DNA of 64,000 nt from Crossaster papposus (lineage: Eukaryota; Echinodermata; Asteroidea; Velatida; Solasteridae), in assembly GCA_037893245.1 (NCBI GenBank), contig JBAIAA010000810.1, positions 558,001 through 622,000 of the forward strand, read 5' to 3'. The position numbers and the translations under genes were made by a program. This document shows positions 1 through 64,000 of this stretch, in pieces. Positions within the stretch are counted from its first letter, which is position 1, and each line of letters opens with the position of its first letter. The notes beneath the pieces are model-generated. The model worked only from the letters and a program-made list of their open reading frames with translations, did not search any database and had not been told where the DNA came from.

Positions 1-53
1 TGCCCACTAAACACGCTACATTCTTAATCTTCTTTTCTCATCCACGTTTGCAG

Positions 54-2342
54 AAAAGCAGCCGCAAAAACCCAAATCAGGAGATGCGTATATAATTTAA
101 ATTATTAACTGGCGTTATACTTGTACACCATTAAATAAATAAATGCGTCTTAAATATTGCCTTAAATTACTGTTGATATTTCTTTGCATTTTTCCTTTCG
201 GTCCAGGGAACGGATCTCCGAAAAAAAACAAGTCTAAAGGTATGTTGTGTATCACATTGAGTGTTCAATTCTCAATGCAATGATCATTTGGATCTTGTCA
301 GTCATTATAATGTGGCATCGACATATATGTTTGGCAGCTCTTTTCATTCCACACAATGGGTCCATTTGGCAAGAATAAATGTGTTTTATTTACCGTTATT
401 CTTTGAGAATAATATAACAACAATGAGTTGTTCTGCAATTACAATTCTCTCAACGTAAGATTCCATAGTTGACTTTTTAAAATACATTTTTTTTTAAATC
501 CAGTTGGAAAATAAAACAACCTCGAGCTCAATATAAAATTGAATAAGATTAAAACTGCTGCAAACTGCTTACTGGCTGGAATGACCTTAAATATACAAAT
601 CAAATAAGTTAAGAGGGCCTAATATTTCGATCTTAACCAGATCTTTTCCATGTCTCTGAGAAATTTCTTGTTAAGATCGAAATATTAGGCCCTCTTAACT
701 TATTTGATCAATATAAAATTGATTGTAAGGGAACAAATTACTTCACCATTTCAAACTGCCCACTATAGACACGCTACCTTCTCAATCTTCTTTTCGTATC
801 CACGTTTGCAGGAAAGCACCCGCAGAAACCTAAATCAGGAGGTGCGTGTAATTGTTATTGGGCGTATAATTGTTAAACGTCATTTACTGGCCTTATTTCT
901 TTAAACACCATTAAATAAATAAATGCGTCTTAAATATTGTCTTAAAATACTGTGGATATTTTTTGCATTTTTCTTTCTGGTCCAGGAAACGGATCTCCGA
1001 AAAAGCCCAAGTCTAAAGGTATGTTGTGTATCACATTGAGTATTCAATTCTTAATGCAATGATCATTAAATCTTGTCAGTCATTAGGCATCGACATGTAT
1101 GTTTGGCAGCTCATTTAATTCCACACAATGGGTCCATTTTGGCAAGAGTAAATGTGTTTTATTTATCGTTATTCTTCGAGAAGAATATAACAACAATTAA
1201 TGAGTTGTTTTGCAATTACAATTCTCTCAACGTAAGATCCCATAGTTGACAGTTAAGATTTAGCATTTGAATCAGACAAACCGAATATTGTTCATTTTTA
1301 TCTCCGGTATTGAGGCGCGTTGACTTAACAATTTCAAACTGCCTACTAAACACGCTACATTCTAAATGTTCTCTTCGTTTTTATCTACGTTTGCAGGAAA
1401 TAATAAACCGAAGAAGCCTAATTCTGGAGGTGCGTATTATTGAATTTATTTAGTGGCGTTACGTTTTAACAATCGATGAATTGAAAAATTAAAAGATTCC
1501 TGAATGATGCTAAAATAAATTCGTAAACTTATTATTTCTGATTGTCTGTAATGTTTGTCTTCCTTTCTGCAGGCTTTTCAAGCAGTTCCAGGCAATCAAG
1601 AGGTGCGTATTGTAAAACAGAGTAACGGTTGGGAGACAAATTTTTTGTTTTGTTACTAAATTGTTTACTTCACCATTTCAAACTGCCCACTAAACACGCT
1701 ACCTTCTCAATCTTCTTTTCTTATCCACGTTTGCAGAAAAGCAGCCGCTGAAACCCAAATCAGGAGGTTCGTATAATTGAAGTTATTTACTGGCGTTACT
1801 TTTTTAAACATGCACCATTAAATAAATAAATAAATGCGTCTTAAATATTGCCTTAAAATACCGTTGTTATATTTTTGAATTTTTGTTTTTGATCCAGGAA
1901 ACGGATCTCCGAAAAAGCCCAAGTCTAAAGGTATGTTGTGTATCACATTGAGTATTCAATTCTCAATGCAATGATCATTTGGATCTTGTCAGTCATTAAA
2001 ATGTGGCGTCGACTTGTAATGTTTGGCAGCTCAATTTCATTCCACACAATTAGTCCATTTGGCAAGAATAAATGTGTTTTATTTATCGTTATTCTTCGAG
2101 AAGAATATAACAACAATGAGTTGTCCTGCAATTATAATTCTCTCAACGTAAGATCCCATAGTTGACAGTTATGATTTAGCATTTGAATCAGACAAACCGA
2201 AAACTTTTCATTTTTTTGCCCGGTATTGAGGCGCGTTGACTTAACAAATTCAAACTGCCTACTAAACATGCTACATTCTAAATATTATCTTCGTTTTTAT
2301 CTACGTTTGCAGGAAATAAACCGAAGAAGCCTCATTCTGGAG
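54..2342 (+). CDS. Microexon block 1 (11 microexons)
   Basis: Microexons, type and coordinates: A 54-83, B 207-239, A 812-841, B 986-1018, C 1397-1429, D 1573-1602, A 1737-1766, B 1898-1930, C 2313-2342. A encodes a basic decapeptide such as GKHPQKPKSG, B encodes GNGSPKKPKSK, C encodes GN(N)KPKKPNSG and D encodes GFSSSSRQSR. That is nine exons seen directly; the title count includes none inferred beyond these nine, so read it as nine. Each has a pyrimidine-rich TTTGCAG, GTCCAG or TCTGCAG acceptor and a GTGCGT or GTATGT donor. The exon at 54-83 is followed by AT at 84-85 where its relatives have GT, so it may be skipped or dead. Confidence 0.75.
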
Positions 2343-5300
2343 GTGCGTATAATTGCAGTCATGCTGCCCCTTTTCCCACACCCAGAATGTTCCAAGAAAT
2401 GTAATAATAATTAGTGTATCATCATTTATTACAGAAGAAGAAGAAGAAGTCTTCGAGTGCACGGGTGATACGAAAGAGGTGACAGTCACGACAGACGTCG
2501 ACACCACTGAGCCTCAAGAGTTCGAGATGGACAAGGAGGATCCGACAGATGTCATATTCCATTCCGGAGGTGGATTGTCGATCAAAATCCGTAAGGAGGT
2601 TTTTACATTGATGGCTTTAGATATTAAAATGTAATTGAGACTGTCAACCTATAGTGTTTAACTCCCGTAGACAAACGCTTAAAAACGACGCTCAGAAAAC
2701 GCCTGTATTTACGATTACAGCAGATGGCCTAAGCAATCCGTTTGCATTGTTAACGCCTCACTAAAAGCGTTAATTGTTGAGGAACATCAACTAATTTCCC
2801 CTTTTAAACGGTGTCGTTTCAGGGCCTTTTACATTGTAAATGCAATGTTCATATTTGTTGCTTTGCAAGTCAAATTGTATTTGCAAACAGCAGCAAATCA
2901 TCAATTGGTGGGCCTATACTTTGAAGCTATGTTTTACTTAGTGCATAATGAAACTAAACTGAAACCTATAAACAAAGCTTTTACTTAAGCAACTAACATC
3001 TCCACTCTGAAAATGTTAAAAGAGCTTTTGAACTGATGAACGAGAGCCACAAGTCAATCACGACTCATTACACGTCTACACAAGTGATCACAGTGCCTCG
3101 GAAGTCAATTTAACAAGTCATGATTTGTCATCAGTTATGGTAAATTATCTGTTCTTTCTTCAGAGGTTGATAAGACAGACGCTTACATCCTGAGCTCCTT
3201 GAACGTCAAAATCAAAACCGTCAAGCTGCCCAAGTGGTGCTGGAAGCTGCGTTCGCTGCGACTGATCGTAATATTCGTCACAGACGGTTTCAACGTCTTG
3301 GTTCGCTCTGCATCCACCGACACTCCAATAATGGAGTACCGAAAACCGGATCGACGCCAGTTTACATGTGGCTCCATTGGATTTAGGTCAAACGGCAAGA
3401 GACGATCCAAGCTTTACTACCGACACAAACGTAAGCCATCGTCTAATCTAATTTGTCATAATTGTTATTTTAAATGTATTTCTGCATTTGAGAAAAGTAA
3501 GTAATTATGTTTATTTTTCCAAATTACATGCATCAGTATGAGGGCGCTAATGTTCACACATCTTGATCTTGATCTTGATCGTTACATTCCTGATTTGTAA
3601 GCCGAATCGCTGCGAATAGCAATTCCTGGGTAAACCGGGGAATGGTTCTTGGCTGCGTTAAAGGTCGGAAGCGCCCCGACAATAAATCGCAATCATTCGG
3701 CTTGATTCGGTCGGTTTCGGCTTCCGATTCGTACATCGTTCTCGATTGTTCTTATTTTATTCTTAAGTTATTCTTACAAACAGCGAATCGGGCCTAATTT
3801 CTCCAAATGCCATCAAGAATTGTTATTCGGGATAGATCGTAGTATTCGTTGCAATAATTCAGGAATGTGTGACCTTGGCATAAACGACGCCATTTTCTAC
3901 TGATACAAACACTTGAAAAATCACTTTATCGAAAAAGTTTAGTATTTTTGCTTTTCTTTGAAAAATGAAATACATGTATAACAAAATCACTATTGACTAC
4001 ACTTTAAAATGTCATAGGGACAGCGCCCTCTTTTGTTAAGAGAACGGCCTATTAATTTGACGAATCTTTTATAGCAATATAAAATATGAAGCCCGTGCGA
4101 TCAAACTATGATATTTTTCTGTTTTGTCAATATTAATTTCAGCAAGATAAATTGTGTACCAAATACATTTCTATAACATCACTTTTTCATTTTCTCCTTT
4201 TGTCCAGTACGCAAAGGAAAAGGCAAAAAGGGTAAATTATTTTCATGGATTTTAAAAAGAAATTCATTTGTCGATGTTATTCTCTTAATGTGATACGCTA
4301 TACCCCCAGTATCGTCACGAAAACAGCTTGTTTTGATTGACAAGAATAATTAGCTGGAAAAAAACACAACCTCGAGCTCAATATAAAATTGATTGTAAGG
4401 GGACAAATTACTTCACCATTTCAAACTGCCCACTAAACACGCTACCTTCTCAATCTTCTTTTCTTGTCCACGTTTGCAGAAAAGCAGCCGCGGAAACCCA
4501 AATCAGGAGGTGCGTATAATTGAAGTTATTTACTGGCGTTACTTTTTTAAACAACATTAAATAAATAAATAAATAAATGCGTCTTAAAATAATATTGCCT
4601 TAAAATACTGTTGATATTTCTTCGCATTTTTCTTTTTGGTCCAGGAAACGGATTTCCGAAAAAGCCCAAGTCTAAAGGTTTCTTGTGTATCACATTTTTA
4701 ACAACCGACGAATTAAACAAATAAAAGATTCCTAAATGACGCTAAAATAAATGCATAAACTTATTATACCTGGTTGTCTGTAATGTTTGTCTTCCTTTCT
4801 GCAGGCTCTTCAAGCAGTTCCAGTCAATCACGAGGTGCGTATTGTAAAACAGAGTAACGATTGGGAGACAAATTGTTGGTTTTGTTACTAAATTGTTTAC
4901 TTCACCATTTCAAACTGCCCACTAAACACGCTACATTCTTAATCTTCTTTTCTAATCCACGTTTGCAGAAAAGCAGCCGCAAAAACACAAATCAGGAGGC
5001 GCGTATAATTGAAGTTATTTACTGGCGTTACATTTTTAAACACTATTAAATAAATAAATGCGTCTTAAATATTGCCTTACAATACTGTTGATATTTTTTT
5101 GCATTTTTCTTTTTGGTCCAGGAAACGGATCTCCGAAAAAGCCCAAGTCTAAAGGTATGTTGTGTATCACATTGAGTATTCAATTCTTAATGCAATGATC
5201 ATTAAATCTTGTCAGTCATTAGGCATCGACATGTATGTTTGGCAGCTCATTTAATTCCACACAATGGGTCCATTTTGGCAAGAGTAAATGTGTTTTATTT

Positions 5301-8300
5301 ATCGTTATTCTTCGAGAAGAATATAACAACAATTAATGAGTTGTTTTGCAATTACAATTCTCTCAACGTAAGATCCCATAGTTGACAGTTAAGATTTAGC
5401 ATTTGAATCAGACAAACCGAATATTGTTCATTTTTATCTCCGGTATTGAGGCGCGTTGACTTAACAATTTCAAACTGCCTACTAAACACGCTACATTCTA
5501 AATGTTCTCTTCGTTTTTATCTACGTTTGCAGGAAATAATAAACCGAAGAAGCCTAATTCTGGAGGTGCGTATTATTGAATTTATTTAGTGGCGTTACGT
5601 TTTAACAATCGATGAATTGAAAAATTAAAAGATTCCTGAATGATGCTAAAATAAATTCGTAAACTTATTATTTCTGATTGTCTGTAATGTTTGTCTTCCT
5701 TTCTGCAGGCTTTTCAAGCAGTTCCAGGCAATCAAGAGGTGCGTATTGTAAAACAGAGTAACGGTTGGGAGACAAATTTTTTGTTTTGTTACTAAATTGT
5801 TTACTTCACCATTTCAAACTGCCCACTAAACACGCTACCTTCTCAATCTTCTTTTCTTATCCACGTTTGCAGAAAAGCAGCCGCTGAAACCCAAATCAGG
5901 AGGTTCGTATAATTGAAGTTATTTACTGGCGTTACTTTTTTAAACATGCACCATTAAATAAATAAATAAATGCGTCTTAAATATTGCCTTAAAATACCGT
6001 TGTTATATTTTTGAATTTTTGTTTTTGATCCAGGAAACGGATCTCCGAAAAAGCCCAAGTCTAAAGGTATGTTGTGTATCACATTGAGTATTCAATTCTC
6101 AATGCAATGATCATTTGGATCTTGTCAGTCATTAAAATGTGGCGTCGACTTGTAATGTTTGGCAGCTCAATTTCATTCCACACAATTAGTCCATTTGGCA
6201 AGAATAAATGTGTTTTATTTATCGTTATTCTTCGAGAAGAATATAACAACAATGAGTTGTCCTGCAATTATAATTCTCTCAACGTAAGATCCCATAGTTG
6301 ACAGTTATGATTTAGCATTTGAATCAGACAAACCGAAAACTTTTCATTTTTTTGCCCGGTATTGAGGCGCGTTGACTTAACAAATTCAAACTGCCTACTA
6401 AACATGCTACATTCTAAATATTATCTTCGTTTTTATCTACGTTTGCAGGAAATAAACCGAAGAAGCCTCATTCTGGAGGTGCGTATAATTGCAGTCATGC
6501 TGCCCCTTTTCCCACACCCAGAATGTTCCAAGAAATGTAATAATAATTAGTGTATCATCATTTATTACAGAAGAAGAAGAAGAAGTCTTCGAGTGCACGG
6601 GTGATACGAAAGAGGTGACAGTCACGACAGACGTCGACACCACTGAGCCTCAAGAGTTCGAGATGGACAAGGAGGATCCGACAGATGTCATATTCCATTC
6701 CGGAGGTGGATTGTCGATCAAAATCCGTAAGGAGGTTTTTACATTGATGGCTTTAGATATTAAAATGTAATTGAGACTGTCAACCTATAGTGTTTAACTC
6801 CCGTAGACAAACGCTTAAAAACGACGCTCAGAAAACGCCTGTATTTACGATTACAGCAGATGGCCTAAGCAATCCGTTTGCATTGTTAACGCCTCACTAA
6901 AAGCGTTAATTGTTGAGGAACATCAACTAATTTCCCCTTTTAAACGGTGTCGTTTCAGGGCCTTTTACATTGTAAATGCAATGTTCATATTTGTTGCTTT
7001 GCAAGTCAAATTGTATTTGCAAACAGCAGCAAATCATCAATTGGTGGGCCTATACTTTGAAGCTATGTTTTACTTAGTGCATAATGAAACTAAACTGAAA
7101 CCTATAAACAAAGCTTTTACTTAAGCAACTAACATCTCCACTCTGAAAATGTTAAAAGAGCTTTTGAACTGATGAACGAGAGCCACAAGTCAATCACGAC
7201 TCATTACACGTCTACACAAGTGATCACAGTGCCTCGGAAGTCAATTTAACAAGTCATGATTTGTCATCAGTTATGGTAAATTATCTGTTCTTTCTTCAGA
7301 GGTTGATAAGACAGACGCTTACATCCTGAGCTCCTTGAACGTCAAAATCAAAACCGTCAAGCTGCCCAAGTGGTGCTGGAAGCTGCGTTCGCTGCGACTG
7401 ATCGTAATATTCGTCACAGACGGTTTCAACGTCTTGGTTCGCTCTGCATCCACCGACACTCCAATAATGGAGTACCGAAAACCGGATCGACGCCAGTTTA
7501 CATGTGGCTCCATTGGATTTAGGTCAAACGGCAAGAGACGATCCAAGCTTTACTACCGACACAAACGTAAGCCATCGTCTAATCTAATTTGTCATAATTG
7601 TTATTTTAAATGTATTTCTGCATTTGAGAAAAGTAAGTAATTATGTTTATTTTTCCAAATTACATGCATCAGTATGAGGGCGCTAATGTTCACACATCTT
7701 GATCTTGATCTTGATCGTTACATTCCTGATTTGTAAGCCGAATCGCTGCGAATAGCAATTCCTGGGTAAACCGGGGAATGGTTCTTGGCTGCGTTAAAGG
7801 TCGGAAGCGCCCCGACAATAAATCGCAATCATTCGGCTTGATTCGGTCGGTTTCGGCTTCCGATTCGTACATCGTTCTCGATTGTTCTTATTTTATTCTT
7901 AAGTTATTCTTACAAACAGCGAATCGGGCCTAATTTCTCCAAATGCCATCAAGAATTGTTATTCGGGATAGATCGTAGTATTCGTTGCAATAATTCAGGA
8001 ATGTGTGACCTTGGCATAAACGACGCCATTTTCTACTGATACAAACACTTGAAAAATCACTTTATCGAAAAAGTTTAGTATTTTTGCTTTTCTTTGAAAA
8101 ATGAAATACATGTATAACAAAATCACTATTGACTACACTTCAAAATGTCATAGGGACAGCGCCCTCTTTTGTTAAGAGAACGGCCTATTAATTTGACGAA
8201 TCTTTTATAGCAATATAAAATATGAAGCCCGTGCGATCAAACTATGATATTTTTCTGTTTTGTCAATATTAATTTCAGCAAGATAAATTGTGTACCAAAT

Positions 8301-11300
8301 ACATTTCTATAACATCACTTTTTCATTTTCTCCTTTTGTCCAGTACGCAAAGGAAAAGGCAAAAAGGGTAAATTATTTTCATGGATTTTAAAAAGAAATT
8401 CATTTGTCGATGTTATTCTCTTAATGTGATACGCTATACCCCCAGTATCGTCACGAAAACAGCTTGTTTTGATTGACAAGAATAATTAGCTGGAAAAAAA
8501 CACAACCTCGAGCTCAATATAAAATTGATTGTAAGGGGACAAATTACTTCACCATTTCAAACTGCCCACTAAACACACTACCTTCTCAATCTTCTTTTCT
8601 TGTCCACGTTTGCAGAAAAGCAGCCGCGGAAACCCAAATCAGGAGGTGCGTATAATTGAAGTTATTTACTGGCGTTACTTTTTTAAACAACATTAAATAA
8701 ATAAATAAATAAATGCGTCTTAAAATAATATTGCCTTAAAATACTGTTGATATTTCTTCGCATTTTTCTTTTTGGTCCAGGAAACGGATTTCCGAAAAAG
8801 CCCAAGTCTAAAGGTTTCTTGTGTATCACATTTTTAACAACCGACGAATTAAACAAATAAAAGATTCCTAAATGACGCTAAAATAAATGCGTAAACTTAT
8901 TATACCTGGTTGTCTGTAATGTTTGTCTTCCTTTCTGCAGGCTCTTCAAGCAGTTCCAGTCAATCACGAGGTGCGTATTGTAAAACAGAGTAACGATTGG
9001 GAGACAAATTGTTGGTTTTGTTACTAAATTGTTTACTTCACCATTTCAAACTGCCCACTAAACACGCTACATTCTTAATCTTCTTTTCTAATCCACGTTT
9101 GCAGAAAAGCAGCCGCAAAAACACAAATCAGGAGGCGCGTATAATTGAAGTTATTTACTGGCGTTACATTTTTAAACACTATTAAATAAATAAATGCGTC
9201 TTAAATATTGCCTTACAATACTGTTGATATTTTTTTGCATTTTTCTTTTTGGTCCAGGAAACGGATCTCCGAAAAAGCCCAAGTCTAAAGGTATGTTGTG
9301 TATCACATTGAGTATTCAATTATCAATGCAATGATCATTTGAATCTTGTCAGTCACTATAATGTGGCGTCGACATGTATGTTTGGCAGCTCATTTAATTC
9401 CACACAATGGGTCCATTTTGGCAAGAGTAGATGTGTTTTATTTATCGTTATTCTTCGAGAAGAATATAACAACAATGAGTTGTTTTGCAATTACAATTCT
9501 CTCAACGTAAGATCCCATAGTTGACAGTTATGATTTAGCATTTGAATCAGACAAACCGAAAACTGTTCATTTTTATCTCCGGTATTGAGGCGCGTTGACT
9601 TAACAATTTCAAACTGCCTACTAAACATGCTACATTCTGAATGTTCTCTTCGTTTTTATCTACGTTTGCAGGAAATAAACCGAAGAAGCATCATTCTGGA
9701 GGTGCGTATTATTGAAGTTATTTAGTGGCGTTATACGTTTCAACAACCGATAAATTGAAAAATTAAAAGATTCCTGAATGACGCTAAAATAAATGCGTAA
9801 ACTTATTATACCTGATTGTCTGTAATGTTTGTCTTCCTTTCTGCAGGCTCTTCAAGCAGTTCCAGTCAATCACGAGGTGCGTATTGTAAAACAGAGTAAC
9901 GATTGGGAGACAAATTGTTGGTTTTGTTACTAAATTGTTTACTTCACCATTTCAAACTGCCCACTAAACACGCTACATTCTTAATCTTCTTTTCTAATCC
10001 ACGTTTGCAGAAAAGCAGCCGCAAAAACACAAATCAGGAGGCGCGTATAATTGAAGTTATTTACTGGCGTTACATTTTTAAACACTATTAAATAAATAAA
10101 TGCGTCTTAAATATTGCCTTACAATACTGTTGATATTTTTTTGCATTTTTCTTTTTGGTCCAGGAAACGGATCTCCGAAAAAGCCCAAGTCTAAAGGTAT
10201 GCTGTGTATCACATTGAGTATTCAATTATCAATGCAATGATCATTTGATCTTGTCAGTCATTATAATGTGGCGTCGACATGTATGTTTGGCAGCTCATTT
10301 AATTCCACACAATGGGTCCATTTTGGCAAGAGTAAATGTGTTTTATTTATCGTTATTCTTCGAGAAGAATATAACAACAATGAGTTGTTTTGCAATTACA
10401 ATTCTCTCAACGTAAGATCCCATAGTTGACAGTTATGATTTAGCATTTGAATCAGACAAACCGAAAACTCTTCATTTTTATCTCCGGTATTGAGGCGCGT
10501 TGACTTAACAATTTCAAACTGCCTACTAAACATGCTACATTCTGAATGTTCTCTTCGTTTTTATCTACGTTTGCAGGAAATAAACCGAAGAAGCATCATT
10601 CTGGAGGTGCGTATTATTGAAGTTATTTAGTGGCGTTATACGTTTCAACAACCGATAAATTGAAAAATTAAAAGATTCCTGAATGACGCTAAAATAAATG
10701 CGTAAACTTATTATACCTGATTGTCTGTAATGTTTGTCTTCCTTTCTGCAGGCTCTTCAAGCAGTTCCAGTCAATCACGAGGTGCGTATTGTAAAACAGA
10801 GTAACGATTGGGAGACAAATTGTTGGTTTTGTTACTAAATTGTTTACTTCACCATTTCAAACTGCCCACTAAACACGCTACATTCTTAATCTTCTTTTCT
10901 AATCCACGTTTGCAGAAAAGCAGCCGCAAAAACACAAATCAGGAGGCGCGTATAATTGAAGTTATTTACTGGCGTTACATTTTTAAACACTATTAAATAA
11001 ATAAATGCGTCTTAAATATTGCCTTACAATACTGTTGATATTTTTTTGCATTTTTCTTTTTGGTCCAGGAAACGGATCTCCGAAAAAGCCCAAGTCTAAA
11101 GGTATGCTGTGTATCACATTGAGTATTCAATTATCAATGCAATGATCATTTGATCTTGTCAGTCATTATAATGTGGCGTCGACATGTATGTTTGGCAGCT
11201 CATTTAATTCCACACAATGGGTCCATTTTGGCAAGAGTAAATGTGTTTTATTTATCGTTATTCTTCGAGAAGAATATAACAACAATGAGTTGTTTTGCAA

Positions 11301-14300
11301 TTACAATTCTCTCAACGTAAGATCCCATAGTTGACAGTTATGATTTAGCATTTGAATCAGACAAACCGAAAACTCTTCATTTTTATCTCCGGTATTGAGG
11401 CGCGTTGACTTAACAATTTCAAACTGCCTACTAAACATGCTACATTCTGAATGTTCTCTTCGTTTTTATCTACGTTTGCAGGAAATAAACCGAAGAAGCC
11501 TAATTCTGGAGGTGCGTATTATTGAAGTTATTTAGTGGCGTTACGTTTCAACAACCGATAAATTGAAAAATTAAAAGATTCCTGAATGACGCTAAAATAA
11601 ATGCGTAAACTTATTATACCTGATTGTCTGTAATGTTTGTCTTCCTTTCTGCAGGCTCTTCAAGCAGTTCCAGTCAATCACGAGGTGCGTATTGTAAAAC
11701 AGAGTAACGATTGGGAGACAAATTGTTGGTTTTGTTACTAAATTGTTTACTTCACCATTTCAAACTGCCCACTAAACACGCTACCTTCTCAATCTTCTTT
11801 TCTTATCCACGTTTGCAGAAAAGCAGCCGCGAAAACCCAAATCAGGAGGCGCGTATAATTGAAGTTATTTACTGGCGTTACTTTTTTAAACACTATTAAA
11901 TAAATAAATGCGTCTTAAATATTGCCTTACAATACTGTTGATATTTTTTTGCATTTTTCTTTTTGGTCCAGGAAACGGATCTCCGAAAAAGCCCAAGTCT
12001 AAAGGTATGCTGTGTATCACATTGATTATTCAATTATCAATGCAATGATCATTTGAATCTTGTCAGTCACTATAATGTGGCGTCGACATGTATGTTTGGC
12101 AGCTCATTTAATTCCACACAATGGGTCCATTTTGGCAAGAGTAAATGTGTTTTATTTATCGTTATTCTTCGAGAAGAATATAACAACAATGAGTTGTTTT
12201 GCAATTACAATTCTCTCAACGTAAGATCCCATAGTTGACAGTTATGATTTAGCATTTGAATCAGACAAACCGAAAACTCTTCATTTTCCCCCCGGTATTG
12301 AGGCGCGTTGACTTAACAATTTCAAACTGCCTACTAAACATGCTATACATTATAAATGTTCTCTTCGTTTTTATCTACGTTTGCAGGAAATAAACCGAAG
12401 AAGCATCATTCTGGAGGTGCGTATTATTGAAGTTATTTAGTGGCGTTATACGTTTTAACAATCGATGAATTGAACAATTAAAAGATTCCTGAATGATGCT
12501 ACAATAAATTCGTAAACTTATTATTTCTGATTGTCTGTAATGTTTGTCTTCCTTTCTGCAGGCTTTTCAAGCAGTTCCAGGCAATCAAAAGGTGCGTATT
12601 GTAAAACAGAGTAACGATTGGAAGACAAATTGTTGGTTTTGTTACTAAATTGTTTACTTCACCATTTCAAACTGCCCACTAAACACGCTACATTCTTAAT
12701 CTTCTTTTCTAATCCACGTTTGCAGAAAAGCAGCCGCAAAAACACAAATCAGGAGGCGCGTATAATTGAAGTTATTTACTGGCGTTACATTTTTAAACAC
12801 TATTAAATAAATAAATGCCTCTTAAATATTGCCTTACAATACTGTTGATATTTTTTTGCATTTTTCTTTTTGGTCCAGGAAACGGATCTCCGAAAAAGCC
12901 CAAGTCTAAAGGTATGTTGTGTATCACATTGAGTATTCAATTATCAATGCAATGATCATTTGAATCTTGTCAGTCACTATAATGTGGCGTCGACATGTAT
13001 GTTTGGCAGCTCATTTAATTCCACACAATGGGTTCATTTTGGCAAGAGTAAATGTGTTTTATTTATCGTTATTCTTCGAGAAGAATATAACAACAATGAG
13101 TTGTTTTGCAATTACAATTCTCTCAACGTAAGATCCCATAGTTGACAGTTATGATTTAGCATTTGAATCAGACAAACCGAAAACTGTTCATTTTTATCTC
13201 CGGTATTGAGGCGCGTTGACTTAACAATTTCAAACTGCCTACTAAACATGCTACATTCTAAATGTTCTCTTCGTTTTTATCTACGTTTGCAGGAAATAAA
13301 CCGAAGAAGCATCATTCTGGAGGTGCGTATTATTGAAGTTATTTAGTGGCGTTATACGTTTCAACAACCGATAAATTGAAAAATTAAAAGATTCCTGAAT
13401 GACGCTAAAATAAATGCGTAAACTTATTATACCTGATTGTCTGTAATGTTTGTCTTCCTTTCTGCAGGCTCTTCAAGCAGTTCCAGTCAATCACGAGGTG
13501 CGTATTGTAAAACAGAGTAACGATTGGGAGACAAATTGTTGGTTTTGTTACTAAATTGTTTACTTCACCATTTCAAACTGCCCACTAAACACGCTACATT
13601 CTTAATCTTCTTTTCTAATCCACGTTTGCAGAAAAGCAGCCGCAAAAACACAAATCAGGAGGCGCGTATAATTGAAGTTATTTACTGGCGTTACATTTTT
13701 AAACACTATTAAATAAATAAATGCGTCTTAAATATTGCCTTACAATACTGTTGATATTTTTTTGCATTTTTCTTTTTGGTCCAGGAAACGGATCTCCGAA
13801 AAAGCCCAAGTCTAAAGGTATGCTGTGTATCACATTGAGTATTCAATTATCAATGCAATGATCATTTGATCTTGTCAGTCATTATAATGTGGCGTCGACA
13901 TGTATGTTTGGCAGCTCATTTAATTCCACACAATGGGTCCATTTTGGCAAGAGTAAATGTGTTTTATTTATCGTTATTCTTCGAGAAGAATATAACAACA
14001 ATGAGTTGTTTTGCAATTACAATTCTCTCAACGTAAGATCCCATAGTTGACAGTTATGATTTAGCATTTGAATCAGACAAACCGAAAACTCTTCATTTTT
14101 ATCTCCGGTATTGAGGCGCGTTGACTTAACAATTTCAAACTGCCTACTAAACATGCTACATTCTGAATGTTCTCTTCGTTTTTATCTACGTTTGCAGGAA
14201 ATAAACCGAAGAAGCATCATTCTGGAGGTGCGTATTATTGAAGTTATTTAGTGGCGTTACGTTTCAACAACCGATAAATTGAAAAAATTAAAAGATTCCT

Positions 14301-17300
14301 GAATGACGCTAAAATAAATGCGTAAACTTATTATACCTGATTGTCTGTAATGTTTGTCTTCCTTTCTGCAGGCTCTTCAAGCAGTTCCAGTCAATCACGA
14401 GGTGCGTATTGTAAAACAGAGTAACGATTGGGAGACAAATTGTTGGTTTTGTTACTAAATTGTTTACTTCACCATTTCAAACTGCCCACTAAACACGCTA
14501 CCTTCTCAATCTTCTTTTCTTATCCACGTTTGCAGAAAAGCAGCCGCGAAAACCCAAATCAGGAGGCGCGTATAATTGAAGTTATTTACTGGCGTTACTT
14601 TTTTAAACACTATTAAATAAATAAATGCGTCTTAAATATTGCCTTACAATACTGTTGATATTTTTTTGCATTTTTCTTTTTGGTCCAGGAAACGGATCTC
14701 CGAAAAAGCCCAAGTCTAAAGGTATGCTGTGTATCACATTGATTATTCAATTATCAATGCAATGATCATTTGAATCTTGTCAGTCACTATAATGTGGCGT
14801 CGACATGTATGTTTGGCAGCTCATTTAATTCCACACAATGGGTCCATTTTGGCAAGAGTAGATGTGTTTTATTTATCGTTATTCTTCGAGAAGAATATAA
14901 CAACAATGAGTTGTTTTGCAATTACAATTCTCTCAACGTAAGATCCCATAGTTGACAGTTATGATTTAGCATTTGAATCAGACAAACCGAAAACTGTTCA
15001 TTTTTATCTCCGGTATTGAGGCGCGTTGACTTAACAATTTCAAACTGCCTACTAAACATGCTACATTCTGAATGTTCTCTTCGTTTTTATCTACGTTTGC
15101 AGGAAATAAACCGAAGAAGCCTAATTCTGGAGGTGCGTATTATTGAAGTTATTTAGTGGCGTTACGTTTTAACAACCGATGAATTAAAAAAATTAAAAGA
15201 ATTCCTGAATGACGCTAAAATAAATGCGTAAACTTATTAAACCTGATTGTCTGTAATGTTTGTCTTCCTTTCTGCAGGCTCTTCAAGCAGTTCCAGTCAA
15301 TCACGAGGTGCGTATTGTAAAACAGAGTAACGATTGGGAGACAAATTGTTGGTTTTGTTACTAAATTGTTTACTTCACCATTTCAAACTGCCCACTAAAC
15401 ACGCTACCTTCTCAATCTTCTTTTCTTATCCACGTTTGCAGAAAAGCAGCCGCGGAAACCCAAATCAGGAGGCGCGTATAATTGAAGTTATTTACTGGCG
15501 TTACTTTTTTAAACAACATTAAATAAATAAATGCGTCTTAAATATTGCCTTACAATACTGTTGATATTTTTTTGCATTTTTCTTTTTGGTCCAGGAAACG
15601 GATCTCCGAAAAAGCCCAAGTCTAAAGGTATGTTGTGTATCACATTGATTATTAAATTTCATTGCAATGATCATTTGGATCTTGTCAGTCATTAGAATGT
15701 GGCGTCGACATGTATGTTTGGCAGCTCATTTAATTCCACACAATGGGTCCATTTTGGCAAGAATAAATGTGTTTTAATTACCGTTATTCTTCGAGAAGAA
15801 TATAACAACAATGAGTTGTTTTGCAATTACAATTCTCTCAACGTAAGATCCCATAGTTGACAGTTATGATTTAGCATTTGAATCAGACAAACCGAAAACT
15901 CTTCATTTTCCCCCCGGTATTGAGGCGCGTTGACTTAACAATTTCAAACTGCCTACTAAACATGCTATACATTCTAAATGTTCTCTTCGTTTTTATCTAC
16001 GTTTGCAGGAAATAATAAACAGACGAAGCCTAATTCTGGAGGTGCGTATTATTGAATTTATTTAGTGGCGTTACGTTTTAACAATCGATGAATTGAACAA
16101 TTAAAAGATTCCTGAATGATGCTACAATAAATTCGTAAACTTATTATTTCTGATTGTCTGTAATGTTTGTCTTCCTTTCTGCAGGCTTTTCAAGCAGTTC
16201 TAGGCAATCAAAAGGTGCGTATTGTAAAACAGAGTAACGATTGGGAGACAAATTGTTGGTTTTGTTACTAAATTGTTTACTTCACCATTTCAAACTGCCC
16301 ACTAAACACGCTACATTCTTAATCTTCTTTTCTAATCCACGTTTGCAGAAAAGCAGCCGCAAAAACACAAATCAGGAGGCGCGTATAATTGAAGTTATTT
16401 ACTGGCGTTACATTTTTAAACACTATTAAATAAATAAATGCGTCTTAAATATTGCCTTACAATACTGTTGATATTTTTTTGCATTTTTCTTTTTGGTCCA
16501 GGAAACGGATCTCCGAAAAAGCCCAAGTCTAAAGGTATGCTGTGTATCACATTGAGTATTCAATTATCAATGCAATGATCATTTGAATCTTGTCAGTCAC
16601 TATAATGTGGCGTCGACATGTATGTTTGGCAGCTCATTTAATTCCACACAATGGGTCCATTTTGGCAAGAGTAAATGTGTTTTATTTATCGTTATTCTTC
16701 GAGAAGAATATAACAACAATGAGTTGTTTTGCAATTACAATTCTCTCAACGTAAGATCCCATAGTTGACAGTTATGATTTAGCATTTGAATCAGACAAAC
16801 CGAAAACTCTTCATTTTTATCTCCGGTATTGAGGCGCGTTGACTTAACAATTTCAAACTGCCTACTAAACACGCTACATTCTAAATGTTCTCTTCGTTTT
16901 TATCTACGTTTGCAGGAAATAAACCGAAGAAGCCTAATTCTGGAGGTGCGTATTATTGAAGTTATTTAGTGGCGTTACGTTTCAACAATCGATGAATTGA
17001 AAAATTAAAAGATTCCTGAATGACGCTAAAATAAATGCGTAAACTTATTATACCTGATTGTCTGTAATGTTTGTCTTCCTTTCTGCAGGCTCTTCAAGCA
17101 GTTCCAGTCAATCACGAGGTGCGTATTGTAAAACAGAGTAACGATTGGGAGACAAATTGTTGGTTTTGTTACTAAATTGTTTACTTCACCATTTCAAACT
17201 GCCCACTAAACACGCTACCTTCTCAATCTTCTTTTCTTATCCACGTTTGCAGAAAAGCAGCCGCGAAAACCCAAATCAGGAGGCGCGTATAATTGAAGTT

Positions 17301-20300
17301 ATTTACTGGCGTTACTTTTTTAAACACTATTAAATAAATAAATGCGTCTTAAATATTGCCTTACAATACTGTTGATATTTTTTTGCATTTTTCTTTTTGG
17401 TCCAGGAAACGGATCTCCGAAAAAGCCCAAGTCTAAAGGTATGTTGTGTATCACATTGATTATTCAATTTTCATTGCAATGATCATTTGGATCTTGTCAG
17501 TCATTATAATGTGGCGTCGACATGTATGTTTGGCAGCTCATTTAATTCCACACAATGGGTCCATTTTGGCAAGAATAAATGTGTTTTAATTACCGTTATT
17601 CTTTGAGAATAATATAACAACAATGAGTTGTTCTGCAATTACAATTCTCTCAACGTAAGATTCCATAGTTGACTTTTTAAAATACATTTTTTTTTAAATC
17701 CAGTTGGAAAATAAAACAACCTCGAGCTCAATATAAAATTGAATAAGATTAAAACTGCTGCAAACTGCTTACTGGCTGGAATGACCTTAAATATACAAAT
17801 CAAATAAGTTAAGAGGGCCTAATATTTCGATCTTAACCAGATCTTTTTCTTATGTCTCTGAGAAATTTCTTGTTAAGATCGAAATATTACGCCCTCTTAA
17901 CTTATTTGATCAATATAAAATTGATTGTAAGGGAACAAATTACTTCACCATTTCAAACTGCCCACTATAGACACGCTACCTTCTCAATCTTCTTTTCGTA
18001 TCCACGTTTGTAGGAAAGCACCCGCAGAAACCTAAATCAGGAGGTGCGTGTAATTGTTATTGGGCGTATAAATGTTAAACGTCATTTACTGGCCTTATTT
18101 CTTTAAACACCATTAAATAAATAAATGCGTCTTAAATATTGTCTTAAAATACTGTGGATATTTTTTGCATTTTTCTTTTTGGTCCAGGAAACGGATCTCC
18201 GAAAAAGCCCAAGTCTAAAGGTATGTTGTGTATCACATTGAGTATTTAATTCTCAATGTAATGATCATTAAATCTTGTCAGTCATTAGGCATCGACATGT
18301 ATGTTTGGCAGCTCACTTAATTCCACACAATGGGTCCATTTGGCAAGAGTAAATGTGTTTTATTTATCGTTATTCTTCGAGAAGAATATAACAACAATGA
18401 GTTGTTTTGCAATTACAATTCTCTCAACGTAAGATCCCATAGTTGACAGTTATGATTTAGCATTTGAATCAGACAAACCGAAAACTCTTCATTTTTTCCC
18501 AAGTATTGAGGCGCGTTGACTTAACAATTTCAAACTGCCTACTAAACACGCTACATTCTAAATGTTCTCTTCGTTTTTATCTACGTTTGCAGGAAATAAT
18601 AAACAGAAGAAGCCTAATTCTGGAGGTGCGTATTATTGAATTTATTTAGTGGCGTTACGTTTTAACAATCGATGAATTGAAAAATTAAAAGATTCCTGAA
18701 TGATGCTAAAATAAATTCGTAAACTTATTATTTCTGATTGTCTGTAATGTTTGTCTTCCTTTCTGCAGGCTCTTCAAGCAGTTCCAGGCAATCAAGAGGT
18801 GCGTATTGTAAAACAGAGTAACGGTTGGGAGACAAATTGTTGGTTTTGTTACTAAATTGTTTACTTCACCATTTCAAACTGCCCACTAAACACGCTACAT
18901 TCTTAATCTTCTTTTCTCATCCACGTTTGCAGGAAAGCAGCCGCAAAAACCCAAATCAGGAGGTTCGTATAATTGAAGTTATTTACTGGCGTTATACTTG
19001 TACACCATTAAATAAATAAATGCGTCTTAAATATTGCCTTAAATTACTGTTGATATTTCTTTGCATTTTTCTTTTTGGTCCAGGAAACGGATCTCCGAAA
19101 AAGCCCAAGTCTAAAGGTATGTTGTGTATCACATTGAGTATTCAATTCTCAATGCAATGATCATTTGGATCTTGTCAGTCATTAGAATGTGGCGTCGACA
19201 TGTCATTTCATTCCACACAATGGGTCCATTTTGGCAAGAATAAATGTGTTTTATTTACCGTTATTCTTCGAGAAGAATATAACAACAATGAGTTGTTCTG
19301 CAATTACAATTCTCTCAACGTAAGATCTCATAGTTGACAGTTATGATTTAGCATTTGAATCAGACAAACCGAAAACTCTTCATTTTTATCTCCGGTATTG
19401 AGGCGCGTTGACTTAACAATTTCAAACTGCCTACTAAACACGTTACATTCTGAATATTATCTTCGTTTTTATCTCGTTTGCAGGAAATAATAAACCGAAG
19501 AAGCCTATCTCTGGAGGTGCGTATTATTGAAGTTATTTAGTGGCGTTACGTTTTAACAATCGATGAATTGAAAAATTAAAAGATTCCTGAATGATGCTAA
19601 AATAAATTCGTAAACTTATTATACCTGATTTTGTTGGTCGAGGTCTGTTCAGATGACGAATTTCAGATATAAGTTCATAACTGTAACATCAGTTCCCCAC
19701 AGATCCATTTGTTTCTGTTGAATTTGTTTTGGATTTGTTTTGGGTTTCCAGGCTCCAGACTCAACCGTCCAAAGAAAGACCCTCAAGGTAATTATTTGAT
19801 TTCTGACGAAAGATTAGATTTTCGAGTGGGTGTATGATTTATAATTGACTCGCAACTCACTCATAATGACTGATGAAAAACCTCGAAAGCGGAACCAATC
19901 AAAACCAATCAAAACCAATCAAAACCAATCAAAACCAATCAAAACCAATCAAAACCAATCAAAACCAATCAAAACCAATCAAAACCAATCAAAACTACTA
20001 AATAGACACTGAAATCATTTTAAAAATCGATCAAACCTAAAATAAAAACCACCACAACTAATTAAAACGAAGCCAATCAAAACACTTCAACTCCTTTTAC
20101 CAGTCTTCGAGAGTAGCAGCGGCTCCGAGCAGATCATCGCCGAGAAAGTAGACCTTGGTGAGCCCCAGGAGTTCGAGATCGAAAGGGGTGAAACCGTGGA
20201 TGTCATCCTGCACACTGGAGGTGCAGAGCTAATAAAGATCGGTAAGTCTTTCCTGTTCGGCCTGTATTCTGTTTTTCCTATTACCAGAGTTGTATATGAA

Positions 20301-23300
20301 GTTCATGCAAGTCCTGTCACAAGTCCAGTCACAAGTCTTTTCATAAAGCCCGTCGCAAGTAACTAGTTAGGATTTAATTTAATTTAAATAAATTGTTGGT
20401 GTTTTTTCTCTCTTTAATTTGTTGTCATTCACGTAGCATTACATAAGTGTTTATATATATATTTTTTTATTCTTGTGATTTCATCACTGTTAAAGGAATG
20501 GAAATAAATGTTCTGATGAATTGAATTGAACAATGACAAAGGGATGCTATTACCAAAGCATAGTGACTTGACTTGAGACTAAAGGACTTGTGATGGACTT
20601 GCAGGGACTCAAATACAACTCTTTCCATTACGTTAACTGCAAGAATTGTTTTGGTCGTGTGTTTTGACCTGGCCCACAAGGGAAGTATAATGTTAACTGT
20701 CGTCTTTAAAAAGGTTGTCTTGTTATGTTCGCTAGGACTGCAGCGTCATCACGTACTTAAATATAATACGCGGTGTAAGTATACTTATAAATATGAACCC
20801 GCGAACAGATACATTTACGTTTTTGAATGAATCCCAAAAAAATTAAGTACTTTCTTAACCTTTCAGAGATCGAGAGCAGATACATCTACATCCTGAGCTC
20901 CCTTGGCGTCAAACTTGAGACCGCCGAACTACCCTCGTGGTCCTGGGAACTGCAGACGCTCCGAATCGTCGTACGTTTTGTCACCTACGGCTTTAATGTC
21001 TTCCTACAATCGTCGTCCAAAGAGGTGAAGATCTTGGAGTACATCCCGTCCGAGCAGCGCACGTTCGTATGCGGCTCAATTGGCTTCGAGGCCAAGGGAA
21101 CGAAGACAACGAAGCTGACCTACGAACACAACGGAAATGGAGGTAAAGGCTTGTTGTTTTTCCTTGCTAGGCAAATTGCGCCCTCTGTTTTTCTGTGGTC
21201 ATTTTGGTATTGCAAACAAATCCTAATTGCCAACTATCTTCTAAGCATTTTGCTTCAAATATCGATTATTATTTTCGAACAAAATTTGAGAAAGACCATG
21301 TACGGTGTACAAATACATTATATTGTTTGCATTAGCAGGCCTTTACACATTGTTAAAAAGTGTTTTTTATCATTGCTTCAATTTGCACGCTCCAATTCAG
21401 TTGTGCATATACTGGGACCCCACCCCCACGAATTTGAATTGAATTAATTCATTACTTGCCCTTTTTGTGTTCGATGTCTCATTCGAAAGCTCATAACAAA
21501 TACGATGCAGTGCTAGAATTTGTTTTATTCAATTTGAAAATTTATTTTTTAGTGTGCAACCCCCTAAAAGCACAGACATACCAACTTATAATATGACACA
21601 AACACGTTTGGGCGTCGCTAAAGGTGGAGTTAGGAGTTGTGATCTCCAATAGACCCGAAATCTAATGACAAAATGTCTTTGTTGATATATGCGCTCACAT
21701 ATAGGAGGACGCGAAGTCTGGACGCCAGACGAAGTAGAGATGCTGGCACTCACAGGACAGCGTATATGAAAAAAAAGCGTGACGTAACTAGGTCTTGGGT
21801 CTATTCGACTCAAAAACATTCGTATAGCAAGAAAAATCGTGGTATTAATTGTTGGCAGGAGAGACCTAAACAGCGCCCCCTGGTGTCCAATGTTGACGTT
21901 CCCAAATAATCTCCAAAATTAACTCTTTCTACCAATAGCACTTAAATGGTCTCATTTTTAATTTTTGTTACGTAATTTTATTCATTTGGTTTTAGTGGAC
22001 GAGACGCATCATGTCAGCGAGACTGTAATTGGTAAGTGTTAAACAAAGTTGTATATTAATAACTTTGTGATAACCTGTGCTTATTTGGGATGATTATGAT
22101 GACTTTTAGTGACTTGTTGGAGTGACCCGTGGTCACCTGTAATGATCTAAGTCTACCGCAAACGTGTCTAGCGCGAAAGATAGCTTGCGATAGCTTGTGG
22201 TGATTTGTGTCAACTTGTAAACATACTTGTGATGTCTTCCGATGACTCGTGGTAACTTGAGACTGACTCGATAACGACGAACATAACGTGCTTGAAATGC
22301 CTTGAAATAATCAAAATCTTAAAACCACAATGGAATTTAACTTTTACAGAGACAAAAGTAGAAGTAGAAAGCAAGACAATCGTCGTCGAGCCGGACCAGT
22401 ACGAGCAGATCGAGGGAATCGCTGGCTACGAGACAAGTCTGAGACTCGCCTTGAACCCAGAAGACGGCATCACATTCCGCTTGGCTGAGAAGAGAGGAGG
22501 CCAGGGCAAAACACTGCTCTTTGGTAAATATGAAGAAACTGATTACTGCAATCATTGTCTTTTATTTTGGTGTAGTTAGGAAAATAATTGGAGAAAATAT
22601 TAATTTTACTGGCACAAATAGCCCTAACCCCAAAATGCCTCAAAACTGCCTCAAAATGCCTCAAAACTCAAATCTGTTTCAGAGAAGGAGAAACATTGTG
22701 TTATACCTGCATTGGAAGGACTTCGTTTGTTCAGAGGATTGCACAGAGAATGTAATGCTTATACACTATTACCTCCGGAATCGCCATTCAAAATGACTCT
22801 TTACACTAGAGCGAATAAATACATTTTCGCAGAATGTAGTCGTCAAAACGCTTTCTCCCATCCACGATTTTACAGTCATAGAGAGTGAGTGGAGCTACAT
22901 GCAGTACAACGGTCAGGATCTGGGGGAGAGATTCGGCACCGGAGGAGGCATCCTCAACAGCGGCAAGAAGCCTTTCTTGATCAAGCTGCCGGGCTCCGCC
23001 AGCAGCGAGTTCTGGTTCGAGCTCTGGTTCGAAGGTCAAAGCAGCTCGTACATGAGACAGATGATCACCGACTCGTCCTTCCGTCCGAGATACGTCGATG
23101 TGGCTATCCACGTGACGGAGGTCGTGGAACAAGTGGTGGAAATAGTCTGTAAGTTGCGGGTGTGCTTTTTTAAATCTCAATATTAAAAGCATGCAAATTA
23201 ATGTCAGGAATTGTACGGTTAGGGCTTTGATTTTTTGTTTTTCTATAATTATAGCGTCTCGCCTTTATCACGAATATTATAGTTCTTACAGAAAATGCAG

Positions 23301-26300
23301 TTTTGTTACCTAACTTTAGTGAAGTAATCAAGAGTTTAGTTTCCCCCTCAAAATGATAAACATAACGCCTCGTCTCAATTTAAGTTGCGGACATGGCATC
23401 TGGTAGAAGTTTCAAAACGTTCACAACTTTCCCGCAATCTTCCTGCAACGAGGTTATCAGTATCGATGAGTCAAGCGGGACAAATTCACAGTGAACAATT
23501 TTACCCGCAACTTGTCCGGAACTGGTCCCGGATACCAAGGGAGACAGATCCTAACTTAGCCTACTTGAAGACGCAACAATCACAGCCTATTTCTCACAGT
23601 GGTCGTGACCAAGTTTTGCCGAGCTATATCGTGGTCATCTGAAACAAAGGTCGTTATTTAAAGGGAAACTCAACCCATAGTTTATAATTGCATAATGTTA
23701 AAGAGTGTCAATTGCCATTGTGACTTTTTATTTCATTTTTATCGGTTTCGGTAATCATATAAAACAGAGACTTTCTCGCACTGCGCTCATCGTCATGCGA
23801 GCCGTCATTTTGTTCTGGTTTATCGGTACATCCGAGATATTGTGACGTAGTGTCTGCACCATCAGTACACGAAGCCCGATCGATAGCGGCCCTGCACACG
23901 CAATGAATGCAAGTGAACCCTTTTGTGTAAGGCATAGTGTATAAATGTGTACTGTACATGTGAAAGTGGGCTCAAAATCATACGGGGAAGGACCTGATGC
24001 CATAATTACTAGCTCACAGATTTTTATTTATTCTTCTCGTCAAGTCGATATTCTGCACAGAAATGCAATACATGTACTGGCAATAGTCGGGCGCCGTACA
24101 ACATACGTCTGTATAATGTAGTTGGCCCCGTCAAGGTGAGATACCAGTGCGAACAACGGGCAATAAAGCGATGTGTATTGAGGTGCAGACACTACGTCAT
24201 AATTTCCCGGGCGAGGCGGGAAATTTGAACAATATGGCCGCGCCCTTGTACTCCTGAATGGCAATAAATCGTGAATATAATAAGCGTGTGTCGTTCTCGA
24301 TAACAAATCAAAAAAAATTCTCTGCGGAGTCAGTATGTTACCAAATATTCTTTTAGACTACGTAAAATATTATTGAGCCTGGAAATTCCCTTTAATTGGT
24401 CAATGCCCTCCATTTCTTGTTAACTTATTACATTTCTTTACCCAGGTTGTGCCCAACCGGTTTAACAATTGGTTTCCATTGGGGCCCTGTATACATTATT
24501 ATATAAAAAAGGATACAAACAAATAATAATAATAATAATTAAAAAAAAAAATAGAAGCAGGAAGGGTCTTTGGACGCTGGCGATATCATTTCCTATTTAT
24601 TTCACCATCTTAGCGGTTTTTTTTTAGTTCAATTTAGTATCGTTTTTGGAATGTTGGGAATACTGATAACAAAACCCAGCTACGTGTAATTCAAAACTAT
24701 TTTCTATGATGCACGGTAGATCCCAATTGGATTCCAATGGGGGAAGTGACCGACGAGAAATACCAGTTTCAGGTGGATTCAGCCGAGGTGGCTCTGATAG
24801 CTGTACAACCTAACAATATTGGGGAACTCGGGCAGATCGTTGCAGGTAAGACATGTTTTATAGTTTGTTTTTTTTACTTTTTCCCCTGCCTATGATGCTA
24901 ACCTGGAAGTCGACAATTATCAATACAAAAACTTATAATTATTCTGTATATTATAATTTAGTATTTCTCAACAACACACAGAAACCTCACCAAAAGATAC
25001 AATTTGCTGACTGTGCTGTAGTGCACCGGTAATCATTGCTAAACTGTGGTGCAGGTATTTGTTTCATCTTGCATTGTTTATAAGGCGCGCAGGGAAATGT
25101 TCAACTGACATTTAAAACTGCTATATTAGGCAATGGACAAGTCGTTAAGTCTGGGAGGTTGGACACCATTTCGTAAGAGACTTTAATAACAACGTGTTAA
25201 TAACAACCGTAGCCACAAACAAGATCCCTTCTTGTTTACACCTGATCCCGGCTTAATTCAGAAATACAACATTAAAGGGATCGCATACGTTTGGTAATTA
25301 CTCCAAAAAGTAATGGCAATAAAAACTTACTTGGTAAGCAGTACAGCAGCTTTGGATAGTATAATGCATTTTTAGAAACTTTTCACTTCGAAGTACTGCG
25401 ATTATTGAAAAAGATTGGAATCTGAGAAGCGTTACTGCAGTGACGTTTCTCAGATTGTGTATTTCAATGCAGATTATTCTTCCTGCGTGGACATAACCGC
25501 TCCAGATTTTCGGCAATATCTCAAAATTGCTACCACCTTTTGAAATGAAATTTGTACAGGTTAGTTTTATGGTATATATCTATAACTATATAGGATTGAA
25601 ACAGACAGTGGGTTTCAATTACCAAACGTATACAATCCCTTTGAAGGTCGTAAACACCATTTTGCTTTTGCTTTAATTTTCGAAAATGGATGAGATTCAT
25701 AATGTATAGTAAATATTGTGACGTTGACCTGTGTTCGTAGAAGCTGAAAAAAACTATGAAAAAAAGTGCTGTTCTTGCAGTCTGGTTCCTTGACTTCCTT
25801 CAGACGAATTTAATAAATTGGGGCGGTGTTTAAAAATGGTCAGCTTTTTACAACGATTGCTGCCGGCCGCCAATCGTTTAAAACTGTTACAAAAGTGTTT
25901 GTTTTTTTCGTTAAACCACATCCAATCAGGTGCCGTGATTTCACACGATGCTTGAGACTGTTATTCACTTACAGTCAAGTAAGGTATTTCATAATAATTC
26001 ACTATTTTCTTTCTCCATATTTGCAAATGGTGTATACTACCTTTCCCTATATTACAAAGCACCCGATTCAATCGCGACGAACTAGGCCTAAATAGAGTCG
26101 ACCCAGATAGGCTACTGTGTCAATTTAACATTCCTTGCATTGAATGGAAATCTTCGCAATAAATATTTGATTCCTCGCGACTCTGGAACGCCACCTAACT
26201 TCCGTTTACTACTCAGAGTTCGGAAGTCCAAACAGTCCCGGTTGCAGAATCCAGAAATGCAACGACATGGAAGCCACAGACTGCAAGACTGTCATGGAAG

Positions 26301-27286
26301 CACACGACCAGTCTGCCAACAATCTCGGCACCAAACGCTCCATCTGGGTGCAGATCGTGGGCAATGAGTTCAGCATGGGTCTGGGGGACGAATCCGAGCC
26401 GTTGATTAGCTACAGCGGAGCGAGTTGGATGGGTGACGCGGGCGAGCCCAAGAATTTGGCCCTTGGAACGCGTGGAGACGGCCAGTGGGCGGTACCCGGT
26501 ATGTACTAACCACTGATCTCCGTGTTTAGAAATCTAGATAGCTCATTGGTCATTGCAAGCTGCACAAAGGTTTGAATCCATGAGCTGGTTCCTAATTTCC
26601 CCATTTGAATAATCGTACGGAGACCAGTATAACCACTCCCCTAATCAAATGTCAGAAGAATGAATTATGTCTATCAAACATTTTGTTTATCTTAATAACA
26701 TTTAATAATAGCATATATTCAACTAACAACTGTTAAACAAATATCTTTACATTCATAACATATGTAAAGATTGTGGTTAAATTATGATAATTTTGTTTAC
26801 GATTCCATTATTAGGGAAGTGACAATATGACCAACGGTGACTCAGTTCTAATAACCAATGGGCTATCCAGATCTTAATGAGACCAGCAACAATGTTTAAA
26901 ATACCATATTTATAAACGAATTCGGGGCGTGGTCATGACGACATTTTCCCACAAACAGTCAAAAGAAAATTCTACTAGTTTTAATTTAGCTGCTTTACTT
27001 TAAACTAGAAATTAAAGCCAAATTTGTGTTGAGTAATACCAACGTGTGCTTGATTAGCCAGAATTTCTGTACCTTCACAATGGCGTTCGTAATAGCGCCC
27101 TCGTCGGCTTATTGTATGCAAGTTTCGGCGAACCTTTAATTTGTTTTACGGAACGTCCAAGAAAATCAGTTTTTATAGAAAGTGATTAGTTTTTATAGAA
27201 AGTGGTCGCTTATTGTAGATTCGCATAATCTCGTGTCAATCGCATAATTTCATTTTGACTCTTTGATTTCTCTTTTAGGACGTTAA
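54..27286 (+). CDS. Microexon-rich FAMeT-domain gene, 5' end outside window
   Basis: Spliced gene assembled by eye from AG acceptors, GT (or GC) donors and frame. Every exon begins and ends in phase 1. If all exons are used, the in-window part encodes about 1,440 residues: roughly 690 from 67 microexons (K/P/S/G-rich and serine-rich), two FAMeT-like half modules of about 149 residues, and a C-terminal part of about 449 residues ending in a FAMeT domain and TAA at 27,284-27,286. No start codon or signal peptide is visible because the first in-window exon is already a repeat exon. The FAMeT domain occurs in arthropod farnesoic acid O-methyltransferase-like proteins and in many invertebrate secreted proteins; its enzymatic role is doubtful. 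A matrix or adhesive role is inference only. Exon-level entries follow. The real mRNA may use only some of the microexons. Confidence 0.8.
600..707. mobile_element. Short hairpin MITE-like insertion, copy 1
   Basis: Perfect 38-bp inverted arms (600-637 and 670-707) enclose a 32-bp loop. It lies in the intron before the A exon at 812, in a variant unit lacking C and D. No clear target duplication. Confidence 0.7.
2435..2590 (+). CDS. Acidic lead and FAMeT-like half module, copy 1, exon 1
   Basis: 52 codons between an ACAG acceptor and a GTAAGG donor. It opens with five glutamates, then VFECTGDTKEVTVTTDVDTT, then a segment ending in a VIFHSGGGLSIKI-type beta hairpin. The same pattern (PQEFEx8DVIxHxGG) recurs in the exon at 20,104-20,241, which shows this is a duplicated module. 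The acidic start right after basic microexons gives an abrupt charge reversal in the protein. Confidence 0.8.
3164..3430 (+). CDS. FAMeT-like half module, copy 1, exon 2
   Basis: 89 codons, phase 1 at both ends (donor GTAAGC). The order AYILSSLNVK, LPKWCWKLRSLRLIVIFVTD, IMEYRKPDRRQFTCGSIGF aligns by eye with exon 20,867-21,142 of the C-terminal copy. The motif sequence 'LR..v.fvt.gfnv', 'ile/mEY.p', 'F.CGSIGF' resembles the second half of FAMeT domains, where a tryptophan/LR strand, a short glycine-containing turn and a final GF strand occur. The FAMeT assignment is by pattern only and is weaker than for the 26,217-26,498 exon. Confidence 0.78.
4208..4231 (+). CDS. 24-nt basic microexon closing module copy 1
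   Basis: After a GTCCAG acceptor, 24 nt encode RKGKGKK plus split codons, followed by GTAAAT. The phase (1-1) fits the preceding donor at 3,431 and the following A exon at 4,480. It is repeated at 8,344-8,367. Confidence 0.65.
4480..6478 (+). CDS. Microexon block 2 (10 microexons)
   Basis: Microexons: A 4480-4509, B 4645-4677, D 4805-4834, A 4969-4998, B 5122-5154, C 5533-5565, D 5709-5738, A 5873-5902, B 6034-6066, C 6449-6478. In the first unit the C exon and its intron are missing (a deletion joins the post-B intron to the pre-D intron), and the B exon carries S-to-F (GNGFPKKPKSK) with a weaker GTTTCT donor. The A exon at 4,969 has a GC donor (4,999-5,000). From 5,122 on the block repeats 986-2,342 at an offset of 4,136 bp. 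Confidence 0.75.
6571..6726 (+). CDS. Acidic lead and FAMeT-like half module, copy 2, exon 1
   Basis: Identical copy of the exon at 2,435-2,590 at an offset of exactly 4,136 bp, with the same acceptor and donor. It encodes the same 52 residues including the five-glutamate start. Confidence 0.78.
7300..7566 (+). CDS. FAMeT-like half module, copy 2, exon 2
   Basis: Identical at the protein level to exon 3,164-3,430 (89 codons). Unchanged splice sites suggest that both copies can be used, giving two adjacent modules separated by ten microexons. Confidence 0.78.
8344..8367 (+). CDS. 24-nt basic microexon closing module copy 2
   Basis: Copy of 4,208-4,231 (RKGKGKK), phase 1-1, GTCCAG acceptor and GTAAAT donor. 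Confidence 0.62.
8616..19787 (+). CDS. Microexon block 3, the amplified A-B-C-D array
   Basis: Type A starts (30 nt each): 8616, 9105, 10011, 10916, 11819, 12726, 13632, 14536, 15442, 16349, 17253, 18014, 18933. Type B (33 nt): 8781, 9258, 10164, 11069, 11972, 12879, 13785, 14689, 15595, 16502, 17406, 18188, 19084. Type C (30, or 33 at 16009, 18593 and 19484): 9672, 10577, 11482, 12387, 13293, 14198, 15103, 16009, 16916, 18593, 19484. Type D (30): 8941, 9847, 10752, 11655, 12562, 13468, 14372, 15278, 16185, 17089, 18769. The last small exon, 19752-19787, encodes GSRLNRPKKDPQ and leads into the C-terminal part. All are phase 1-1. Most units would add about 41 residues with net positive charge from A, B and C and a six-serine run from D. 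Expression of every copy cannot be judged from sequence. Confidence 0.75.
9000..17440 (+). repeat. Tandem array of ~905-bp units (ten units)
   Basis: A-exon spacing from 9,105 is 906, 905, 903, 907, 906, 904, 906, 907 and 904 bp. Nine units hold four microexons and three intron types; the last lacks C and D. Sub-variants (CCTTCTC versus CATTCTT before the A exon; GCTTTTC versus GCTCTTC in D) alternate, and the rare AATCAAAAG D exon appears at 12,562 and 16,185, hinting at a higher-order period of about four units. Older units flank the array at 1-1,000 and 17,440-19,600. Confidence 0.92.
17800..17909. mobile_element. Short hairpin MITE-like insertion, copy 2
   Basis: Same hairpin as 600-707 in the same place relative to microexons (before A at 18,014), with one arm mismatch. 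It was duplicated together with its unit rather than inserted twice. Confidence 0.7.
19891..19995 (+). repeat. 10-bp CCAAT-containing minisatellite
   Basis: Ten tandem copies of AAAACCAATC at exactly 10-bp spacing, then degenerate relatives to about 20,080. In the intron between 19,787 and 20,104. Confidence 0.9.
20104..20241 (+). CDS. C-terminal part, exon 1 (FAMeT-like half module, copy 3)
   Basis: 46 codons from an ACCAG acceptor to GTAAGT. It starts VFESSSGSEQIIAEKVDLGE, then PQEFEIERGETVDVILHTGG. This is the diverged relative of 2,435-2,590: PQEFE, DVI and the HxGG hairpin are kept, while the glutamate run is absent. Confidence 0.85.
20867..21142 (+). CDS. C-terminal part, exon 2 (FAMeT-like half module, copy 3)
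   Basis: 92 codons. YIYILSSLGVKLETAELPSW, LRIVVRFVTYGFNVFLQSSS, ILEYIPSEQRTFVCGSIGFE are clear counterparts of exon 3,164-3,430. It ends in a glycine/asparagine-rich tail with donor GTAAAG. The open frame continues past the donor, so the splice choice rests on the conserved frame phase and the loss of similarity after 21,142. Confidence 0.85.
21996..22031 (+). CDS. C-terminal part, 36-nt linker exon
   Basis: TTTTAG acceptor, 36 nt encoding VDETHHVSETVI, GTAAGT donor; phase 1-1. It joins two folded modules. Confidence 0.6.
22350..22523 (+). CDS. C-terminal part, exon 4
   Basis: 58 codons: VEVESKTIVVEPDQYEQIEG followed by SLRLALNPEDGITFRLAEKR, ending KTLLF with donor GTAAAT. The layout (EQ/EF lead, then a strand with LxL and a D/E-rich turn) parallels the first half of the FAMeT-like modules, so this looks like the start of a fourth module. 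Function unknown. Confidence 0.8.
22876..23148 (+). CDS. C-terminal part, exon 5
   Basis: 91 codons from TTACAG to GTAAGT. WSYMQYNGQDLGERFGTGGG, then FWFELWFEGQSSSYMRQMIT, and a valine-rich end (AIHVTEVVEQVVEIV). The alternating aromatic strand FWFELWF resembles the core 'WI.w..g' strand of FAMeT domains. An alternative acceptor at CGCAG (22,835) is less likely because it would put stops in the joined frame. Confidence 0.8.
23657..24395. mobile_element. Possible MITE with TTTAAAGGGAA ends
   Basis: Left end TTTAAAGGGAA and right end TTCCCTTTAA are inverted over about 11 bp. Internally GACGTAGTGTCTGCACC (near 23,852) is inverted near 24,181. Short ends and no confirmed target duplication make this tentative. 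It sits in the intron between 23,148 and 24,720. Confidence 0.35.
24720..24845 (+). CDS. C-terminal part, exon 6 (FAMeT domain, first half)
   Basis: 42 codons from GGTAG to GTAAGA: NWIPMGEVTDEKYQFQVDSA, then EVALIAVQPNN. The 'kYqFqVdsaevaLia' stretch matches the start of the FAMeT domain (F.F.V.A..Da.i.L). The acceptor is preceded by a weak pyrimidine tract. Confidence 0.75.
25274..25642. mobile_element. MITE with 26-bp terminal inverted repeats
   Basis: Starts AAAGGGATCGCATACGTTTG and ends with its inverted counterpart (two mismatches, AAAGGGATTGTATACGTTTG), continuing to GGTAATT. An internal palindrome (CTGAGAAGCG...CGTTTCTCAG) lies near 25,420. Family unknown; intronic. Confidence 0.75.
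26217..26498 (+). CDS. C-terminal part, exon 7 (FAMeT domain, second half)
   Basis: 94 codons from CTCAG to GTATGT. RSIWVQIVGNEFSMGLGDES, LISYSGASWMGD, LALGTRGDGQWAVP. The order W-x-x-G-x-x-x-GxG, then an aromatic-D/S segment, then 'lalgTrgdGqW' is the hallmark of the Methyltransf_FA/FAMeT C-terminal half and is the strongest domain evidence in this gene. Four cysteines (CRIQKC, C) lie just upstream in the exon. Confidence 0.87.
27279..27286 (+). CDS. Terminal coding exon with stop
   Basis: Acceptor CTTTTAG followed by GACGTTAA. With the G carried over from 26,498 this reads Gly-Arg-stop. The 3' UTR continues downstream. Confidence 0.7.
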
Positions 27287-27420
27287 GCAGCACGTGGGCT
27301 TGATTGACAGCTCTGCACTCCATTGACTTCTCGTTCAACGTACGTCTCTTTAAAACAAATTATGTTTTACAAGAAAGAAGAAAGGATTACGGGAAAAAAG
27401 AAAAAAATATATTAAGTGGT

Positions 27421-28402
27421 GTTCACAGATTTTCCATTAATCTCATTTAGGTAAAGGGTTTTAGTTCGGATAACGTTATATGTAATCATAGATAACACAA
27501 AATATTAAGTGGGAAATAGTTTATATTATAATAATTAGTTTTTGTGTTTCCCCCCCCCCTTCAATTAAGACCGTATTAACTGAATTAAACAAGGGCAAAC
27601 CAGTGCACAACCGGAATCGTCGTTCCTTGAAGAAAAAAAGTACAAATAAAATCACGATGTCACTTGTACCAGAAAGTATTCTTTTCTGTTGTCAGATCAA
27701 CAGAGAAGCTAATATCCATTTGGCTCAGAACTGAAGAATGTGATAACTAAAAGAAAAACGAAAAAGGAAACTTCACGTAAATTGTAACGAATAGTTTGCA
27801 TAATTTAAATTTACATTCACCACATGCATTGGTATAGTATTTTGAGAAGTAAGAAATTGCATTTTACATTAGATTTATTCACTTTGGTTTCGTTTGTGAC
27901 ATTATGATCAAGTTGTTTTCACATATTTTCCTTTAATCTCAATTTAGGTAAAGGGTTTTAGTTCGGATAACGTTATATGTAATCATAGATAACACAAAAT
28001 ATTTAGTGAGAAATAGTTTAGATTATATATAAATTTTTTTGTGTGTGTTTTCCCCCCATTTAATTAAGACCTAACTGAATTAAACAAGGGCAAACCAGTG
28101 CACAACCGGAATCGTCGTTCCTTGAAGAAAAAAAGTACAAATAAAATCACGATGTCACTTGTACCAGAAAGTATTCTTTTCTGTTGTCAGATCAACAGAG
28201 AAGCTAATATCCATTTGGCTCAGAACTGAAGAATGTGATAACTAAAAGAAAAACGAAAAAGGAAACTTCACGTAAATTGTAACGAATAGTTTGCATAATT
28301 CCAATTTACATTCATCACATGCATTGGTATATTTTGAGAAGTAAGAAATTGCATTTTACATTAGATTTATTCACTTTGGTTTCGTTTGTGACATTATGAT
28401 AA
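27421..28402 (+). repeat. 496-bp tandem duplication in the 3' flank
   Basis: Sequence from 27,421 (TTCACAGATTTTCC) recurs at 27,917 (TTTTCACATATTTTCC) and runs to about 28,402 with small indels and a variable C run. Shared blocks include GGTAAAGGGTTTTAGTTCGG and the segment with AATAAA. It starts 135 bp after the stop codon of the upstream gene. Confidence 0.9.
27645..27650 (+). promoter_or_regulatory. Candidate poly(A) signal AATAAA
   Basis: First canonical AATAAA downstream of the stop at 27,286, about 360 bp into the putative 3' UTR. Because it lies in a tandemly duplicated segment, a second identical signal occurs at about 28,139-28,144, offering a longer 3' end. Confidence 0.45.
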
Positions 28403-28508
28403 AACCTTCACCGTATTAAGATTTTATGTTAAACCCTAGGCGGGGTGTCAATGTGGTCATTACGTTTGCATGGCCATCCTTTACTTTACAGCCTTGGTTT
28501 AAATCCGA

Positions 28509-28794
28509 GAGACCACGCACGCGAGTGGCGAAGCCACGAGGGGCCTTTTCCAACTTTTTTTTCTTCCCAAACGGTAGCAAAAGTCCAAACCAATCAGAAG
28601 CGACTGGGGTCAGCGGGTCAGCATACATTAACATATTATGATTGGTTAATCGTTCAGCACTTTACTTGTTTGCATACAAGTTATGAATAATGAACTTTTC
28701 ATACTCTATGAATAATTCATCCAAACAAAACCGCAAACAAGTTGAAAAAGGCCCTCGTGGCTTCGCCACTCAACTCGCGCGCGTGGCCTCCCGT
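28509..28794. mobile_element. MITE, ends inverted over ~40 bp
   Basis: CGCGAGTGGCGAAGCCACGA at the left and TCGTGGCTTCGCCACTCAAC toward the right are inverted, followed inward by GGCCTTTTCCAACTT and its complement. The TIR itself contains a small palindrome (GTGGCGAAGCCAC). No open frame of note. Family unassigned. Confidence 0.75.
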
Positions 28795-29833
28795 TCCAGT
28801 CGCTTGGGATCGCAGCCACGAAGGCCTTGACAAAAGGCTACGCTATCATGTACCTTACCAATTAAGTCTTTTTTTTAAATTAGGTACGTCTTTAGGAAAG
28901 TCCGCCAATGTAAGGCAGGTGGAGTAATACTGATTTATAACTTGTTACATTTAACAATGCAAACTGGATGTGGTTGTTAAAGATGATCAGCATACGTATC
29001 GTAATATTTACAATTCAAATTAGGTTTTGATGATTAAATTTACTTTGGCAGAACCAATAAATCAAAACTTTGTAAGAAAACAACACATATAAGACAAATG
29101 ATTACATGTACTGTGTAAATCATTGTCATCTAAAATCAAATGTTTCCCATCACAGCAATTATAATTTAGACTTTCAAGCATAGATTAGCAACAAATGGAT
29201 TAATTATACTCTTTAAAATAGTTTGATAATTTTAAGAAACCCCCCCACATTATCTATAAATGCATCCTGTCTGGGACTTAATTATGGGAAACCCAAATAT
29301 AAGCCATTAATCTCACGGCCATACCATTACCAGGCAATATCAAATCGAGTGTTTAACATTATTTAATTCACATATCCCGACAATAGCACATTATTTTTCG
29401 GTTATATTTATCATGACAAGGTTTTCATAAAGTTTTACACTTCTGGACGATCGTTTTTAATTTCACATTTTATTAGAGTCTATATCATGTAAGATTCTTT
29501 AGATTCATACAGTAATTTCTTTATTTTGGTGTCGGTTTTCATGTTTATTTATTTATTAACAGAGTAAATTTACGGTGAAGGGGTGTAATAAATAACGCAA
29601 GCATTAATCTTCGAGTGATATTTGTTTTATTATTGTCCATGTGTTCGTGTTCCATTACCCCACCTATGCAAAATATGCATTCGATGATAACTTTTTTACC
29701 GATTATTATGGACGTTTGGTATCAATCCGCCAATACGCTAGAAATAAAGGAAATTTGAATTAGACAGCTGTAAAGTTCCGAAACTGTATAAAGAGCGCCA
29801 CCTTGTGTTAAAATACAAGCAATTTGAACATTT
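28795..29833. other. AT-rich intergenic stretch, nothing recognised
   Basis: No convincing coding frame, RNA gene or repeat boundary seen. Confidence 0.5.
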
Positions 29834-30056
29834 CACTCATGTCCATACTGGCGCTGGGAACCGCTGATGCGCTTTGAGCTCTGATTGGATAGATTTTACG
29901 TGACCTGTGAACTGGAGGTCATCAATTCCGCGGCTCAGATGCGCTGCATCCAATTCGAAAGGTTATGGTACGCTACCCAGAATATCGGGCGTTTCCTTCA
30001 CATAAATCTTTGAAGCGCGCATCAGCGGTTCCCAGCGCCTAGTATGGGCATCAGTG
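29834..30056. mobile_element. Small MITE (223 bp)
   Basis: Left CACTCATGTCCATACT then GGCGCTGGGAACCGCTGATG; the right end is its inverted counterpart (CATCAGCGGTTCCCAGCGCC, then AGTATGGGCATCAGTG). Inverted over nearly 40 bp. CACT ends suggest a CACTA-like or related family, without proof. Confidence 0.75.
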
Positions 30057-32944
30057 TTCACCGGGGTTGCCAGATCTGGTTGAGGAACTACAATACAAAG
30101 GATGAGTTACACGCGAATACACAATAGGCGAATATGATTAAGTTGTTGCGGTGCAACGACAGTTTTGAACATTTCAAAACTGTCATAGCGCCTTTGCGAA
30201 TTAAGCAATCTGCACGCAATGAGAGTTTAACAGAACAAGAACAAACTGAGAAGAATCGGAAAGTCCAAAGCGATTTTCTCAACAAATGCCAGATCGTTGT
30301 GGTTCGCAAAAAAAAATTCGCTACAGTGGGAATGGGGCTTAACACGACGATGTCGTTTTGGTTGCTCCCGAACAGTGCCTTTCGAGCAGTGACGCACCCT
30401 ATTCCTGGCATTATGTAACAATTGGCGGCGCTGTTCAAGGTGACATTGACATAGCCTTCGCATCTCTTTCTCATCTCTTTGCCGCGCGCGGCAAAGCGAT
30501 GCTGGAGGTGAGATACCTCAAAACTGTGCGTGCTTTGGCTGCACAAATCGGAGCAACGTCAGCAAGACCAGAAACGTCTCTTTACACAAGTAAATACTTT
30601 ATGGGATAGGGGTGCCGGGAGTTAGGGTCACTAACCACCACAATCATCCCGACATTGTCACCCGTTTATATTTTATTAAAAAAACCATGTGAAACCATGA
30701 TGGTTAAACCAAGCAACGTGCAAAATCGGCCTGTCGTATCATCGTGTATTTACAACTGTAGTCCAAGCGTCACTGCTTCGCGTCTTTGCTCTCTGTATCT
30801 GCTACTTCATGATATCATCAGCCATTAGCAATCTCCTTGAAAGATCCTGTATCCGCCATTGGGGAAAATAAGGGTAAGATTTACCGATGAAACTGTCTGT
30901 CCAAGTATCACAAGCAATGTCACTTGAGACCGACATTAAACGGCCAATACAGTTTACTGAATTATAACTGCCGCGCCGTTGAAGTTCATGGTCTGGGTAT
31001 TTTACTGTGTTGCCCACTTAAAAATGGCAGACGGTGGCACGTCCGTGTAGGGCGCAGTGAATAGTGAGTGCCCTATAGTTTCTATGGTGGTTACAAAACT
31101 GTGTATGCGACTAATTGGAGGGGAACACCCACGCCCCACCCACAAATGTAACGCCTCTAATTACATTTTGTTTGTATACAGCAGCTAGGGATAATGCGGC
31201 AATTTGGGAATAGTTTTATTTTCCAGTTTATTTATTTAGTGTATAAGGAAGCATACGCAAGGAATGGTGCGTATCAAATTGACCTAGTCACAGGGTGCTT
31301 ATTGACCGTGTCTGGATTGTTTGGCTACTCATGAAAATTACATACGTGTCTTTGGAAGTGGCTGTAAGTGTAGCCACAGCCAAGTAAATAAGATGCGGAA
31401 CAGCCATATTATACGTGGACAATTAGGAATACGTGGTAACTATAGAACATTGTAATATAAGAAGTATACATGCTGCAATGTTAAAGAGTGGCGCCTTCAC
31501 CGCTTGGTGGCGCTGCAAGCCCAATTTCTAGGCCGTTTTTTAAACCCCAGATTTGTCTCCGTCTGTGGCTTCGATCATGCAGTTTAACAATGGTCGATGG
31601 GGCCAGTCGTGCGCTGCCTAATCTGGTGTTTGGAAAAGGGACCCTGGTATTGCCCAAACCCACTAATTGTATTTCTTGCCGAGTTGTATTGATTTTCACA
31701 TCGATTGTCTCCTACGCAAGCTGCTAATCGGTCTCATTGCCTGTTTACAAAACCAATGTGAAGGTTAGGTGCTATTGTCACTAACTGTCAGCGGTCCAAA
31801 AATAAAATCCAATCCTATTGTATTCGCAAGCTGTTGAGAACAAGCAAGCGGTATTCGATAACAATTGGCGAAGAATGTGTCAAACTTGTCTGGCGTTAGC
31901 AGAAGTTGTCACGATTTAATAGGAATCAATCAAATGAAAGAACTGTTATCTCGTTCCTTCATTATTTCCTGCTTGGCGCTATATGGTAACGGCTGTACCT
32001 TGTTTGGAAAGTATTTTCACGGTAAAACAAAGCCTAACGTGTACACGACTCGGTTTATAACTTTACAAATATGCTCTTCATCACAATGCATTAGGATAGT
32101 GCTTTACGTGGCAGATATTTATTTGTATAACTAACTTAGTTTGTATATCGTCTCACGACCTTGCATTGATCGCTGTTCTTTTTCATTTTATTGAACTGGC
32201 CAGTCGATCATCTATAATTCTTTCGAACTTGAGCTGCGATCGATCAGAAAATAAAAGTGCAGCTGTGGCGGATTAGGATTATGCGTCGAGCTTACAGAAA
32301 TTCAATAATTCACTGCAACTGCATCAATATTCCATTAAAATCTGCAATTCCGACCAATAATACAGTTGGTGAAATGAATCCCAGCTACACAAATATTTAC
32401 CATTGGCAAATCTGATTTTTTTTCTTTCTGTAGTGACATTACTTTACTTGTTTACGCTAAACTTATTCATGTCGCTGAAAGAATCAATACACGTATAGCC
32501 AATTAGGGAACCTGCTGCCCCACCCTATTTATACGCCGCCTACGCCAACAGGTTATGCAAATGCAGACCCAACAACACTGCGAAATAATCCCACCTATCG
32601 ATTGAATACCCATTGTTTACAGACGTTGTGAAAGGAAGGACATTCAATTACGCATTACATCAAGTTTAAAACAAAAGAAAGTAAATTCCAAAAGAACCTT
32701 TTTGGAACAGATGTAATGGATGAGATTTTCCTGTCGAACAAAAGACAATCAATGTGACAATCAATATATCGAGATAAAAGAGGGTCACAACACATCCTAT
32801 GTGTAATTTGCTGGTAGCGGGCAATTTATCGCCATCACTTGCTGCTAGGTCCTCAAAGGAAACGCAAGCTCCTGGCATCAAGACTACCTCTCAACTGTAA
32901 GTGCACACATCTTTCTAAAAGCTTTGCTTCTCCTGTTATAAATA
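30057..32944. other. Intergenic, no recognised gene
   Basis: Only short frames, the longest 152 codons (30,088-30,546, minus), resembling no family I know and overlapped by frames on the other strand. Two small plus-strand frames at 30,134-30,418 and 30,358-30,609 are equally unsupported. Confidence 0.5.
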
Positions 32945-34348
32945 GACTGTGTCAGTCTCGCGCACAGAGGTCACGATTGAGCTTCCGGGCTCCACTGGGC
33001 CGCCGGCTATAGACTTTTACGTGTGGTTGATTTTGTTTTCTATAATACTTTGTTTTTACGGAGACCTGAACCATGAAACGGCCGGAAATATGAATGATAA
33101 ATTCAAACTGATTTTACAATATATTAAAACAGGAACGACTGTCTTAATTATTGAAGGAAAGCAGAAAAAAACATTTGACCTAAGCAACGTGATTGGCTCA
33201 TTCCGGGAAGAGAAAGGTCCGGCCCATAAAATCCATGCATGTACTGCATATCGGTGCGTTGACGTCGTTAAGAACGTCTAAAGGTACATGCATAGGGCCT
33301 ACTGCATGTAGTCTATGCATTTAGAATGACTAGCGCGTAAACGAAAACAATGGAATGACGTACGTATGACCTAGCTAAACATTTTCGATCTCATTTTTCC
33401 TAATTTCATATATCGTTGAAATTGTATTTATTGAAATTTTAAAAAATGTTTATAAAATTTATTTAAACGTTTTGATCAACATTTCCAGAAAACTACTCGC
33501 TTTACACGTTGAAGCTCCTTACACGCTCTATATACGCCTACTTATTGAGATTTTGGGGGCATTTTTTCACAATCTTCCCTCAACGTTACCCTTGAAATAG
33601 TTTTTATGTTCTATCCTAAATTCCTTCTTTACCCGTTCCAATGTATGGGCAGTTTTCTATTCCGAATTGCACTGCACTTGCTCTAAATTCTGTTTTTCAC
33701 ATTTATATTGTAATTTGATGGCCAAAAATTGCTCTTAAAGTCCATGGTATTATTTTTACCACAAAAGTATCAGCTCGATTTTGTCTATCTGGCTTTATCA
33801 ATCCTTTGAATTGAAACGTAACCGACAAGATTTAACCATATGAGGAACATCTTCGAATGGTTTTGGACTAGATTTGGAACAATGAGTCGGCAAATCGTCG
33901 TCTATTAATCATGGTCATAGAGCGCGTAAGTTGAACTCGCTACGTATATCGAACGAAACTACGAGAAACCAAACTTCTGGGCACATTGAATAGGAGCTTC
34001 AACGTGTAAAGCAAGTATTTTTCTTGAAATAATTTGTTTTGACGTTGTTCTTTTTACTGAAAGGTAGATAACAACTTTAAGAAATATATTATTATTCATT
34101 TCAATTTACAAAATGTAAACAATATATCGAATTAGAGAAAAGGAAAACGAAATAAATATAGTTACGTCATTCCATTGTCCTCTCTTTCGTGCGCTAGTCT
34201 TTCTAAAGCGTACACTACATGCAGTATAAGGCGCTTTTCGCCATAATAATTTATGGAAATGTGTACGTTCTGCTACGTCCGCACACGTCAGCGCCGTGTT
34301 ATGCAGTACAGGGATTTGGGGGGCCGGGCTGCGATAATTTTATCTGCA

Positions 34349-34601
34349 GGTAGGTTGGTATATAGTGTACATTTATTAGCCAATCAGAACACAGATGGTG
34401 TTGACGTCATCGACGATGTTAAAGTTAATTGTCTGGGATCTGACTAGGGTTAGGGGTTAGGGGTTAGGGCATAGAGAAAGGAATTTTCTGTATGGTTAGG
34501 GTTAGGGTTAGGGGTTAGGGTTAATTTGTCCCAGACAACTCTAACATCATCGATGACGTCAACATCATCTGTGTTCTGATTGGCTAATGTACCAACCTAC
34601 C
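34349..34601. mobile_element. Inner MITE carrying telomere-type repeats
   Basis: Ends GGTAGGTTGGTA and TACCAACCTACC, flanked by TGCA on the left and, after a later insertion, TGCA at 35,617-35,620: a probable 4-bp target duplication. The arms are inverted over about 80 bp, and the centre (34,446-34,522) is TTAGGG-type repeat with TTAGGGG variants. Confidence 0.75.
34446..34522 (+). repeat. Interstitial telomere-like repeats
   Basis: About ten GGTTAGGG/GGGTTAG-type units in two runs, separated by a short unrelated stretch, at the centre of the MITE at 34,349-34,601. Confidence 0.9.
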
Positions 34602-34603
34602 TG

Positions 34604-35616
34604 CACTGTTAGAAAAGGGGTGTTATATCAACACCGAAAAACAGTGTTCACTGAACACCGTTTTTCAGGGTTCATTAGTTGCCATCACCAATTTTCGGTG
34701 TTGGCCCTGAACACCGATAATCGGTGTTGAGTGATCACCGCTGGACAGTGTCCATTTTTGAACACCGTTAAATAGTGTAGCTTGAACACTGATGATCAGT
34801 GTCAAGTGAACACCGAACAACGGTGTAGCTCACCTGGACACTGAAAACTAGGGTTTATTCAACACCCTTGGGCGGTGTACATCCTTACTCGACACCGAGA
34901 AACAGTATTGATCCAACGCCAATATTCGGTGCAGAATGAACTCCCAAAAAAAATAACGAAAACGATGAGAAAAAGTTCTGACTTGTGAAAACTCCCATAA
35001 AACACCCTCTCCTTCCCAAATAGAATGAGTTCTGATTCACTGCAGCTAACTCTGGAATTGATCAAAAACACAAAAACACAAAAAGATTAACTGATCATTC
35101 CTTGAAGTATGCGTGCATAAACCGGTTTCTCTGTGCTATACCCTCTTGCAAAAGCACTCCATTAGAATTTAAAAACCTAATAGCCTCACAGAAAAAGAAA
35201 GAAAATTCCACAAAACCCAGTGTTACATGTCCTTCACGTTAATGTCCTTCCCAGGTGACCGAGAATCGCTCTAAAAATTAAAAAACCTTGAGTGACATGT
35301 ATGATTACGCTGCTTCCCAATAAACACAGTAGGGTCAACACCGAAGAGTGGTGTTGAATTTAGTCAACACTATTTTGAACACCGAAAGATAGTGTTGAAT
35401 TTAGTGGACACCATTTTTGAACACCAAAAAATGGTGTTCAATCAAGTGAACACCATTTTGAACACCGACAAATAGTGTTCAATTGGGTGGACACCATTTT
35501 GAAAGCAGAAAACGGTGTTCAATCAAGTGAACACCGTTTTGAATACCGAAAAGTAGTGTTCAAATGAAGTGAACACTGTTTTTCGGTGTTGGGGTAACAC
35601 TACTTTTCTAACAGTG
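34604..35616. mobile_element. 1-kb MITE filled with GTGTTCA-type repeats
   Basis: Ends CACTGTTAGAAAAG and CTTTTCTAACAGTG inverted over 22 bp with two mismatches, flanked by TG on both sides. It is inserted at the right edge of the telomere-repeat MITE. The two outer thirds (34,620-34,900 and 35,335-35,605) are runs of about 30-bp units pairing GGTGTTCA with TGAACACC, so the element is internally self-complementary. Confidence 0.8.
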
Positions 35617-35735
35617 TGCAGAAACAATTATCGCGGCCGGGCTTTTCTATTTCCTCAATGAGCAACTTGAACGCTCACGTCAAACTTTTTTCTACTTTTC
35701 TTCAAATAATTTAGACAGTCGTTCATGTTTTCATA

Positions 35736-36033
35736 CAGGGGCGGATGCAGGAATTTATGAATGTGGGGTCCTAGCCATGGGCGGGGGTGTGGCTCTCCCC
35801 CAGAATTTGTTTTACAGTAGAAGCTCTGGGGTGCATTGTGGGACATTATGAGCCTATTTTTCTTATATATTTTGATCGTTTTGATCTATTGGGAATCTTT
35901 TACAGAAAGCACCACGCTGCTATTTTTCTCTGATATGAAAATACATTAAAACAAAAATTAATAAATACAACAAAAGTCCAGTCTAAAAATGTGAGGTCCG
36001 GACCCCAGGACCCTTCCCCTGGATCCGCACCTG
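35736..36033. mobile_element. hAT-like MITE
   Basis: Ends CAGGGGCGGATGCAGG and CCTGGATCCGCACCTG, inverted with two mismatches, a TIR type typical of hAT MITEs. TCATA occurs at both flanks, an imperfect remnant of the expected 8-bp duplication. Inserted in the right arm of the long-inverted-repeat element. Confidence 0.8.
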
Positions 36034-36278
36034 TCATATTATGTATTTAGTAATTTATCACCCATATTTATGGCCGTTTCATGGTTCAATCTTAGTGAAA
36101 ACAAAGTATTATATAAAACAAAACCAACCGCATGTAGCCGGCGGTTCGCGCGGTGGTGCCCGGAAGTAAGTTCAACCGTCACCTATGTGCGCGAGACCTA
36201 CACAGTATATTGAAAGCTATAATTCTAGAAAGTCTTCTTTGCTCTGATCGGTTTTAACCAATTCTATTCAATCCTGTA

Positions 36279-36288
36279 CTATATTTTC
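36279..36288 (+). promoter_or_regulatory. Weak TATA-like site upstream of second gene
   Basis: CTATATTTTC about 100 bp before the start codon at 36,381. A candidate core promoter element by position only; no transcript start is visible. Confidence 0.25.
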
Positions 36289-36380
36289 CCTCAAGGCAAT
36301 TCATTTCTTCCTGTTTTTTTCCCAAGCCCGATTGAACTTGTCCACTTGTCCTCAGCCGGGGGCGCCCTTTCGACCCCAGG

Positions 36381-36444
36381 ATGGCCAACATTCTACCTTG
36401 GATTGTGGTCCTTACCCTGTCTTCGTTCGCATACTCGCAAGATA
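36381..36444 (+). CDS. Exon 1: start codon and signal peptide
   Basis: ATG in context CCCAGGATGG. MANILPWIVVLTLSSFAYSQ: a hydrophobic core from residue 4 to 16, with likely cleavage after AYS. The exon ends in phase 1 at GTAAGT. The start was chosen because a signal peptide follows at once and the spliced frame stays open. Confidence 0.85.
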
Positions 36445-39400
36445 GTAAGTACCACCTAAATGCTCACTAAACAATCTTCTTTTTAAACGAAATCCAGTCG
36501 AAACAGTTGATCTGTTTGACTCCCCAAAAAAAGTTCAAGATTTTGTGGCAGATGGTGTGGTAAACATAGTCTGAGTATCAGACATTATACCCATACGGGA
36601 TAACATCTGATTAATCTCGTACTTCATTTTCCCTGGGGGCAATGTTAATTTTATGCGATCCTATGTGCCAACCAAAATCGCCTACTTTTATCAATTCACG
36701 TAGTGTACACACATTGTGTATAGACCTATTTCACCAATCAAGGTTAAGATTTTAGATTTATATTTCTGTGGAAACTTGAACTGAGGTACGGACATTAAGA
36801 TTTAGTGTTCTGTGGTAACTTTAAACTCTCAGTGACCTGTATAATGATCACTAAGTCTCTAGTCAAGAACTTAGGGTCAATTTAAACCTGACGATAGGCG
36901 GCGAATAAAGTACGCTGGAGAATTACTGAGAGGGCTTTCTGTGTTTTTTCCCTCAGTCGAAATTTGGAGCCTCTGTCGGCAAACGGGCCGACTGAGGCTG
37001 GAAATGCCGACTGGGGACAATTATTAGGGGGGAGGGGATTTGTACACGGGAAAAGATCGTGGACGTTTTGTCAATCGTGGACCCATTGTTTGACTCCCAA
37101 TTCTTTTGTCCGACGACCACGATTGCCGGTCAATACAAACGCAGCTTTACCTTACATACGCACTGTGGACATTCCTTTGTCTTCGTGTAGTTAAACAACT
37201 TTGACTAAATACTCATTTTTCTCGCTTCCCAAAAACAAATTTACCCTCAAATTTGGATTATGGGCCTCTCAGCTGTCCCTTCTATCTTTTCTATATATAA
37301 CCCTAACCCGTTTTTCCTCTAGCGCTCTTTTTCGGAAACTGAAAAACGGATTGTGGACCTGGGCTAGTCCACAAACTGTAACCTCTTCCCGCATCGTGTG
37401 GACCTATATTGTTCGGAGGTCCACAGTGCGTATGCAAGACTAACTCACCCAGACACTTAGGTACACACACAGTCGCTACGCCCCTAAGTGTTGACTCGAA
37501 ACCAAAGTAGCTCATTTCGAAAAATAATAAAGATCCTGATTTTTCTGACACTAGACGACAACAGTTGTGGTTATCGCGCCACGGATGGCATGGGGACATT
37601 CACCTTCGAGGAGACAGAGCTCAACACAAACGAGTTCTACATTACCTTCAAGGTGTTGGCGAACAGTGACGTCAGAATAATTCTGTCCCTCGAAAAAGAG
37701 GTAGACGACGCAGCCTACATCATCAGTAAGTGTGCAGAAATTCGTCACGTGATAGGCATAATTTTGACGTCACAATCTTGGGTGTTATTTAGCACATGAC
37801 AATATGCGCACTTAATGCATGCAATAAGTAAAATCAAGGTTTTGCTCGCCGTATGCGCCAACTTGCCTGAATACGGCATTTAGTTGTAACGACCAAAAGC
37901 ACGCCTCGCAGTCCTAGACAATAGTTCATCGCTCACACAAAGCATCGATTTGTTTTAATTATGTGTTACCTTTTGCTCATCGTGCTACGGCTCAAATTGT
38001 TATCTCTTTCTTTGATACTTTTATTGGCCAAGAACGCTATGATTGCCGTACGTGCCAAAACCTACTACCACAACATTCCGATTTTATCTGGGATTTAAAA
38101 CGAATGATGTTACTTTTGTTAAAACCAGATGCACTGAAAAACAATTCATTACAAATTATTAACTGATTATATCTTGATTTAATTCATTTTGCAAACAGCC
38201 ATCGGGGAAAGAAACGAGCTGACCACGATCGCTCGGTTCGGCGGCCAAGTACTGGATACATACACGGTAACAGATGCCCAGCCGTTCCGCGAGAGTGAGC
38301 TGCGATGCTACGACAATTGCATGAACTCCTACTGGATCTGCTTCCAGAGTGGCATGTAAGTGAACGGCTTCATACTTCACCAATAATGGGAAATGGAAAC
38401 TTCCAGGACGTCATGGAACGTTCGTCGGCGCGGCCGTGACGTCAACAATTTTCGAGTTCGTTCCCGTGTGTGTCTTGTAAATCTTTTTTAGCGTTTTATA
38501 ATTTTGTTTCGCTGCGAGATCACTCCTTATTAGGCCATATTTGTGGCGCAGAACACGTATGCTGCGTTAGTATACCTCAAACAGATTTAATCGTATTTCA
38601 CGAAGAGCATTAAGCAAAACGAGCACGGCAAATTCAGGGGCAAATATATACTTAGCCTAATAGTGACGAAACAACAACAACTACACAATTTTCACAGGCC
38701 GATTAGGTTTTAGACATAGAGCTATGTAATGTAATATAGCTCTATGGTTTTAGACCATCTACGCCACTAAATACACGGTTCGTCTAACTATAAAGTACAA
38801 CGTTTTTGAAGTAGTTTATACTTTTCTTTCCGTAATTTAGTTAATCGTTAGTAAGCCATATTTTGCACACATTTCTACTGAGTACGTACCTTTACTTTGG
38901 CAATAATGCTGCGTTCCAATTACGTCGTGTTTCCCGTGTTAACCGAGTAAATATCTTCCATAGTTATACGTAAAAACAAACAATTTAGCTGTAAAATAAA
39001 ACCAAGAATTTGTTTACATTAGGGACGTGAACCAATACGCGTGCGTACTCTATCGTTGTCTTACAATGCTGGGCTTTTCTTTTTCGTTTTCTTGACAGGA
39101 TCAAGGTAGGACGAGGGGGTGACAGCGCCCCCTATTTCGAGTACAACGTTCCTGCTGGCGAGACCTTCAACCCGCGTTACGTGGGATTCAGTACGGGCAG
39201 CTCCAGTGTCGGATTGTTTGGTGACTTTAGCTTCGGCAACACGTGCAGAAGTAATTATTTCAAAGATTTTGAATTGGGACGCCGTTGTATAGAGGACGAC
39301 GTCATCATTGCACTACGACTGACCGGACGCCGCATACGTATTACATCGTTTGGGGGTTGCAAACAGTCGTAAATCCAGGATTAATGACAACTTTAATGTT

Positions 39401-42400
39401 GCTATAAATCAGAAAATACAACTTTACAATATTGTAAATTTTGAGATTAAAGTGCGACAATAATAACCAAGTACATTGTATTTTACTTGTGGGACCCACG
39501 AATGGCGTAATGTTAACCAGTTCGCGCCGGGTTTATCTTCAATTTACCGGATCCAGGGCCGGAATTATTTTTCCTCGAAAAAAAAAAGTTTTTTTTTATT
39601 CAGTAAAATATTATCAGTTTTGATAATGCAACTACTACAAGATACCAAAATTTAGTTTATTAGCACCGTTATTTCCATGTTTTTGCCGACATTCTGTCGC
39701 ATTTTTTCTTTCTGCAGTCAGGGTGTGATATCAAGTCATATCAAGCTATAGCCGCCATAACATCTGACGCATGTGTTACACGTTCACCGCGGGTGTGCTA
39801 TAGTACGTTAGGCGTGTATATACGTCCACCGCGACGTGTGCTAGTCACGTCAGACATGTAAACATCTCTACCGCAACATTCACAAAAAACTTCCGCGGCG
39901 TGAACGCACATCCTCCGCTGGATCAAACCGCCACGCCTGACGGGTTAACGCGTCATCCGTGGATAGTAAACAATTTTTGTTCGGCCTTGCTCGTGACGTT
40001 TTTATCAGTCATTCGTTTTGAATTTCGCGAACTGGTTAAACACGCGCCGTTAATTGCTCGCAAATATAATTTTTTTTAATTCGACATCTGAAATTATAGT
40101 CCAGGCAAAATACATAATTTTGTTTTGTTGACCTCAAACAAATTGCAACAAATTGTTTTTGACCACAGTGCACTTCTATAAGGTCCCTAGAATTACATAC
40201 TAAAAGTCGACAAAAATCCAAGTGGTGGAAATATGACTAATTTGCATAAATCGTTAATCCCTGCCGCGTAATATATTTATTCCCATATTTGGGTATATAT
40301 ATATATTTTTAATTTTTTGAAAAGTTTATTTTGGTGATTCTACTTACATATCCTTACATCAATAACATTTGCTAAATCATATAAGTGACTGAATAATTAT
40401 GGGAACATAGTAAATATCAAAAATGACAACTTCGTGACCCTATAAATGTGCGCACATTACACTGTCTCCAGATATCATTAAGTAGTCAGTATTGACGTGC
40501 TTCAAATTCACCAAGTTGCTTACTGGCACAGTTATCCTATTAAAACCTTATGGAAAATCACATAAACAATGTTAACATTGTGATATTTAGCCCAGCAAAC
40601 AAAAACTGGGAGAAAATGGTGTGTCCCTAAATTGGGCTAACAAGTAGGTGGAGGGTTGCCTAAGGTGAAAGACTTAAACAAGTTCAAGGAAACCTCCCAA
40701 ATTAAAGATTGTTGTTGCTTACAATAATCCTATCTACGTTAAAATGTATTTTGGGGATTTCCTTGAACTTGTTCACGTCTCGCATGTTAGGCAACCCTTT
40801 AACTACTTTTTCGCCCAATTTATGGACACACCATTTTCCTCCAGTTTTTGTTCGCTGGGCTAAATATCACAATGTTATCATTGTTCCTATGATTTTTCAT
40901 AAGGTTTTAATATGATAACTGTGCCAGTAAGCAACTTGGTGAATTTGAAGCTCACCAATACCGACTACTTGATGATATCTGGAGACAGTGTAATGTGCGC
41001 ACATTTAAAGGGTCACGAAGTTGTCATTTTTGATATTTACTATGTTCCCATAATTATTCAGTCACTTATATGATTTAGCAAATGTTATTGATGTAAGGAT
41101 ATGTAAGTAGAATCACCAAAATAAACTTTTCAAAAAATAAAAAATATATATATATACCCAAATATGGGAATAAATATATTACGCGGCAGGGATTAACGAT
41201 TTATGCAAATTAGTCATATTTCCACCACTTGGATTTTTGTCGACTTTTAGTATGTAATTCTAGGGACCTTATAGAAGTGCACTGTGGTGAAAAACAATTT
41301 GTTGCAATTTGTTTGAGGTCAAAACCTATTTTTCCTGGACTATTATTACTGTTTGGGTTTGTGAGTCGCTCCAGAAATACCGTTTAATTCGGCGCGACTA
41401 AAAATAACTTCAGCTATATCTTACAAAGACAAGAATGTGAATTGTTCAAGTTAGTTGTGATGTTGGCTTTGGTCACCAGCTGAAAACCAGACATGACAGC
41501 AACCGTTTTTAAAGAACTACTCCACGCACACTGATCTTCCTAGAAACTGTTCAGGGCCTTTACTTTCCGAAGCCGAAGCTGCATGAAGACAAAGCAAAGG
41601 TTTCGGAAAACCCTTATGTCTAATTTAAATTCGTGCTAAATCTTTCAAATTTTAAAGCTAAATATTTAACAAGTTTGTTTTGTTCTTCTTTTGTTCAGAT
41701 CAAGGCTCGGGTTCAGGTGAGTTCTTTGGTTGTGTTCGACTACTTGACAAACACCCATGGGTAAAACAAGACAAAACCAAAACCTTAACAATTGGGTTGG
41801 CGGCGCGCTATAAAAACAAATCCCTTCTTCAGAATGTTGGCAGTTCTAAAGCAATTCAGAGCACACAGAACGAAACGTCGAATGATAACACCTGGTTATT
41901 CCCACAGAGCAATGCATACTTAACTCTGGATCAGTCCATTAAATAGGTGTCCAGGTTTTGTGTATCTGTTAAATCAGGATTCTTCAATATGCCTTCTATC
42001 TCCAAGAGTATAATAACTTAAAGTGAAATTACCTGCGAATGTTGAAGTTTGAAGTCAATTTTAATGATCATTGCATACAAAAGATCACACTTTTAGTTTC
42101 TCAAGACTGACCCTAAGACTGACCCTAAGACTGACCCTAAGACTGACCCAAGACTAACCCTAAGACTGACCCTAAGACTGACCCTAAGACTAACCCTAAG
42201 ACTGACCCTAAGACTAACCCTAAGACTGACCCTAAGACAGACCCTAAGACTGACCCTAAGACTAACCCTAAGACTAACCCTAAGACTGACCCTAAGACTA
42301 ACCCTACGACTGACCCTAAGACTGACCCTAAGACTAACCCTAAGACTAACCCTAAGACTGACCCTTAAGACTGACCCTTAAGACTGTCAATGACTTTTAA

Positions 42401-45400
42401 AGTTCAGCGCTCTATAGCACCTCATTTTGACCATAACAATTTAACCGTACGATTTGCTCACAGGGTTAAGGAATGGAATACAAATAAAAAAAAAATCCTT
42501 GACTAATAACATTGCACATCTCTTGACGAATCTTGTTCTCGTTTGTTTTTTTCAGATGTCCAGACTACCGTGAAACCGATAAGTAAGATGATTAACTTGT
42601 ACATTTGATCATAAAGCTTGTGATTTCGAACATTTATGTCTTCGTGAATCAGTGATTTGCAAAGCTTGTTGATTACTAATCGGTTCCTTTTGCCGAAAAG
42701 GGGAAAGGGGCAAACATAACGCGCAAACATAATGCGCAAACATAACGCGCAAACATAACGCGCAAACATAACGCGCAAACATAACGCGCAAACATAATGC
42801 GCAACCTTTCATTTGTTTACAAACGCTTGTTTTTGTTTAGTTTTTCAAAAAGGCTCTCAAACATATTCGTTTCTGTTGTTACATTTGGATAGATGCAGGT
42901 TTGTACTTATGGTGTAAGTATTTGCTACTGTTGCAGGCCCTGTGTTTAAAAATCTCTTCTTATAATAATGACCGACTTGATGTTTACAGCACATTTTAAT
43001 TAGTTTTAAATAAAATGCTCATAAAGTTGTCTTGGCCTAGTATTTCATAATGTTGTAAGGATAAGGGCGAAGATTACAAAATAACGCAACATTTTTATCA
43101 ATCTTTGACCGTACCAGGAGAGTGTGAATCATTGGATTGTGGCGCGCTAACTTGCCGTTTCGGCTACAAGCAGCAATCTGGTTGTGATATCTGTGACTGC
43201 ATAGGTACGTATAAATTCCTTTTGTCAATTTCCGATTCAACATCACGCATGCGTCGAACGCGTCTGTCGATCGATTACGTGAACACTGGTTTGTGAGCGA
43301 TGGTGACAACAGACAGGCCCTCTATTCCCGTTGTTAACGAAGCAAAAGTGTTGACACGTCATTTATATAAGTTGAAATTATTTATTACTGTTATTTCATC
43401 TACCTAATTTGAGTCCAGTAAATATAATTTGTATCTTTGTGCAAAAAGTTATCATCATTGAAGAAATGTATCGTAAACCCAGTTGCAATACTTGCCCGGT
43501 TACTTTTCTTTCCTCTTGAAATCATGACGTAACTCGCGAGTTATACTACAGAGAAACCTAGTACTAAAAATGTAAGGCACCATTTTTGGAATTAAGACAA
43601 ACCATAGTCCGGGGCTAGATTGATCTGGTTGGACAAGTTATAGTCAACCCACTAACCCCAGCGTACAGTATAAACTACAAGTCAACAAGAAAATGACAGG
43701 GAGCATTTGTTTTTTCCCGAAAAGAACAAGTATATTTGATCCACTAGTAAAGTATGTGTTTCCCCGAGGCCCCAAGAGAGAATGGTTCTTAGATGACTAA
43801 TAGGACTACCCTGGTAAAATAAAATAAAATAAATAAATAAATAGAAAGAGCATGTTTTCCATCATCTAAACAAATATTGAAATTGTTCCTTGTTTTTTTC
43901 CAAAATAGACCTTCATCAATGTACGCCATTTTGAAAGTGAAATGAAACATTGCAGCCCCACACGTCCATGCAGTGAACGAGTGGCTCTCGCACAATTACA
44001 GCAAATTTAACGATCTTAAAAATAGATGGATGGCTGAAATTCTCCTTAAACGTCGATCCGTATTTTAGGTAGTCGTGTCTCGTTGCATTTTAAAGAAAAA
44101 TCGAACAAAATAAAGCCTAAAACCAGTGGCCAAAATGAAGTTTCAGTGATGGTATTGAACTAGTAAATTAACGTTAACGTTTACGTGGCATTCTATTTTG
44201 GCTTCGGCTTCATTCCGCCATTTTAGCCCAAAGAGGCTCCGTTTTTGGCTAGAAATTCGAAGCCTGCCGAGAAGGTGACTTCGTGGAGGCCCCGTGACGT
44301 ATGTGTCACGTGATACAAGCCACAAAATCTAGTCGCCCTACCGAACTTGCTTTAGAAATACAAAAAAGGCCTTAGATTTATCAGCAACGGGACACAATTA
44401 AGCGAATAAGAATTTAAGAAACCTCATCATTTCTGAGAGGAGGTTCGATCGTCACTATAGAGGGAAGCAGACCTTGTTGCGGTGTCCCTACCCTTTTTTT
44501 ATTTAAAATATAAACATAACGAGCTGTAACTACGAAAACTGTTTATCTTTATACGAGTGTAGTATATAGACGTGGATAATTCCAAGTTACACGCATCTTC
44601 CTAAACACCTGAATTAAACAACTCTTACTAAATATCTTAAATGGTTGTTTAGTTATCCTCAAACGTTTAACTTGGAAAGTCTAAACTTATTGACTGTGGT
44701 CCCTATTGTTAATTACATTGTAATATAGAGGATTGCGCAACAGTATGAACATACGATATATGCCTCAGTAGAACAATCTTTAGCAGGTATACTCTACAGC
44801 CATATAGTTGATACCAAAAGGCAACGCAGTGACAATTTCACTGCTGACAAAAGGTTGGCTCTCGTTGAGACCATGAGGAACTTTAATTCCATTATCGGTG
44901 ACAAACGATGTGACTAGAAAGCTAACCAGAAAAAATCTGATGCCTGGAAAGCTATCACTTCAGAAATGTCCATCTCGTTTCCTGACCGTAAAAGCCGATC
45001 AAAGAATTGGGTGTTCTAAATACAATCCGAGAAGTCCAAGTAAATCGTTGAACGTGTCTTTGCTAACTCTGAAACGTTGATGAAATGTTCCTCGTCATAG
45101 GCCTACTCCGCTAAGGGATTCACCTTGTCCCTAAAAACTCTTGGTGCACGTTGGTGTTGGCGACCATGACGATTTTCTTGTTAGTTGGCCTCCTCTTGTG
45201 CAATTAAGCATCATCCACCTTTCTACCTTTCTGTGTACATATCTGGCTTCTAAATGGCTCAGAATACTCACTAAACAACCCTCGTACCATGTTTAAGAAT
45301 TGCTATTGTTTGTTATAAACACATGTTTAACTCCAATGGTCATTTAAACGCGGCTAACTTAAAACAAGCTTTGTAGTACTTGTTTGAAGTTAGACACCAG

Positions 45401-48400
45401 CGACAAAAAAATAGATAATGACGCGATACAAGCAGCGTAGCTATGACGACGCAACAATTCAAATTTTAACGGCTTTTACCCCAAAATAGCACAATGACTA
45501 CAATGATTGTGATATTCTTAGGCATTTCGTCTGGTGTTGACCTTTGCTAATGTGAGTTTTATTTTGTAAAAACCTGGAAACACTCGAACATCGCGAACGT
45601 TAAGCAATTCGAGCGATTCGCAATACCTAGAAGCTGCCGTTGGAGGCGCAAATCCTGCTATACCCGCAGTGCATCATGGGGAAAAGTCGGCATCAGTTTG
45701 AAAAAGTGTATTCATTTTGCATGAACTCATCAGTTTTTACGTCTTTTTGGACGCGCACGATTAAAGCTCCAATTTTGTTCTGCAAATAACAATGTTTTAA
45801 TCAACGACGCTTTCGGATACATTTATGTCTGTGTTGTACCTCGCGTGAACAATGAAGAATAGATATTTCACCACAGTATGATATACGGAAGAAGTCGACC
45901 GTAAAGTTTAAAAGTGGCTCTTTTAGTCAAACGCTTGGTGGCGCACTGCATTGTGAATCGCCCGAATTCCTCCAGTTTTTGGTCACGTGACATTGGCGGC
46001 TAAATAATAAATGAAAAATCACAAATAGTCAGAAATATTTGGTCTGGAAACCAGACTATAATAATCGAACACTACATTAAACAAAAACGACTTAGCGCGC
46101 ATGCGGGGGCGCGGCGAGTAGCTATTTGAGCTATGCTTGGAATGTCCTCGGAATTTTCCGGGTTCACGTGACGCTTGCGCCAAGACCAATGCTGCGTTCC
46201 AATCGCGTCGTGTTTATCGTGTTCACGAGTTCACGAGTCGTATAATGGCGTTCTAATCGCCTGGTAACTCGTGTTCACCAGTGGTGAACTCGAGGTGGAT
46301 TTTTTTTCTCCATGTTCACGACTTCATAAACGAATGAATACTCGCGCATGCGTGTTGGTTCACGAACGAGTTCCTAAGCGATAAAGAATGTCCTTACCGC
46401 CCGACTAACTCGACTGTGCGCGTGCGTCTTGGTGAGTAGCGTTTAGAATGCAACCCACTCGTGAAAATGGAGAAATTCACGGTGAACACGATAAAAACGA
46501 CGCGATTGGAACGCAGCAATAGATAGTGGATGAAATCTACGAATCTGGCGATAATTAAGGGCGCCCTCAAAGCCCAGATAATACGGACGGCGCGCCGCGG
46601 AACAAAATGAACGGGCTAGCTTGGTCGTGATTCGATACTGGGTACTCGAATAAAAAAATCTGTGAGGGGGGGTGTTGGCTGTAACTATTAAGCAATTGGG
46701 GGCGCCCTTTAAGGGGGTGATATTTAAATTGTGTAAAACTTAAGCAGACTTTGTCTTTGAGTTTGATTAGTAAAAAACTTCAATTTTCTTCAAATATTTG
46801 TCTTTATTCATATTTGTCTTTATTTCAATGAATACAAAAAATAAAAGCCTGAGGCTGAAGTCATGATTTCAAAAATTCTGGTAGATGTACCCTATTCTGA
46901 TGATGTTGTTGGGTGCGATCTAGCCCAGGTTGGACGACGTTCTTCATTGCATTACGATTGTACACACAACGGAGGAGTCCAACCTGGGCTAGGTGCGATC
47001 TAGCCCCGGCCAGGTAATATCTAGCCCCGGCCAGGTAATTGGACGACGTGCTTGTTCGTGTATGCAACATGAGTCCAACCTGGGCTAGCCGGCCTAGGCT
47101 AGGTGCGATCGGTAGATCGCGTTGCGCCAGTGTAGCTGTACTCACTATATCATCATGTACTGAGCTGTATCAATAAATAAGTCGATCCTGACGGATATCT
47201 CGGATATTCTCAACAACCGGCGTAAGTACAAAGAAAAGATGTGGAGTGTCGTGGCCGAGCGGTTATTGAGCTGGGTTTTCTGTTCCGCAGAGCGTGATGA
47301 GTTCGAGTCCCGGTGTCGACACGTGTGTCCTTAAGCAAGGCAATTAAACCACTATTGCTTCGTCCTTCGGATGGGACGTAAAGTTGTAGGTCCCATGTGT
47401 TGTATAATTTATAATGTGTGTATATATCTTTCCCATTATAAAATTGTATAATGCACGTAAAAGAACCCAGAACACTTATCGAAAGAGAAGGGGGTTTTCC
47501 CCGGTGTTCCTGGCTGGCACAAATAAGTTGGTGTGATGTTTCCGGAAGGATGCTTTGCCGACTATATAATTCAGATTCAGATTCAGACTGGCTGCAGTAC
47601 AGTGCGGTCGACCGATAGTTGAATGATCGTAACTTTCTTATGCAGGCGATGTTATTGTTCAGAATTTTGTCTGAGATATATACAAACAGGATAACATACA
47701 CCTAGGTTGTACTGTCACCTTTCAGACAATTTTTTGACTTGGTAATTTTTAATATTCTCTGTTTTATTACATCTGTAGAATCACCCTGTGGAATGCTCGC
47801 GTGTGACCCCTGCAAACATGGTTATGAGGAAGACATGTACCATTGTGACACATGCACTTGCATTCCAGGTATGTTATGTAATAGCTCCTTAACCAAAATT
47901 CCAAAATTTAAAACGGATTTATAAATGTCATGAGCAGCTCTCAGCAAGTAAAATAGTTCGGACGTGAACTGGTTAATGATAATGGTAAATTACTAGTACT
48001 GTTTGTTTGTTTGTGTTTATTTAACAATCTCTACGAATATCCTTACAGAATAAACAAACCAAGAAAATCACAACTATTACAAAAAGACAAAATACATGTA
48101 TATCCGACAAAATACCTGTGTTGTCGTGGATAACAAAAAGCTACAGAAAAAACTTATTTCCATTATGGTCCTCGACATTCAAAAAATACATCAACATTAT
48201 ACATGAAATTAAAACACAAAACATAAAAACAACTTTCACGAAAGACATTGTTAAGGGTATCGTATAAAATAGAAATACTGGAGATACTCTTTCCACTGGT
48301 ACTGTAATTTCATGTAAGTGAAGAACAACAATACTGGAAAATGTCATGAGTGTTAATCACATCAGGGGGGCATTGGTTAGGTCGGTGAACTCATGATCTT

Positions 48401-51400
48401 TAAAATCTTGTTGCTGGCCATATGTTGTGTCCTTGAGCAAGCCACTTCACCTCAATTTGATCTTTTCTACCCGGGTGTGTATTGGCACCGGCATTATAGC
48501 TGGGGACAGGCCCGTACGCAGGGGGGGGGGGGGGGGGGGGGGGGGGTGCGACGGGTGCATACGCACCCCCCAAAAAAAATTACTAAAAGGTCCACATTTT
48601 CGGGATAAATAATGGTATTTTGATGTAGAAATAACTGTACTGCAGGCACACAAAACAATTTGGTCCCATTTTTGGTCCCATCAGTACAAATTCGCCCCCC
48701 AAATTACCAAAAGGTCCACATTTTCCGGGGTAAATAATGGTATTTTGATGTAAAAATAACGATACTGGCCAGGAAATTTTTGGTTTCATTTTTTGGTCCC
48801 ATCAGTACAAATTCGCACCCCCCCCCCCCCCCCATAAAAAATCCTGCGTACGGGCCTGGGGTATTATACCTGCGATGGACTGTCATCCCATCCAGGGGGA
48901 ATATAAATAATCTCAGTCGTTTCAACCGGTTGAAATCAGAGATAAACATGGGCCATATTGTTGTCTTATCAAAGACTAGATTTTTATAATAAAGCAAACA
49001 TTTATTTTCATTGGGCCAAAGATAATCTCGGCTCCCTGATACAAAACAACTTTTCCCTGAAAAATGGCATTAAATGTCTTGGAAATTGTCATATTTTAGT
49101 CCTGGAAAAGTCCTTTTTTTTTTAGATTTATGTGGGAACCCTGAGAGCAGCGATACGTGACAAAGTGCCTTGCCCAAGAGCACACACAGCAAAACCCTAG
49201 GCTGGATTCGAACCCACAACCTGCACAAATACACACAGGCCACAAGATCAATGCTCCAGACCACAAAGCCACGACACTCAATTTTGTATTAACTTTTTTA
49301 CAGATTAACTGATGTTTTCAAATAACATATTACTCCTTATCATGCAGGCCCTTGTGACCAGGAACAATGCAACGACCGCGGTTACTGTTACGGTGCAGGT
49401 GTCGGTAGAACCGACTATGAGTGTATGTGCGATGAAGGCTATGAAGGAAAGAACTGTGAAAAAGGTAGGAACTAGACTTGAACTTCTTCACCCCCAATCC
49501 AGAATGGACCCTGTCTGTCACTCAAAGAGATGCTATATAAGGCTGTGGCTTTGGCTAGATATTACTCAGGTCTATGGGAGCGGCTGCCACTTCCCATAGA
49601 CTCGTGTGTAATTTTAAGCCGAGCCTATGTACATAAACAGGCGGGTGGGACTTGTTACTAAATCTGGAATGCTCCATTCTTTCAGGGGGAATAATGGAGC
49701 ACATTGTCGTGTGCAACACATTGTCGTGTGCAACCCCCTTTTCCATAGTATGTACAGGCATGTGATAACTACATGGATTAAACCACAAATTACTGTTGAT
49801 GTAGGGGTTTGATAGATAGGGTGTATCTGTGAATACTGCTACAACTTGTGTAGCAGCCATCTTAGGGGACGATGCCTTTGTTTTGCTGAAATAAACATGG
49901 GTGAATCTTTTGGGTATTCATCGTTACTGGACTGCTTATTGCCCGGCACTGACCCACCATATCTATATTAGCAAAACTGCAACTGCCAGTCTATTGTAAG
50001 AATATGAGCCCAAATGTTAAAATCTGTCACTTGCTAAATTTTGATGGATAGCGTATCTCTCCTTTCTCCGATTTGTTACTGTCGAGGAAGGTTTTTCAGT
50101 GTTTCAGTGTAATGGGGAACAACCAGCCCTAAACTCTGTAGCTCCGTAGCCCCGTTGCTCTCTACGTATGTTAAAGTTTCAGGTTAATTTTTTGAAGAAA
50201 AATAAAACAATGTAAAACTTCTACATGCTTTCATGGATTGTTATGAAACTTGAGTGGGATGACAAATTCTTAATCAGATTAATGAGGTCAAAGGTCATGT
50301 GGGGGTCGTTAGAGGTCGACATTTAAACATGCACACAGTTTGAGTTTTTAGGAACATACATGTATAGGGATTGACCGCGGGAAAAGATGACCCTCACGAT
50401 TAGAGGATCACGACGACCCCTCACGGTTCGAGGATCAATTGGTTATAATTAGAGGAGAAATTCTGAGAATTTAATGTTTCTATTTTCCAGATGTACAGAA
50501 CCCGAACATCACTTGCCCGGTTGATATGACCAAGAAAACCGACCCTCGATCAGACTCTGCCACCATCATCTACCCAACCGCCACAGCGACGGATAATTCC
50601 GGCCAGGAGCCCAACATTGATTGCTCACCCAACTTGGCCACTTTGCCCGTGGGTTCGAACACCATTCAGTGCATTGCGACGGACGGAAGTGACAACACAG
50701 ACTCTTGCACATACCTGATCACCGTCAATGGTATGTTGGTTCGGCATGCATTAGGGATCGCTGATGAATTCAGCAACCTTCTAGAATATTCTTGATTGTA
50801 AAGTGACTCTCACACTCTGCCGTGTAGGCCTACCGTGTGCCACCGTGCGCGAAAATGTCTGCGGACGGTGGAGAACGGCGAGGGCACACGGTGGTTCGTT
50901 ATCAAAGCGGGCAACACGTTAATAGGGCGTTGGCGCTTATTTACACCCGGTGGGACCCGGCGAAAGTTTTGGGCATGTTCAAAACTTTGGCCGGCTGGCA
51001 CCGGCCGCAAGTAAGCGGCAAGAGGACGGTGTTGAACGGTATGAGGACGGTATGAATACGTTATGAAAACGGTCACACTGTATGAACACGTTCACAACAC
51101 GCTCATAACCCGTTACAGAACGGTGATGAACGGGCAAAAAAAAATCCACCGTCTGCAACGGGTTGTAAGCGGGTTGTGAACGTGTCATGAACGTGTTGAT
51201 ACCGTGCCACCGTCTCCGAGCGGTGAGGGGACGCTAAGTGACTGGTAGGTGGCTGCTACAAACCCGGTGCACACGTTCGAGACCCGGTATGGGCCCGGTA
51301 TGGAAACGGCCAAAATTTTCAACAAAAGTCAATCTGGGCGGTGAAGACGGTAGAAGCACGTTCAACACCCGGTATGCGCCCGGTGAGAACGGTCAGAAGA

Positions 51401-54400
51401 TGGCAACGAAACGGTGAAAAGATTAATTTTATGAATTTTTTTTTGCGGCCGGGGACAAGTTCGCTCAAAACCCAACGTTCTGGACTCTGTTGTTTTTAAT
51501 AGCCCGGCAGGTGGACGGTAGGCCTACACGGCAGAGTGTGAGAGCTCCATAAGTAAATAATAAACCCCATGGAAAACCCACTCGTGGACCAGAGCTGATA
51601 TTGAACCCGGGCACAATGAGGTGGAAGGCATCAACTCAACTTGTGCAGACTTTACGTCACTCCTCTGTATAATGTCATGGCCCAGTGGTTACGGTGGTTA
51701 TGTGCGATGGTGTGTGGGTTTGAACCCTGCCAGGAACATGGTGTTTGTGCCCTTGGGCAAGACACTGTTGCCTCTCTCCACCCGGAAGTATAAATGGGTA
51801 CATGTGAGGGTCACGGCCAATTAAGCGCCTATAAACGGCTGCGGCGTGGTGCAGGGCCTGATAAACGGGGTAATAATTGTAAACCGCTTTATAAGCACGA
51901 TTATTATTATTATTCTGGGTTTTGCGTTTTCTTTACTAATTTCCTCGGTTTTCAGATAAGGAGCCACCAACGCCTATCTGCCCGATACCGATGGAAGAAC
52001 CTTATCCGACAGACGATAATAAGCCATATGCTACCGTCAACTATGTGATACCAGTCGTGACGGATAACTCTGACCCCAAACCAGACTTCACGTGCGACAA
52101 GACACAAGAATATGAGTTTCCGGTCGGATCAACGGAAGTTACGTGCACCGCCAGTGACAAATATGAGAATTCCGACACTTGCTCGTTTTCAGTGGTCGTA
52201 GAAGGTTAGTATTTATGGTGTCAGATTCCGAGAGTTAGGGGTGTCTTGCATGCGGGGCAATTACTTGTTACTCAAGCACAAGCTTTGAGTTTTGTAATTA
52301 TGCTTGTGTGGAGTGTACTTTTATTTTATTTGCAGCCCCCTGAGTAGAACTTGCCTATCTGGCAGCTTGAATTAGTGTCTGAAACATGTGTCGTGGAGTG
52401 TCGTGGCCGAGCGGTTAACCAGTTCACGCCGGGATTATTTTAACATCGCCGAGCCCACGGGCGGGATTATTTTTAACGAAACTCAACCCGAAGCGTGTTC
52501 AAGCTGATAGTGCCGGGAAGCACACCCACGCATTTCAGACCTTGCCCGCTGCTGACATACATTTCCGAACTTGAACTTGGCGTGTTTATGCGTCATCCGT
52601 TTTGAATCTGGGAAAAATTTTGCGTTTATATACGTCATCCGGCGCGAACTGGTTAAGAGCTAGGTTTTCTGTTCCGCAGAGCGTGAGTTCGAATCCCGGT
52701 AGCGACACGTGTGTCCTTAAGCAAGGCAATTAAACCACTATTGCTTCGTCCTTCGGATGGGACGTAAAGTTGTAGGTCCCGTGTGTTGTATAATTTATAA
52801 TGTGTGTACATATCTTTCCCATTATAACATTATAAAATTGTATATTGCACGTAAAAGAACCCAGAACATTTATCGCTAAGAGAAGGGGTTTGCCCCGGTG
52901 TTCCTGGCTGTGTGCCTCTGTCTACGGGGTTCTTCTGGCTTACGAGCTACAGTGCCTTGAGCGCTTTTGAAGGATCCTTGGTTTCATTACCAGAAATATT
53001 AATCATAATAATAATAATAATAATAATAATGTGTATGTATTGGAGGTACATGTATATGTCCACTGCTGCTTGCCATGCTCACTGAATGTGACCACAAGGT
53101 CAGTGTCCTTTTAAATGGCACAGTGTGGGCTAAAGTAAATACACAGGGGGCTGCACAACCTTACCATGAATGGGCTGCAGAAGAATGCACTACTCCTATG
53201 AGAAAACCCGTTTTTGGTAACGTTATTTTACAGGCCAATAAACTGTTCAACCGGCAAGATGAGTACCCAGGGACCACACAGTTAACAATGGACCGGGGGA
53301 TTCAACAGGAGGCCTATGTGTTACCTGTAGAATAACAAATCATATAAAAGTCCACTCCACACTTGCAAATGCAATAACAAAAACAAAAAATTAATTTTTT
53401 GTTTTAATAGACACTTTTAGTAACACACAAGTTTTAAAACACATTCACCTTAAATCACAAGGCTGTGGACAAATGTGTACTGTTTTTGTTTTTTTATATT
53501 CAAAGGTACGGTTAACCATTTGCCTTTTTAGCCTTACTGTTTTCCGGGAAAACATTTTTCTAAGATTTCGTTTTTAATATTTAAAATGCGCCCAGAACCA
53601 GTGTCTCTGGGAAAGTCCTTCATTTTTATTGTTTTCTTCAAAATGACAACGTGCAAGAGGGATTAATTTCATAGGAAATTTAGTGTCATCAATATCAATA
53701 TATAGTATCAATAACAAGTAAGTTTTTGAACAATAATTTGATTGGTTACTTTTTGAATTGTTGCAAATGGTATACTTCAGTTTCAAGTGCCAACATTTGT
53801 TTATCTGATTTTTTTATTTTTTCAGACAAAGAACCACCTGTGTTCCAGTGTCCTCTCCCCATGGAAAATGTTCCTGTTGATGGTGGTGAGGACTATGCAG
53901 TGGTGGACTACGTTCTACCGTCAGTAAAGGACAACGTGGACCCCGATGTAAAGGTTACCTGTGTTGAGCCATCAGGCTCACAGTTCCCGACCGGACGCAG
54001 CAATGTCACTTGCACGGCCACTGACACAGCTGGCAATTCTGAGGAATGCTCTTTCCCCGTTGTAGTCGAGGGTAAGCCCAACATACAGATTTTCTAGTAT
54101 TTCTACTTTTTTTTGCTGCTAGTTTTTTTTTATTATTTTTTTTAGTTCCTACTTATTTTGTTGTCTCACGACTCCAAAAGATAAAACCTTGCTAGATTTT
54201 TCCTAAAATAAATATACAATGTATATAATCACACTGTCGCGAAAATAACATAATGAAGGGCTTTTGGGTGAAGAAGTACTGCAACTGTACTTCCGAGAGT
54301 TTAGATGCAGATGAGAGCACACGTTTTGTGAGAACAGAACATGCCAAATGAGACTTATATGCTATTGACATAGTAGAGTATCACCAAAAATTACTCCTAA

Positions 54401-57400
54401 AAGTCAAGACAAGTCCTACATTTATTCTGATGTTATCCTCCAACCACTTTTGTCTCTCTTTAATAAAAATTACTATCTTACTTTTATCCTACTTTTATAT
54501 CTGGGTTCGCTTGAAAAAAAGCCTAAGCACATCAATATTTCTTTGTGCAACTTGAAGAAAATCAAAATGTTTCGACTAATCTGCTTATTTTTTTACTTAT
54601 TTTTAATTTTTTTTTTGTCTCAAGATAATGAAGCTCCGACGATCACATGCCCAAATATACCGACGAAGACTACAGATGATGGAAAAGCATTTGCTGCCGT
54701 GGCCTATGAAACACCCGTGGCACTGGACAACTCTGATCCCAATCCCGAGGTAGTATGTGAACCAGCATCCAATTCCAAATTCTGGATTCTGCCTAACCCT
54801 AACCAGGTCATCTGTACTGCCACGGACAGCAATGGAAATACCAACTCCTGTGAATTCTTCATTGAAGTCATAGGTACATAGCATTGGACTTGGCGTGTGT
54901 GTTCAGTTTAGTTCTACATAGTTGTAATTAATTAGTATTGATCCTTTCGTCCTCAAAATGCCAAGGAAATGAATCACTAGCATTGAGCTATGGAATCATT
55001 AATATCTTAAATATAGATTTTGTTGGTTTACTTTCAATTGCTATTTTTCTTGAAAAATAAAAGTCACTCACTTTTGAATGCTACATTGAATGAACAAAAA
55101 ATGCCACTTAGTTTTTGAATTTCTTTCTTCCCAAACATTTAATTATTGGCTGCCATACAGTGATTTTACATCTTGTAGGGCAAAATCATTGAAGGGCGGA
55201 ATCATATGTTCCCAAAATTAAATGTCTTTTTCAGCGTGTTCCAGACAGAGTTTTTAAAATTGAATAAAATTGTTTTATTTCCTGTATTAAAACCGAAACA
55301 CTTAAATAAAAAATTTGTTAGGACAAAAAAAAATCATTAAATCATTTGTTGCTAGGCACTCACCAGCACTGCCCCACCACTTATATCGATGCGAGTCAAG
55401 GCATAGGATAAAAATGATGTCACGAGGTGCTACGCGGTACTACGTGAACCCGCATTATAATTAACACGTGCGCGTCGAGCAACCCCCTGACGCATCTATA
55501 CGTGCACGTTATTTATCCAAAATTGCCAATGGCCCATATCAGTGTACACCTGTGCAGTTTGAATACTGAACTGTCTTACTGAGAGAGAAGAGTTATTTTC
55601 AAAATTGTATTCTCATGGCTCTTTCTGTGCATTAGCGGTGCTAAAGTGATCCAAATTTAAGGCTTTCTCATAGTGTGCCTAAATAAGAATATGTGCCCAA
55701 ATGAGAATAGCTGCACAGACAAGAATAGGTGCCCATATAAGAATATGTACCCGAATGAGAACATGTGCCCAAATGGGAATAGGTGCCTAAATGAGAATCA
55801 AATAGTTTCCTTTTAAAATCTACCGATATTAACATTTGTAAATTTTGGTTTCTACCTTATAAAATTACAGATGAAGAAGTGCCAACGATCATTTGCCCAG
55901 AACCAATGGATGACGAGGTCACTGACAAAGGCAGAAACATCGCAACGGTATTATACAACCTGCCAATAGTAGAGGACAATGAAGACCCGAACCCAGGGGT
56001 TATTTGCGACTTACCGCCAGGGTCAGAGTTTGAAATTGGAGAAAACACAGTCAAATGCACAGTCACAGATAGGTCTGTCAACAGCGCTGATTGTTCCTTC
56101 ACAATCACAGTCAAAGGTATTGTATGAAACTTCATAACACAGGGTTTTTAAAATCATGAATTTCATATGTGTTCCTAAACAGGGCCTTGGTTCAGGTCTG
56201 GTTTAGGTTTTTATTCTAGTCAAATCCAGTCTTGGGAACCTTGACACTAATAAGCTGAAAATTCTGGTGCTTACCTCATCATGCGTGTGCATTAGCGGGC
56301 ATGACGTAATGCATCAACATTTCTGGGGAGCACTGCCAAAAATGTTGAAGACTGTTTTTGTTGTTGTCAATTAGGTGCTTGTTATGGATAACAATCGCAA
56401 GTCTGTCACAAGTCTGTCGCAAGTCTGTCGCAAGTCTGTCGCAAGTCTGTCGCAAGTCTGTCGCAAGTCTGTCGCAAGTCTGTCGCAAGTCTGTCGCAAG
56501 TCTGTCGCAAGTCTGTCGCAAGTCTGTCGCAAGTCAGTCGCAAGTCAGTCGCAAGTCTGTCGCAAGACTGTCGCAAGACTGTCGCAAGTCTGTCGCAAGT
56601 CTGTCGCAAGACTGTCGCAAGTCTGTCGCAAGTCACTCGCAAGTCTGTCGCAATTCACTCGCAAGTCTGTCGCAAGTCTGTCGCAAGTCAGTCGCAAGTC
56701 AGTCGCAAGTCAGTCGCAAGTCAGTCGCAAGTCAGTCGCAAGTCAGTCGCAAGTCAGTCGCAAGTCTGTCGCAAGTCTGTCGCAAGTCTGTCGCAAGTCT
56801 GTCGCAAGTCTGTCGCAAGTCTGTCGCAAGTCTGTCGCAAGTCTGTCGCAAGTCTGTCGCAAGTCTGTCGCAAGTCTGTCGCAAGTCTGTCGCAAGTCTG
56901 TCGCAAGTCTGTCGCAAGTCTGTCGCAAGTCTGTCGCAAGTCTGTCGCAAGTCTGTCGCAAGTCTGTCGCAAGTCTGTCGCAAGTCTGTCGCAAGTCTGT
57001 CGCAAGTCTGTCGCAAGTCTGTCGCAAGTCTGTCGCAAGTCTGTCGCAAGTCTGTCGCAAGTCTGTCGCAAGTCTGTCGCAAGTCTGTCGCAAGTCTGTC
57101 GCAAGTCTGTCGCAAGTCTGTCGCAAGTCTGTCGCAAGTCTGTCGCAAGTCTGTCGCAAGTCTGTCGCAAGTCTGTCGCAAGTCTGTCGCAAGTCTGTCG
57201 CAAGTCTGTCGCAAGTCTGTCGCAAGTCTGTCGCAAGTCTGTCGCAAGTCTGTCGCAAGTCTGTCGCAAGTCTGTCGCAAGTCTGTCGCAAGTCTGTCGC
57301 AAGTCTGTCGCAAGTCTGTCGCAAGTCTGTCGCAAGTCTGTCGCAAGTCTGTCGCAAGTCTGTCGCAAGTCAGTCGCAAGTCTGTCGCAAGTCTGTCGCA

Positions 57401-60400
57401 AGTCTGTCGCAAGTCAGTCGCAAGTCAGTCGCAAGTCAGTCGCAAGTCAGTCGCAAGTCAGTCGCAAGTCAGTCGCAAGTCAGTCGCAAGTCAGTCGCAA
57501 GTCAGTCGCAAGTCAGTCGCAAGTCAGTCGCAAGTCTGTCGCAAGTCTGTCGCAAGTCTGTCGCAAGTCTGTCGCAAGTCTGTCGCAAGTCAGTCGCAAG
57601 TCAGTCGCAAGTCTGTCGCAAGTCTGTCGCAAGTCTGTCGCAAGTCAGTCGCAAGTCTGTCGCAAGTCAGTCGCAAGTCTGTCGCAAGTCTGTCGCAAGT
57701 CTGTCGCAAGACTGTCGCAAGTCACTCGCAAGTCTGTCGCAAGTCACGACTCTGAAATTTCCAATCGCAATTTTTTTCCACAGACACTGAAAAGCCCGAG
57801 ATCGTATGCCCAGTGGGGATGCCCGACGTCCTAACCGATGAGGGCGCCCCGACTGCCACCGTGGACTATGGCGTAGCGACAGCCTCTGATAATGCCGATT
57901 CTGATGTGGCAATTGTGTGCAACCCGGCAGTGAATTCCAAGTTTCCCATCAGCACTACTACCGTCAAATGCACTGCCACAGATGATACTGGCAACAAAAA
58001 CATCTGCTCATTTGATGTTACTGTTTCAGGTATGGAACAAGCTACAATGTGAGTAGAGGGTGGTTCATACTCGACGTGTAAAAAAACGCAGACGCGAATT
58101 TGTGACATGGGTAATATTTCGCAGTGCGAATTCGCAAAAGTTGAACACGCCCTCAAACAAAGGTAGTGACAATTTGGGAGACCGCCAACATAGGGCAAGA
58201 TAGCTCAGTTGGTAGAGCGCCGGTCCGGTATTTCGGAGGTCGCAGGTTGGAGTCCCGCCTTGCCAATTTCTTTGTTCCTTTGACATTTCAAATCTGGCGA
58301 TTGGGCGCAGCGAATGCTTTGTGATGTCAAATTCGCTTTGCGTTCGTATTCGCTTGAAGTATGAACTGGTCCAAAGCCAGGTTTTGAAGACGGAGTAAAT
58401 GGTTCAAAAATTTGACCAAGTGAGACAACAAAATTGCTTCTTCTCTAGAGGAATTATTTTGTTCTCGGCTGTCTGTCACAGAAATAACACAAAAACGACA
58501 CTTTGATGGGCCTGAAAAATCTTGTGAGAGTAAACATATGAAGCAAGGTATGAGCCGAAGAGAGCCCCCCCCCCCCCCCCCCCCCACTTCTTTGTGGTGG
58601 TCATAGTGCTTGCGGAATTATGTGGTTTCTCAGAAAATCTTTTAAAGTTTTTAGGGGGGGGGGAGAGTGCGTTAGGTAACAATAGTCTAGAGAGTGTATA
58701 GGTATGGGGAACTAAGGGGGTAGTCCCTCGGTCTCATATCAGGCTGGGTATAGAAGTAAAGACAGAAATTTGGAGAAGAAAAACTTGAACCTTGGTACAC
58801 GAATTAGCTTTTGTCTTTTGCTGACGTATTTATAAACACAGTGTACTCAAGTTCTCTGGTGAGACTCGAACCCACGACCTGCTATTTACTAGTGCAGCCA
58901 CCTTAACACCTAACCAATGATTCTTATCATCTACCAAATGGAGGCTTATGTTGTGGACTTTCCAACCCGGTATTTTCACTTCTTTGCGACATAATACACT
59001 TTTTGGTAGAGCCAGTCACAAACATTGACAAATGTTTGATTGTGACACGGAATGACCCAATGACAAGTCAGTACCAACTTGTCACAATGACAATTTTTGT
59101 AACGCCTTTCTATTTTTAAATTATATCGCAGACAAGGAAAAGCCTAAACTTGAGTGTCCACTACCGATGGACGAATCGACGGATCCCGGCAAGCCGTTTG
59201 CAACCGTAGACTACATAGTTCCGACAGCGGAGGACAATGTAGACGACAATCTAGTGGTTACCTGCTCTGATTTACCCAATTCAGAATTTTCATTGGGAAA
59301 AACAACCGTTGAGTGTAAGACAAGCGACACAGCAAACAATGAGGAGTCGTGTACATTCGATATTAACGTTAAAGGTACGGTATTTTTGTTTTGTGTATAA
59401 TCACTCACTTAGCGGATTTGGAACTTATTGTCTAATTCAATGTCTTCTCGTTAAGGTAGAATACACCATTGGTAATTGCTTGAAATATCAGGAATGGGTG
59501 GATTTCGGGGGTTGTTTTTTTGTAGTAAATATCGTTTAACTGACCTGTCCGAAATTTTACAATCATAGATGCCAAGAAAAGCCAGAAAAACGGAGTTCGT
59601 TTTTCAACCAGCGCCGGGTAGTTATTCTTATGTTGTTCTCTTTTTTATTAAGAAGTATCTTACTTATCTGAAAGTAAATATCTTATATATAAATAATTTA
59701 CAATCTAATAATATACAGGATATCTAGCGCAATAATTTTGCTGGATGCCTAGAATCATTATTTACTTTCAGATAAGTATCCTACCTTTAAGAAATTAAAG
59801 AGTTACACCGAACATAATTATTCTGCCAATAAGATTAAAAAGAATGATAATAATGTGTCATGCTTATATATATTGCTTTTTCAACAATGGTCTCAAAACA
59901 CTTTACATTGCCCTGGTCATTGGGCATACGAAATATTCCAAATACCATCTGAACTCCCCCGTGAGTACTGTATACAGCTCAATGCTGCCATTTCGGCGCA
60001 AAGCAGCTAAATCTACCCTCACAGGTACCCATTTACTCCTAGGTGGAGAGAAGCAATGAGTGACAAAGTGCCTTGCCCAAGGGCACTCGCACCTATAGCT
60101 CCAGGCCAGACTCGAACCCACAACCTTTACCTACAGATTACTAATTCAATGCTTCAGACCACGAGGCCATGGCACTCCCAGTAGAATGTAGTTCAATTCT
60201 TTTCGTAAACAATACAGAAAAATTACGCTCAAAGTTGTCCAAACAATTCAAGGATGTGTATAATGGAAAATTAGTGAGTCAAGTTTGACTGCAGAGTAAA
60301 AACTAATTATGAGTCGACTTGAGTTGCTATGAAGAACATGAGCTGGTCCAATTCCATGGACCAGCTAGGTGGGAACCAGCACTGACTGAATGATTATTTT

Positions 60401-63400
60401 TTTGTTTTAGATAACGAAAAGCCAGATGTCAAGTGCTCAGGTCCCATGTTGGTGCCAGTCGATTCTGGTAAGGACTACGCCACGGTTAAATACGTTCAGG
60501 CGATTGTCACTGACAACGTAGAACCACCCCCAGTTGCTGTATGTTCTCCCCTGTCGGGATCGGAATTCTCATTGGACGGTACTGACGTCACTTGCACTGC
60601 TACTGATGATGCTGATAACCAGAACGAATGCACGTTTACCATCACGGTTGAAGGTATATACACCAAAGGTTTTATGTCTATCACAAGTCCAGTCACGGTC
60701 TAACTGCGACAAATTTGCATTTCTTTGTTATTTTTTTCTTACTTGTCAAAAAAGATTATCTGACGTCGCAAAACTGAAATTGGTTGGAGTGAAATGTGTC
60801 TAAAATTGGGGTTTGTTTTTGGAGCCTCGCAAAATATTTAATTGAATTGTTTTTACTTGCGCTTTTTTTTTTTTTTTTTTAGTTAACTAGATAGAATAAA
60901 TCTTTTTGAAAAGTGGGAAGTTACGTTTCCTCAACGCAACAGAAAAATGGATGAAGATGTACAAATTATCGAATGTATCATTGTAGAGTTTCAGAATTTG
61001 CGCCTTTCATAAACTAATTCAAAATTTTCAAAAGATGATTTTTGCTCAAGATGTCGACTGAAAATTTGCACAAATTGCAAAGATTCCTGTCACTTATTTC
61101 TCGTTTTCAGTAAATGGTGCTTTAACCAATTAATTTCTGTTTCACTTTTTACCATTTCAGACAAGGAGGGGCCAACGATCGAATGCCCGTTGCCAATGCC
61201 TGAACCGGCTGATTTTGGGTCCTCAACCACCACTGTGGCCTACGAGGATCCAGAAGTCTTTGACAACACTGATGATAACCCAACGGTGTCCTGCACCCCA
61301 CCCTCCGAGTCCGTCTTCACGATCGGAATAACCAATGTCACGTGCACCGCCCTGGACGACGCTGGTAACACCAATGAGTGCTTGTTCCCAGTCAACGTCA
61401 GAGATACTGAAGCACCCGAGTTTACCTGCCCAACGCCGATGCTTCAAAATATGGATCTCGGGAAATCGTTCGCTACTGTATCCTACCCCATTCCGACTGC
61501 ATCCGATAACTGGGACGTCGAAGTGCTGGTAGCCTGTGCACCGGCGCCCGACACAAGGTTCAACGCTGGTGACAATATTGTAGTGTGTTCGGTCAAGGAT
61601 AGAGCACGTAACAAGAATAACTGCACGTTCGACATTACAGTCCAGGGTATGTAGGCATAATTTGCCAAACACTGCTGTTGAGTTTTACAATTCCATAAGC
61701 CGTTGAAAGATATGCATATGCCAAATGCCAACAATACTGTTAAAGATGTATTTTCTATGCTTTTTCGAGTTAAGCCCACCTACCACCCCCCAGAATGTTA
61801 CAAATGCCAACAATTGGGGGGAAAGTCATTAAAAATAATTCAAACAAAACCTACAACTATAGTCCGCTTGGAGAGAAAAAGAAAGTATTTTTAGGACCTT
61901 GCGGCACCCATCTTTAAATTTATAAAATTTCGAAGCACAAAAACATTCATTTTTTTTTTGGTAATTGTCTTTCTCCGAACAATAGATTTTCATGAATTAA
62001 TTAAATTGATTACTCTCACTCAATTTCTTGTGACTTTATTTCTACAGATAAAGAAGAACCGGAGTTTGATTGCCCAATAGACATGGATAAATTTGTGGAT
62101 GCCGGTGAACGGTTTGCCACGGTGGACTTCGATATCCCAACAGCGACCGATAATGCTGACCCAAGCCCCGAGGTGAAGTGCAACAAACTGCCTAACTCAG
62201 AGTTTGAAATTGGAGTTACTAAGGTGACATGCACTGCCGAAGACAAATCACTCAACTCCAAAGAATGCACATTCAGTGTCACAGTCACCGGTTAGTAAGA
62301 GGGTCTAAATATTGACGGATTAAAATGATTGTCCATTCCATTTGCTGAAGTGTCTGTCTTCACATGTACCGTAATTTCCTGCGGTAAAGCCGCACGGCGG
62401 TTACGGCGCAAGTCTCTAAAATCACCCAAAAAAAATTCAAACGTCAACAGATAAAGCGCATTTTTGCGTGGGAAGACACGATCCTTTATTGGATGACTGA
62501 GGTCAACGGTCATGTAGGTGTCATTAGAGGCCATGATTCAAATAAGCTTCTAATATTTCTTTGTCTTGAGAATTTGATGAATTTTAAATATAACTTATTA
62601 GATGAAGTGATCCTTGGGTGTGGGTTTATAGGTCAAGGATCATCTAGGGATCAATACAGGTTGGTGTTTACAAATGCACACTTTGACTTTGTTTACAAAC
62701 ACAAAACATAAAGGGATCGACCATGAGATGTACAAGGCAATACACGTGGTCCGCTGATCACTTGGTGTTTTTTTTTAATTATAAATTGATGAATGTTAGA
62801 GCCATATCCCCTTAATAGCCATTTTTTTTTTCAAATTGCAGACAATGAAAAACCCAGTTTCACCTGTCCCGAAGCAATGACAGGGGTGTCAACCGACAAG
62901 GGCGAGGCATACGCCACAGTCACCTACGTTCTAACACCCGCCACCGATAACGCTGACGATTCACCGACCTTCTCTTGTGACAAACCCTCTGGCTCGCAGT
63001 TACCGCTCGGACCGTCAACAGTCACGTGCAAGGCCGAGGATAAGTACGGCAACATCAAGACGTGCTCTTTCCCCGTTAAAGTCAAAGGTATGTTGGCACT
63101 CACACTTGAGCAGAGTATGATCAGCCAAGTACGACCGGCCGAGTACGACCGACCGAGTACGAGTACGACCGGCCGAGTACGAGTACGACCGGCCGAGTAC
63201 GAGTACGACCGGCCGAGTACGAGTACGACCGGCCGAGTACGACCGGCCGAGTACGAGTACGACCGGCCGAGTACGAGTACGAGTACGGCCGCCCGAGTAC
63301 GGCCGCCCGAGTACGAGTACGGCCGCCCGAGTACGAGTACGGCCGCCCGAGTACGAGTACGACCGGCCGAGTACGACCGGCCGAGTACGACCCAATATGG

Positions 63401-63750
63401 TTTATACTATTCAAAGAATGCTTTACTGCACTTTTGGCAATTGGAAACGGTAAAAACTAAATTTCTCTAGCAGTTGTTGACCCAACAATTCATGTTGGAT
63501 TTTTCAGATGAAGAAAAGCCGAAGATGACTTGCCTGGAAGTCCTTGATAAACTGACCGACCCTGGCCAATCGTATTCCACTGTCATCTATGATTTGCCGT
63601 CTGTCACCGATAACGCTGACTCAAATCCATCGGTCACCTGCGAGAAATCCTCTGGATCCAAGTTCTTTATTGAGCCCAATGTGGTCTTGTGCACTGCACG
63701 AGATGATGCTGGGAATATCGCAACTTGCACTTTCTCAGTTCATGTCACAG
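36381..63750 (+). CDS. Secreted FAMeT-antistasin-EGF-HYR multidomain protein (3' end outside window)
   Basis: Twenty-one exons encode about 1,354 residues before the window ends. Order: signal peptide (1-19), FAMeT domain (about 22-181), Gly/Ser and Thr/Pro linker (182-196), two antistasin-type modules (about 197-255), one EGF-like module (256-294), then HYR1-HYR13 (295-1354). All donors and acceptors are GT-AG. All introns are phase 1 except intron 3 (phase 2, inside the FAMeT domain). HYR domains are immunoglobulin-like adhesion modules known from sea urchin hyalin and sushi-repeat proteins; antistasin modules occur in protease inhibitors and matrix proteins. An extracellular matrix, coat or adhesion role is inferred. 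The FAMeT domain links it to the gene immediately upstream. No stop codon is reached by 64,000. Confidence 0.9.
37555..37725 (+). CDS. Exon 2: FAMeT domain, part 1
   Basis: 57 codons: DNSCGYRATDGMGTFTFEET, then NEFYITFKVLANSDVRIILS. 'fyitFkvlAnsDvrIiLs' fits the family's F.F.V.A..D..i.L opening. Acceptor ACTAG and donor GTAAGT. Confidence 0.85.
38199..38355 (+). CDS. Exon 3: FAMeT domain, part 2
   Basis: Encodes IGERNELTTIARFGGQVLDT, then ELRCYDNCMNSYWICFQSGM. This covers the family's 'E.viGg....t.ir' stretch and the WI-x-F-x-x-G strand. It ends in phase 2 inside the Met codon, the only non-phase-1 intron in this gene. Confidence 0.85.
39099..39250 (+). CDS. Exon 4: FAMeT domain, part 3
   Basis: IKVGRGGDSAPYFEYNVPAG, then RYVGFSTGSSSVGLFGDFSF. 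I.VG.G....pf.ey and YVGFSTG...G.f.f are the strongest FAMeT signature in the window. Donor AGAA/GTAATT. Confidence 0.9.
39513..40039. mobile_element. piggyBac-like MITE, copy 1
   Basis: TTAA at both ends (39,513-39,516; 40,036-40,039), then CCAGTTCGCGCC at the left and its inverse GCGAACTGG at the right. A TTAA target duplication is diagnostic of the piggyBac superfamily. Same ends as the element at 52,415-52,656 but 285 bp longer. Non-autonomous. Confidence 0.8.
40092..41347. mobile_element. Snapback element with ~600-bp arms
   Basis: From AATTATAGTCCAGG (40,092) to CCTGGACTATTATT (41,347) the sequence is a near-perfect inverted repeat around a 50-60-bp centre near 40,700-40,745. Matching blocks include GTGCACTTCTATAAGGTCCC, GTGTAATGTGCGCACAT and CCAGTTTTTGTTCGCTGGGC with their complements. 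Very few arm mismatches, so it is young or kept similar by gene conversion. No coding capacity. TSD not resolved. Confidence 0.9.
41699..41716 (+). CDS. Exon 5: 18-nt microexon (linker)
   Basis: Between TTGTTCAG and GTGAGT, 18 nt read through as NQGSGS, phase 1-1: a flexible linker after the FAMeT domain. Short, so only the splice sites and phase support it. Confidence 0.55.
42103..42390 (+). repeat. 12-bp tandem repeat with telomere-like half
   Basis: About 23 copies of GACTGACCCTAA with a GACTAACCCTAA variant (42,103-42,390). Half the unit equals the CCCTAA telomere motif. Intronic. Confidence 0.9.
42556..42582 (+). CDS. Exon 6: 27-nt microexon (Thr/Pro linker)
   Basis: TTTTTTCAG acceptor, 27 nt encoding DVQTTVKPI, donor GTAAGA, phase 1-1. 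Fits between exon 5 and the first antistasin module. Confidence 0.6.
42712..42804 (+). repeat. 13-bp minisatellite
   Basis: About seven copies of AAACATAACGCGC with AACATAATGCGC variants. Confidence 0.85.
43118..43204 (+). CDS. Exon 7: antistasin-type module 1
   Basis: 29 codons: CESLDCGALTCRFGYKQQSG then CDICDCI. C-x4-C-x4-C-x2-G-x6-C-x2-C-x-C is the antistasin pattern (GC..C.C end). Phase 1-1; donor GTACGT. Confidence 0.85.
44816..45043 (+). pseudogene. Broken Myb/SANT-like DNA-binding domain
   Basis: Reading + strand from 44,816: KRQRSDNFTADKRLALVETM, RNFNSIIGDKRCD, stop, KANQKKSDAWKAITSEMS..., RSKNWVF, stop. 'F(T/S)..k..aLve.v..f.siI..k..d......K..aW..I...' is the Myb/SANT-like domain (Myb_DNA-bind_5 type) found in Harbinger transposons and host proteins derived from them. 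Two in-frame TAG/TAA stops and no clear start show it is a remnant. In intron 7. Confidence 0.65.
46190..46518. mobile_element. MITE with TGCTGCGTTCCAAT ends
   Basis: TGCTGCGTTCCAATCGCGTC...TATCGTGTTCAC at the left and its inverse ending GGAACGCAGCA at the right (about 35 bp inverted). One end of the same family, diverged, occurs alone at about 38,908-38,950 in intron 3. Confidence 0.8.
46908..47115. repeat. Cluster of short hairpins
   Basis: AGCCCAGGTTGGAC is inverted as GTCCAACCTGGGCT twice (near 46,922/46,977 and 47,038/47,073 with variation), separated by CTAGCCCCGGCCAGGTAAT in tandem. Looks like a small palindromic element duplicated in place. Confidence 0.7.
47241..47518 (+). mobile_element. 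tRNA-derived SINE, 3'-truncated copy
   Basis: Head with A box TGGCCGAGCGGTTA and B box GAGTTCGAGTCCCGG (Leu/Ser-tRNA-like), then a conserved body (CTTCGTCCTTCGGATGGGAC, AAAGAACCCAG) like the central domains of metazoan SINE superfamilies. Same family as the copy at 52,393. Intron 7. Confidence 0.8.
47779..47868 (+). CDS. Exon 8: antistasin-type module 2
   Basis: 30 codons: SPCGMLACDPCKHGYEEDMY then HCDTCTCIP. C-x4-C-x2-C-x2-G-x7-C-x2-C-x-C; six cysteines as in antistasin repeats. Acceptor CTGTAG, donor GTATGT. Confidence 0.85.
48367..48985 (+). mobile_element. Probable SINE split by a hAT-like MITE
   Basis: TTGGTTAGGTCGGTGAACTC at the left, GTCCTTGAGCAAGCCACTTC in the body and GCGATGGACTGTCATCCCAT after the insertion are typical SINE parts. 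The flanks re-join as one sequence when 48,507-48,858 is removed. Confidence 0.55.
48507..48858. mobile_element. hAT-like MITE with homopolymer runs
   Basis: Ends CAGGCCCGTACGCAGG and its inverse CCTGCGTACGGGCCTG. It contains a run of 26 G (48,521-48,546), a run of 16 C (48,818-48,833) and an internal ~125-bp direct repeat (AGGTCCACATTTT...). Run lengths may be unreliable. Confidence 0.85.
49124..49279 (-). mobile_element. tRNA-derived SINE, minus strand
   Basis: On the minus strand: TCGTGGCTTTGTGGTCTGGA, then B box GGTTCGAATCC and GGGCAAGGCACTTTGTCACG, ending just before the exon 9 acceptor. Confidence 0.75.
49348..49464 (+). CDS. Exon 9: EGF-like module
   Basis: 39 codons: GPCDQEQCNDRGYCYGAGVG, then YECMCDEGYEGKNCEK. 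Six cysteines in EGF spacing with the C-x-C-x2-GY-x-G-x2-C end. Phase 1-1; donor GTAGGA. Confidence 0.93.
50491..50730 (+). CDS. Exon 10: HYR domain 1
   Basis: 80 codons, NPNITCPVDMTKKTD to SCTYLITVN. Four cysteines. The most diverged of the set: lacks the usual GxxxATVxY strand glycine and has SGQEPN in place of DxDPxP. Confidence 0.9.
50807..51544. mobile_element. 738-bp MITE with ~30-bp TIRs
   Basis: CTCTCACACTCTGCCGTGTA at the left is inverted at the right end (TACACGGCAGAGTGTGAGAG). The interior is rich in degenerate ACGGTGTGAACGG/CCGGTATG motifs. Intron 10. TSD unclear. Confidence 0.85.
51671..51914 (+). mobile_element. tRNA-derived SINE next to HYR exon 2
   Basis: A box TGGCCCAGTGGTTA, B box GGTTTGAACCC, body GGGCAAGACACTGTTGCCTC and a (TTA)n tail at 51,900-51,914, 41 bp before the acceptor of exon 11. 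Confidence 0.75.
51956..52204 (+). CDS. Exon 11: HYR domain 2
   Basis: 83 codons, DKEPPTPICPIPMEE to SFSVVVE. Canonical four cysteines; ATVNYVIP, DNSDPKPD and EVTCTASD blocks present. Confidence 0.95.
52393..53031 (+). mobile_element. tRNA-derived SINE, full length, carrying a piggyBac-like MITE
   Basis: Same head (TGGCCGAGCGGTTA), body and CCCCGGTGTTCCTGGCTG end as 47,241, plus a 3' part ending in (ATA)n at 53,008-53,031. The head is interrupted between GCGG and GAGCTAGG by the MITE at 52,415-52,656. Confidence 0.85.
52415..52656. mobile_element. piggyBac-like MITE, copy 2
   Basis: TTAA at 52,415-52,418 and 52,653-52,656; inner ends CCAGTTCACGCCGG and CCGGCGCGAACTGG. The uninterrupted SINE at 47,241 supplies the empty site, confirming insertion. 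Confidence 0.88.
53826..54071 (+). CDS. Exon 12: HYR domain 3
   Basis: 82 codons, DKEPPVFQCPLPMEN to SFPVVVE with PSGSQFPTG and NVTCTATDTAGN, very close to the HYR consensus. Confidence 0.95.
54625..54873 (+). CDS. Exon 13: HYR domain 4
   Basis: 83 codons, DNEAPTITCPNIPTK to EFFIEVI. A two-residue longer loop (FWILPNPNQVICTATD) before the third cysteine. Acceptor CAAG after a long T run. Confidence 0.93.
55871..56116 (+). CDS. Exon 14: HYR domain 5
   Basis: 82 codons, DEEVPTIICPEPMDD to SFTITVK with DNEDPNPGVIC and TVKCTVTD. Confidence 0.95.
56396..57747. repeat. 11-bp minisatellite, ~1.35 kb
   Basis: About 122 copies of AAGTCTGTCGC with AAGTCAGTCGC and AAGACTGTCGC variants grouped in blocks (for example 56,690-56,760 and 57,410-57,535 of the CAGTC variant). 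It lies in intron 14 and stops 36 bp before the exon 15 acceptor. All frames on both strands are open, so the long reading frames here are not genes. Confidence 0.97.
57784..58029 (+). CDS. Exon 15: HYR domain 6
   Basis: 82 codons, DTEKPEIVCPVGMPD to SFDVTVS with TVKCTATDDTGN. Confidence 0.95.
58061..58369. mobile_element. MITE enclosing a tRNA-like sequence
   Basis: TGGTTCATACT at the left and AGTATGAACTGG at the right, with an inner GCGAATTTGTGACAT inverted as GTGATGTCAAATTCGC. The ends are inverted over about 45 bp with gaps. The middle holds the tRNA-like unit at 58,194. It starts only 32 bp after the exon 15 donor. Confidence 0.65.
58194..58264 (+). other. tRNA-like sequence (tRNA pseudogene or SINE head)
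   Basis: 71 nt bounded by GGCAAGA and CTTGCC, a perfect acceptor stem over six pairs. A box TAGCTCAGTTGGTAGAGC forms a good D arm. The anticodon stem is short, with a GGT-like loop lacking U33, and the T loop is TTGGAGT instead of TTCRANT with a mismatch in the T stem. Probably not a working tRNA. Confidence 0.6.
58780..58925 (-). mobile_element. Probable tRNA-derived SINE head, minus strand
   Basis: On the minus strand TGGTTAGGTGTTAAGG then GGGTTCGAGTCTCACC give A-box and B-box-like motifs about 45 bp apart. Body boundaries unclear. A run of 21 C at 58,565-58,585 lies nearby. Confidence 0.5.
59132..59374 (+). CDS. Exon 16: HYR domain 7
   Basis: 81 codons, DKEKPKLECPLPMDE to TFDINVK with FATVDYIVPTAEDNVDD. 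Third cysteine in TVECKTSD. Confidence 0.95.
59647..59800. mobile_element. Small hairpin element
   Basis: ACTTATCTGAAAGTAAAT (about 59,662) is inverted as ATTTACTTTCAGATAAGT (about 59,759), with TTAAGAAGTATC and TTTAAGAA further out. About 150 bp, AT-rich. Confidence 0.55.
59940..60179 (-). mobile_element. tRNA-derived SINE, minus strand
   Basis: On the minus strand GTGCCATGGCCTCGTGGTCT, B box GGTTCGAGTCTGGCC and GGGCAAGGCACTTTGTCACT; same family as 49,124-49,279 and 51,671-51,914. The 5' boundary on this strand is clear at 60,179, the 3' end is approximate. Confidence 0.75.
60411..60653 (+). CDS. Exon 17: HYR domain 8
   Basis: 81 codons, DNEKPDVKCSGPMLV to TFTITVE. First cysteine is in KCSGP rather than CP. 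Confidence 0.95.
61161..61646 (+). CDS. Exon 18: HYR domains 9 and 10 in one exon
   Basis: 162 codons: DKEGPTIECPLPMPE to CLFPVNVR, then directly DTEAPEFTCPTPMLQ to TFDITVQ. The only exon in the window carrying two HYR domains; the junction RDTEAP is where every other pair has a phase-1 intron. Confidence 0.95.
62048..62290 (+). CDS. Exon 19: HYR domain 11
   Basis: 81 codons, DKEEPEFDCPIDMDK to TFSVTVT with DNADPSPEVKC and KVTCTAEDKSLN. Confidence 0.95.
62842..63087 (+). CDS. Exon 20: HYR domain 12
   Basis: 82 codons, DNEKPSFTCPEAMTG to SFPVKVK with PSGSQLPLG and TVTCKAEDKYGN. Confidence 0.95.
63127..63392 (+). repeat. Minisatellite of CGAGTACGACCGGC-type units
   Basis: About 265 bp of GAGTAC joined to GACCGGCC or GGCCGCCC in varied order. 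It starts about 40 bp after the exon 20 donor. No stops on either strand, so the frames read through it are not evidence of coding. Confidence 0.9.
63508..63750 (+). CDS. Exon 21: HYR domain 13
   Basis: 81 codons, DEEKPKMTCLEVLDK to TFSVHVT, donor GTACGT at 63,751. First cysteine is followed by Leu instead of Pro. The gene continues beyond 64,000; no stop seen. Confidence 0.95.
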
Positions 63751-64000
63751 GTACGTACCGGGTATGATTTGTTTTTTTACAATTTTTTTTTATTGAAAGT
63801 CGGGAAAAAAACTATATACCAGAAAGCATATTGAAATAATAAATTATTTACTGATTTGGACGGTGTAGTAAAACTAGAATCCTGACGCGATTCCTGAAGA
63901 ATTATTCGAAGCCGAACGAAAATAGAATGTTGTATGGATTCCAACACAAGAAAAAAGCAGGCAGATTTTGTTTTATAACACCTTGATGTTAAATATTACA

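Follow-up and report, generated by a model that had tools for sequence, protein, structure and literature searches.

An array of phase 1-1 microexons in a sea-star gene modelled to encode a secreted modular protein, possibly of footprint type

The closest systems described are the sea-star footprint proteins (Sfps), for which the available part of the main paper reports the following (PMC9382459). Asterias rubens Sfp8 (1,367 aa) carries two FAMeT domains, several WAP repeats, and antistasin domains; Sfp7 has one hyalin domain and two each of FAMeT and EGF; and Sfp3 (1,184 aa) contains EGF, FAMeT, and WAP/antistasin-type domains that are repetitive. Disorder is predicted for Sfp7 and Sfp8, both of which are produced in AC2 glands; one chromosome carries a group of seven Sfp sequences; and "potential splicing variants" were met in the Asterias Sfp transcripts. 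No microexon array is described in that part, and the words "exon" and "lysine" are absent from the main text. Three other systems are outlined here from the available portions of the papers. In schistosome micro-exon genes (MEGs), ~80% of the coding region consists of symmetric exons that are 6-36 bp long (PMC5825161). The PEVK segment of titin is an unstructured P/E/V/K-rich spacer; its many exons are used differentially, their splice sites are highly compatible, and one exon block is triplicated (PMC11514934, PMC6105519). In tropoelastin, which is alternatively spliced, each low-complexity domain, including the Lys-Pro cross-linking ones, derives from one exon (PMC7947355). Literature titles and the openings of abstracts named no microexon array such as that described below.

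The microexon array and the gene that contains it

A 64,000-nt stretch of DNA (the window) was scanned on both strands by ungapped matching to five consensuses spanning exon and splice sites (one each for A, B, and D, and one for each of the two C lengths). Exactly 67 microexon copies were detected between 54 and 19516, all on the plus strand: 19 A (30 nt), 19 B (33 nt), 15 C (30 or 33 nt), and 14 D (30 nt). All 67 were phase 1-1 and free of in-frame stops, while the other two frames contained a stop in 2 and 37 of the 67, respectively. A sequence-only reading of the window had claimed about 67 phase-1 microexons of 30-33 nt over this interval, and its number and phase were correct. Its claim that the exons recur over the whole interval held as to their presence, but they form three runs (9, 10, and 48 exons) separated twice by a three-exon domain module (2435-4231 and 6571-8367). 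The end it gave for the feature, 19787, belongs to a separate 36-nt microexon, one of the extra phase 1-1 microexons beside the A-D types (24 nt at 4208 and 8344; 36 nt at 19752 and 21996; Table 1).

Table 1. Features of the modelled gene within the window (window coordinates)
Feature	Position	Strand	Description
Array block 2, window part	54..2342	+	9 microexons, ABABCDABC; starts: A 54, B 207, A 812, B 986, C 1397, D 1573, A 1737, B 1898, C 2313
A exon with AT donor	54..83	+	AT instead of GT; probably not spliceable
X1, third of four gene copies	2435..2590	+	Domain exon, 156 nt, phase 1-1
X2	3164..3430	+	Domain exon, 267 nt, phase 1-1
X3	4208..4231	+	Microexon, 24 nt, LRKGKGKK, phase 1-1
Array block 3	4480..6478	+	10 microexons, ABDABCDABC; starts: 4480, 4645, 4805, 4969, 5122, 5533, 5709, 5873, 6034, 6449
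X1, fourth copy	6571..6726	+	Identical to 2435-2590
X2, fourth copy	7300..7566	+	Identical to 3164-3430
X3, fourth copy	8344..8367	+	
Array block 4	8616..19516	+	48 microexons, order ABD, nine ABCD, AB, ABCD, ABC
Microexon E	19752..19787	+	36 nt, GSRLNRPKKDPQ, phase 1-1
X1-like exon	20104..20241	+	C-terminal domain copy
X2-like exon	20867..21142	+	C-terminal domain copy
Further microexon	21996..22031	+	36 nt, VDETHHVSETVI, phase 1-1
C-terminal exon	22350..22523	+	Phase 1-1, without Pfam family
C-terminal exon	22876..23148	+	Phase 1-1, without Pfam family
C-terminal exon	24720..24845	+	Phase 1-1, without Pfam family
C-terminal exon	26217..26498	+	Phase 1-1, without Pfam family
Last coding exon	27279..27286	+	TAA at 27284-27286

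The array extends 12.5 kb upstream of the window, where 49 more microexons were found (15 of them in block 2), giving 116 in four blocks. The modelled gene has 155 exons over 54.7 kb (contig C810: 530596-585286) and one open frame of ~2,800 aa, which runs from a hydrophobic N terminus to TAA. Every exon between the first EGF exon and the penultimate exon, both included, is phase 1-1, apart from one 29-nt A exon. Spliced without five defective A exons (150 modelled exons), the gene gave a single frame of 2,779 codons without internal stops, indicating that the array is more than chance. The claim of one gene was supported. The 116 microexons account for 42% of the modelled coding bases. To our knowledge, few coding regions would be split more finely than this one if it is expressed as modelled, with 116 of its 155 modelled exons being 29-33 nt long.

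We also examined the repeat structure. Nine ABCD cassettes (9105-17252), each of 903-907 bp, were 95.5-99.8% alike in pairwise comparison, supporting the claims that intron sequence was copied along with the exons and that whole exon-intron cassettes, duplicated in tandem, built up the array. In addition, 1001-5136 and 5137-9272 are tandem copies of 4136 bp with 3 differing sites. Such closeness, together with the 99.8% likeness of some cassettes, might be produced by mis-joined repeats or haplotypes that inflate the copy number; however, most core cassettes are ~0.5-4.5% apart and the four blocks are of unequal length, and we regard an assembly artefact as highly improbable. Because the exons are phase 1-1 (save the 29-nt A exon), the frame survives when a cassette is duplicated, lost, or skipped, and the claim that any combination keeps the frame holds for every intact microexon. 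Unequal exchange between cassettes, which are ~86% intron, would make the encoded linkers longer or shorter. If the gene is expressed as modelled, long low-complexity segments could be built by duplicating mostly intronic DNA rather than coding minisatellites, and how the splicing machinery deals with a single gene that holds a hundred almost identical exons becomes testable.

Variation and splice sites of the microexons

The conserved frames had also been taken as a sign of selection. Mean pairwise differences among the 116 exons were 0.063 (A), 0.022 (B), 0.062 (C), and 0.051 (D), and those among introns were 0.058 (AB), 0.036 (BC), 0.038 (CD), and 0.022 (DA). Of the exon columns, 28/123 varied by substitution, as did 116/679 of those in intron interiors (p = 0.16), and the ratio of replacement to silent changes was 21:7, with 2.54:1 expected under neutrality (p = 0.84). 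The claim of selection was not sustained, since variation is as high in exons as in introns and replacements have accumulated at the neutral rate; exon divergence as fast as that of introns is the pattern the sequence-only reading itself had named as contrary to its claim. Purifying selection on the microexon residues was rejected, and diversifying selection was rejected on the 21:7 ratio. When paralogous A and C cassettes were compared, mismatches were found at 10/30 exon and 24/133 flank positions (p = 0.08), and the exons were again not slower.

Acceptors in the window appeared conserved relative to intron interiors when gaps were counted (8/80 versus 167/734 variable columns, p = 0.006), but this was gone on the full array when substitutions only were counted (12/80 versus 116/679, p = 0.75). 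With gap columns included, the full array gave 13/80 for acceptors and 31/126 for exons versus 376/762 for introns (both p < 1e-6), contrasts that are inflated because one intron carries a 176-nt deletion. Frameshifting indels numbered 1 in exons versus 28 in introns, a marginal difference (one-sided p = 0.047). Signs of constraint appear limited to frame and spliceability, with none of the 84 B, C, and D exons broken. Residue identity in the microexons would be nearly free, and B, C, and D would stay in frame and spliceable.

Next, the splice sites were compared. The 67 window donors comprised 55 GT, 11 GC, and 1 AT, and all 12 non-GT donors were in A exons; the claim of good splice sites throughout did not hold for these 12. 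Over the full array, the A exons (n = 32) included 18 GC, 4 GTTCGT, and 1 AT donor, and 3 AT acceptors. By contrast, the C and D donors were uniform (GTGCGT in 26/26 and 26/26), and the B donors were all GT in three variants (17 GTATGT, 11 GTATGC, and 4 GTTTCT). Five of the 32 A exons were broken versus 0/84 of the others (p = 0.0013); three of the five share an acceptor change, so that independent breakages number ~3-4 and the bias toward A is weaker (~0.02 by events). By plain count, matches to the U1 consensus were 5-6 of 9 for A, 5-7 for B, and 6 for C and D, a range that overlaps the 5-8 of 9 counted for the remaining exons of the gene, and the weakness of A donors therefore lies in GC/AT at +1/+2. 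The A exons have the poorest sites in the array and are probably skipped often; they may be skippable or decaying.

These features raise the possibility, proposed in the sequence-only reading as a capacity for very many isoforms, that the microexons are chosen in many combinations to give diverse linkers, which would be compatible with a footprint protein. Every intact microexon is symmetric, the A-exon sites are variable or broken, and the Asterias Sfp transcripts with "potential splicing variants" (PMC9382459, available part) and the enrichment of GC donors in alternatively spliced genes, as reported in the accessible part of PMC2490688, point the same way. However, the uniform C and D donors and the all-GT B donors do not suggest choice among copies, and the peptides are near-identical within each exon type, so that combinations would mostly alter length. 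A combinatorial isoform generator is accordingly considered unlikely.

In a sister gene nearby, part of the intron cassette is retained, 79-82% alike around B-like exons, but the B donor was absent in 12/12 copies of these exons found, and the gene has candidate (GGNK)n exons instead. One explanation is that cassettes multiply as intronic satellite-like DNA and that the exons are mostly skipped pseudo-exons. The sister gene's donorless exons, the neutral replacement changes, and the equal pace of exons and introns are consistent with such a passenger array, but the absence of breakage in B, C, and D, the lack of a stop in any of 115 in-frame microexons, and the deficit of frameshifting indels relative to introns make it improbable. 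Since the sister gene keeps the intron without the B donor, it may be the introns that persist as the unit of duplication, with the exons as exchangeable cargo. More speculatively, and with some doubt on our part, the heritable unit could be a phase-1 "intron chassis" of ~0.9-3 kb that multiplies in an adhesive-type gene cluster with swappable microexon cargo, allowing frame-safe changes in the length and sequence of cationic linkers, while splicing of GC-donor A exons would tune linker charge and length by tissue. The cargo would be KPKS- and S-rich in the array gene and consist of GGNK repeats in the sister gene.

The modelled protein and its relation to known systems

The product would begin with a signal peptide followed by FAMeT, EGF, Cys-rich, three EGF, WAP, and five antistasin domains; four repeats of X domain plus microexon linker, a fifth X-like domain, and further, unassigned C-terminal exons would follow. 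The candidate signal peptide MATSIFTVFMLAAITATAIA at 530596, one of 7 from a crude pattern scan, was picked because a gtaag donor and the FAMeT exons come next. Pfam detected FAMeT (PF12248 / Methyltransf_FA, E = 3.6e-13; exons 532541-534023 joined by hand), EGF in the two of four EGF exons scanned (2.7e-9 and 2.5e-5), WAP in one intact exon (3e-14), and antistasin in 5/5 exons over the cut-off (7e-6 to 7.6e-10). Only one Pfam-detectable FAMeT was thus found in the gene, and three C-terminal segments gave no Pfam match over the cut-off; assignment of the C-terminal exons to FAMeT was rejected, the likeness being by eye alone, with one pair at BLASTP E = 2.4 and nothing from Pfam.

The X domain had no Pfam match. 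Its X2 exon at 3164 shares 42/89 residues with the tail copy at 20867, and all 7 genome matches at E ≤ 0.001 lie on contig C810. Differences between X2 paralogues fall in 32/24/46 of 89 codons at positions 1/2/3, which indicates constraint on the domain. The predicted X2 model was poor (mean pLDDT 50.9, from an alignment of 2 sequences). Neither the 449-aa tail (6701 candidates) nor the 165-aa linker (7624 candidates) matched a protein at E ≤ 0.001, and PDB sequences gave no match at E ≤ 1.

The 116 microexons encode four linkers of ~350, 240, 105, and 500 residues, which are strongly basic, 76-77% K+P+S+G, and devoid of C, W, Y, and V; in the window, ~90% of linker residues are K, S, G, P, N, or Q. 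With this composition, the linkers should be disordered polycations, and, lying between the domains, they would provide flexible spacing and segments that bind surfaces or anions.

The gene resembles schistosome MEGs in its short symmetric exons, its predicted secretion, and its suitability for splice variation, but its 42% falls short of the ~80% of coding region given in the available MEG description, and, unlike MEGs, it has near-identical tandem copies and large folded domains. As in the accessible accounts of titin PEVK and tropoelastin, low-complexity spacers are built from many exons with block duplication, and Lys-Pro-containing segments each come from a single exon. These parallels, and the FAMeT domains of mollusc biomineral proteins (PMC9382459), could point to a secreted elastic or skeletal matrix protein rather than an adhesive. 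However, titin is a muscle protein, whereas the array gene is of a secreted type with EGF, WAP, antistasin, and FAMeT domains and 30-33-nt exons, and Pfam found no Ig or FN3 domain among the gene segments scanned (part of the exons). Hydrophobic V-containing domains alternating with KP/KA domains, as in tropoelastin, are absent, and the exon copies are more numerous and more alike than in human ELN (34 exons). The combination of WAP, antistasin, FAMeT, and EGF with HYR exons nearby fits the footprint catalogue better, and a matrix protein seems rather unlikely.

We favor, with some confidence, the reading that the array forms the central part of a single asteroid gene of 54.7 kb for a secreted modular protein, likeliest of the tube-foot footprint (adhesive) type represented by Sfp3, Sfp7, and Sfp8. 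The gene would be transcribed and spliced as modelled and its product secreted, disordered in the linkers, and adhesive. This likeness, drawn from domain descriptions rather than from Sfp sequences, consists of the FAMeT, EGF, WAP, and antistasin modules, the candidate signal peptide, predicted disorder (Sfp7 and Sfp8), and the clustering of such genes on one chromosome. The array gene differs in size (~2,800 aa versus 1,367 for Sfp8 and 1,184 for Sfp3), in having one detectable FAMeT versus two in Sfp7 and Sfp8, and in having one intact WAP versus the several repeats described for Sfp8 in the available text. If expressed as modelled, the array might account for the hard assembly of some footprint transcripts.

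As for the source organism, the mitochondrial contig looks asteroid. It reads under code 9, and 16S, ND2, and ND1 lie on the strand opposite to COX1, COX2, ATP6, COX3, ND4, and ND5 (COX1 called by Pfam, 16S by Rfam, and the others by eye from translations). Such an inversion of 16S, ND2, and ND1 relative to COX1 is the asteroid mitochondrial gene order. Elsewhere in the window, FAMeT halves fell below the Pfam cut-off (17 of 24.2 bits), and HYR exons were detected over it.

Microexon blocks within a modelled multidomain gene

A scan of the window for consensus exons together with their splice sites gave exactly 67 plus-strand microexons of 30-33 nt (19 A, 19 B, 15 C and 14 D), all 67 of which were phase 1-1 without a stop, confirming the roughly 67 symmetric phase-1 microexons of the sequence-only reading. 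Two identical X1-X2-X3 modules split the array into stretches of 9, 10 and 48 microexons. The most frequent peptides in the window were EKQPQKHKSG and EKQPRKPKSG (A), GNGSPKKPKSK (B), GNKPKKHHSG (C) and GSSSSSSQSR (D). On its 3' side the array is followed by a microexon of 36 nt, then by two exons that make up an X-like domain, the X2 exon of which shares 42 of 89 residues with the array X2, and by more phase 1-1 exons up to a stop codon.

Elsewhere in the 1.02-Gb genome, 49 additional microexons lie upstream of the window, giving a total of 116 (32 A, 32 B, 26 C and 26 D). They are arranged as four blocks with 34, 24, 10 and 48 members, each of which starts with ABD, finishes with ABC and has an X module in front. 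Exons for EGF, WAP and antistasin occur farther upstream in the same orientation, together with a FAMeT domain and an ATG that opens a hydrophobic leader; exons are phase 1-1 from the first EGF exon onward, and the FAMeT domain has mixed phases. From strand, phase and open frame, we infer that these domain exons and the array form a single transcript. The gene model comprises 155 exons over ~54.7 kb, with microexons supplying 42% of coding bases, and its frame is open over 2,779 codons with five defective A exons left out.

For the HYR exons farther along the window, 7 of the 11 listed ORFs were readable at the acceptor, all seven in phase 1, and six of these were also readable at the donor as phase 1-1. 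Since phase 1-1 is usual there too, it is ordinary for extracellular modules; the unusual feature of the array is exon size and number. The FAMeT halves and HYR exons at window 36900-64000, if one gene, are perhaps a second footprint-like gene.

Features of contig JBAIAA010000810.1 (C810) and of stretch L010; the window is C810:558001-622000
Feature	Location	Strand	Remarks
Microexons	window 54-19516	+	
X1-X2-X3 module copies	window 2435-4231; 6571-8367		all exons phase 1-1
MITE-like inverted repeat	window 592-715		55-nt arms 89% complementary; AB unit there without C, D
Similar MITE-like sequence	window near 17765-17905		in 17.2-19.5 kb block; recognised by eye only
10-bp satellite AACCAATCAA	window 19893-19995		perfect; intron directly 3' of array
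TAA	window 27284-27286	+	
FAMeT halves	window 37488-37796; 39031-39369		below Pfam cut-off
HYR exons	window 50475 onward		many; over Pfam cut-off; phase 1-1 where read
11-bp unit TCGCAAGTCTG	window 56395-57745		~123 copies amid HYR exons; all three + frames open
tRNA-Thr gene	window 58193-58266		amid HYR exons
Sister gene	C810:458001-482500 (L022-L024)	minus	X2 matches, repeated cassettes
Further tandem repeats	C810:490413-503078 (L025-L026)		pairs ~0.55 kb and longer; 80-97% identity
X1 exon relic	L010:2834-2937		93% over 104 nt
Truncated antistasin exon	L010 near 5320-5400		ends at X1 upstream intron; by eye

Duplication and a sister gene

Growth by tandem exon-intron duplication, as previously proposed, was borne out by nine core cassettes (~905 bp each, ~14% exon) with mutual identities of 95.5-99.8%. 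Window 1-2359 and 17200-19533 are 94% alike, and the A and C cassettes are paralogous (77% identity over 167 nt, intron flanks counted). These likenesses indicate that duplication acted at several scales. Window 1001-5136 and 5137-9272 are tandem copies (period 4136 bp; 3 mismatches in 4136 compared bases), reflecting either a recent event or an assembly duplication. The simplest mechanism of array growth would be unequal exchange with breakpoints mainly in introns. The X1 relic and truncated antistasin exon are possible traces of the array-founding recombination.

A genome search with X2 gave seven matches at E <= 0.001 (eight candidates scored), all on C810: five within the array gene and two on the opposite strand, near 471.6 and 482.2 kb, in a sister gene. 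Its sequence was covered from 458001 on, and its counts are lower bounds. Tandem cassettes of ~2.97 kb, 96-98% alike, surround its two matches. Parts of its introns resemble the array B cassette in at least 13 places (79-82% over 146-204 nt); a pattern search gave at least 12 B-like exons, all 12 without a GT donor, and a filtered scan at least seven exon candidates (phase 1-1, 78-114 nt) that would code for (GGNK)n. With the intron kept and the B-like exons donor-less, the intron chassis seems to outlast its exon. In one copy compared with array B, mismatches numbered 9/33 in the exon and 24/167 in the flanks (p = 0.08).

Constraint on exons and splice sites

Exons were no more conserved than introns, either in the window or over the whole array, and the earlier argument for selection from conserved exon frames therefore fails. 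Replacement and silent changes in array exons stood at 21:7, against an expected 2.54:1. Exons carried 1 frameshifting indel to 29 substitutions, introns 28 to 146 (one-sided p = 0.047). An exon counted as broken if its acceptor was other than AG, its donor neither GT nor GC, its length indivisible by three, or its frame interrupted by a stop; this applied to 0/84 of B, C and D versus 5/32 of A (p = 0.0013 counted by copies; one acceptor change is common to three of the five, leaving ~3-4 independent events). Signs of constraint are confined to the frame and spliceability of the microexons.

The 32 A donors comprise 18 GC, 9 GTGCGT, 4 GTTCGT and 1 AT, and only 6/32 A exons combine an AG acceptor, a GTGCGT donor and 30 nt. 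Because of broken copies, non-GT donors and few fully standard sites, A exons are likely to be frequently skipped or decaying. However, when matches to U1 are simply counted, A donors reach 5-6 of 9, inside the 5-8 range of the gene's other exons, which counts against this. Unlike the microexons, the X2 exon shows constraint: its paralogues differ in 32, 24 and 46 of 89 codons at codon positions 1, 2 and 3, and X1+X2 carry 2 replacement and 5 silent changes across four copies.

Resemblance to footprint proteins, and other contigs

A study of Asterias rubens footprint proteins (PMC9382459) describes FAMeT, EGF, hyalin, WAP and antistasin domains in them and a group of seven Sfp sequences on chromosome 6; elongation of some Sfp transcripts was hindered there by repeats and possible splice variants. 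Both Sfp7 and Sfp8 have predicted disorder; they are produced in AC2 glands and thought to form the primer layer. The array gene resembles this set in FAMeT, EGF, WAP and antistasin, and the HYR exons and sub-cut-off FAMeT halves elsewhere in the window also fit it. The predicted block linkers are 351, 239, 104 and 496 aa long, with 103, 71, 31 and 142 K+R versus 10, 5, 3 and 11 D+E. The blocks would provide flexible polycationic spacers that hold apart the domains of a protein with an adhesive or matrix function; we infer that the gene is transcribed, spliced and adhesive in role.

In-frame small-exon arrays for low-complexity spacers are already known from MEGs (PMC5825161), titin PEVK (PMC11514934, PMC6105519) and tropoelastin (PMC7947355). 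The density, uniformity and cargo turnover of this array make it look like a new form of that known type. It was not found in the searched literature, which took in few subscription journals and no supplements.

On the mitochondrial contig, the COX1, ND4 and ND5 frames are full-length under code 9, and 16S, ND2 and ND1 are inverted relative to COX1, which we take to be the asteroid order. In a check of code 9 on the AAA codons of COX1, with a bacterial-type sequence as the sole reference, TGA stood opposite W in 11/16 cases. Another contig of the assembly (G000 contig C8) carries COX1-like genes (L013, L015) that read through free of stops in the standard code; the one compared is identical to mitochondrial COX1 at 193/502 positions. 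This contig may be bacterial, from a symbiont or contaminant, within the animal assembly.
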